Below are positions 1-37,583 of a stretch of 37,583 nucleotides of DNA, in pieces. The DNA is from an uncultured Bacteroidales bacterium (lineage in GTDB: Bacteria; Bacteroidota; Bacteroidia; Bacteroidales; P3). The translations under genes were made by a program, and so were the position numbers. Under the pieces are notes generated by a model that saw only the letters and a list, made by a program, of their open reading frames with translations, did no database searches and had not been told where the DNA came from. The stretch spans positions 1 to 37,583 of the forward strand of contig CAMOFI010000007.1 in NCBI GenBank assembly GCA_946613135.1. The letters are read 5' to 3'. Position 1 is the stretch's first letter. Each line of letters begins with the position of its first letter.

Positions 1-482
1 GGGTTGACACGTTCGGGACTATAGCCTACAAAGAATCCCTCATTATATGGCAGCATTGACGCTTCCCTCAATACTGGAACACAAACCTCCTCGGTCACTC
101 CGGGATATACAGTCGACTCGTATATCACCACATCTCCTTCTTTCAGAACCGATCCTACCATACGGCTGGCATTGATCAGAGGCGACAGGTCCGGACGGTT
201 GTCGCAGTCCACCGGTGTGGGAACAGTCACTATATATACATTACACCCTGCCGCTTCGGCGACATTGTTTACGCATCGCAACATTCCGCTTTCCAGGGCC
301 GATTCCAAGCAGGATTTCGACACCTCGCCCGTACGGTCGTCGCCTTCGCTTATCGACAGCACCCTGCCAGCATCTATATCTAAACCTACGACAGGATAGC
401 GCGACGCAAAAAGGCACGCCAACGGGAGGCCCACATATCCGAGACCGACAACACATATCTTTATTTCGTCAAGTGGTTTCAT
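1..482 (-). CDS. wbpA: Nucleotide-sugar dehydrogenase, WbpA/WbpO/TviB type (partial)
   Basis: Likely oxidises C6 of a UDP-N-acetylhexosamine to the uronic acid with NAD+, the first step of the UDP-diacetamido-glucuronate route. Only the first 160 residues are in the window; the 3' part lies beyond the left edge. The N-terminus has the Rossmann motif VVGLGYVGLPLA. Further on come TVPTPVD, YESTVYPG and, at the edge, GYSPERVN, a run typical of the WbpO/TviB/WbpA group of UDP-HexNAc dehydrogenases. The catalytic Cys region is not visible. The ATG overlaps the stop codon of the upstream aminotransferase as ATGA, so translation is probably coupled. I assign WbpA from context, because the next three genes are WbpE, WbpD and WbpB homologues. 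From sequence alone, UDP-GlcNAc and UDP-GalNAc/ManNAc substrates cannot be separated. Confidence 0.88.
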   Translation of the reverse strand, partial: MKPLDEIKICVVGLGYVGLPLACLFASRYPVVGLDIDAGRVLSISEGDDRTGEVSKSCLESALESGMLRCVNNVAEAAGCNVYIVTVPTPVDCDNRPDLSPLINASRMVGSVLKEGDVVIYESTVYPGVTEEVCVPVLREASMLPYNEGFFVGYSPERVN

Positions 483-1573
483 ATTGCTGATGCTACTGAT
501 TCTATTTCTTCGTCTGTCATATAGGGGTACATCGGGAGGGAGAGTACCGTTTTTGTCAGCTCGTCGGCCACAGGGCAGGGAGTCTGTTTTAGGTGGGCAA
601 AGGCCGTCTGGCGGCTCAAGGTCCGGGGATAGTATATCATCGACGGGATGCCGGCAGCCCTGAGGCGTGCCTGCACTTCGTCGCGGTTTGGCATCTGTAT
701 GGTGTATTGCGCCCACGAAGAGCAGTAGCCCTTGGGAACGATGGGGGTCTTCACCTTGCCCGAAAGCAACTCGGTGTAGCGTTCGGCAATGCGGTTCACG
801 GTCTCCAGTTCGTCGTCGAAATGACGCAACTTGACCTGAAGCACAGCCGCCTGGAGAGTGTCAAGGCGCGAGTTGAGGCCAATGCGGACGTTGTCGTATT
901 TATCTGTACCTCTGCCGTGTACACGCAGCGAGCGCAGCAGGGCAGCATAGTCGTCACTATGGGTAAAAATGGCACCGCCATCACCATAGCAGCCCAGAGG
1001 CTTGGCCGGGAAGAAGGAGGTAGTGCTGATTTCGCCAAAGGAACAGGCACGCTTGCCATTGATGCTGCTGCCAAAGCCTTGTGCGCCGTCTTCGACAAGT
1101 ATAAGTCCACGTTCTCTACAGTAGCCAACCAAGAAATCATATTCTGCCGGCTGTCCGAAAAGGTCAACAGCGATGACCGCCTTGGGCGCGAACTTCCCTC
1201 TATTCCGTATGGCGGTAAGTTTTTCGTTGAGGTCGGAAGTATCGATATTGAATGTCGCACGATCGACGTCGACAAACACCGGTACTGCTCCAACCATAGC
1301 CACAGCTTCAGCTGTGGCAAAGAAGGTGAAGTCGGGCACAAAGACAGCATCGCCGGGACCGATACCCAGAGCCATCAGCGAAAGCCGCAGTGCATCGGTG
1401 CCGCTGGCACAGGTGATGCAATGTTTCACGCCCACATAGTCGGCCAGCTGGCGTTCCAATCCGGCCACCACGTCGCCGAGTATGAACGAACCCGAAGCGG
1501 CAACACCGAGCAGCGCTGCATCGATTTCGGCCTTCATTGCCTCGTACTGTCTATGTAGATCCCGAAACTGCAT
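479..1573 (-). CDS. wbpE: DegT/DnrJ/EryC1 aminotransferase, WbpE-like
   Basis: PLP-dependent sugar aminotransferase of 364 aa, the normal length for the family. It probably converts the UDP-3-keto-glucuronate intermediate to the 3-amino sugar, using glutamate as amino donor. Visible marks are CASGTDAL (about residues 55-62, phosphate binding), EDGAQGFGS (161-169, with the Asp that contacts the pyridine ring), and TTSFFPAKPLG with the PLP-forming Lys at about 191, followed by GDGGA. It starts 3 nt after the acetyltransferase stop and its own stop overlaps the dehydrogenase start. P. gingivalis PorR belongs to this family and is needed for anionic LPS and surface attachment of T9SS cargo. Family is certain. 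The exact substrate is inferred from the WbpA/B/D neighbours. Confidence 0.9.
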   Translation of the reverse strand: MQFRDLHRQYEAMKAEIDAALLGVAASGSFILGDVVAGLERQLADYVGVKHCITCASGTDALRLSLMALGIGPGDAVFVPDFTFFATAEAVAMVGAVPVFVDVDRATFNIDTSDLNEKLTAIRNRGKFAPKAVIAVDLFGQPAEYDFLVGYCRERGLILVEDGAQGFGSSINGKRACSFGEISTTSFFPAKPLGCYGDGGAIFTHSDDYAALLRSLRVHGRGTDKYDNVRIGLNSRLDTLQAAVLQVKLRHFDDELETVNRIAERYTELLSGKVKTPIVPKGYCSSWAQYTIQMPNRDEVQARLRAAGIPSMIYYPRTLSRQTAFAHLKQTPCPVADELTKTVLSLPMYPYMTDEEIESVASAI

Positions 1574-1576
1574 CGA

Positions 1577-2056
1577 CTATTCCTCCACTTTACCTATTAT
1601 TTTTGCCGGAACGCCGGCCACTATTGCATAATCGGGCACATCTTTGGTCACCACTGCGCCGGCACCAACAAGGGCATGGCGACCAATGGTGTGGCCGCAG
1701 ACGATGGTGGCGTTGGCGCCTATCGAAGCACCCTCGCGGACCAAGGTGCGCTCGTAGTGGCCATTGGCCGGTCGATCCATACGCGGCATCAGCACGTTGG
1801 TGAAGACACAGCTGGGTCCAAGAAAAACATTATCCTCAATCTCAACACCCTCGTAGACCGAGACATTATTCTGTATGCGCACTCCGTTGCCGATGCGGAC
1901 ATTGGGGCCTATGTTGACATTCTGCCCCAACGAACAGCGTTCGCCAAGAACAGCGCCACTCTGGATATGGCAGAAATGCCACACCTTGGTGCCGGCTCCG
2001 ATGGTAACGCCATCGTCGACATAGCTGCTCTCGTGTATGAATACCTGTTCTACCAT
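1577..2056 (-). CDS. wbpD: Hexapeptide-repeat N-acetyltransferase, WbpD-like
   Basis: Left-handed beta-helix acyltransferase of 159 aa, expected to acetylate the 3-amino group of the UDP-amino-glucuronate with acetyl-CoA in the cytoplasm. Hexapeptide repeats run through most of the protein (for example [52 protein letters not shown]). The end [10 protein letters not shown] is the usual C-terminal signature of this fold. The insert [12 protein letters not shown] resembles that seen in WbpD/WlbB proteins. The start overlaps the end of the WbpB-like gene by 7 nt. The family call is firm; substrate rests on the operon. Confidence 0.88.
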
Positions 2057-3015
2057 CCGAATGGGTGTTTGGTTAATGGATACTTGGCCAGTGGGTGATA
2101 GTCACCCACAAGGCCGACGGGTTGTGCATTGCGTATATCGTGCACTATCTGTATGCAGTTGCGGGCTTCGGAAATCGAGAATCCCTCTCCTGCCAATATT
2201 TTTTCATAGCTTTGGGTATGCAGTTCTGTGAAACCTTGGCTGAACTCAAATTCCTCGCCGTCGACATATATGGCACGGAAGGTGCGTTTGCCCTGCGACG
2301 TGGCCTCCTGCGGAAGGGTATCGGCATTGATGCTCAAGAAATAACGCACACGGGCCCGCTGCAACTCCAAATAGCCCGCCACGCGGTCGTGCGAAGCAAC
2401 GTGGACGACATTTTTCGTAACGTCGCCGAAAATCCAACTCAACATATCGTAGAAATGGACTCCTATGTTGGTGGCAACGCCTCCGCTTTTGTGCACATCG
2501 CCCTTCCAAGAGGCATAGTACCAGTTGCCTCGCGACGTGATGTACGTCAGGTCGACATCATACACTTTATCCTTCGGCCCATTCAATATTTTTTCGCGCA
2601 GAGCAACCACCGAGGGATGCAAACGAAGCTGGAGTATGGTGTATGCTTTGCGTCCTGTCTCCTGCTCCACGCGTTCCAGACCATCGATGTTCCATGGATT
2701 CAGCACAACAGGTTTTTCGCATATCACATCGGCTCCAAGACGCAGACCATATCGTGTATGGGCATCGTGGAGATAATTGGGCGTGCACACCGACACATAG
2801 TCCAACGCCTCACCTCTGCCCTTCAGCAGACTGTTATGACGGTCGAAAAGTTCCTGTTCCGTAAAAAAAGCAGCCTCCGGGAAATATGAGTCGAGTATGC
2901 CTACACTGTCACAACGGTCATAGGCCGAGAGCAAGCGGTTGCCTGTCTCTTTGATGGCTTTGAGATGACGCGGGGCAACATAGCCCCCAACTCCTATGAC
3001 AGCAAAATTTTTCAT
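2050..3015 (-). CDS. wbpB: Gfo/Idh/MocA oxidoreductase, WbpB-like
   Basis: NAD-dependent sugar dehydrogenase of 321 aa. In the Wbp pathway this enzyme oxidises C3 of UDP-GlcNAc-uronate to the 3-keto compound used by WbpE. The N-terminus [15 protein letters not shown] is strongly characteristic of WbpB/WlbA proteins. The conserved [10 protein letters not shown] stretch contains the Glu-Lys-Pro motif (about 100-102). The C-terminal half has [20 protein letters not shown], the substrate-binding helix with its conserved His. The start overlaps the stop of the sugar-phosphate transferase as ATGA. With wbpA, wbpD and wbpE it forms an uninterrupted four-gene pathway block. Confidence 0.9.
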
Positions 3016-4205
3016 TTGATCCTATGTGTAATCCTACGGGCACGCGGTCCGTCTAATATACGTCCGATTAAACTGCCTATCTTGTCAAGTCCCGACGATA
3101 TGGTTTCGTTCATGCGGCTTATGGCAAAATAGACGTGGTGATAGCGGTCGCGAAGCCAGGACAACATAAAGTATGGGCCCCACAAAAACACCACGCCAAA
3201 CAGTAACGTCAGGAAAAACTGCACCGTGATGTTCATCCCAGTTCGCGCAGTAACAAACCAAAGGGCAAGGACAACAATATTCAAAAAGACTATTGTCAGC
3301 GTGGTCATCAAATGGCTCATGCCGCAATCGACAAAAACATGGTGCAGGTGTGTACGGTCGGGAAGGAACGGCGAATGGCCATGCATAAGTCTTAATGCCG
3401 CGACCCTCACGAGATCAAATATCACAGCCGACAGCAATGCTACAGTAAAACTCACAAAATAGGAATCAATAACATACAGCTTCACGCCCGATATAAATGT
3501 ATCTGGACACGCCGAAATGAATATGAAAAAGCCAAGCACCAGCGATCCTGAGTCGCCCATGTACATCTTGTATCGCTTCGAGAACACGTTGAAAAAGAAG
3601 AAAGCCAACATAATACCCACAAAGACGAACGACACAATGGCCTGTGTGATGAATCCGTGCCCGATGTTCCAAACTCCCATAACCGCTCCTGTCAATACTC
3701 CGAGCCCCGACGCCAATCCATCGATACCGTCAATGAAATTGACACCATTCAACAGCAGCAAACCGGCATATACCGTCAGCAGATACGACAGCCACATGGG
3801 TAGACCACCTATTCCAAACAGGCCATAGAGAGAATAGACACCATAGTTTCCGGCAAAAAACAAGAGCGACACCACCCCAATCTGCACTACAAACTTGAAC
3901 TGCCAACTAAGTCCGATACTGTCGTCAAGCAACCCGAAAATAAACATGATTACCATGACGCACATGGCCGGGAAAAACTCGTCAATTGCATAAAAGAGAT
4001 TGATGATGACCATAGTGATACACAGCACCAAGACCATGACAGTACCCCCCATTACCGCCACAGGACGCTCCTGCAGTTTGCGAGCACTGGGATGGTCTGT
4101 CAACCCCTTGCGACGCGCCATAAGCACCACCATTGGCAACAACAACGGCATCAAGACAAATGGCAGCAATGCTGAAATCCAATATATCATCTCTGGACTA
4201 ATCAT
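3012..4205 (-). CDS. WecA/WbpL-like undecaprenyl-phosphate sugar-1-phosphate transferase
   Basis: Polytopic inner-membrane enzyme of the MraY/WecA family. It is expected to start polysaccharide repeat-unit assembly by moving a HexNAc-1-phosphate from UDP-sugar to undecaprenyl phosphate. Visible motifs are FGLLDDSIGLS (Mg-binding Asp pair), NFIDGIDGLA, MGDSGS and PDRTHLHHVF (the HxHH loop), with about ten hydrophobic segments between them. I chose the ATG at 4205 (first residues MISPEMIYW), which puts the first membrane helix at the N-terminus as in relatives. The frame also extends to an ATG at 4286, which would add 27 polar residues containing three prolines encoded by a nine-C run. Which start is used is unclear. 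The C-terminal 60 residues after the last helix are cytoplasmic and basic. Confidence 0.88.
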   Translation of the reverse strand: MISPEMIYWISALLPFVLMPLLLPMVVLMARRKGLTDHPSARKLQERPVAVMGGTVMVLVLCITMVIINLFYAIDEFFPAMCVMVIMFIFGLLDDSIGLSWQFKFVVQIGVVSLLFFAGNYGVYSLYGLFGIGGLPMWLSYLLTVYAGLLLLNGVNFIDGIDGLASGLGVLTGAVMGVWNIGHGFITQAIVSFVFVGIMLAFFFFNVFSKRYKMYMGDSGSLVLGFFIFISACPDTFISGVKLYVIDSYFVSFTVALLSAVIFDLVRVAALRLMHGHSPFLPDRTHLHHVFVDCGMSHLMTTLTIVFLNIVVLALWFVTARTGMNITVQFFLTLLFGVVFLWGPYFMLSWLRDRYHHVYFAISRMNETISSGLDKIGSLIGRILDGPRARRITHRIK

Positions 4206-4268
4206 AGTTACAACATTTATGTCTCTCACCACATCCAACAACGTGACAACGGAAGTATTGGCTGATAT

Positions 4269-4277
4269 GGGGGGGGG
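4269..4277 (-). repeat. Nine-base poly-C tract at start of the WecA-like gene
   Basis: Nine consecutive G on the plus strand (C on the coding strand), located 4 codons after a possible ATG at 4286 and 63 nt before the preferred ATG at 4205. With nine C the upstream ATG reads in frame into the transferase. With ten C that frame ends at a TAG that overlaps the ATG at 4205, and with eight C it ends sooner at a TGA. The tract could therefore tune or switch translation by slippage. That is inference from sequence only. Confidence 0.8.
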
Positions 4278-4312
4278 TAAAAACATTTAGAATAAACTAC
4301 TTACAGATAATA

Positions 4313-5443
4313 TTAACGATTTGCATACATCGACTCATAATATTTTTCATATTCTCCGCTGGTGATATTGTCCATCCAATCCTGGTTGTCAAGATACCAA
4401 CGCACCGTCTTCTCGATGCCCTCCTCGAACTGAAGGCTCGGTTCCCAGCCCAGCTCACGCTGCAGCTTCGAGCTGTCGATGGCATAACGCATATCGTGAC
4501 CGGCTCTGTCAGTAACATAGGTTATAAGGTCCATGTCGGCTCCCTCCGGACGGTTCAGTAGGCGGTCGACCGTATTGATGAGCACCTTGATGATGTCAAT
4601 ATTCTTCCACTCGTTGAATCCGCCTATGTTGTAGGTCTCAGCTATCTTGCCTTTGTGGAAGATGAGGTCGATGGCACGGGCATGGTCTTCGACATAGAGC
4701 CAGTCGCGAACATTCTCGCCCTTACCATATACCGGCAACGGTTTGCGATGACGTATATTATTAATAAACAACGGTATCAGTTTCTCAGGAAACTGATATG
4801 GTCCATAATTGTTCGAACAGTTTGTCACTATGGTAGGCATGCCATAGGTGTCGTGAAATGCACGCACAAAATGGTCGCTGCTTGCTTTTGCGGCACTATA
4901 CGGACTATGGGGCATATACTTCAGATCCTCGGTGAAGAACTTGTCGCCGTATGCCATATGGTGCTTGCCGCTCGAGGCCTTGGTTGTAAACGGTGCCTCT
5001 ATGCCGTCGGGGTGGGTCATCTCCAATGCTCCATACACCTCGTCGGTAGAGATATGATAGAAGCGCTTGCCTTCATATTTCTCCGGCAACGACTCCCAAT
5101 ACAGCTTGGCAGCCTGCAACATGCTCAAGGTTCCCATAACGTTTGTCTTTGCAAACGTGAACGGGTCCTTGATGCTGCGGTCCACATGACTCTCTGCTGC
5201 AAGGTGTATGACACCATCGATATGTTCGCGCTGCATCAGCGCATAGATGGTATCGAAATCACAAATGTCGGCCTTTACAAAAGTATAGTTGGGCTTGTTC
5301 TCAATATCCTTCAAGTTGGCCAGATTGCCAGCATATGTCAATTTGTCGACATTGAAGATGTGATACTCGGGATACTTGTTGACAAACAGTTTTACGACAT
5401 GGGTCCCGATGAATCCGGCGCCACCAGTGATGATGATGTTCAT
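4313..5443 (-). CDS. rfbB: dTDP-glucose 4,6-dehydratase (RmlB)
   Basis: Second step of dTDP-L-rhamnose synthesis: dTDP-glucose to dTDP-4-keto-6-deoxyglucose, using bound NAD. Extended SDR fold of 376 aa with TGGAGFIGTH at the N-terminus, STDEVYG (Thr133-Asp134-Glu135, the catalytic acid/base set) and the YxxxK pair Tyr182/Lys186. It is slightly longer than the E. coli enzyme. The extra residues lie between about 140 and 175, an insertion common in Bacteroidales RmlB. It lies 53 nt after rfbD and 26-107 nt before the transferase, depending on that gene's start. Confidence 0.96.
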   Translation of the reverse strand: MNIIITGGAGFIGTHVVKLFVNKYPEYHIFNVDKLTYAGNLANLKDIENKPNYTFVKADICDFDTIYALMQREHIDGVIHLAAESHVDRSIKDPFTFAKTNVMGTLSMLQAAKLYWESLPEKYEGKRFYHISTDEVYGALEMTHPDGIEAPFTTKASSGKHHMAYGDKFFTEDLKYMPHSPYSAAKASSDHFVRAFHDTYGMPTIVTNCSNNYGPYQFPEKLIPLFINNIRHRKPLPVYGKGENVRDWLYVEDHARAIDLIFHKGKIAETYNIGGFNEWKNIDIIKVLINTVDRLLNRPEGADMDLITYVTDRAGHDMRYAIDSSKLQRELGWEPSLQFEEGIEKTVRWYLDNQDWMDNITSGEYEKYYESMYANR

Positions 5444-5496
5444 AGCTTATTGATTTTGATTATTACTATTCTAATTAATATGATATATTATATATA

Positions 5497-6384
5497 CTAT
5501 TCCTCAACACGCGGACTGTCTGCTCCTCTCAGGTTTGCAAGACACCTGCCCAGCGAGTCGGTCCAGTATGGTATTTCTATTCTGAAGGTTCGTTTTATCT
5601 TTGTCTTGTCAAGCACCGAATACGGGGGACGTTCCACTTTGCTGGGGAACTCGTCACTATGGCATGGCTCTATGCGACAAGCAGTAAGTCCCGACTGGCG
5701 AGCTATCTCCTTGGCAAAGTCGTACCAGCTGCATACTCCCTCGTCGCTGAAATGGTAGAATCCGTCATGATTTCTGTACTGCTCACTCTCCACTATGTCA
5801 TACACCACTCGTGCCAAGTCGCCAGCATAGGTAGGGGTGCCTACCTGGTCAAACACCACTTTGCACGACGCCTTTTCTTCGAAAATGCGCAGCATGGTCT
5901 TAACAAAATTCTTCCCATACTCGCTATACAGCCATCCGGTGCGGATAACCATAAAGTGACATCCCATCTCCTCTATGGCTTGTTCGCCACGCAACTTGGT
6001 TCGGCCATAGGCACCAGTAGGGTTCAATGTGGCATCCTCGCTACAGGGACGGTTGTGGTCGCCGCCACCGAACACATAGTCTGTCGAAAAGTGGATTAAT
6101 GTTCCACCGCTCACTTTCATGGCATCGGCCATGTATCGGACTGACGTATTGTTAATCAGGTCGGCATTTTCCTCGTCATCCTCAGCAGCTTCCACATTGG
6201 TGTAGGCTGCACAATTGACTATGACCGATATACCGTTGGTAAGAACAAAATTGAACACAGCATCGCGCCGCGTTATATCCAACTCCTCAACATCTGTGAA
6301 GAAATAGCGATGTTGCGACTGCTCTCCCAAAAGCCGTATATGGCTCCCTAATTGTCCGTTGGCCCCCGTTACAAGGATATTCAT
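5497..6384 (-). CDS. rfbD: dTDP-4-dehydrorhamnose reductase (RmlD)
   Basis: Last step of dTDP-L-rhamnose synthesis: reduction of the 4-keto sugar with NADPH/NADH. Protein of 295 aa with the N-terminal nucleotide motif TGANGQLGSH, the catalytic Thr in FSTDYVF (about 101) and the YxxxK pair in AYGRTKLRGE (Tyr126, Lys130). IRTGWLYSEYGKNF and VFDQVGTPTYA are further RmlD signatures. It sits between rfbC and rfbB with 66- and 53-nt gaps, and all four rml genes are together, so the pathway is complete here. Confidence 0.95.
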   Translation of the reverse strand: MNILVTGANGQLGSHIRLLGEQSQHRYFFTDVEELDITRRDAVFNFVLTNGISVIVNCAAYTNVEAAEDDEENADLINNTSVRYMADAMKVSGGTLIHFSTDYVFGGGDHNRPCSEDATLNPTGAYGRTKLRGEQAIEEMGCHFMVIRTGWLYSEYGKNFVKTMLRIFEEKASCKVVFDQVGTPTYAGDLARVVYDIVESEQYRNHDGFYHFSDEGVCSWYDFAKEIARQSGLTACRIEPCHSDEFPSKVERPPYSVLDKTKIKRTFRIEIPYWTDSLGRCLANLRGADSPRVEE

Positions 6385-6450
6385 GGTTGAACTGTGAATT
6401 ATATATTGATTTATAATGAGTCGTGACGTTAAGCTTATTTATTCGCTCTT

Positions 6451-7053
6451 TTATAAAGAGTTATCCTCTTCAGTCTTCAAACCGCCCTGCTTGTCTGTCT
6501 CTTCTTTCCTGACTTCCAACGAGCTGAAAAGAGGGTGGTTCCTGTCTTTTTCCGAAAGGATGATCTTGTCCGACGGAATAAGCCAGTCTATGCCGAGCTC
6601 TGGGTCGTTCCACGCTATGGCTCCCTCAGAAGCGGGATTATAGAACGAGTCACACTTGTATTGGAATATAACCTCGTCGCTCAACACCGAAAAGCCATGG
6701 GCAAAACCTTTGGGTATGAAAAACTGGCGGTGGCTCTCCGCCGTCAGATGAACTGCCACATATTTGCCAAACGTCTCGGAACGCGGACGTATATCCACCG
6801 CAACGTCGAGCACCTCTCCTTTCACCACGCGCACCAGTTTGCTCTGGGCATGTGGCGGACGCTGGAAATGAAGGCCCCTCACCACTCCATAGCACGACTT
6901 CGACTCGTTGTCCTGCACAAAATGAACCTTGAAACCGGTCTTCTCGCGGAATTCTCGCTCATTGAAACTCTCATAAAAATATCCTCGCTCGTCTCCGTAC
7001 AGCGTAGGCTCTATTATCAACACACCTGGTATTTCTGTCTTGGTTATTTCCAT
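6451..7053 (-). CDS. rfbC: dTDP-4-dehydrorhamnose 3,5-epimerase (RmlC)
   Basis: Third step of dTDP-L-rhamnose synthesis, a cofactor-free double epimerisation in a cupin fold. Protein of 200 aa. The catalytic His is in GVVRGLHFQRPPHAQ (His62), and the substrate tyrosines are in FQYKCDSFYNPASEGAIAWND (two lines of the motif, Tyr132 and Tyr138). The last 15 or so residues are a charged tail not shared with the core fold. The ATG at 7053 lies 75 nt after the rfbA stop. Confidence 0.95.
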   Translation of the reverse strand: MEITKTEIPGVLIIEPTLYGDERGYFYESFNEREFREKTGFKVHFVQDNESKSCYGVVRGLHFQRPPHAQSKLVRVVKGEVLDVAVDIRPRSETFGKYVAVHLTAESHRQFFIPKGFAHGFSVLSDEVIFQYKCDSFYNPASEGAIAWNDPELGIDWLIPSDKIILSEKDRNHPLFSSLEVRKEETDKQGGLKTEEDNSL

Positions 7054-7128
7054 ATTTTAGTTTCTATTAGTTGTTTTAGTTCGATCTTTACCATTCATTC
7101 TGCCGCATCTGTCCACATTATGGCTTCA

Positions 7129-8007
7129 CTATCTGTTCTTTATCAGTGAAAGCAGGTATTGCCCATACTGGTTTTTTGCCATAGGTTTGGCTATGCGTTC
7201 CAGATCGTCGTCGCCTATCCAGCCTTTCTCGTAGGCAATACTCTCGAGGCATGCTATCTTCAACCCTTGACGTTTTTCAATAACCTCTATAAAGGTCGAT
7301 GCCTCCGACAGCGAATCGTGCGTGCCGGTATCCAACCACGCGAAACCACGCCCCAACAGCTTCACTTTCAAATCACCATCGTTAAGAAACGCCTGATTTA
7401 CACTCGTTATCTCCAACTCTCCACGAAGTGACGGCTTTATGCTCTTGGCAATCTCCACCACCTTGTTGGGATAGAAATACAACCCGACAACAGCATAATT
7501 AGACTTCGGTTGTTGGGGCTTCTCCTCTATCGACAGCACGTTGCCGTGGCCATCAAACTCTGCCACTCCATATCGCTGCGGGTCTGCCACCCAGTATCCA
7601 AATACCGTGGCTTTGTGCTCCTCCTCGGCCGACGCTACAGCCTCACGGAGCAGACGCGAAAATCCAGAACCCTGGAAGATATTGTCGCCAAGCACGAGAC
7701 ACACACTGTCGTCCCCTATAAAATCTTCTCCTATAATGAATGCCTGAGCCAATCCGTCGGGTGATGGCTGTTCGGCATACGAAAAACGGACTCCAAAGTC
7801 GCTCCCGTCTCCTAACAGTCGACGGAAAGCCGGAAGGTCTGTCGGCGTCGAGATAATCAGTATGTCGCGTATGCCGGCCAACATCAGTGCCGAGATGGGA
7901 TAGTATACCATCGGCTTGTCGTAGATAGGCAACAGCTGCTTGCTGACTCCCTTTGTTATAGGATACAGGCGGGGCCCAGACCCGCCTGCCAATACTATTC
8001 CTTTCAT
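7129..8007 (-). CDS. rfbA: Glucose-1-phosphate thymidylyltransferase (RmlA)
   Basis: Makes dTDP-glucose from glucose-1-phosphate and dTTP, the first and regulated step of rhamnose synthesis. Length 292 aa, as expected. Visible are [13 protein letters not shown] at the N-terminus, [24 protein letters not shown] (the Mg-binding Asp), [19 protein letters not shown] and [14 protein letters not shown]. The nucleotide loop normally reads GGSGTRL; here codon 12 is CCC and gives Pro in place of Thr, while Arg13 is kept. The start overlaps the Wzc stop as ATGA. Confidence 0.95.
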
Positions 8008-10448
8008 TTCTCTTTGTCTTTTTCGCTGTCCTCGCCATAGCCGTAGCCATAACCATAGCCATAACCATAGCCGTAGCCGTAACCATAGCCGTAACCGTAG
8101 CCATAACCGTAGCCGTAGCCACCGTAACGGCGCTTGATGAGCGGTGTGTCGGTGAGGACAATTGCCATATTCTTGAACTTCTGCTTGTCGGAAAGTTCCT
8201 GAACGAACGGGAAGGCTCCCTTGTTGAAACGACCCACACGCATGATGTACATCGTAAGGTCGGCAGAACGGTTCACGATAGCGGCATCGGCAACAATCTG
8301 TGCCGGCGTCGAGTCGAGAATTATGTAGTCGTAACGCTCTCGCAAATACTCAATCAACTTCTCGAAACGGCCGTTCATGAGCAACTGGGTGGCATTTGGC
8401 GGTGTCTTCTCGCAGACTATATAGTCCAGATTCTCCGACGAGTCACTCTTGGTGATAATCTTGTCTATCTCGTTCTCCTTGCCCAGCAGGTAGTGGATAA
8501 TACCCATACGGTTGTGGCGGTCTATGGTCTTCGACGTACTGCGCTTGCGCAAGTCGAGGTCAAGCAGAATTGTCTTCTTGCCGGTATAGGCCAGCGACAA
8601 GGCAAGGTTAATACTGACATACGACTTTCCTTCGCCTGGTGTTGTCGACACCGTCTGAAGCACTTTCTTGTTTTCGTCGTTAAGGAAGAACGGTATGTTG
8701 GAATGCAATATTCGAAATGCCTCGGTGATGGTGTCCGTGCCATTGGCAGTGACAAGCACCTCGTCATTGGCCTTGCTTTCGGGCTTGGAAGGTATCTCGC
8801 CGAGCACGGGGATGGAGAGGGCTCGCTCCACATCGGGTTTGCCACGCAACTTAGTGTTGAAGAACGACAGGCAGAACATCACCGCAGCAGGTATTGCAAG
8901 ACCCAACACCAGGGCTACAAGCGCAAACATCATAAGACTTGGAGCTACCTTGATCTGTGTGGCGCTCTCCACTACCTTGGCATTAGATATGGTCACTGCA
9001 AGGTTCATGGCGTTCTCCTCGCGTTTGCTCAACAAGTAGAGATACAGCTCTTCTTTGATTTTTTGCTGGCGCTCGACGGAACTGACTGCCTTCGACAAAC
9101 CAGGTATATCACTGGCACGCTGCGTAAGCTGACGCTCCTGACGTTTGGCTCCCGACAGACGCACATTCGTCGAACTGATCAAGTTGTTGATTGAAGAAAG
9201 GACAGCGTCACGCGTTTTCTGCAGCTCCTGCTTTGAGGTGACCACGCTAGGATTGTTGGCTCCTGCTCCACGCGCCAAGCGCTGAAACGAAAGCAACTGG
9301 TTGTTGTATACTGTTATGAGGTTAGACACCTGCACATCAGAAATGATGAGCGACGGTATCAGCTCGTCATCATTGGTATGGCTGTTCAGATGGTCGCGGA
9401 CCATCTTGATGGCCTCAAGCTCCGCCTCTAACGACACGACCTCGTCGGCGTAGCGCGTACTCGACTGGAGTATTGTACCCGTGGCAGACGTAAAGTCAGG
9501 GACATTACTATTACGCTTGATGGCTGCCACCTGGTCGTCGACAATACTGAGCTCGCCCGATATCAACGCTATACGGTCGTCGATAAACTTCTCTGTCTTC
9601 TGAGCTACAAGGTTCTTGTCGTTCACCACATCTTCATTGTAAACAGCTATCAAGGTGTCTATAACCTCCTGCGTACGCTGCTGGTTTGCATCGGTATACG
9701 AAATCGAAATAATCGACGCCACCTTGTCCACTCGCGACACCTCAAGTCTGCCCTTCATGCTTTTGGCCACATTGTATAGCGGTGTGTAGCCCATATTAAA
9801 TGTGACGTCAAGGTCGTCTTTGCCGAAAGCTTCCAGCCTCTCTATCGAAAAACTTATGTACTCATTGAGTTTCTCTATCTGGTTGAAGGCTGCTTGCTTC
9901 TTTTCTCCCTTCACTTTCTGACCGTTGTATGAGACGAGCTTGTACATGTAGCTGTTGGCATCGACAGGAGTAACCTCCATGCCTAACGCTATTTCAAGGC
10001 TGTCCACTTCAGTGTTGTATACGCTCAACCGCATCGGGCTGTCTCTGTAATACGATACTTTCTTGAACATCGCGCTGCGGTTGCACCAGTTGGTGAGACC
10101 TAACCTTTCGGCCGTCTTCATCAGCAAGGGTGTCGACTTGATGATATATATCTCGTTCTCAATCGACAACGAACTATTATTGAACCCCATATTTGCAAAT
10201 ATGGCATCCATGTTCTGGCTCTTCATGCCTTTGCCGTTGTTGTCGTCGCGCAACAGGATCGTGGCATTGTCGGTAAAAGCCTTCGGCTTGGACTTGTACA
10301 TGAATGCACTTATTACCAGGCACACCAACACTGATATCACGAACCAGTACCAATTGTTGATGACGATGAAAACGATATCCTTTATCGAAATGGCGTTCTC
10401 ATTCTCCTGGTTAGCGTTCTGCTGATTCAAAATCTGATTGTTTTCCAT
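8004..10448 (-). CDS. wzc: Wzc-type polysaccharide copolymerase and BY-kinase
   Basis: Inner-membrane protein of 814 aa that controls polysaccharide chain length and export and phosphorylates itself on C-terminal tyrosines. The Wzz-type N-terminal domain has a membrane helix at about 28-50 ([17 protein letters not shown]), then a long coiled-coil-rich periplasmic part, a second helix near 500-525 and a cytoplasmic kinase domain. Kinase motifs are Walker A TTPGEGKS (Lys608), Walker A' [11 protein letters not shown] and Walker [10 protein letters not shown]. The usual tyrosine cluster is replaced by RRYGG followed by fourteen Tyr-Gly dipeptides and the acidic/basic end EDSEKDKEK, so the tail has 15 tyrosines. 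It follows the Wza-like gene after 80 nt containing a hairpin and is coupled to rfbA by ATGA. Relatives include P. gingivalis Ptk1. Kinase activity itself is inferred. Confidence 0.93.
8035..8118 (-). repeat. Fourteen hexanucleotide repeats encoding (Tyr-Gly)14
   Basis: Fourteen uninterrupted six-base units encode the alternating Tyr-Gly tail of the kinase (about residues 778-805). On the plus strand the units are ccatag, ccgtag, ccataa and ccgtaa in mixed order. Both Tyr codons and two Gly codons are used without pattern, so the peptide is strictly regular while the DNA is not. A change in unit number would lengthen or shorten the tail without shifting the frame. Confidence 0.95.
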
Positions 10449-10466
10449 ATCTGAAATTGCTTTTTC

Positions 10467-10523
10467 CGTTCACTCCTCCATCGCTCGTCCATATCGAACG
10501 TCTCGATGAGGAGACCGGAACGT
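10467..10523 (-). promoter_or_regulatory. Hairpin in the gap between export lipoprotein and kinase genes
   Basis: Within the 80-nt gap, CTCCT-c-CATCG pairs with CGATG-AGGAG (ten pairs with one bulge), and outer CGTT pairs with AACG across a small internal loop. The terminal loop is about 20 nt. There is no T-run on the transcript side, so this is not a plain intrinsic terminator. It could be an attenuator, an mRNA processing or stability element, or chance. Folding was done by eye. Confidence 0.45.
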
Positions 10524-10528
10524 TAATA

Positions 10529-11347
10529 TTATTTCCTATACTGTTTGGTTATAGTCCAATAGTAGAACATCGACGAAAGCACCGACAACATCGAAAGGCC
10601 ACTCGAAATGTACGACATTATCATCGGGTCTCTGTCTGCGTTCACTTTCTTGCGCTTGCTCGGTTCCACATAGACAACATCGTTCTGATGCAGGTAATAG
10701 TATGGCGAGTTGAACACCTCTTCGGAGGTCAAATCCAACGTGCCGATTATTCGGTGGCCATTCTCTTCACGTATAACGGTAACATTCTCGCGCTGACCGT
10801 ATATTGTTAGGTCGCCGACCATACTGAGTGCCTCGAAGATGGTAAGACGCTCGCCTTGAACCACCAATTGGCCAGGGCGTGTCACGTCTCCAAGCACACA
10901 CACCTTGAAATTCATCAGCTTCACTGTAACTACAGGGTCTAACACATGTCCCTCGTCTTTCAAACGCTGCTCTATGACGCGTGCCAACTCCTGATGAGTA
11001 AGACCTAACACTTTGATCTTGCCGAGTACGGGGAATGTTATATCTCCATCCTGGTTCACCAAATAGCCCTGTACCGCACCTGTGCCAGGATTCATGACCG
11101 CCCCGTCATGGACGGCAACCTTGTTGGTCTCCTGGTTAAACGGCACTGTGGCTTGTGTCGTCTGGCTCTCCACATAGATGTACAAAATGTCGTTGGCCTG
11201 GATTCCTTTAGTGAACTCACCCTTTAGCACCATCGACGAGTCGCGGACAGCATCTTTCACATATGCCACTTCCCTCTGCTGACGGCACGAAACCGTCATC
11301 AGCAGCAGACCTGCTACAGGCAACAGGTATTTCAATTTCTTTAGCAT
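10529..11347 (-). CDS. wza: Polysaccharide export outer-membrane lipoprotein, Wza family
   Basis: Outer-membrane channel component for polysaccharide export. I chose the ATG at 11347, which gives a lipoprotein signal MLKKLKYLLPVAGLLLMTVSC with the acylated Cys at 21 and a mature protein of about 250 aa. An ATG 60 nt upstream is in frame but would bury the signal. The Poly_export domain follows (ILYIYVESQTTQATVPFNQ, then GYLVNQDGDITFPVLGKIKVLGLTHQEL). An SLBB domain comes next (VCVLGDVTRPGQLVVQGERLTIFEALSMVGDL). The C-terminal stretch (PMIMSYISSGLSMLSVLSSMFYYW) is hydrophobic enough to span a membrane, the position where Wza has its outer-membrane helix. It is the first gene after the operon promoter and precedes wzc. 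Confidence 0.92.
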   Translation of the reverse strand: MLKKLKYLLPVAGLLLMTVSCRQQREVAYVKDAVRDSSMVLKGEFTKGIQANDILYIYVESQTTQATVPFNQETNKVAVHDGAVMNPGTGAVQGYLVNQDGDITFPVLGKIKVLGLTHQELARVIEQRLKDEGHVLDPVVTVKLMNFKVCVLGDVTRPGQLVVQGERLTIFEALSMVGDLTIYGQRENVTVIREENGHRIIGTLDLTSEEVFNSPYYYLHQNDVVYVEPSKRKKVNADRDPMIMSYISSGLSMLSVLSSMFYYWTITKQYRK

Positions 11348-11454
11348 TTTAACTATTTTATTACTATTATTAAATCTATTTTTTCTATCAAACAATCTAT
11401 TATACAACTCATTCCGCCCGTCTCAGAAAACAGGTGGAGCCTTGTTGGATTCTG

Positions 11455-11485
11455 CAAAAATAAAGAAATTCAACAAACTGACAAA
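11455..11485 (-). promoter_or_regulatory. Bacteroidetes-type promoter of the polysaccharide operon
   Basis: On the minus strand TTTG (11482-11485) is followed by exactly 19 nt and then TATTTTTG (11455-11462), matching the Bacteroidetes sigma-ABfr consensus TTTG-N19-21-TAnnTTTG at every defined base. Transcription would start near 11448-11451, leaving a leader of about 100 nt before the export gene. The first transcribed bases can form a small hairpin (AACAAGG/CCTGTT, 11429-11446). I see no long inverted repeats around it, so nothing suggests promoter inversion. A promoter for the divergent addB gene was not identified in the same gap. Confidence 0.8.
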
Positions 11486-11552
11486 ATTTATTTTCGTGCA
11501 CATCGTTATAATGTCGTTTTAGCGTTTTGTTCTCCTTAAACCATCACTCATT

Positions 11553-14345
11553 ATGACATTCTTACACTCCGTAGCCGAACGAATCCTGAAGGAGCAGGAC
11601 TACAACCTGATCGACACCTTAGTGGTATTCAACAACCGACGTGCAGGCCTCTTCCTCCAAAACGAACTGCAATCGCTCGCAAAGTCCCCGTTCTTCCTCC
11701 CCTCAATCATCGGCATGGACGACCTCGTCAACTCATTATGCGACCTCAACATCGCTCCGCACGAATTCCTCCTCTTCGAACTGTTCGACATCCACCGCAA
11801 TATAGGTGGCGACGACCGCAAATTCGACTCCTTCGAAGAGTTTATTTCCTTCGGCGAAATGATGATTAACGACTTCTCCCAAATCGACCTCTATTGTGTG
11901 GATGCCAAACGGCTCTTCGACAACACCTATGCGCAAAAACGTCTCTGCGAATGGGATGTGTCGGGCAAACCGCTGACCACGTTCCAGGAAAAATACCTCA
12001 GTTTCTACAGTTCGCTCCATTCCTATTATTGCCAGCTGCGACAAAGACTTTTCGACCAATCCAAAGCCTACACCGGCATGGCCTACCGCTACGTTGCCGA
12101 AAATATCGGTTCTCTCGTCAACCGGATAAAACACAAACACATCTATTTCGTTGGCTTCAACGCCCTCTCTGCCAGCGAACAACTCATCATCGACGCTCTC
12201 GTCCCTCACAAGGCAACACTGATCTGCGACGGAGACGAATACTATTGCAGCGACAACAATCAGGAAGCAGGCCATTTCCTACGCAAACTGGCTCTGCATT
12301 ATGACCATATCGGACCTTTCACCAACCACTTCAAACAAAACACCAAGAAAATCCATATCGTCAACTGCCCCGAAAACGTACTACAAGCCAAAACGGCAGG
12401 TCTTATCATCAAACAACTGGCCAACGGCCCAGACAAAAAAGACGCACTGAAACACTGTGCCGTAGTCCTCTCCGACGAAAAACTGCTGATGCCTGTACTC
12501 AACTCGCTGCCTGCAGAAATCGACGCCACCAACGTAACCATGGGTTTCCCATTCTCCCTCAGCAATATTTACAACCTCGCCAACGCAGTTCTGTCACTCT
12601 ATTGCCACGTCAGAAAAGGACGGTTCCACCATGCCGACATCACTGCCCTGCTATCCGACCCATTAGCCGGCAAAGCTTTTGGAACCAACGATATGGCAAA
12701 ATCAATGGCAAAGAAAATCAACAAAGACAAAATCATCTACGCATCACCCGACGACATAGCTGCACTCTCAAGTGATTTGAGCGGGTTCGAAAAAATGCAA
12801 TTCATCTTCAAGAATGCCGAACCGTCGGTCGACGACACTCTCGACATACTGAAGCAATTAGCTGCAACCATCGTCCAGTCCAGATGCCTTGGGAAAAACA
12901 ACAAAGAAAAAGAGTCGCTGGCTTGCTTCGTCCAGATTGTCGACTATTTCATCAACCTGCAAGCCCAATATCATGCAATAGAAAAAATTGACACCCTGAA
13001 AAAAATCTACCAACGTATTGCACAACGACGTTCCGTAGCATTTTATGGCGAACCTCTGCATGGAATGCAAATCCTCGGCGTTCTCGAAACGCGAAGCCTC
13101 GACTTCCCATACCTCATCATGACTTCCGTCAACGAAGGCACAATCCCTTCGGGACGCACTGCCAATTCGCTGATACCATATTCTCTGACACACGATTTCA
13201 AGCTGCCCTCATTCATCGAAAAAGACGCTGTGTATGCCTACAACTTCTTCCGGCTGCTGCAACGCACCGACGAGGCATGGCTGCTTTACAGCTCCTATGC
13301 CGAAGGTCTCGGCAAAGGCGAACCCAGCCGCTTCATTAGGCAGATACGAGACGAACTCGCTACAATATATCCTTCTGTAAAGGTCGACGAATACGTAGTC
13401 TCCGCAAAAACGCTCAACGCCTCTACCGAACGTGTCTCTTCAATGCCTAAAGACGAACAAGCTCTTCAAAAACTCGCAGAATATGCCGAAAAAGGCTTCT
13501 CACCCTCAGCTCTCAACCAATACCGCAGCTGTCCTATGAAGTTCTACTACACCAACATCATTGGAGTAAACGCCGACGACGAAGTGAGCGAGGACATCGA
13601 ATCGAACGAACTGGGTTCGTTCATCCACTCCATACTCTGCGAAATCTACAACCGCGACACCGACAAAACTATACGCAGCACCACTCTCACCAACGCTCTC
13701 AACGACATTCCTGAAATGGTCGACAATCGCATACAGGACGACCTGCTCAAAGGACGCTCCAACGAAGGACGCAATCACCTCTACGGCGAAGTGGCAAAAA
13801 TGCAGCTTTCGAGGTTTCTCAAAAGGGAAATAAGCCTCCTTGACAAACACTCGATCAAAATGGAACTTACCGAAGACTCCCTCGAAGCTTACATCTCCGC
13901 CAATGGCACAAAGGTGAAAATACACGGCATCGCCGACCGCATCGACTACTTCGACGGACTGCTGCGCATAGCCGACTACAAATCGGGCAGCGTGGACGAC
14001 AATGAACTGATAGTCGACGACAAAAAACCCAATCCACACGACGTTCCCGACAAATGGTTCCAACTGCTATGCTACGCATGGCTCTACTGCCGCACCCACA
14101 AATTCAACGGCACTCTCTCGTCAGGCATCTTCCCCCTACGCACCCTCGGCGGGGACTTCATGCCCGCTTCGTGGACGAACTGCACAGAACTGCACCCTGA
14201 CGACATCGACCGATTTGAAACCATGCTGAGCAACATCATCAGCGAAATCATGGACCCCAACATCGACTTCGTCGCAAATCCGCTACGCAAAGCATGTCTC
14301 TATTGCCCCATGGCCCTCTCTTGCCAAAACAAAATAGAAAGCTGA
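11553..14345 (+). CDS. addB: AddB-like ATP-dependent nuclease subunit (PD-(D/E)XK)
   Basis: Protein of 930 aa, probably the AddB partner of an AddA/RecB-like helicase-nuclease that resects double-strand breaks and makes recombination substrates. The C-terminal nuclease domain has HGIADRIDYFDG and LRIADYKSG, where Asp808 and Lys810 form the DxK part of the active site. Four cysteines that hold the AddB iron-sulphur staple are present: Cys660 (QYRSCPMKFYY) and Cys915, Cys918 and Cys924 (CLYCPMALSC, spacing Cx2Cx5C). The N-terminal part is a helicase-like domain with LETRSLDFPYLIMTSVNEGTIPSG, as in inactive UvrD-like folds. A clear Walker A motif is absent, as is usual in Bacteroidetes AddB. No addA lies next to it in this window. 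It is divergent from the polysaccharide operon. Confidence 0.85.
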   Translation: MTFLHSVAERILKEQDYNLIDTLVVFNNRRAGLFLQNELQSLAKSPFFLPSIIGMDDLVNSLCDLNIAPHEFLLFELFDIHRNIGGDDRKFDSFEEFISFGEMMINDFSQIDLYCVDAKRLFDNTYAQKRLCEWDVSGKPLTTFQEKYLSFYSSLHSYYCQLRQRLFDQSKAYTGMAYRYVAENIGSLVNRIKHKHIYFVGFNALSASEQLIIDALVPHKATLICDGDEYYCSDNNQEAGHFLRKLALHYDHIGPFTNHFKQNTKKIHIVNCPENVLQAKTAGLIIKQLANGPDKKDALKHCAVVLSDEKLLMPVLNSLPAEIDATNVTMGFPFSLSNIYNLANAVLSLYCHVRKGRFHHADITALLSDPLAGKAFGTNDMAKSMAKKINKDKIIYASPDDIAALSSDLSGFEKMQFIFKNAEPSVDDTLDILKQLAATIVQSRCLGKNNKEKESLACFVQIVDYFINLQAQYHAIEKIDTLKKIYQRIAQRRSVAFYGEPLHGMQILGVLETRSLDFPYLIMTSVNEGTIPSGRTANSLIPYSLTHDFKLPSFIEKDAVYAYNFFRLLQRTDEAWLLYSSYAEGLGKGEPSRFIRQIRDELATIYPSVKVDEYVVSAKTLNASTERVSSMPKDEQALQKLAEYAEKGFSPSALNQYRSCPMKFYYTNIIGVNADDEVSEDIESNELGSFIHSILCEIYNRDTDKTIRSTTLTNALNDIPEMVDNRIQDDLLKGRSNEGRNHLYGEVAKMQLSRFLKREISLLDKHSIKMELTEDSLEAYISANGTKVKIHGIADRIDYFDGLLRIADYKSGSVDDNELIVDDKKPNPHDVPDKWFQLLCYAWLYCRTHKFNGTLSSGIFPLRTLGGDFMPASWTNCTELHPDDIDRFETMLSNIISEIMDPNIDFVANPLRKACLYCPMALSCQNKIES

Positions 14346-14687
14346 AGGACCACCTACCGAACCACAAATAGCAACAAAAAAGTCCCCCCAAAAAAGCAGA
14401 CATCACTCCTCATTCCTTCCTCGCCTAACAAAACCACCTAAATCGGACACTTCTCATTAATCCAGACCTCCATAGCCTTGCTTGCATGAGCTTTAGAATG
14501 GCGTTTGGACAATTCCAGTGGGATAGTGAGCCGAGCCACAAGAAGTTCATCACCTTTCTGATCAAGGTGAAGGGAAGCGCATTCTTGCTCCGTTCTCTCG
14601 CCCGAACTGAAGGATGAAGATGCGGTAAAAGAATAAACCGAAAAACGAAGAATTTGAAGTTTTTTATAATTATTCTGTTTTTTTGAT

Positions 14688-14695
14688 TATCTTTG
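14688..14695 (+). promoter_or_regulatory. Putative -7 box in the 415-bp addB/TPR-lipoprotein gap
   Basis: TATCTTTG matches the Bacteroidetes -7 consensus TAnnTTTG and lies 65 nt before the lipoprotein ATG. The -33 element at the right spacing is only a T-rich run. The rest of the 14346-14760 gap holds no gene I can support; the left half is ordinary mixed sequence and the right half is AT-rich. Confidence 0.5.
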
Positions 14696-14760
14696 CATTT
14701 TAAACTATATCGCCCAAACAACGGCATCATTTTATAATTCAGCAGATTAAGACTAAATAT

Positions 14761-16581
14761 ATGAAAAAATCGATCCTAAGTGTTTTCCTTGTTTCGCTGC
14801 TTCTCGTAAGCTGCAACAGCCTTTCAAGCATGAAATCGAACAGCAAAAAGGTTCGCTATCAGGCCACACCTAACCCCGTCGAAACACGTGACGACAAGGT
14901 CGTAGTCAAATTCGTGGGCTCATTCCCCGAAAAATACTTTGACAAGGGCGCCGCACTCTTCATCCAACCCGTTTTCACTTGGGAAGGCGGTTCCATTCCG
15001 CTCGACCCTGTCACACTCAAAGGTGAAAACGTCAACGGCGAAGGCATAACGATAAATTATGAAAACGGCGGACGATTCACCTACACCGACGAACTCGACT
15101 TCAAACCCGGCATGGAAACCGGACGCGTCACCCTCACCCCCGTGGCATACAAGGCTTCAACGACAGACGACGAAGCCAAATTCGCCGACGAAATACAATA
15201 CAAGACTACAGCCTTCCCGACGGTACTGATCTCCGACGGTGTCAACACCACCTCCACTTGGGTCAACATCCGCGGCAACATATCCATCTCACCTGTCAAC
15301 TACAACAAGACTCAAGGTGTTGTCGAAACTGCCGACATCTATTTCCCCAACGGACTCTCCACTCTCGACTGGAACTTCCAGATGAACCGCACATTCAACA
15401 CCAAAGCCCAACTGGAAGACCTCCGTCGCATCATGCTCGAAAACGGACTGCCTAAGCAAATCACCATCACAGGCTGGGCCTCCCCAGAAGGCGAAGAGAC
15501 CAACAATGTCGGAGTCAGCAAAAACCGTGCCGAAGTGGCCACAGTGCAAATCAAACGCGTCCTCGACGACGTGCTCAACACCATGGCTGCCCGCAAACAG
15601 GTGCCTGCCTACGAAGTAGACCACTACAAATATGAACTCCAAAAACAGATTGTCCTCTCCACTCGTGCAGCCGGCGAAGACTGGGTCCACTTCATCATCA
15701 TGGTCGAAGAGTCGGACATCCAGGACAAGCACGCCATTGTCAACATCGTCGAAACCCAACAGAACCTCATCAAGCGTGAGCAGATGATCAAGAATATGGC
15801 CGAGACCTACACCCAACTCAACACCGACATCTTCCCCAACCTGCGCCGCGCCCAGATAGCTCTCTACTACTCTGAGGCTCGCAAGACCGACCCCGAGCTG
15901 GCAAAGCAAGCCTCTCTCAACCCAGCAAAACTGACCTTCGACGAACTCATGTACGCCGCCTATATCAACTACAACTACGAAACCAAACTGAAATACTACA
16001 AGTGGGCCACCGAAAACTACAGCTCCGAATGGGCTGCATGGAACAACGCCGGCGCCGTTTCGTTCTACCTCGAGGACTTCGCCGAAGCCGAACGCTACCT
16101 CAACATGGCACGACAGCTCAACCCTCACAACCCCGATGTCCTTAACAATACAGGCCTCCTCTGCCTGGCTCAGAAAGACTACGCCCTTGCAAAATACTAT
16201 TTCGAAGAGGCCGAGCGCCAAGGCAGTACCGACGCCGAGACCAACCTGCCCATCCTCAACCTGAAGAAGGGCGACTACAAGGCCGCCGAAAAACAACTCA
16301 AAAGTTCGTCGTGTTCCTTCAACCTCGCCTTCGCCCAACTCATGAACGGCGAAACCTCCAACAGCATCCGCACCCTCGACTGCTGCCTCGACCAGAACGC
16401 CGACGTCAACTACCTCCGTGCTGTCGCTTACGCCCGACTCGGTGACAAGGCCAACAGCCTCAAGAACCTCAAACTGGCCTGCGACGAGGAATACAACTAC
16501 AAGGAACGCGCCGCTGTCGACGTCGAATTCAAGGCCTACTGGGACGACGAGGAATTCAAGCTGATTGTAAAACTCTGGTAA
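14761..16581 (+). CDS. OmpA-like/TPR lipoprotein
   Basis: Lipoprotein of 606 aa with signal MKKSILSVFLVSLLLVSC and lipidated Cys18, so probably anchored in a membrane facing the periplasm or surface. Residues 30-180 look beta-rich and unassigned. About 190-285 is an OmpA-like domain with ITGWASPEGEETNNVGVSKNRAEVA. The Arg-Ala of the peptidoglycan-binding motif is kept, but the usual TD pair is replaced by AS, a GxASPEG form seen in Bacteroidales proteins. About 400-600 contains TPR-like helices (WAAWNNAGAVSFYLEDFAEAERYL, then VLNNTGLLCLAQKDYALAKYYF in part). The order OmpA-like then TPR is unusual. The stop overlaps the pssA start (TAATG). I do not recognise a named gene; an envelope scaffold role is inference. 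Confidence 0.8.
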   Translation: MKKSILSVFLVSLLLVSCNSLSSMKSNSKKVRYQATPNPVETRDDKVVVKFVGSFPEKYFDKGAALFIQPVFTWEGGSIPLDPVTLKGENVNGEGITINYENGGRFTYTDELDFKPGMETGRVTLTPVAYKASTTDDEAKFADEIQYKTTAFPTVLISDGVNTTSTWVNIRGNISISPVNYNKTQGVVETADIYFPNGLSTLDWNFQMNRTFNTKAQLEDLRRIMLENGLPKQITITGWASPEGEETNNVGVSKNRAEVATVQIKRVLDDVLNTMAARKQVPAYEVDHYKYELQKQIVLSTRAAGEDWVHFIIMVEESDIQDKHAIVNIVETQQNLIKREQMIKNMAETYTQLNTDIFPNLRRAQIALYYSEARKTDPELAKQASLNPAKLTFDELMYAAYINYNYETKLKYYKWATENYSSEWAAWNNAGAVSFYLEDFAEAERYLNMARQLNPHNPDVLNNTGLLCLAQKDYALAKYYFEEAERQGSTDAETNLPILNLKKGDYKAAEKQLKSSSCSFNLAFAQLMNGETSNSIRTLDCCLDQNADVNYLRAVAYARLGDKANSLKNLKLACDEEYNYKERAAVDVEFKAYWDDEEFKLIVKLW

Positions 16582-17279
16582 TGAAAAAGCAAATACCCAA
16601 CCTCATAACACTCTGCAACCTGCTTTGCGGAGTGTTTTCTTGTATCTATGCCACCCAAGGCTGCCTAATACAGGCAGGGGTATTCATCTGTCTGGGAATC
16701 TTTTTTGACTTTTTCGACGGAATGGCGGCGCGACTGCTGGGCGTATCGTCACCGATAGGGAAAGAGCTGGACTCGCTGGCCGACGAGGTCACGAGCGGCG
16801 TGGCACCGGGATTGATACTTTTTGTGCTGTTCGCCAACAGCCAGCTACCGTGGCTGAGATTCATAGGGTTGCTTGTGCCCCTTTTCGCCGCCTACCGACT
16901 GGCCAAATTCAATCTCGATACACGCCAGACTCACAGCTTCATAGGGCTTCCCACACCCGCCAACGCCCTTATTTGGGTAGGTTTTGGAATTGACTCCGGT
17001 TTTGTCACCGACCACTTAAGTATAACAATAGCTGTAGCTGTTTTGAGTATAATCACCGACATAATGATGGTCAGCGAGATGCCGATGTTCTCATTGAAAG
17101 TGAATTTCAAAGACCTCTCGTGGAAGACAAACACCGTCAGGTACATCTTCCTTATAGGCTGCGCTGTCATAGCCATTTGGGGATATATAGCCACACTCGA
17201 TTTTTTGTTCCTACCCCTATTCATCATCTGGTACATACTCCTTTCCATCCTCACCCGCAGACACAGCAATGCCCACTGA
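16581..17279 (+). CDS. pssA: CDP-diacylglycerol-serine O-phosphatidyltransferase
   Basis: Inner-membrane enzyme of 232 aa that joins CDP-diacylglycerol and L-serine to make phosphatidylserine, the precursor of phosphatidylethanolamine. The CDP-alcohol phosphotransferase motif is complete: D43-FF-D46-G47, A50-R51, G60, D64 and D68 (within DFFDGMAARLLGVSSPIGKE). About six to seven hydrophobic segments follow. GLPTPANA after the motif is typical of bacterial PssA. The ATG overlaps the upstream stop by one base and its end overlaps queA by 11 nt, so it sits inside a translationally coupled cluster. Confidence 0.93.
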   Translation: MKKQIPNLITLCNLLCGVFSCIYATQGCLIQAGVFICLGIFFDFFDGMAARLLGVSSPIGKELDSLADEVTSGVAPGLILFVLFANSQLPWLRFIGLLVPLFAAYRLAKFNLDTRQTHSFIGLPTPANALIWVGFGIDSGFVTDHLSITIAVAVLSIITDIMMVSEMPMFSLKVNFKDLSWKTNTVRYIFLIGCAVIAIWGYIATLDFLFLPLFIIWYILLSILTRRHSNAH

Positions 17280-18483
17280 TCCTCGCAACATATCAATTGC
17301 CGACTACGACTACCCCCTGCCCGACGAGCGCATAGCCAAGTTTCCCCTGGCCGAACGCGACCAGTCGAAGCTGCTCGTCTACCGCGGTGGCGAAATCGCT
17401 GAATCCCAATTCTTCCACCTTCCAGAACTGCTGCCCGAAGGGGCAATGCTGCTCTTCAACAACACAAAGGTCATCCACGCGCGCCTCTTCTTCCGCAAAC
17501 CGACGGGCTCGCTCATCGAAATCTTCTGCCTCGAGCCGCACGACATGGCCATCAGCCAAGCCTTCGAGCAACGCCAGCAATGCACCTGGCTCTGCTACAT
17601 CGGCAACAACAAAAAGTGGAAAGAAGGCCCACTGGCACGCGAATTCAAAATTCAGAATTCAGAATTCAAAATTGAAGCCACGCGCCGCGAGGCCGTAGGC
17701 GAAGCCTGGCTGGTCGACTTCCGATGGACGGGCGGCATCAGCTTTGCCGAACTGATCGACAACGTCGGAGTCATCCCCCTCCCACCCTACCTGCACCGCG
17801 AGGCCGAGGAGAGCGACAACACACGCTACCAGACCGTCTACGCCCACTACGAAGGCTCGGTGGCAGCACCCACGGCAGGCTTGCACTTCACCGACCGCCT
17901 GCTCGACGAGTTGCGCGCCAAGGGTTTCAAGACCGAATACATCACCCTCCACGTCGGCGCCGGCACCTTCAAGCCCGTCAGTGCCGACACCATCGGCGGC
18001 CACGAGATGCACGTAGAGAAAGTGCAGATAAGCCGCTCGAACCTGCAGCACATCATCGACCACCTGGGCCACCCCATCATACCCGTCGGCACCACCACAG
18101 TGCGCACCCTCGAATCGGTCTATTGGTTCGGAGTGAAACTGAACGACAACCCCGACCTCGAAGCCATGCACGTCCTGCAATGGGATCCATACAAGCTTGA
18201 AACACAAAGCATCAGCACCCGGCAAGCCTACAGCAACGTGCTGCACTGGCTGGAACACAACGATGCCGACACCCTCTTTGGCGACACACAGCTGCTCATC
18301 GCCCCAGGCTACAAATACCACGTCATCAGCGGTTTAATCACCAATTTCCATCAGCCGCGCAGCACTCTCCTCCTTCTCGTCTCTGCCCTGATAGGCGACG
18401 ACTGGCGACGCTGCTACCGCTATGCTCTCGAAGGCGGCTTCCGCTTCCTTAGCTACGGCGACAGCTGTCTGCTTCTGCCATGA
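17269..18483 (+). CDS. queA: S-adenosylmethionine:tRNA ribosyltransferase-isomerase
   Basis: Transfers and isomerises the ribose of S-adenosylmethionine onto 7-aminomethyl-7-deazaguanine in tRNA, giving epoxyqueuosine. Visible signatures are YPLPDERIAKFPLAERDQSKLL (start of the domain), LLFNNTKVIHARLF, YEGSVAAPTAGLHFT, TLHVGAGTFKPV, HEMHVE and the end ITNFHQPRSTLLLLVSAL followed by SYGDSCLLL. At 404 aa it is about 50 residues longer than E. coli QueA (356). Part of the excess is a low-complexity stretch at residues 125-136 encoded by an AATTC repeat. The start inside the pssA end is supported by the N-terminal motif beginning just after it. Confidence 0.95.
   Translation: MPTDPRNISIADYDYPLPDERIAKFPLAERDQSKLLVYRGGEIAESQFFHLPELLPEGAMLLFNNTKVIHARLFFRKPTGSLIEIFCLEPHDMAISQAFEQRQQCTWLCYIGNNKKWKEGPLAREFKIQNSEFKIEATRREAVGEAWLVDFRWTGGISFAELIDNVGVIPLPPYLHREAEESDNTRYQTVYAHYEGSVAAPTAGLHFTDRLLDELRAKGFKTEYITLHVGAGTFKPVSADTIGGHEMHVEKVQISRSNLQHIIDHLGHPIIPVGTTTVRTLESVYWFGVKLNDNPDLEAMHVLQWDPYKLETQSISTRQAYSNVLHWLEHNDADTLFGDTQLLIAPGYKYHVISGLITNFHQPRSTLLLLVSALIGDDWRRCYRYALEGGFRFLSYGDSCLLLP
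17641..17673 (+). repeat. In-frame AATTC-type microsatellite inside queA
   Basis: An imperfect run of aattcaaaattcag/aattcag units with three GAATTC palindromes (17641, 17655, 17662). It encodes EFKIQNSEFKIE in a region where QueA proteins vary in length. Runs of this kind are usually found between genes in Bacteroidales genomes, and the sequence differs sharply in base composition from its GC-rich surroundings. Confidence 0.75.
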
Positions 18484-18505
18484 CGACACTCAGCATCAGC
18501 GCCTC

Positions 18506-19198
18506 ATGTCTCTCCTACGCGATTTCATAGAACTCTTCTTTCCTCGCACGTGCTGCCTGTGCGGCACTCCACTTGTGGGCGACGAAAAAGAAGTCTGCTC
18601 CGCTTGCATGCTCGACTTGCCTTTTGCTCTCAACGCTCCCGACGACAACAACTTCATCGAACGACGATACATCGGACGACTGCCAATACAGAGCACGACA
18701 GCATTGCTCATCTTCCGACGCAAAAACAAGACTCAGCAAATTCTGCACCAGATAAAATACAACGGCAACGAGCATCTCGCCCTCATCATGGGCCGACAAC
18801 TCGGTATGCACATCGCACAAAGCGGACGCTTCGACGATGTCGACATCCTCGTTCCCGTACCGCTTCATCCTCGCAAACAGCGCCGACGCGGCTACAATCA
18901 AAGCCTCCTGCTCTGCCAAGGCATAGCCATGGTGTTCCCTCGCCCCATAATGAGCGACAACCTTGTCCGCATACGCCACACGGACACACAGACCCGCAAA
19001 AACCGACTGCAACGTCTCGACAACATGAAAGACGTCTTCCACGTCGTCAACCCCTCTGCTTTTGCCGGCAAACACCTGCTTCTCGTCGACGACGTCATAA
19101 CCACCGGAGCAACAACCGAAGCCTGCTGGATGGCCATGAAGCATATCGACTCCATCACGCTCAGCATTGCCGCTCTCGCAGTTGCCGGCGACACCTGA
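18506..19198 (+). CDS. comF: ComF family phosphoribosyltransferase-like protein
   Basis: Protein of 230 aa related to ComF/GntX, linked in other bacteria to natural transformation, although the biochemical role is unsettled. An N-terminal zinc-ribbon-like cysteine set is present (Cys16, Cys17, Cys19, then Cys31 and Cys34). The phosphoribosyltransferase core has VDILVPVPLHPRKQRRRGYNQ (typical ComF) and the PRPP loop LLLVDDVITTGATTEA. I chose the ATG at 18506, 22 nt after queA, because MSLLRDFIELFFPRTCCLCG is the normal ComF beginning. An in-frame ATG at 18422 would lie inside queA. Confidence 0.9.
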   Translation: MSLLRDFIELFFPRTCCLCGTPLVGDEKEVCSACMLDLPFALNAPDDNNFIERRYIGRLPIQSTTALLIFRRKNKTQQILHQIKYNGNEHLALIMGRQLGMHIAQSGRFDDVDILVPVPLHPRKQRRRGYNQSLLLCQGIAMVFPRPIMSDNLVRIRHTDTQTRKNRLQRLDNMKDVFHVVNPSAFAGKHLLLVDDVITTGATTEACWMAMKHIDSITLSIAALAVAGDT

Positions 19199-19379
19199 CA
19201 AAATCCACAAAAGGCCTTCCACTGTCAGCAAATGGCACAAACCACTATTTGGCAAATGAAAAGACTTTTGCATGGCGATAGAAAGCAATATACATGGTCC
19301 TATAACAAGAAAGTTGAAGTTTTTATAATCGTTAGGGCTTATTTTTTTCTCATACACTTTTATATTCAGAAAATATGCG

Positions 19380-19387
19380 TAAATTTG
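19380..19387 (+). promoter_or_regulatory. Putative -7 box upstream of the tRNA
   Basis: TAAATTTG fits TAnnTTTG and lies about 90 nt before the tRNA. The expected TTTG about 19 nt upstream is only approximated (TTTT, spacing 18). The 19199-19476 gap otherwise holds AT-rich sequence and no gene I can support. Confidence 0.4.
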
Positions 19388-19476
19388 CACTCTGTTATAA
19401 CACACTGATACTTACTTAAAGTTAAGGTTTCTAATATTTTTCGTTTCCGCACGAAGTTAACATTAAGATTATAAAA

Positions 19477-19549
19477 GGGGTAGTAGCTCATCTGGTAGAG
19501 CATTTGGTTCGCAATCAAAAGGTAGTGGGTTCGAGTCCCATCTACTCCA
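19477..19549 (+). tRNA. tRNA-Ala (anticodon CGC)
   Basis: A full cloverleaf can be drawn: acceptor GGGGTAG/CTACTCC, D-stem GCTC/GAGC, anticodon stem TTTGG/TCAAA with loop TTCGCAA, T-stem GTGGG/CCCAT with loop TTCGAGT, and discriminator A73. The loop places CGC at 34-36, which reads GCG (Ala). The acceptor has the G3-U70 wobble pair that identifies tRNA-Ala, which supports the call independently. The 3' CCA is not encoded (the next bases are CAA), so it would be added afterwards. Confidence 0.93.
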
Positions 19550-19600
19550 CAAAAAAGAAATTTAAAACACACCTTTAAACGACACACAACAAACTATTCT

Positions 19601-20308
19601 ATGAAATACAAAAGAGTCCTTCTTAAACTGAGCGGCGAATCCCTTATGGGTTCACAGAACTACGGCATCGACCCTTCGATGCTCGAGCAGTATGCCTCTG
19701 ACGTCAAACAAGCCGTCGAGCAAGGCGTTGAAATCGCCATCGTCATCGGTGGCGGCAACATATTCCGCGGCCTCAGCGGCGCCGCCAAAGGCATGGACCG
19801 CGTCCAGGGCGACTACATGGGAATGCTCGCCACACTCATCAACAGCATGGCCCTACAGGCAGAACTGGAAAAGCAAGGGCTCCGTACCGAACTGCTCAGC
19901 GGCCTGGCCATAGAGCCCATCTGCAAGGAGATGAGCCGCCGACGCGCCATCGAGGCCATGAAGGAAGGACGTGTCGTCGTCATAGGTGGCGGCAGCGGCA
20001 ACCCCTTCTTCACCACCGACACAGCATCGGCTCTCCGTGCCGTCGAAATCCAAGCCGACGCCATCCTCAAAGGCACCCGCGTCGACGGTGTCTATACCGC
20101 CGACCCAGAAAAGGACCCCACTGCCACAAAATACAGCACCCTCTCTTTCCAGGAGGCCCTAAGCAAAAAACTCAAAATCATGGACCTCACCGCCTTCGCT
20201 CTCTGCGAGGAAAACAAACTGCCTATCTATGTGTTCGACATGAACCGCCCTGGCAACCTGCTACGCGTCGTCAGCGGTGAGCCGATAGGCACCGAAGTAA
20301 GTGCATAA
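19601..20308 (+). CDS. pyrH: UMP kinase
   Basis: Phosphorylates UMP to UDP with ATP in pyrimidine nucleotide synthesis; forms a cytoplasmic hexamer. 235 aa, full length. Signatures are RVLLKLSGESLMG at the start, VIGGGNIFRG, GDYMGMLATLINSMAL, GGGSGNPFFTTDTAS, DAILKGTRVDGVYTADP and MDLTAFALCEENKLPIYVF. It starts 51 nt after the tRNA and is followed by frr after 38 nt, the common bacterial pyrH-frr order. The ATG directly precedes the conserved YKRVLLKLSGE, so the start is secure. Confidence 0.97.
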   Translation: MKYKRVLLKLSGESLMGSQNYGIDPSMLEQYASDVKQAVEQGVEIAIVIGGGNIFRGLSGAAKGMDRVQGDYMGMLATLINSMALQAELEKQGLRTELLSGLAIEPICKEMSRRRAIEAMKEGRVVVIGGGSGNPFFTTDTASALRAVEIQADAILKGTRVDGVYTADPEKDPTATKYSTLSFQEALSKKLKIMDLTAFALCEENKLPIYVFDMNRPGNLLRVVSGEPIGTEVSA

Positions 20309-20346
20309 CCTAAAACATAAACCACACAAACACAATAAACGCAATC

Positions 20347-20910
20347 ATGAACGACCTATCCAAAGCATGCATCGACGAAGCAAAACAAAGCATGCAAAGC
20401 GCAATCAATTTCCTTGAAAAAGAACTGACAAAAATCCGTGCCGGCAAAGCAAATCCGGCCATGCTCGACGGTGTCAAAATCGACTATTACGGAACTCCCA
20501 CCGAGATTAGCCAAGCAGCAAACATCAGCACCCCCGACGCCCGCAGCATCGTCATCCAACCATGGGACAAGTCCATTATCGGCGCCATCAACAAAGCCAT
20601 CCTCGATGCCAACCTGGGATTCACTCCGCGTCATGAGGGCGACATACTCCGTATCATCGTCCCTCCTCTCACCGAAGAACGACGCAAAGAGCTGTCGAAA
20701 GCCGCAAAGACTGAGGTGGAAAACAGCAAAGTGAATATCCGCAATGCCCGCCGCAACGTGATGGATAAAGTCAAAAAACTCAAAGACAAATCCGTTCCAG
20801 AAGACGAGGTGAAACAGGTGGAAAAAGACATTCAGGACATCACCGACAAATTTGTAGGCGAATGCGACAAGATCTACGCCGCCAAAGAAAAAGAGATTAT
20901 GACCGTCTGA
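20347..20910 (+). CDS. frr: Ribosome recycling factor
   Basis: Splits post-termination ribosomes together with EF-G. 187 aa, the usual length. Conserved parts are LTKIRAGKANPAMLDGVKIDYYG, the ARSIVIQPWDKS loop, AILDANLGFTPRHEGDILRI, PPLTEERRKELSK and the Arg-rich NIRNARRNVMDKVKKLK helix that contacts 23S rRNA. Co-transcription with pyrH is likely from the 38-nt spacing. Confidence 0.97.
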   Translation: MNDLSKACIDEAKQSMQSAINFLEKELTKIRAGKANPAMLDGVKIDYYGTPTEISQAANISTPDARSIVIQPWDKSIIGAINKAILDANLGFTPRHEGDILRIIVPPLTEERRKELSKAAKTEVENSKVNIRNARRNVMDKVKKLKDKSVPEDEVKQVEKDIQDITDKFVGECDKIYAAKEKEIMTV

Positions 20911-20930
20911 TCCTGAAAACACGAAACGAC

Positions 20931-20990
20931 AACACACCCTGTCAGCAATACGCCTTTTGCCTTCTGCATAGCAAGGGGTGTTTTGCTTTC
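20931..20990 (+). terminator. Possible terminator after frr
   Basis: AACACACCC and GGGGTGTTTT can pair imperfectly across a loop of about 35 nt, and the right arm ends in a short T-rich stretch. The loop is long and the T-run broken, so this is a weak candidate in the 155-nt gap between frr and birA. Confidence 0.3.
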
Positions 20991-21065
20991 AGCAATGGAG
21001 CACGCGAAAAAGCCAAGTAACCGCATCTGCCCTTTTTCGCTCTCGTTTTCATTTACGTTCAAAGT

Positions 21066-21788
21066 ATGACCATACGTTTTTTCGACACACTCGAATCAAC
21101 CAACAATTATTGCAAACTCCTCGACCCCGACAATGTCGAGGAGTTTACTGTTATATGCGCCCGTCGGCAGACTGCAGGCATAGGGCAACGTGGCAACACA
21201 TGGGCCAGCGAGCCTTATAAGAACCTCACCTTCAGCCTTATCCTCAAACCCACCTTTCTCCGTGCCTCCGAACAATACGGGCTTACCATGGCCGTCGCCG
21301 TCGCTGTCGCCACGAGTGTCGAACGACAACTGTCACGCACTGTCCTCGTCAAGTGGCCCAACGACATTTATGTCGACGACAAGAAAATCTGCGGCATACT
21401 TTCCTCAAGCCAGATACATGCCGACCGTATAGCCCACTCAATCTGCGGCATAGGTCTCAATGTAAACCAGACAATATTCCCCGAATGGGTGCCGAATCCG
21501 ACATCCATGAAACTTCTCAGCGGCAAAGAATTCGTCCTGGAAGAGGTTTTAGCGTCTCTCCTTAAGGACATTCAGAGCGAATACAATCTCCTCCAAAAAG
21601 ACCCTTCCGCCATAAAACGACAGTACATGGAACGGCTCTACCGTCTTGGGAGCCAAGCCTCATATATATACCAAGGCGAACACATACAGGCCACCATCAT
21701 TGATGTTGACCATTTCGGCAACCTCGTGCTAAAACTCGTAACAGGCCGCGATATAACCTGCAGTCTCAAAGAAATCCGCTTCGTATAG
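21066..21788 (+). CDS. birA: Biotin-[acetyl-CoA-carboxylase] ligase (short BirA)
   Basis: Activates biotin as biotinoyl-AMP and attaches it to the biotin carrier lysine. 240 aa, lacking the N-terminal helix-turn-helix of repressor-type BirA, so purely a ligase. Visible are LESTNNYCK, the biotinoyl-AMP loop TAGIGQRGNTWAS (38-44 core), LTFSLILKP, VKWPNDIYVDDKKICGIL (Lys96-Asp100, catalytic Lys near 106-107) and CGIGLNVNQ. The loop usually reads GRGxRG; here the first Arg is Ile39 and the E. coli Arg118 position is Gln41. The second change is, to my knowledge, common in Bacteroidetes; the first is less usual. Confidence 0.92.
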   Translation: MTIRFFDTLESTNNYCKLLDPDNVEEFTVICARRQTAGIGQRGNTWASEPYKNLTFSLILKPTFLRASEQYGLTMAVAVAVATSVERQLSRTVLVKWPNDIYVDDKKICGILSSSQIHADRIAHSICGIGLNVNQTIFPEWVPNPTSMKLLSGKEFVLEEVLASLLKDIQSEYNLLQKDPSAIKRQYMERLYRLGSQASYIYQGEHIQATIIDVDHFGNLVLKLVTGRDITCSLKEIRFV

Positions 21789-21865
21789 CATCCAACTCCA
21801 CACACTGTCATACATACACCCCAGGCAGTACGGCAAACCGTGTTGGAATTAGGTAGCTTGCTTTA

Positions 21866-22708
21866 TCATAACTTCTCGAACGACTCCTTGATGCCCTCGC
21901 TGTATGGTATCACATCCTCTATGGTGTTCATGCCGGCGTCGTAGAGAAAATATGTATGATTGGTCCCTTTTGTGCGGCACACATACTCTGTGAGCACTTT
22001 TTCGACATAGAGAGTGGCACACAACGACCCCAAACGGCGAGCCACACGGTAAGCGTCGTTGACCGTGATACGGTCAAAACTTGTACGCATTGTAGCATGA
22101 CCTTCCTCGAGAGAATTAACGACGCCGTGGAACGACTCCTCCACCTCTTCGTTTTTGAAATAGATATTGCCCACGCTGTCGCGAGCGTCGAGCTTCAGCC
22201 ATACGTTAAGGGCAAAATGCCTTAGGTCGTAGTCGTAGCGATAGTCAAGACCTTTTCGTGTGCGGAAGCTGCTGGTGCAGGGCTCAAGGAACTCTTCGGC
22301 CTCCATTTGAACGAAATCGACAGTCAGATGCTGATCGTCGGCAACTGGCATGTTGGAAGCATCGTCGACAAGGACGATGGGAATACGGGTCCTGCTGAGG
22401 GTGAAGAGGAATGCAGAGCTGAACTGCGAAAGAAATATACTGTCGTCGATTTTGTCAAGAATCTTTGTCTTCGAGCCAATCACTGAGTCCTGTTCGTGTT
22501 CGCTCATAAGCATAAAACCTGCGATGTTGTTGAGCGAGGAATTGGTATGGATAAGTTCTTGTGGCAGATGGACGTAGATTTTCTCGGTGGCTGTAGGTTT
22601 GCTGCGTTCGAACTTGTAGAGGAATGAACCGGCATAGTATAGGTCGCTGCTGCATGAGGTGAGGAGAAGCAGGGACAACAAAAGGGTTAAGACAGTGATG
22701 TGTTTCAT
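21866..22708 (-). CDS. Uncharacterised lipoprotein
   Basis: I do not recognise this 280-aa protein. It begins MKHITVLTLLLSLLLLTSCSS, a clear lipoprotein signal with Cys19 as the lipidated residue. There are no further hydrophobic helices, so the mature part is soluble and tethered. It contains many acidic residues and alternating beta-like segments (for example EKIYVHLPQELIHT, IPIVLVDDAS, HFALNVWLKLDA). It is convergent with birA (77-nt gap) and divergent from the giant surface-protein gene (314-nt gap). That arrangement could mean a shared promoter region, but a functional link is not shown. No catalytic motif was found. Confidence 0.75.
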   Translation of the reverse strand: MKHITVLTLLLSLLLLTSCSSDLYYAGSFLYKFERSKPTATEKIYVHLPQELIHTNSSLNNIAGFMLMSEHEQDSVIGSKTKILDKIDDSIFLSQFSSAFLFTLSRTRIPIVLVDDASNMPVADDQHLTVDFVQMEAEEFLEPCTSSFRTRKGLDYRYDYDLRHFALNVWLKLDARDSVGNIYFKNEEVEESFHGVVNSLEEGHATMRTSFDRITVNDAYRVARRLGSLCATLYVEKVLTEYVCRTKGTNHTYFLYDAGMNTIEDVIPYSEGIKESFEKL

Positions 22709-22914
22709 CTTATATCGGTTTAAATACTCCGGAGCACAGAAAGCATTACAACAAAGGGAAGCAAACAGAAAATGTGTTTGCTTGGCGGACTTGTCGAAGA
22801 CTCTGATATCCGAAGTCGGTTTTTTTTGCCTAATGTTAACGTTGAGTGACGGATAAAATTATTGTTTCACGATAAAAAATTTCCCCATTCGCTCTTCGAT
22901 TTCTTAAAAATTGT

Positions 22915-22922
22915 TATTTTTG
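22915..22922 (+). promoter_or_regulatory. Putative -7 box of the giant surface-protein gene
   Basis: TATTTTTG matches TAnnTTTG and is followed by CA, with a leader of about 95 nt to the ATG at 23023. No good TTTG is found at 19-21 nt upstream. The rest of the 22709-23022 divergent gap is AT-rich and contains a short hairpin with eight T (22788-22827), but no gene. Confidence 0.5.
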
Positions 22923-23022
22923 CATTGACAAACCACAACCACAACCATGCCGTTATAACATATAACAGCATGATTAATCCGTAATTAAATATTAATAGTA
23001 TAATAAACAAACAACAATCATT

Positions 23023-26000
23023 ATGGAAAGGAATAGTATTTTTCGACGCATTATGATGTGCTTGGCTTTCATTTGCCTGATTTTCGGTGCAAAAGCACAG
23101 AACATCGGCAGTTGCACCGTAACCGTGCAGATGCACGACTTATACGGAGACGGATGGAATGGAGCCAGACTTATCGTTGAACAAAATGGCAACACCGTCG
23201 CCTCTCTTGGTTTTGGGCAATGGAGCAACCAGCAAGCCACAGATACAGTGGCTTACCTTACACTCGACAGCGGAACAGTATCGCTCAGTTGGGTTAGTGG
23301 CGACTACGACAACGAGTGCTCCTTCTCTTTTCTGAACACCGATGGCGAAGAGCTATTCAGTCTAAGCAATTTACAAATGGACAAGACCGACAGTCTGAGA
23401 TTCCTCGGCTCTTTCACCAACACATGCATTAACTGCCCACGTCCACAAAACATCCACCTCACCGGACGCACCACAACAAGTCTCGACCTGGCTTGGGACG
23501 CAAACGGTGTAGCATACATTGTGGAATACTACCAGGCCGGCAGCCAATCCGGAAGTGTAACTTCGCTCACCTCAAACAGCAACAGCCTGTCGCTGACCGG
23601 ACTGACAGCCAACACGCCATACAGTGTCAGCATCCGTTCCATCTGTTCTGACGGAGACACTTCGAATTGGAACAACGCAATTTTCTTTACCGAATGCGAT
23701 GCCATAGGATGCGACTGGAAGGTGGCTCTGCTCGACGACTACGACAACGGATTTGACCAGTCCATGGTTGTAGTGATGCACCCAATAGGTATAGTCCTCG
23801 ATACCGTCTCTTTCAGCCAAAACTTTTGGCAGATAAACAATGGTCACTACATGGAAAAAAACATCTCCTACTGCCCTGGCGACCAACTCTTTCTCAAATA
23901 CTTCCCTCGATACGACTATGCCAACAGTTCGCAACATGTGCTGCTCATCAATTCGGACAACGACACTGTCAGCCGTATCAACATATCAGACTTTGGCAAC
24001 GAATACGGCCAGTTCGACTCTTTGCAGATGCTGGGTTTCCATATCGACACATTTTCTATCTCCTGCCCTTCCTGCATCGCCGTGAATGGCATTGAGCTGA
24101 CATCCGTCGACACCAATAGCGCCACAATCTCATGGCAAAACACCAACGCTCTGTCGTACCTCATCGAATGGGGTACGGAAATCGCCATGGAACAAGGCGG
24201 CGGCACACGCATCTCGACCACCGATTCAAGCATCACCTTCAGCGGTCTAAGTGCCAACACGCAATACCGCTTCGTGATAGCTGGACTCTGCGCCGACAAC
24301 GACACCTCGCAGTTCCGCCAGCTAAGTTTCACCACATGGCCATCTATGCAAAACCGCATCTATGTCAATGCAGCATCGAATGCCAACATAGCTGACGGAC
24401 GCAGCTGGGCCTCTGCCTACAACTCGCTCTACGATGCCTTGCAGGCCGCACATACTCTGCACCAATGCTATGCTAACGACATAGAGGTATGGGTAGCGGC
24501 AGGCACCTACTTCGGCGACACCACCTACAACTCTAACCAATACGCCAACTCGGCATTCAAAATGCAACTTGGCGTCAATGTTTACGGCGGTTTCAACGGC
24601 ACGGAGTCGTCGCTCGACCAACGCAATGTGGCTCAAAATCCAACCATCATCGACGGCAACAACGACCGTACCGTTCTCATTGGCGAAGAAGCCGGCTACT
24701 ATATCGACAACAACTATTACCAACCCACTGGAACATCAGTCTGGGACGGCATCACTATCCAAAACGGCTCCGACTGCGGCGTACGCATCTACCATGGTTT
24801 CACCCTACGCAACTGTACTGTGCGCAACTGTAGCAGCTCTTACGGCGGTGGCATCTACTCGTCGTATGCCACTATCGAAAACTGCATCATCGAGCACTGC
24901 CAATCCTACAACAACGGCGGTGGCATCTACTCGATGAACAGCCGCATAACCGGTACCACCATACGCGACTGCAGGACAATATACTCATATAACGGCGGTG
25001 GCATCTACTCGTCCAACGACACTATTAGCCACTGCATCTTCTACAACGACACTGCATCAAACGGCTCGGCCATCTATGCCTATAACAGAACCACCATCTC
25101 GAACTGCCTGATCTACGACAACCAAGCGAACAATTACGGCACGGTCACGTTGAACCGCTCTACAATGGTAAACAGCAATGTCGTTCGCAATCGCTCGACG
25201 AACACCTCTTTTGCAGGTGTCTACCAAAACGACAGCTCCTCTATTGTCAACTGTATCGTATGGAACAATAAGGGCTACAACAACATTATTTCAGACCAAG
25301 TCTCTATCTCAACTGCCATCAATTGCGCAGTGGAGAGTAACATGACTGCCAGTAACAGACAAGACAACATCATCCTCGCATCCGACAACAACGGCATCGA
25401 ACCCGATGCAAAATACGTGGCTTTTGCCGACCCCGACGACAACGACTTCCGCCTTTCTGAAGAATCGGATTGTATCAATGCCGGAACTGCCAACTCCCTA
25501 TGCGGCAGTACAGACCTCTTCGGCAACCCGAGAGTTTACGACAATACGGTCGACATCGGATGCTACGAAGCGCATAACGAACCTATGTGCTTACGGCCCT
25601 CGGCACTTACAGCCCTCGCCTCCAGCACCTCTGCCATGCTGCGCTGGAACTCTCCTTCGTCGGCCATCAGCACAACTCTCGAATACCGCGAGAGCGGCTC
25701 CAACGACTGGTCTGCCATCACGGGGCTCACAACAAGCAGCTACTACCTGACAGGCCTGTCTTCGTCGACACTCTACGAAGCCCGCGTGAGCTGCCTTTGC
25801 GATGGGGCTATCACCAGTCAATACAGCGACATCTGCTCCTTCTCCACCGAATGCGGTACGGGCGAAAACCGCGTCGTCTGCATTGGCGACAGCACCAACA
25901 CCACCAGTTCCAATAGCCTGCCTACCAACATCTACTACCGTTACAGCTATAGCCAGCAGCTCTTCCTCAGCAGCGAACTGGGCGGCAGTGGCATCATAAA

Positions 26001-29000
26001 TGATGTCCGTTTCCGCTACGGCTCATCCACCGCCGAGACACGACGTATCAAGATCTACATCGCCACCACCCAAAATGAAACGTTGTCTTCGTCGACCGCC
26101 GTCAACGGCTCCAACATGACACTGGTATACAACGGCTCGGTAAATTTCAACCGAAACACCACCTGGACAACCATCCCCTTCAGCCAGCCTTTCGATTATG
26201 ACGGTATGCAGAACCTGGTTCTCATCGTCGTCGACAGCACCGGCAACTATACTAGCTCCCGCAGCTTCTATACTTCTCAGGCTGGAGGCACAAGAGCTCT
26301 TTATCAGTACAGCGACAACACTATTTACAACATCAACCAAAGCTACACCAGCTGGACGACAACATCTGTCCGAAACAACATAATCTTTGACATAGAATGC
26401 CCGAGTTCTTCATGCGACAGGCCCTTGCTCATTGTCGACAGCTATACCGACAGCAGCGCCACTCTCACTTGCCAAACCGAAGGCGATCTGCAGCTGCAAT
26501 ACCGCAAGGGTACCGAGGGCGAATTTATCGACCTGACGCCACAAGTCAGCATCACGCTCTTCAATCTCGCCCAAGCAAGCCATTATGAGGTACGTATCCG
26601 TCGCATCTGCTCTGATGGCGACACCTCGGCTTGGCGCAACCTCAGCTTCAACACTCTACCGTCTAACGTCAATCGTCTTTATGTAGCTTCACAAGAACGC
26701 GGCAATGGCAGCGGAACCAGCTGGGAAAACGCCTCTGGCGACTTGAATTGGGCTCTCGCTACCGCCGAAACAATACTGACGCGCTTCGGCTCCGCACCGG
26801 AGATATGGGTTGCCGAAGGCACCTACTACGGAGGATTCAACATGCGTGCCGGCGTGAAAGTGTATGGCGGTTTCGCCGGCAACGAACCAGCCGACTACGA
26901 CATCTCTCAACGCAACGTCTCCGCCCATGCCTCTATCCTCGACGGACAACACCAACGTCGCGTTCTGAGCCAAACTCATGATTTCAGCTCCAGCCAATGG
27001 GCTCTCTGGGACGGTTTCATAATTCAAAACGGACATGCTACAAACTCACAGGGTGGCGGCGTTTACATGCGCCAATTCTCACAACTCAACAATTGCACCG
27101 TCCGTAACTGCCATGCAAGCGACAACGGCGGCGGCATCTACACCCAGGGCAGCAGTTACTCTGACAACCGCATCGTCATCAGCAATTGCCACATCGAAGG
27201 CGACACCTCCCAATCCTACGGCGGCGGCGTGTACCTTTATGGAGCCACCCTCATCAACAGTTTTGTGGCCAACAACCGCACTTCCAATTATAGCGGCGGC
27301 GGCATCTATTCCAGCAGCTCCACCCTCGCATACAACACCATCGTCAAGAACCATGCCGCAACATACAACGAAAATTCAGGTGGCGGCATCTATAACAACA
27401 ACACCTCACGCATCGTAGGATGTATCCTGTGGGGCAACACTCAAGGCAGCGGCACAGCCTCGGCAGTGAACAACGGCACCATCTGCAACTACTGTGCTCT
27501 CGACAACAATATCTACAACGACAGCGTCATCCACAACTGGATGCTCGTCTCCGACAACGCAGGGTCGCTATACTCACCCATGTTCGTCAATCCTGACGTT
27601 GCAGACGGCGACTGGCATCTTGGCGAAGGCAGCATTTGCGTCAATCGCGGCAGCGACAGCATCTACAACGCTATCATCACCTCTATCTCTACCGCTCCCG
27701 CAGCCGTCACCACAGACCTCGACGGCAACCAACGCATCCAGCAGGGCCATATCGACCTCGGCTGCTTCGAGTCGAACAACAGCACTCTGCAACTGCCTGT
27801 CTATGACAGAATCGTCTATGTCAAGCCTACTTCATCGGGAGTAGGCGACGGCACCTCTTGGAACAACGCAACCGACAATCTCAACGATGCCCAGTTCTTG
27901 GCTGCAATGAACGGATGCGACGTATGGGTTGCTCAAGGCACCTACTATGGCGGATTCAATATCCACGCCGGTGTCAACGTCTACGGCGGCTTCAATGGCG
28001 ACGAGTCTGCATCATTCAATATCGAAAACCGCGACCTCGACGCTCACGCCTCAATCCTCGACGGCGCAGACTCTATGCAGGTCCTCGTTTCAGAATCCCA
28101 ATCATCATCAAACAGTTTGCCGTCGATCTGGGACGGTTTCACCGTCCGCAAAGGTTTCGGCAATAACGGCGGTGGCATCTACCTCGGCAACAACGGCAAA
28201 ACCACCATCAACCGCTTCATCGTCACCAACTGCAACGCTTCCAACTACGGCGGTGGCATCTATGCCAACGGTAGCCATTTCACTATATCAAACTCCATTG
28301 TCAACGCCGACAGCGCCAACTACGGCGGCGGTATATATATAGAAAATGGACGCATCGAAAACTGTCTCGTGGCCAACAACACAGCTCGCTGGCAGGGCGG
28401 CGGCATACAAGCCTACAATGCAAACATCTACGGAGCCACCGTGGTGCACAACCTCATTACCAACAACGACTACGACTATAACGGTGCCGGAATCTATATG
28501 GACTCCTACAGCAGCCACATCTCAAACTCTATCGTCTGGGGCAACCGCGAACAACAGAACAGCTCGCAAGTTGGCGGCAGCTTAAACAGCTCGACGTTCC
28601 GCTACTGTGCTATCGAACTCTGCAACTCGTTCGACAATCTCTCCCAGTCCATATCTCTGTCTATCGAAAACGAGGGTTCTGTGTTCTCGCCTCGCTTCGT
28701 CCAACCCTCTTCAGGATACGGACACCACTACAACAACGGCGAATGGACGCTGACACAGGGCAGCATCTGCATCAACCGCGGCAACTCTTCTTATCAAGCC
28801 ACTCTGTACGACCTGGCTCACAACAGCCGCATTCAGAACGACACCGTCGACCTCGGATGCTATGAATCTCCCTATTATGGCAAAGCTCTTCCTGACTATG
28901 GCAACATCATCTATGTCAAGAACACAGCTTCTGGCTCAGCCGACGGCAGCAGCTGGAGCAACGCCATGGATGACATCAACAACGCACTGAACATAGCAAA

Positions 29001-32000
29001 ATCTTTCGGCGTCAAGAACGTATGGGTGGCCGAAGGCGTCTACCTCGGCAACGAACAAAGCAACAACGCTTTCACCATCCTCCCAGGCATCAATGTCTAT
29101 GGAGGCTTCGCCGGCAACGAACCCGCCGACTACGACCTGTCACAACGCGATTTCGACACACACACATCTATCCTCGACGGTAACAATGTGCGACGCGTAC
29201 TTAACCAAAATAGCCATTTCTCCTCAACAACAACAGCTACGTGGAACGGTTTCACTATCCGCAACGGCAATGCAAACAACACCAGCAACGGCGGCGGCGC
29301 ATACCTGAGAGGCCATACCAACATCGTGGCATGCACTTTCGAAAACAACAACGGCTACTATGGCGGTGCCATCTATGTTGATGGCGGCTCGTTCACCAAC
29401 ACAGTCTACGATGCCGATTCGAACAAAATAAGCTACTACGACAGGACCATTCACTTGGCCGACTGTAAGATCAGGAACAACAACGCCTATTACGGCGGCG
29501 GCCTATACGGCAACTACGTCAGCATGGTTGGTTGCCTCTTCGAAGGAAACTCCGCCTACTACTACGGCGGCGGTGTCTACAGCTCCTACGCTTATATCAT
29601 CAACACCACTATCGTGGGCAACAACTCGCAGAACAGCACCTCGGGAGGTCTCTATGGAAGTGGGCTCCGCTTAGTCAACTCCATAGTCTGGGGCAACAAG
29701 CAGGGCTATTACAGCGGCAACTTCAGCGGCTCATTCTCCACAGCCGTGGCCAGCGCCATAGAGAACTACAGTCTCGACACCAACATCGTCAACCTGGCAG
29801 CAGCCAACGACGGCAGCGACCTTTCGCTCAACTATGTACGCTTTAACGACCCTGCAGAAGGCGACTACAGCCTCCACGCAAGCTCCCAATGCATCAACAT
29901 CGGCAACGACAGCCTCTACAACCTGGCCATGCTGGCCATGCACAGCGACTACTACAACGCAACCTCGCAAAAGGACCTCGCTGGCAACAGCCGCTTTATG
30001 GGTAGTGCCATCGATCTCGGATGCTACGAAACCGACGCCAACACCGATTGTCCGTCTGTTATGGACGTAAGAGTGTTCGACACGCTGGCCTCGTCAGCAA
30101 CAGTGACATGGACTCCTGGCGGCAACGAGTCGCAGTGGGTTGTGCGTCTCCGCATGGACGACGGCACCTTCGACAGCACCTTCGTATCACACAATGACAC
30201 TGTAACCCTTACTGGACTGCTTCTCAACCGCAACTACAACGTGTCTATCCGAGCCCTTTGCGACGAACAGTCCATGAGTTTCTTCAGCATTCCCGCCCAC
30301 TTCACCACCGACTGCGATCCGTCCACACTGGCTCCACTGCCCGACTTTAGCAGCATGTCTCCCATCAACAACGAAACCATCCACAACAACACAATAGTTT
30401 TCACCTGGGCAGCTATGGCCAACGCCACAAGCTACGATTTCTACTTCTGGAAAGCAAGCGACAGCGAACCTTCGGAACCTACCCTGAAAAATCTGACCTC
30501 CGCATCATGCAACTACACAATACCTGATTTCAGCCAGAACCACGGAAGCCTGTACAATTGGAGAGTGGTGGCATGGAACGAATGTCTCTCGAAGACAAGC
30601 CAGATAATGACTGTCCAGCAGGCTCACCTGCCAAACCTGCACGTGTCTGCTTTTTCGACATCCACACCTCGCGCCGGACAGGCGATGACCGTAGAATGGA
30701 CCGTCACCAACGACGGACAAGGGGCAACACCTCCAGGTGCCGAATGGAACGACTATATCTGGGTTAGCGGACATAGCGGCGTGGGCGGCGGCTTCCTCTA
30801 CAACGTCGACGAGGTGCTGCTTGCCTCAGTACCCAACCTGCAACAGCTACTGCCCGGACAGAGCTATACCAACAGCACCACCGTGCAACTGCCGCAAGAC
30901 TATGTAGGCGACTTCTTCTTCTTTGCCTTCGCCGACCAGTACTCGGCCAACAACATCAACCTGACACCTACTGGCTCAGAAAACATACCACTGCCTTACA
31001 CTCCCAGCACGACAGGGTCGCCCTATCCTTACCTGCAGTCGCAGACGACAAGCTATCCCGGCAACTTCATCCACAGCCGTGTCGAAGAAACTCTTGAAAG
31101 CGACAACTTCTTCTACATCCAACAGACCATTCTGCCGCCGCCGACTCCGGACCTGACCACAACGAACATACAGCATCCGCTGAACGCCTTTAGCGGCGAC
31201 ACCATAAAAATCAAATGGCAGACAACGAACCAGGGCGACGCTTCGGCCACAGGAGCATGGAGCGACGCTGTATACATCTCGGACAACGCTACCTTCAGCC
31301 CCAACACGTCTACACTACTCGGCACTTCCACCTTCGACGGAACACTGATGGTCAACGAATCCTACACTGACTCTATCACCGCCATCCTCCCGATAAGCCT
31401 GCTTACGGGCGACTACTACATCTTCATCTGCAACGACGCCGGCAACCAGCTGTACGAAAACATCTACGAGACAAACAACACCGTAAGCTCGTCGCAGACT
31501 ATGGCTGTCACCATGTCGATGCCTGCCGACCTGGCCGTTCAGGCTGTCTCTTCAAATCGCGACACCATGAGCACTCTCGGCAGCTACACCATCTCCTATA
31601 GTGTTGCCAACGTAGGCCTCAGACCGACGGGCGAGACGAACTGGCGCGACGTGGCTTACCTGTCGCCAACAATCAACTTCGACAATACGACAGCCAGACA
31701 GATAGGCCAAAAGCGGCAGAATCGGAATATGGATATTAACGATATCTATAACGAGACCATGCAGGTGACCATCCCCGACAGCATCGACGATATGCGATAT
31801 ATTATTGTACGCACGGATGTCGACAACAACGTTTTCGAATACACCTACGAGGACAACAACACCTTGGCCGACTCCGACGCCGTAAGGATATACCCTCCGG
31901 ACTTGACTGTACACTTCGACGGCCAATATGCCGCTGTTGACGCAAATCGTAAGGTGACCCTCTCATGGGTAGTCGCCAACAATGGTGGCGACATCAGCAA

Positions 32001-35000
32001 CCGTCGAATCATGGAAACCATCGAATGCAACAATCAAACGGTCTTCTCGGAAACGAGTTATTATAACCTCCCTAATGGCTATTCTACAACGCGTACCGCC
32101 GAGGTGGTAATCCCCTGCACGGGAACGGACACGGCAGTATTTACCGTTATGATTGACAACATGGACAGAATCTTCGAATCGGACGAGACCAACAACACGG
32201 CCACGACAACGATACATCTGGCTACTCCCGACCTCACTGTTTCTGACCTCGTGCTACCCGACACGATGTGGAGCGGACGCACCTACGACGCCACCTACAC
32301 CGTCACCAACAACGGCTCGGCTCCTGTCGACGCAGTGATTACGGATCTCTTCGCCTTTGGCGATGCCAATACGTGGAACGGCAGCTTTGCCCGACACACT
32401 CGACTTGTACAACTGGCAGCCGGCGAAAGCAAGACTGAAAGTGTTCAGTTAACGATCCCCAACGGCTCAGAAGGTCTGCGCTATATACACCTTGTCACCA
32501 ATGCCGGCGACAGCATCTGCGAAGGCTACAATCTGGCATCGAACCACACCGTTGCCGGCTCGAGCCAGCTGCAGCTGACTCCTTATCCCGACCTGGTAGT
32601 CACTACTATGGAGCTGCCGACAGATATCAATATCGGACAGGGTTTATCGATGGACTATACTATCAAAAACCAGGGTATAGCTCCTATATACCAGAGGGCT
32701 GCAGCAACAAAATTCTACATTTCGCAACAGAGTTCACTTAACCTGAACAACGCTATGCTGATCGGCAGCGACCAGCAACAACTGAATCTCGATATCGACG
32801 ACTCGGCCACCTTCGGCACGCTGCTCCGTATCCCGACAAATATCAACACCGGCCTCTACTATCTGTATGCAGTTGTTGACCCTGACAACGAGATATACGA
32901 GCACACCTATGGCGAGAGCAACAACGTGACACGCAGCAAGCGGTTTTCCGTCAACCAATATCCGCTCGACCTGACGGCATCTGCGCTGACGGGCAACGAC
33001 AACGTGGAATGGGGCAACCGATACACATACACTCTCACCGTAAGCAACAACGCGTCTGTCCCAACGCTGGCAAACATATGGTACGACCGACTCTACCTCT
33101 CGGAAGACAATACTCTGCAAGCCTCCGACCAGCTGATCGGTTCAATCTATCACAACCAACAGCTTGACGCTCAAGACAGCTACAACGTGAATTTCACTGT
33201 CGACATAGCATTCGGAACCCAGCCAGTTTGCTACCTCATAGCCATTGCCGACGCCACCAGCAACAACCCTGACATGGACATGAACAACAACGTCCTCGTC
33301 AAACAAATATCGGTAAGCAGCGTTCCCACCGCCGACCTTGTGATGAGCAATGCCGAAATCATTGGCAATGTAATCAGCGGTCAACCCGCGCAGATTGCAT
33401 ACACCGTAACCAACAACAGCAATGTGGATATCGACAGCAAAACATGGACCGACAAGATCTTCCTGTCCTATAACAACACATACGAATCGACAGACCAAGA
33501 GATTGGCAGCACGACAAAACGCCAGTTCTCGCTTGCTGCCGGCAGCAGCTATCGCGACACGGCATCGTTCATCGTGCCTTTGCCACTCTATGGCGAGATG
33601 AATATCATTGCACGTGCCAACAGCGGCGGAAACTTCTATGAGAACAACACCGACAACAACAACACATATCTTCCGGTAACAGTATCGATACCGCAACCTG
33701 GCGACCTCGTGGTGCGCGACATCATTATGGAGGACACCATCGTGAGCGGACAAACGATACATGTAAGCTGGAACGTTAAGAACATCGGCAACAACAGCCT
33801 GAGCGGCAACAATCTCCGAAGCCTCGCCTATCTCTCCACCGACCAGACATTCGACGCCAACGACAAACTGCTTGGCAACACAAGTTCGAGCAATGTCGTC
33901 CTGGCTCCTGGTGCCGAGGTTGGACAGGGCTTGTCAAACCGCATCAGCGGACTACCCGAAGGCGAATACTACATCATCGTCAAAACAGATGTCAGCAACT
34001 CGTTCAACGAGACCGACGACGACAACAACTCCTCTGTCAGCCTATTCCCATTCACCCTCACTGTTCGCGAATTGACCTTCAATACACCATTGGCCGATAC
34101 ACTATTCAACAACTTGGCCAACGACTACAAACTCAACGTCGGCGACAACACGGACGAAACGGTACGCATATATCTGACCAGCGAGGACACTGCCAGCGGT
34201 GCTGTCAACATGATCTACGTGGCTCACAACACTATCGCCAGCAACCTGAACTACGACCTTTCGACTATCGACCAGGCGGTGGACAATCCTGAACTCTATA
34301 TCCCTGCCACCGACCCCGGCTACTATGGCATCAGCACCACAGGTTCTACCTCCGTTGCCGTTAGCCAGCCTGTCGTAATCGAGGCCGACATACTGCCCTT
34401 CGAACTGCGTCGGGTCACTCCGGATGCAGGTGGCAACACGGGCAACGTAACAGTCGAGCTCATCGGCTCACGCTTCCAACCCTCTATGCAGGTAAGCCTC
34501 ACAAACGAAAACGACACTATCGTTCCTGTCAACTTCGTCTATGGCAACTACTACAGCTGTTTCGTCACTTTCGACCTCAACGGACGCAATGTGGGAACAT
34601 ACGATGTCAATGTTGTCAACTCGACCGAAGGTGTGGCTGTACTCAACGACGGTTTCCGCATCGAAGCCGGCCAGCCCGACAACCTCTACACCAACCTGCT
34701 GATTCCGCAGTCGCCACGTCCCAACAGAACCGTGGTGATGACTCTCGAATATGTTAATGCCGGCAATACCGACATCGCGAACCCAATGGTTCAAGTCAAC
34801 AGCATTGGCGAGTCCTCTATATCACTCACCAACGAGGGCCTGGCCGACGGGTCCACTTCTCTGCTCGTTTCCCTGCAGCCTGAAGAAGAAGTGCCCGGCA
34901 TTCTGCGTCCTGGCGCATCGGGCACTGTAAGTATCTATTGCCACACCGACGGCACCATGATCTATAGTGTCGAACAGGTTGAAAACACCTGGAACACCGG

Positions 35001-37583
35001 CATAGTCACTGAAATCAAGACGCATGTGGCGGGCGAAGGCTATCAGGTTCGACCCGAATCGTGCAGCGTGGGCAACGATGGTGTGGCTACCATCGATGTC
35101 GACGACCCCGAATTGGCAGTTCTCTGGACCTATCCCGACAACCAGACAGACACCTCTCGCACCATCACCGGTCTGGCTCATGGCACCTATCACGTCAAAG
35201 TGTATCAGCGCAACAATCCCGACCTCATAGTCTCTCAGAACTACGTCTCTGTCGACTATATCGACACATGCAACATCCTCAAGCCGGTACTCTCTGCCGT
35301 GAGCTACAGCCAATCATGCGATATTCCTGAGGTTGAATTCTACATAAGTGCTATCGGTGGCGTTGCACCCTATTACTACAGCTGGGCCAACCGATACCTG
35401 ACCTATAGTGACAACGGAAGATACACGCTTGTCTGCAACGTCTACGACGCTGTTGGCCACTCTGTGGTGTGCGAACGCACCATCTATATCCGCAGACTGC
35501 AATGCTCGCAAGACCCCAACGAAATCAAGGGTCCCGAAGGCTGGAACGACACGATGCACTATGTCGCTGCCTCCGAGAAGATGATGTATAACATCGCCTT
35601 CGAAAACGACCCCGATTTCGCCACAGCTCCTGCCACGCGCGTATCCATAAGCTATCCTATCCCTGCTTCTCAGGATGTCTCCACCTTCCGTCTCGGCGAC
35701 TTCGGCTTTGGCGACAATGTGTTCTCCGTACCGCAAGGCTCTGCCTACTATAGCCGTCGCCTCGACGTCTCGCAGTCCTTGGGCGTATGGGTCGACGTCA
35801 CCGCTGGCATCGATATCACAAGCCGACGTGCCTTCTGGGTTTTCCAGAGCATCGACCCGCAGACCGGTTTCGAACCGGCCAGCAGCCAGATGGGCTTCCT
35901 GCCAGTCAACGACACAACGGGTAGCGGCGAAGGCTACGTAAGCTTCACCATCACCCCGGCACAGGATGTACAAACCGGCGACACTGTCAACGTCGACGCT
36001 ACCATAGTCTTCGACGACAATGCCCCCATCTCCACCAACCACTGGAAGAACACCTTCGATGCTGTCGCTCCAGCCTCGGCACTGACTATGACAAGAAGCG
36101 AGAACAGCAACAACCTGTCATTCTCCTTCATGGCATCCGACGACATGGGCGGAACTGGTGTGGACCGCGTTGAACTCTATACCTCGGTCGACGACGGTGC
36201 CTACACCTACTACGCCTCTTGCCCCGCCGACAGCAGCCTTGCCTTCGTCATGGACGACGGTAAAATGTACAAATTCATATCGCTTGCTATCGACCACACC
36301 GGCAACCGCGAAGCAATGAAAGACACTCCTGACACGGTGATAAACAACAGCACCGCTCCTACCGACATATTGCTGTCGTCGAACTTCTTCTATGAAAATG
36401 CTTCCGTCGGCAGCGTGGTGGGACGTCTCTCGTCTCTCGACAACGACATCACCCTCCCGTTCCAGTATGCTCTCGTCAGCGGCGATGGCGACAACGACAA
36501 CGCGCTCTTCAGCATTGAAGGCGGACAGCTGCGCACCGCATCCTCGTTCAGCTGCAACGGTAAACTATCCTACAACGTGCGTATACGGACCACCGACATA
36601 ACCAACCTCTCCTACGAAAAGAGCTTCGTAATCTCTGTCATCCAGGAGAACTTCACCAAATACACACCACTCGACCATGCCATCTGCCAAGGCGATGCCT
36701 ATACCTTCGCCAACCGTTCTCTCTCCTTGGCTGGCACCTATAGCGACACCCTTGCCACAACCTTGGGATGCGACTCCATTGTCACCCTGCAGCTGACCGT
36801 CAACCCAACCTACTCGCTTCAGGAGACACATACCGTTTGCGACAGCTTCACTTGGCACGGCAATACCTACACTTCATCTACCAACACGCCTGAACATCTA
36901 TATTCCACGGCATTGGGTTGCGACTCGCTGATTACACTCAATCTGACGGTGAACCACAGCAACTCTGCCATCGAGTCTGTCGACATATGCGACAGCTACA
37001 CATGGCATGGCGAAACATACACCGCTTCAACTTCCACACCCACTTTCACGTCTACCAACGATGCAGGGTGCGACAGTGTAACCACACTCAACCTGACTGT
37101 ACGCAACAGCAATACAGGCATCCACTACGCTGACGTATGCGACAGCTACACTTGGCACGGCAACACCTACACGGCCTCCAACAGCACTGCCACTTTCATA
37201 GAGCAGAACACCGCCGGATGCGACAGCACCGTGACACTCAACCTCACCGTTCGCCACAGCACCTCGGCCATCGAAACCGAAACCGCATGCGACACCTACA
37301 CTTGGCATGGTGACACCTACACCGCTTCGACTTCGACGCCTACCTTCACCACCTCCAACGCTGCAGGATGCGACAGCGTCGTCACGCTCCATCTGACGGT
37401 GAGCTACTCCAACAGTGCCACCGAGCAGATAACCGCATGCGACACCTACACATGGCACGGCGAAACATACACCGCTTCGACTTCGACGCCGACCTTCACC
37501 ACTACCAACGCCGCAGGGTGCGACAGCATCACCACGCTCAACCTCACAGTCAACATGAGCAACTCTGGCATCCACAGCGTTGA
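23023..37583 (+). CDS. Giant multidomain secreted surface protein (partial, open at right edge)
   Basis: One frame runs 4853 codons with no stop from ATG 23023 to the window end; two stop codons (22993, 22996) just upstream fix the start. The product is above 500 kDa and incomplete. A signal peptide (residues 1-26, ending FGAKAQ) is followed by a DLYGDGWNGA domain (27-140), FN3-like domains (142-226, 348-441, 856-943, 1127-1215, 2342-2531) and a module (944-1127) often seen between such domains in Bacteroidetes. Four beta-helix modules (445-2338) and about nine CARDB-like domains (2538-3682) come next. The rest comprises an IPT/TIG-like part (to 3883), a domain beginning DPNEIKGPEGW (4164-4349), a cadherin-like domain (4446-4545, with ENASVGSVVG and DNDNALF) and 50-residue tandem repeats. 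No enzyme motif is visible, so an adhesin or stalk role is inferred. Export by T9SS is likely from family knowledge, but the sorting domain would lie outside the window. Confidence 0.93.
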   Translation, partial: MERNSIFRRIMMCLAFICLIFGAKAQNIGSCTVTVQMHDLYGDGWNGARLIVEQNGNTVASLGFGQWSNQQATDTVAYLTLDSGTVSLSWVSGDYDNECSFSFLNTDGEELFSLSNLQMDKTDSLRFLGSFTNTCINCPRPQNIHLTGRTTTSLDLAWDANGVAYIVEYYQAGSQSGSVTSLTSNSNSLSLTGLTANTPYSVSIRSICSDGDTSNWNNAIFFTECDAIGCDWKVALLDDYDNGFDQSMVVVMHPIGIVLDTVSFSQNFWQINNGHYMEKNISYCPGDQLFLKYFPRYDYANSSQHVLLINSDNDTVSRINISDFGNEYGQFDSLQMLGFHIDTFSISCPSCIAVNGIELTSVDTNSATISWQNTNALSYLIEWGTEIAMEQGGGTRISTTDSSITFSGLSANTQYRFVIAGLCADNDTSQFRQLSFTTWPSMQNRIYVNAASNANIADGRSWASAYNSLYDALQAAHTLHQCYANDIEVWVAAGTYFGDTTYNSNQYANSAFKMQLGVNVYGGFNGTESSLDQRNVAQNPTIIDGNNDRTVLIGEEAGYYIDNNYYQPTGTSVWDGITIQNGSDCGVRIYHGFTLRNCTVRNCSSSYGGGIYSSYATIENCIIEHCQSYNNGGGIYSMNSRITGTTIRDCRTIYSYNGGGIYSSNDTISHCIFYNDTASNGSAIYAYNRTTISNCLIYDNQANNYGTVTLNRSTMVNSNVVRNRSTNTSFAGVYQNDSSSIVNCIVWNNKGYNNIISDQVSISTAINCAVESNMTASNRQDNIILASDNNGIEPDAKYVAFADPDDNDFRLSEESDCINAGTANSLCGSTDLFGNPRVYDNTVDIGCYEAHNEPMCLRPSALTALASSTSAMLRWNSPSSAISTTLEYRESGSNDWSAITGLTTSSYYLTGLSSSTLYEARVSCLCDGAITSQYSDICSFSTECGTGENRVVCIGDSTNTTSSNSLPTNIYYRYSYSQQLFLSSELGGSGIINDVRFRYGSSTAETRRIKIYIATTQNETLSSSTAVNGSNMTLVYNGSVNFNRNTTWTTIPFSQPFDYDGMQNLVLIVVDSTGNYTSSRSFYTSQAGGTRALYQYSDNTIYNINQSYTSWTTTSVRNNIIFDIECPSSSCDRPLLIVDSYTDSSATLTCQTEGDLQLQYRKGTEGEFIDLTPQVSITLFNLAQASHYEVRIRRICSDGDTSAWRNLSFNTLPSNVNRLYVASQERGNGSGTSWENASGDLNWALATAETILTRFGSAPEIWVAEGTYYGGFNMRAGVKVYGGFAGNEPADYDISQRNVSAHASILDGQHQRRVLSQTHDFSSSQWALWDGFIIQNGHATNSQGGGVYMRQFSQLNNCTVRNCHASDNGGGIYTQGSSYSDNRIVISNCHIEGDTSQSYGGGVYLYGATLINSFVANNRTSNYSGGGIYSSSSTLAYNTIVKNHAATYNENSGGGIYNNNTSRIVGCILWGNTQGSGTASAVNNGTICNYCALDNNIYNDSVIHNWMLVSDNAGSLYSPMFVNPDVADGDWHLGEGSICVNRGSDSIYNAIITSISTAPAAVTTDLDGNQRIQQGHIDLGCFESNNSTLQLPVYDRIVYVKPTSSGVGDGTSWNNATDNLNDAQFLAAMNGCDVWVAQGTYYGGFNIHAGVNVYGGFNGDESASFNIENRDLDAHASILDGADSMQVLVSESQSSSNSLPSIWDGFTVRKGFGNNGGGIYLGNNGKTTINRFIVTNCNASNYGGGIYANGSHFTISNSIVNADSANYGGGIYIENGRIENCLVANNTARWQGGGIQAYNANIYGATVVHNLITNNDYDYNGAGIYMDSYSSHISNSIVWGNREQQNSSQVGGSLNSSTFRYCAIELCNSFDNLSQSISLSIENEGSVFSPRFVQPSSGYGHHYNNGEWTLTQGSICINRGNSSYQATLYDLAHNSRIQNDTVDLGCYESPYYGKALPDYGNIIYVKNTASGSADGSSWSNAMDDINNALNIAKSFGVKNVWVAEGVYLGNEQSNNAFTILPGINVYGGFAGNEPADYDLSQRDFDTHTSILDGNNVRRVLNQNSHFSSTTTATWNGFTIRNGNANNTSNGGGAYLRGHTNIVACTFENNNGYYGGAIYVDGGSFTNTVYDADSNKISYYDRTIHLADCKIRNNNAYYGGGLYGNYVSMVGCLFEGNSAYYYGGGVYSSYAYIINTTIVGNNSQNSTSGGLYGSGLRLVNSIVWGNKQGYYSGNFSGSFSTAVASAIENYSLDTNIVNLAAANDGSDLSLNYVRFNDPAEGDYSLHASSQCINIGNDSLYNLAMLAMHSDYYNATSQKDLAGNSRFMGSAIDLGCYETDANTDCPSVMDVRVFDTLASSATVTWTPGGNESQWVVRLRMDDGTFDSTFVSHNDTVTLTGLLLNRNYNVSIRALCDEQSMSFFSIPAHFTTDCDPSTLAPLPDFSSMSPINNETIHNNTIVFTWAAMANATSYDFYFWKASDSEPSEPTLKNLTSASCNYTIPDFSQNHGSLYNWRVVAWNECLSKTSQIMTVQQAHLPNLHVSAFSTSTPRAGQAMTVEWTVTNDGQGATPPGAEWNDYIWVSGHSGVGGGFLYNVDEVLLASVPNLQQLLPGQSYTNSTTVQLPQDYVGDFFFFAFADQYSANNINLTPTGSENIPLPYTPSTTGSPYPYLQSQTTSYPGNFIHSRVEETLESDNFFYIQQTILPPPTPDLTTTNIQHPLNAFSGDTIKIKWQTTNQGDASATGAWSDAVYISDNATFSPNTSTLLGTSTFDGTLMVNESYTDSITAILPISLLTGDYYIFICNDAGNQLYENIYETNNTVSSSQTMAVTMSMPADLAVQAVSSNRDTMSTLGSYTISYSVANVGLRPTGETNWRDVAYLSPTINFDNTTARQIGQKRQNRNMDINDIYNETMQVTIPDSIDDMRYIIVRTDVDNNVFEYTYEDNNTLADSDAVRIYPPDLTVHFDGQYAAVDANRKVTLSWVVANNGGDISNRRIMETIECNNQTVFSETSYYNLPNGYSTTRTAEVVIPCTGTDTAVFTVMIDNMDRIFESDETNNTATTTIHLATPDLTVSDLVLPDTMWSGRTYDATYTVTNNGSAPVDAVITDLFAFGDANTWNGSFARHTRLVQLAAGESKTESVQLTIPNGSEGLRYIHLVTNAGDSICEGYNLASNHTVAGSSQLQLTPYPDLVVTTMELPTDINIGQGLSMDYTIKNQGIAPIYQRAAATKFYISQQSSLNLNNAMLIGSDQQQLNLDIDDSATFGTLLRIPTNINTGLYYLYAVVDPDNEIYEHTYGESNNVTRSKRFSVNQYPLDLTASALTGNDNVEWGNRYTYTLTVSNNASVPTLANIWYDRLYLSEDNTLQASDQLIGSIYHNQQLDAQDSYNVNFTVDIAFGTQPVCYLIAIADATSNNPDMDMNNNVLVKQISVSSVPTADLVMSNAEIIGNVISGQPAQIAYTVTNNSNVDIDSKTWTDKIFLSYNNTYESTDQEIGSTTKRQFSLAAGSSYRDTASFIVPLPLYGEMNIIARANSGGNFYENNTDNNNTYLPVTVSIPQPGDLVVRDIIMEDTIVSGQTIHVSWNVKNIGNNSLSGNNLRSLAYLSTDQTFDANDKLLGNTSSSNVVLAPGAEVGQGLSNRISGLPEGEYYIIVKTDVSNSFNETDDDNNSSVSLFPFTLTVRELTFNTPLADTLFNNLANDYKLNVGDNTDETVRIYLTSEDTASGAVNMIYVAHNTIASNLNYDLSTIDQAVDNPELYIPATDPGYYGISTTGSTSVAVSQPVVIEADILPFELRRVTPDAGGNTGNVTVELIGSRFQPSMQVSLTNENDTIVPVNFVYGNYYSCFVTFDLNGRNVGTYDVNVVNSTEGVAVLNDGFRIEAGQPDNLYTNLLIPQSPRPNRTVVMTLEYVNAGNTDIANPMVQVNSIGESSISLTNEGLADGSTSLLVSLQPEEEVPGILRPGASGTVSIYCHTDGTMIYSVEQVENTWNTGIVTEIKTHVAGEGYQVRPESCSVGNDGVATIDVDDPELAVLWTYPDNQTDTSRTITGLAHGTYHVKVYQRNNPDLIVSQNYVSVDYIDTCNILKPVLSAVSYSQSCDIPEVEFYISAIGGVAPYYYSWANRYLTYSDNGRYTLVCNVYDAVGHSVVCERTIYIRRLQCSQDPNEIKGPEGWNDTMHYVAASEKMMYNIAFENDPDFATAPATRVSISYPIPASQDVSTFRLGDFGFGDNVFSVPQGSAYYSRRLDVSQSLGVWVDVTAGIDITSRRAFWVFQSIDPQTGFEPASSQMGFLPVNDTTGSGEGYVSFTITPAQDVQTGDTVNVDATIVFDDNAPISTNHWKNTFDAVAPASALTMTRSENSNNLSFSFMASDDMGGTGVDRVELYTSVDDGAYTYYASCPADSSLAFVMDDGKMYKFISLAIDHTGNREAMKDTPDTVINNSTAPTDILLSSNFFYENASVGSVVGRLSSLDNDITLPFQYALVSGDGDNDNALFSIEGGQLRTASSFSCNGKLSYNVRIRTTDITNLSYEKSFVISVIQENFTKYTPLDHAICQGDAYTFANRSLSLAGTYSDTLATTLGCDSIVTLQLTVNPTYSLQETHTVCDSFTWHGNTYTSSTNTPEHLYSTALGCDSLITLNLTVNHSNSAIESVDICDSYTWHGETYTASTSTPTFTSTNDAGCDSVTTLNLTVRNSNTGIHYADVCDSYTWHGNTYTASNSTATFIEQNTAGCDSTVTLNLTVRHSTSAIETETACDTYTWHGDTYTASTSTPTFTTSNAAGCDSVVTLHLTVSYSNSATEQITACDTYTWHGETYTASTSTPTFTTTNAAGCDSITTLNLTVNMSNSGIHSV
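24355..25566 (+). other. Beta-helix module 1 of the giant protein
   Basis: Begins RIYVNAASNANIADGRSWAS and VWVAAGTYFG and ends VDIGCYEA, the frame of right-handed beta-helix domains often called choice-of-anchor Q type. GGGIYS turns at 24844, 24916 and 24994 are 24 and 26 residues apart, about one helix coil each, and their codons are nearly identical. Confidence 0.8.
26674..27777 (+). other. Beta-helix module 2 of the giant protein
   Basis: Starts LYVASQERGNGSGTSWENAS, then IWVAEGTYYGGF, VYGGFAGNEPADYDISQRN and ILDG, and ends HIDLGCFE. Coil markers GGG(I/V)Y occur at 27127, 27223, 27295 and 27379. The GGFAGNEPADYD segment is nearly the same as in module 4, also at DNA level. Confidence 0.8.
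27811..28866 (+). other. Beta-helix module 3 of the giant protein
   Basis: Starts IVYVKPTSSGVGDGTSWNNA, then VWVAQGTYYGGFNIHAGVNV, GGFNGDE and ILDG, and ends VDLGCYE. GGG(I)Y coil markers lie at 28171, 28252 and 28324. It follows module 2 with only about 11 residues between them, suggesting a continuous helical rod. Confidence 0.8.
28903..30035 (+). other. Beta-helix module 4 of the giant protein
   Basis: Starts IIYVKNTASGSADGSSWSNA, then VWVAEGVYLG, VYGGFAGNEPADYDLSQRD and ILDG, and ends IDLGCYE. Tyr-rich GGG turns (YYGGGLYG, YYGGGVYS) mark the coils. Confidence 0.8.
30634..34065 (+). other. Array of about nine CARDB-like domains in the giant protein
   Basis: Units of about 110-130 residues each open with a (P/A)DL-x-V strand (near 30634, 31144, 31527, 31897, 32227, 32587, 32959, 33331 and 33694) and close with an acidic-Asn turn such as ETNNT, YEDNN, ESDETNN, DMNNN or TDNNNT. 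These are features of CARDB, an Ig-like adhesion fold. Unit count is by eye and the first unit is the most divergent. Confidence 0.75.
36685..37583 (+). repeat. 150-bp tandem repeats, CDSYTWHG type, in the giant gene
   Basis: Each unit begins with Cys in C-D-(S/T)-(Y/F)-T-W-H-G and has GCDS about 27 residues later, then a (T/V)TLNLTV strand. Unit Cys codons are at 36838, 36988, 37138, 37288 and 37438, exactly 150 bp apart. A degenerate first unit (CQGDAYTFANRSL) starts at 36685, 153 bp earlier. The array continues past the window. The two Cys per unit could form a disulphide. It resembles repeats near the C-terminus of many Bacteroidetes secreted proteins. Confidence 0.92.

Follow-up and report, generated by a model that had tools for sequence, protein, structure and literature searches.

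A giant surface protein gene of an uncultured Bacteroidales bacterium, probably derived by fusion of two genes that flank a variable slot in relatives

The window, by which is meant the whole stretch of 37,583 nucleotides analysed here, is an entire contig (G000:C7) of an uncultured Bacteroidales bacterium of the GTDB family P3. It carries a giant reading frame that is cut by the contig end, and the question raised by this locus is what kind of protein the frame encodes and how such a gene arose. The genome (G000) is a MAG of 1.74 Mb in 140 contigs and is 75% complete. Colimorpha, which corresponds to UBA1711 of GTDB, belongs to family P3 and comes from mammalian guts (PMC8957277).

The open frame and the domains of its product

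No stop codon was found in frame between positions 23023 and 37581 on the plus strand, that is 4853 sense codons up to the contig end, and the longest of the other ORFs listed over this region was 242 aa. The longest stop-free run in 200 mononucleotide shuffles averaged 186 codons, with a maximum of 300. The visible part of the protein has a mass of 528 kDa and a pI of 4.4. A preliminary description of this DNA had proposed a single open frame for a secreted protein above 500 kDa. Frame and size were borne out, and the protein is secreted-looking, with a signal-peptide-like N-terminus read from the sequence (by eye, a hydrophobic core followed by AKAQ). The following features were assigned.

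23023-37581, plus strand: single open frame of 4853 codons; three other assemblies have one chain across the same junction
23023-23100, plus strand: signal-peptide-like N-terminus (MERNSIFRRIMMCLAFICLIFGAKAQ), read from the sequence
23440-24333, plus strand: two fibronectin III (fn3) domains (Pfam PF00041)
near 25597-25806 and 30061-30267, plus strand: further fn3 domains (Pfam PF00041)
24343-25602, plus strand: beta-helix module 1, choice-of-anchor Q type (NCBIfam; module comparison)
26659-27792, 27793-28887 and 28888-30042, plus strand: beta-helix modules 2, 3 and 4 (mutual identity)
30511-34032, plus strand: CARDB stalk of about seven domains (Pfam PF07705)
34003-34983, plus strand: ORF1C, the conserved end of the upstream arm, where the gene of split relatives stops
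34984-35043, plus strand: fusion junction, a 20-residue linker; split relatives have cargo genes and the downstream signal peptide here
35044-36720, plus strand: ORF2N, the downstream arm; it includes DUF7619 (strongest match at 35911-36054; Pfam, profiles)
36838-37583, plus strand: Cys-paired repeats of 50 aa (150 bp in the DNA), interrupted where the contig ends

Four beta-helices had been claimed for the early part of the protein and were confirmed, with 31-39% mutual identity (37-39% among modules 2-4 and 31-32% between these and module 1). Choice-of-anchor Q was found by NCBIfam at three stretches of the whole protein, and Pfam Beta_helix was slightly below its cut-off. The long CARDB stalk was recovered as well: PF07705 matched six stretches in a whole-protein scan and, by segment, six in 30511-33630 plus one in 33703-34032. 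Four stretches of fn3 were present, and comparison of the protein with solved structures returned three fn3 chains and nothing else; the profiles of the ORF2N slice, of the ORF1 ends and of PKDL, a protein of the relatives described below, gave no match to solved structures. The C-terminal part had been described as cadherin-like and Cys-paired repeats. The Cys-paired repeats stood, as five units spaced exactly 50 aa apart and starting at residue 4606; the cadherin assignment was weak, its match in a segment scan being below the cut-off (E 0.044).

The contig end falls within a tandem array with a period of 150 bp (3.7 copies at window 36987-37547), which explains why the assembly stopped there. 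It also suggests that the copy number of this repeat may vary. No TIGR04183 sorting domain was found within the window itself, where the frame is cut. A protein search of the same genome with the last 283 aa gave eight places in all: one is the window itself, and the other seven lie on C15, C26, C30, C69 and C93. C93 starts within the 150-bp repeat (base 3); over its first 66 bases it agrees with window 37463-37528 at 95% identity, and 39 bases are identical to a neighbouring repeat unit. The frame on C93 runs for 161 codons and is then closed, at C93:488, by a TIGR04183 domain (E 1.3e-11) that also matches PF18962 (4.9e-12). For the last 116 of these 161 residues the best match was the tail of the relative G010 (52%, 6e-36), in which the frame is fused as in the window; tails of other family members came next, and the best of 14 other loci of the same genome compared with the C93 tail reached 7e-14. 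Taken together, these matches suggest that C93 is probably the end of the window gene. The genes that follow the C93 tail gave no match (1e-3) to the genes downstream of the fused frames in G010 and G104, a result that is neutral towards this link or speaks against it. On C15, C26 and C30 the frames have a closed end. C69 was rejected as a competitor because its frame runs off the right end about 410 bp past the repeat match, in a different kind of sequence, and because its repeat resembles that of C93 much less closely at the DNA level (78% over 50 bases only, in the same comparison). C69 carries another Cys-repeat surface protein (L171, G000:C69:4628-8677), the frame of which is likewise cut by the contig end.

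Elsewhere in the window, on the minus strand at 479-10448, lies a run of genes with a DegT aminotransferase, a glycosyl transferase of family 4 and a Wzz/AAA_31 protein, which looks like a capsule or O-antigen locus. The last gene of this run contains an 18-bp tandem repeat at 8038-8121.

Two constant arms and a variable slot

Relatives were sought in 120 genomes of the genus with window residues 3542-4566 as the query, and 16 genomes matched. Four of them (G000, G010, G158 and G104) have one chain. The protein is split into two arms, ORF1 and ORF2, with PKDL and TSP3 genes between them in eight (G032, G016, G028, G058, G100, G127, G055 and G105) and with an RHS gene between them in three (G006, G139 and G099); the last, G005, has ORF2N with no ORF1C hit. 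Both a PKDL/TSP3-type and an RHS-type locus were seen in the one genome G100 (L069-L071). The G005 locus (L048/L078, G005:C67:38942-50551) is a single frame of 3869 aa with ORF2N and many Cys repeats.

The order of the split loci is ORF1, a protein of about 400 aa for which the label PKDL was coined in this analysis, a TSP3 protein, and an ORF2 with its own signal-peptide-like start. Two PKDL proteins scanned had no Pfam match, and two TSP3 proteins scanned had 7-8 thrombospondin-3 stretches. ORF1 of the split relatives ends at the equivalent of window residue 3987. At the window junction 20 residues lead from the ORF1 end (...YSVEQVE) to the mature ORF2 start (QVRPESC...), which in G032 reads ITAFEVQPESC... 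Compared with the split loci, the cargo genes and the ORF2 signal peptide are missing at the window junction, and a linker of about 20 residues connects the predicted mature arms. In the three other fused assemblies the chain also continues without a stop, and both flanks of the junction are 54-59% identical to those of the window protein. Homologues of PKDL and TSP3 were found in all three split controls, in none of the four fused genomes and not in G005 (0/1); as the fused genomes are 72-82% complete, cargo genes may still exist elsewhere in them. The preliminary description had held that close relatives with the modules in separate genes would speak against it. Eight members of the genus do have two genes, but the break is a single one, at residue 3987, and the binding modules, beta-helices and CARDB stalk share one frame in the split relatives.

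Outside the genus scan, a single-protein scan of contigs for close relatives found none, whereas an alignment scan of GTDB contigs with an ORF2N profile found 163, the best 80 of which were kept and assigned to classes by local HMMs; 15 of the 80 are genus loci that also appeared in the genus scan. In 76 of these best 80 of 163 loci, chosen by ORF2N alone, the same strand carries ORF1C upstream; the four loci without it have just 0.2-2.5 kb ahead of the ORF2N match. The paired loci extend to other phyla. Of the 76, 55 have the arms on separate genes: 24 with PKDL/TSP3, 21 with RHS and 10 with slots unmatched by the local models. The remaining 21 are one chain, three of them from the clade of the window and another one containing RHS. 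In 53 of the 55 split loci the end of ORF1 is no more than 16 residues from ORF1C. The author of the preliminary description knew of no described protein with this exact combination; the analysis found three close homologues, and the two arms together in 76 of the 80 loci.

The converse was examined in 149 genomes drawn evenly across Bacteroidales. Every ORF1C match (17/17) was followed on its own strand by ORF2N, at a distance of at most 5.6 kb, and 17 of the 19 ORF2N matches were paired with ORF1C; one of the two unpaired matches is near a contig start and one (G230) is without a recognisable ORF1C. The ORF1C profile was built from loci found by ORF2N, so a highly divergent ORF1C without ORF2N could escape it. 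The system is patchy, with ORF2N in 12 and ORF1C in 10 of the 149 genomes. Whichever arm served as the query, the other was its regular neighbour in these sequences. The window's own genome has a second member (L166; G000:C101, minus strand, 298-4863), with ORF1C and ORF2N in a chain of 1521 aa and a different slot. Upstream of L166 lies a secreted-looking gene of 339 aa, and the ORF2N gene of G230 (L167) has a neighbour of similar appearance in front of it. Seven loci (L087, L093, L095, L097, L109, L116 and L130) have an ORF2 with 620-1600 extra residues before ORF2N; the one extension scanned, that of L130, had no Pfam match.

What lies between the arms varies. Pfam identified an M4 peptidase in the slots of L111 and L121 and an M23 peptidase in that of L102, each fused to the ORF2 start. 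Among single chains, RHS was found in L133, a caspase-like domain in L156 (E 1.6e-5) and carboxypeptidase-regulatory domains in L152 and L155. Peptidase matches in L124 were below the cut-off. No informative family was obtained for the slots of L103 and L142 (both compared with NCBIfam only), L147 and L151, for the L130 extension or for six single-chain segments. The scan left out L145, L148 and the single-chain loci L131, L132, L137, L138, L139, L157, L158 and L159. Two class assignments need a qualification: L154 was classed as PKDL/TSP3 from a partial PKDL match alone, and L135 as RHS although its RHS gene is in several pieces. The latter locus (L135:2677-10999, Flavobacteriaceae) has an ORF1 end and an RHS gene in several short frames, and is decayed or badly assembled. 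As read from these gene orders, the family has a variable slot between constant arms.

T9SS tails and likeness to known surface proteins

The type IX secretion system (T9SS) is known chiefly for the export of proteins with its C-terminal tail. In split loci, the last 160 residues were compared with NCBIfam for those ORF2 proteins that are complete, 45 of 55; of the 18 complete one-chain tails, 2 were examined. A T9SS tail was found on 38 of the 45 ORF2 proteins, encoded by the last gene; the other seven lacked a match to TIGR04183, and a single tail among the 45 matched type I secretion targets instead. No T9SS tail was found in the last 160 residues of 55 ORF1 proteins or of 67 PKDL, TSP3 and RHS slot proteins. 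Among the tails tested, the predicted T9SS tail is confined to the last gene. The preliminary description had proposed a search of the C-terminus for such a tail, and TIGR04183 was indeed present on the two fused relatives whose end is complete and on C93, the latter through an inferred link; the type B domain TIGR04131 was not listed for the tails of C93 or the fused relatives. By a crude hydrophobic-core rule, signal-peptide-like starts were seen in 54/55 ORF2, 24/24 PKDL, 22/23 TSP3 and 20/20 RHS proteins. The T9SS translocon protein SprA is present in the window's own genome, where TIGR04189 at G000:C41 scored 2354 bits against a cut-off of 200. TIGR04183 matched 29 times in this genome, and two of these matches lie in open frames of 3980 aa and 2697 aa.

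By its predicted architecture the window protein would belong to a known class, the T9SS fibrillar adhesins. Like T9SS type A cargo proteins and fibrillar adhesins it combines a signal-peptide-like start, a CARDB stalk, repeats and a probable tail (seen on C93 and the fused relatives), and like the latter it has repeated Ig-like stalk domains (six plus one CARDB). Unlike them, its family has the two arms as separate genes in 55 of 76 paired loci (best 80 of 163). SprB-type gliding adhesins are giant T9SS surface proteins, as the window protein appears to be, and SprB repeats occur in ORF2 of the relative L111; the window protein differs in that its PF13573 match is under the cut-off (E 0.006, segment scan) and that its probable tail on C93, like those of the fused relatives, is of type A. 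DUF7619 is among the families predicted to have an intramolecular isopeptide bond, with a Lys-Asp-Asn triad as given in a table of PMC12617251, and such domains occur in adhesin stalks according to the same source. A resemblance also exists to RHS/YD-repeat (teneurin-like, polymorphic toxin) proteins, as RHS occupies the slot of 21 split loci and lies inside the chain L133 (best 80 of 163); PMC6425310 describes bacterial teneurin-like proteins in which CARDB and similar domains precede the YD shell. The window protein itself, unlike these, has no RHS repeats, none of the RHS families being listed by Pfam for the whole protein or its segments, and its slot is empty. The TANFOR polymorphic toxins of Bacteroidetes are similar in being secreted proteins encoded beside tailed T9SS substrates, and their export by T9SS has been proposed (PMC7073777). 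In the family described here, by contrast, the two outer arms stay the same while the part between them changes, and no TANFOR families were listed in the NCBIfam scans, in which most ORF1 proteins were scanned at their ends only. Searches of the open-licence full-text literature found no description of the arrangement of two arms around a variable slot.

Probable origin of the fused gene and its meaning

The four fused rows formed one clade both in the tree of ORF1 ends (support 99/99) and in that of ORF2 starts (100/99). An 81-row tree again placed them in one clade (98), within a set of 28 rows (97) made up of 22 split PKDL/TSP3 loci, the four fused and two unclassified loci. The sister of the fused clade was moderately supported, as G032 (80/93) in one tree and as a 9-row group (90/91) in the other. 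The trees give a monophyletic fusion, and since the fused clade nests among split genes, the window gene is probably a derived, cargo-less weld of two neighbouring genes. The simplest reading would be a single fusion event in which the slot genes were lost. One-chain forms occur beyond Bacteroidales, in KSB1, Ignavibacteria and cyanobacteria, so that a fusion need not mean anything in particular, and at depth either state may be the ancestral one. Together with those in Chlorobiaceae, Anaerolineae and Burkholderiales, such forms would also suit the opposite polarity, with a single chain ancestral in the genus and the split loci produced by gene fission and insertion of cargo. This is improbable, as the RHS-type outgroup within the genus is also split, the fused rows group in a single clade that lies among split ones, and fission must also provide the ORF2 signal peptide.

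Our preferred explanation, to which a probability of about 0.6 is given, is that the window gene is a fusion product encoding a T9SS-exported surface fibre, the arms of which are separate around a cargo slot in relatives. The giant protein would probably be located at the cell surface, with the binding and beta-helix modules of its N-terminus extended outward on the CARDB stalk and with the C-terminal arm (DUF7619, Cys repeats and a T9SS tail probably on C93) as the anchor. To this extent the interpretation in the preliminary description, a rod carrying an adhesive tip away from the cell, is partly supported. ORF1 and ORF2 of many relatives are separate, secreted-looking proteins, with RHS, a peptidase or the PKDL/TSP3 pair in the slot between them, and could form one surface assembly around the cargo, exported via the ORF2 tail. 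Loss of the slot genes and of the ORF2 signal peptide in the clade of the window would have given one chain, an adhesin without cargo. We infer that the separate arms associate, that the ORF2 tail serves the whole set and that the fused protein is a cargo-less adhesin. A fusion would be expected if the ORF1 end lay near the ORF2 start in the assembly; a chance fusion of neighbours is also possible. A more far-reaching version is put forward only tentatively, at somewhat below even odds: a machine of two constant arms with swappable cargo, in which ORF1 would be an adhesive arm without a tail, ORF2 an anchor with the only T9SS tail, on which the tail-less partners would ride through T9SS, and the window protein a cargo-less covalent adhesin.

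The window protein could instead be an ordinary giant T9SS adhesin, the product of a neutral weld of operon neighbours that were co-regulated surface proteins and never formed a complex. Neighbouring genes can fuse without a prior complex, T9SS-tailed proteins are plentiful in this genome, with the 29 TIGR04183 matches mentioned, and the counts of N-terminal modules differ among relatives. We consider this rather unlikely, as reciprocal pairing of 17/17 and 17/19 across the order exceeds the needs of a shared operon, the same arm order recurs in other phyla, as one chain there too, and a T9SS tail on one partner only is beyond what a shared operon requires. An assembly chimera or frameshift artefact would be conceivable for a MAG with 140 contigs and 75% completeness in which the frame ends within a repeat, and a stop or frameshift was what the preliminary description had named as evidence against itself. 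Such an artefact is scarcely credible here: the junction is interior to the contig, and in three further assemblies the arms are fused at this very position, again with no stop, which refutes a chimera at the junction, although the number of Cys repeats at the contig edge may still be affected.

The gene sets of this family recur with the T9SS tail found on one member in three or four. The natural fusion unites a tail-less with a tailed arm, so that whether ORF1 rides on ORF2 becomes directly testable. Some slot genes in relatives are toxin-like or protease-like, and the shared, exchangeable slot connects RHS proteins and peptidases with the giant CARDB adhesins found in gut Bacteroidales. Through this slot, giant proteins that had no name gain a concrete hypothesis.
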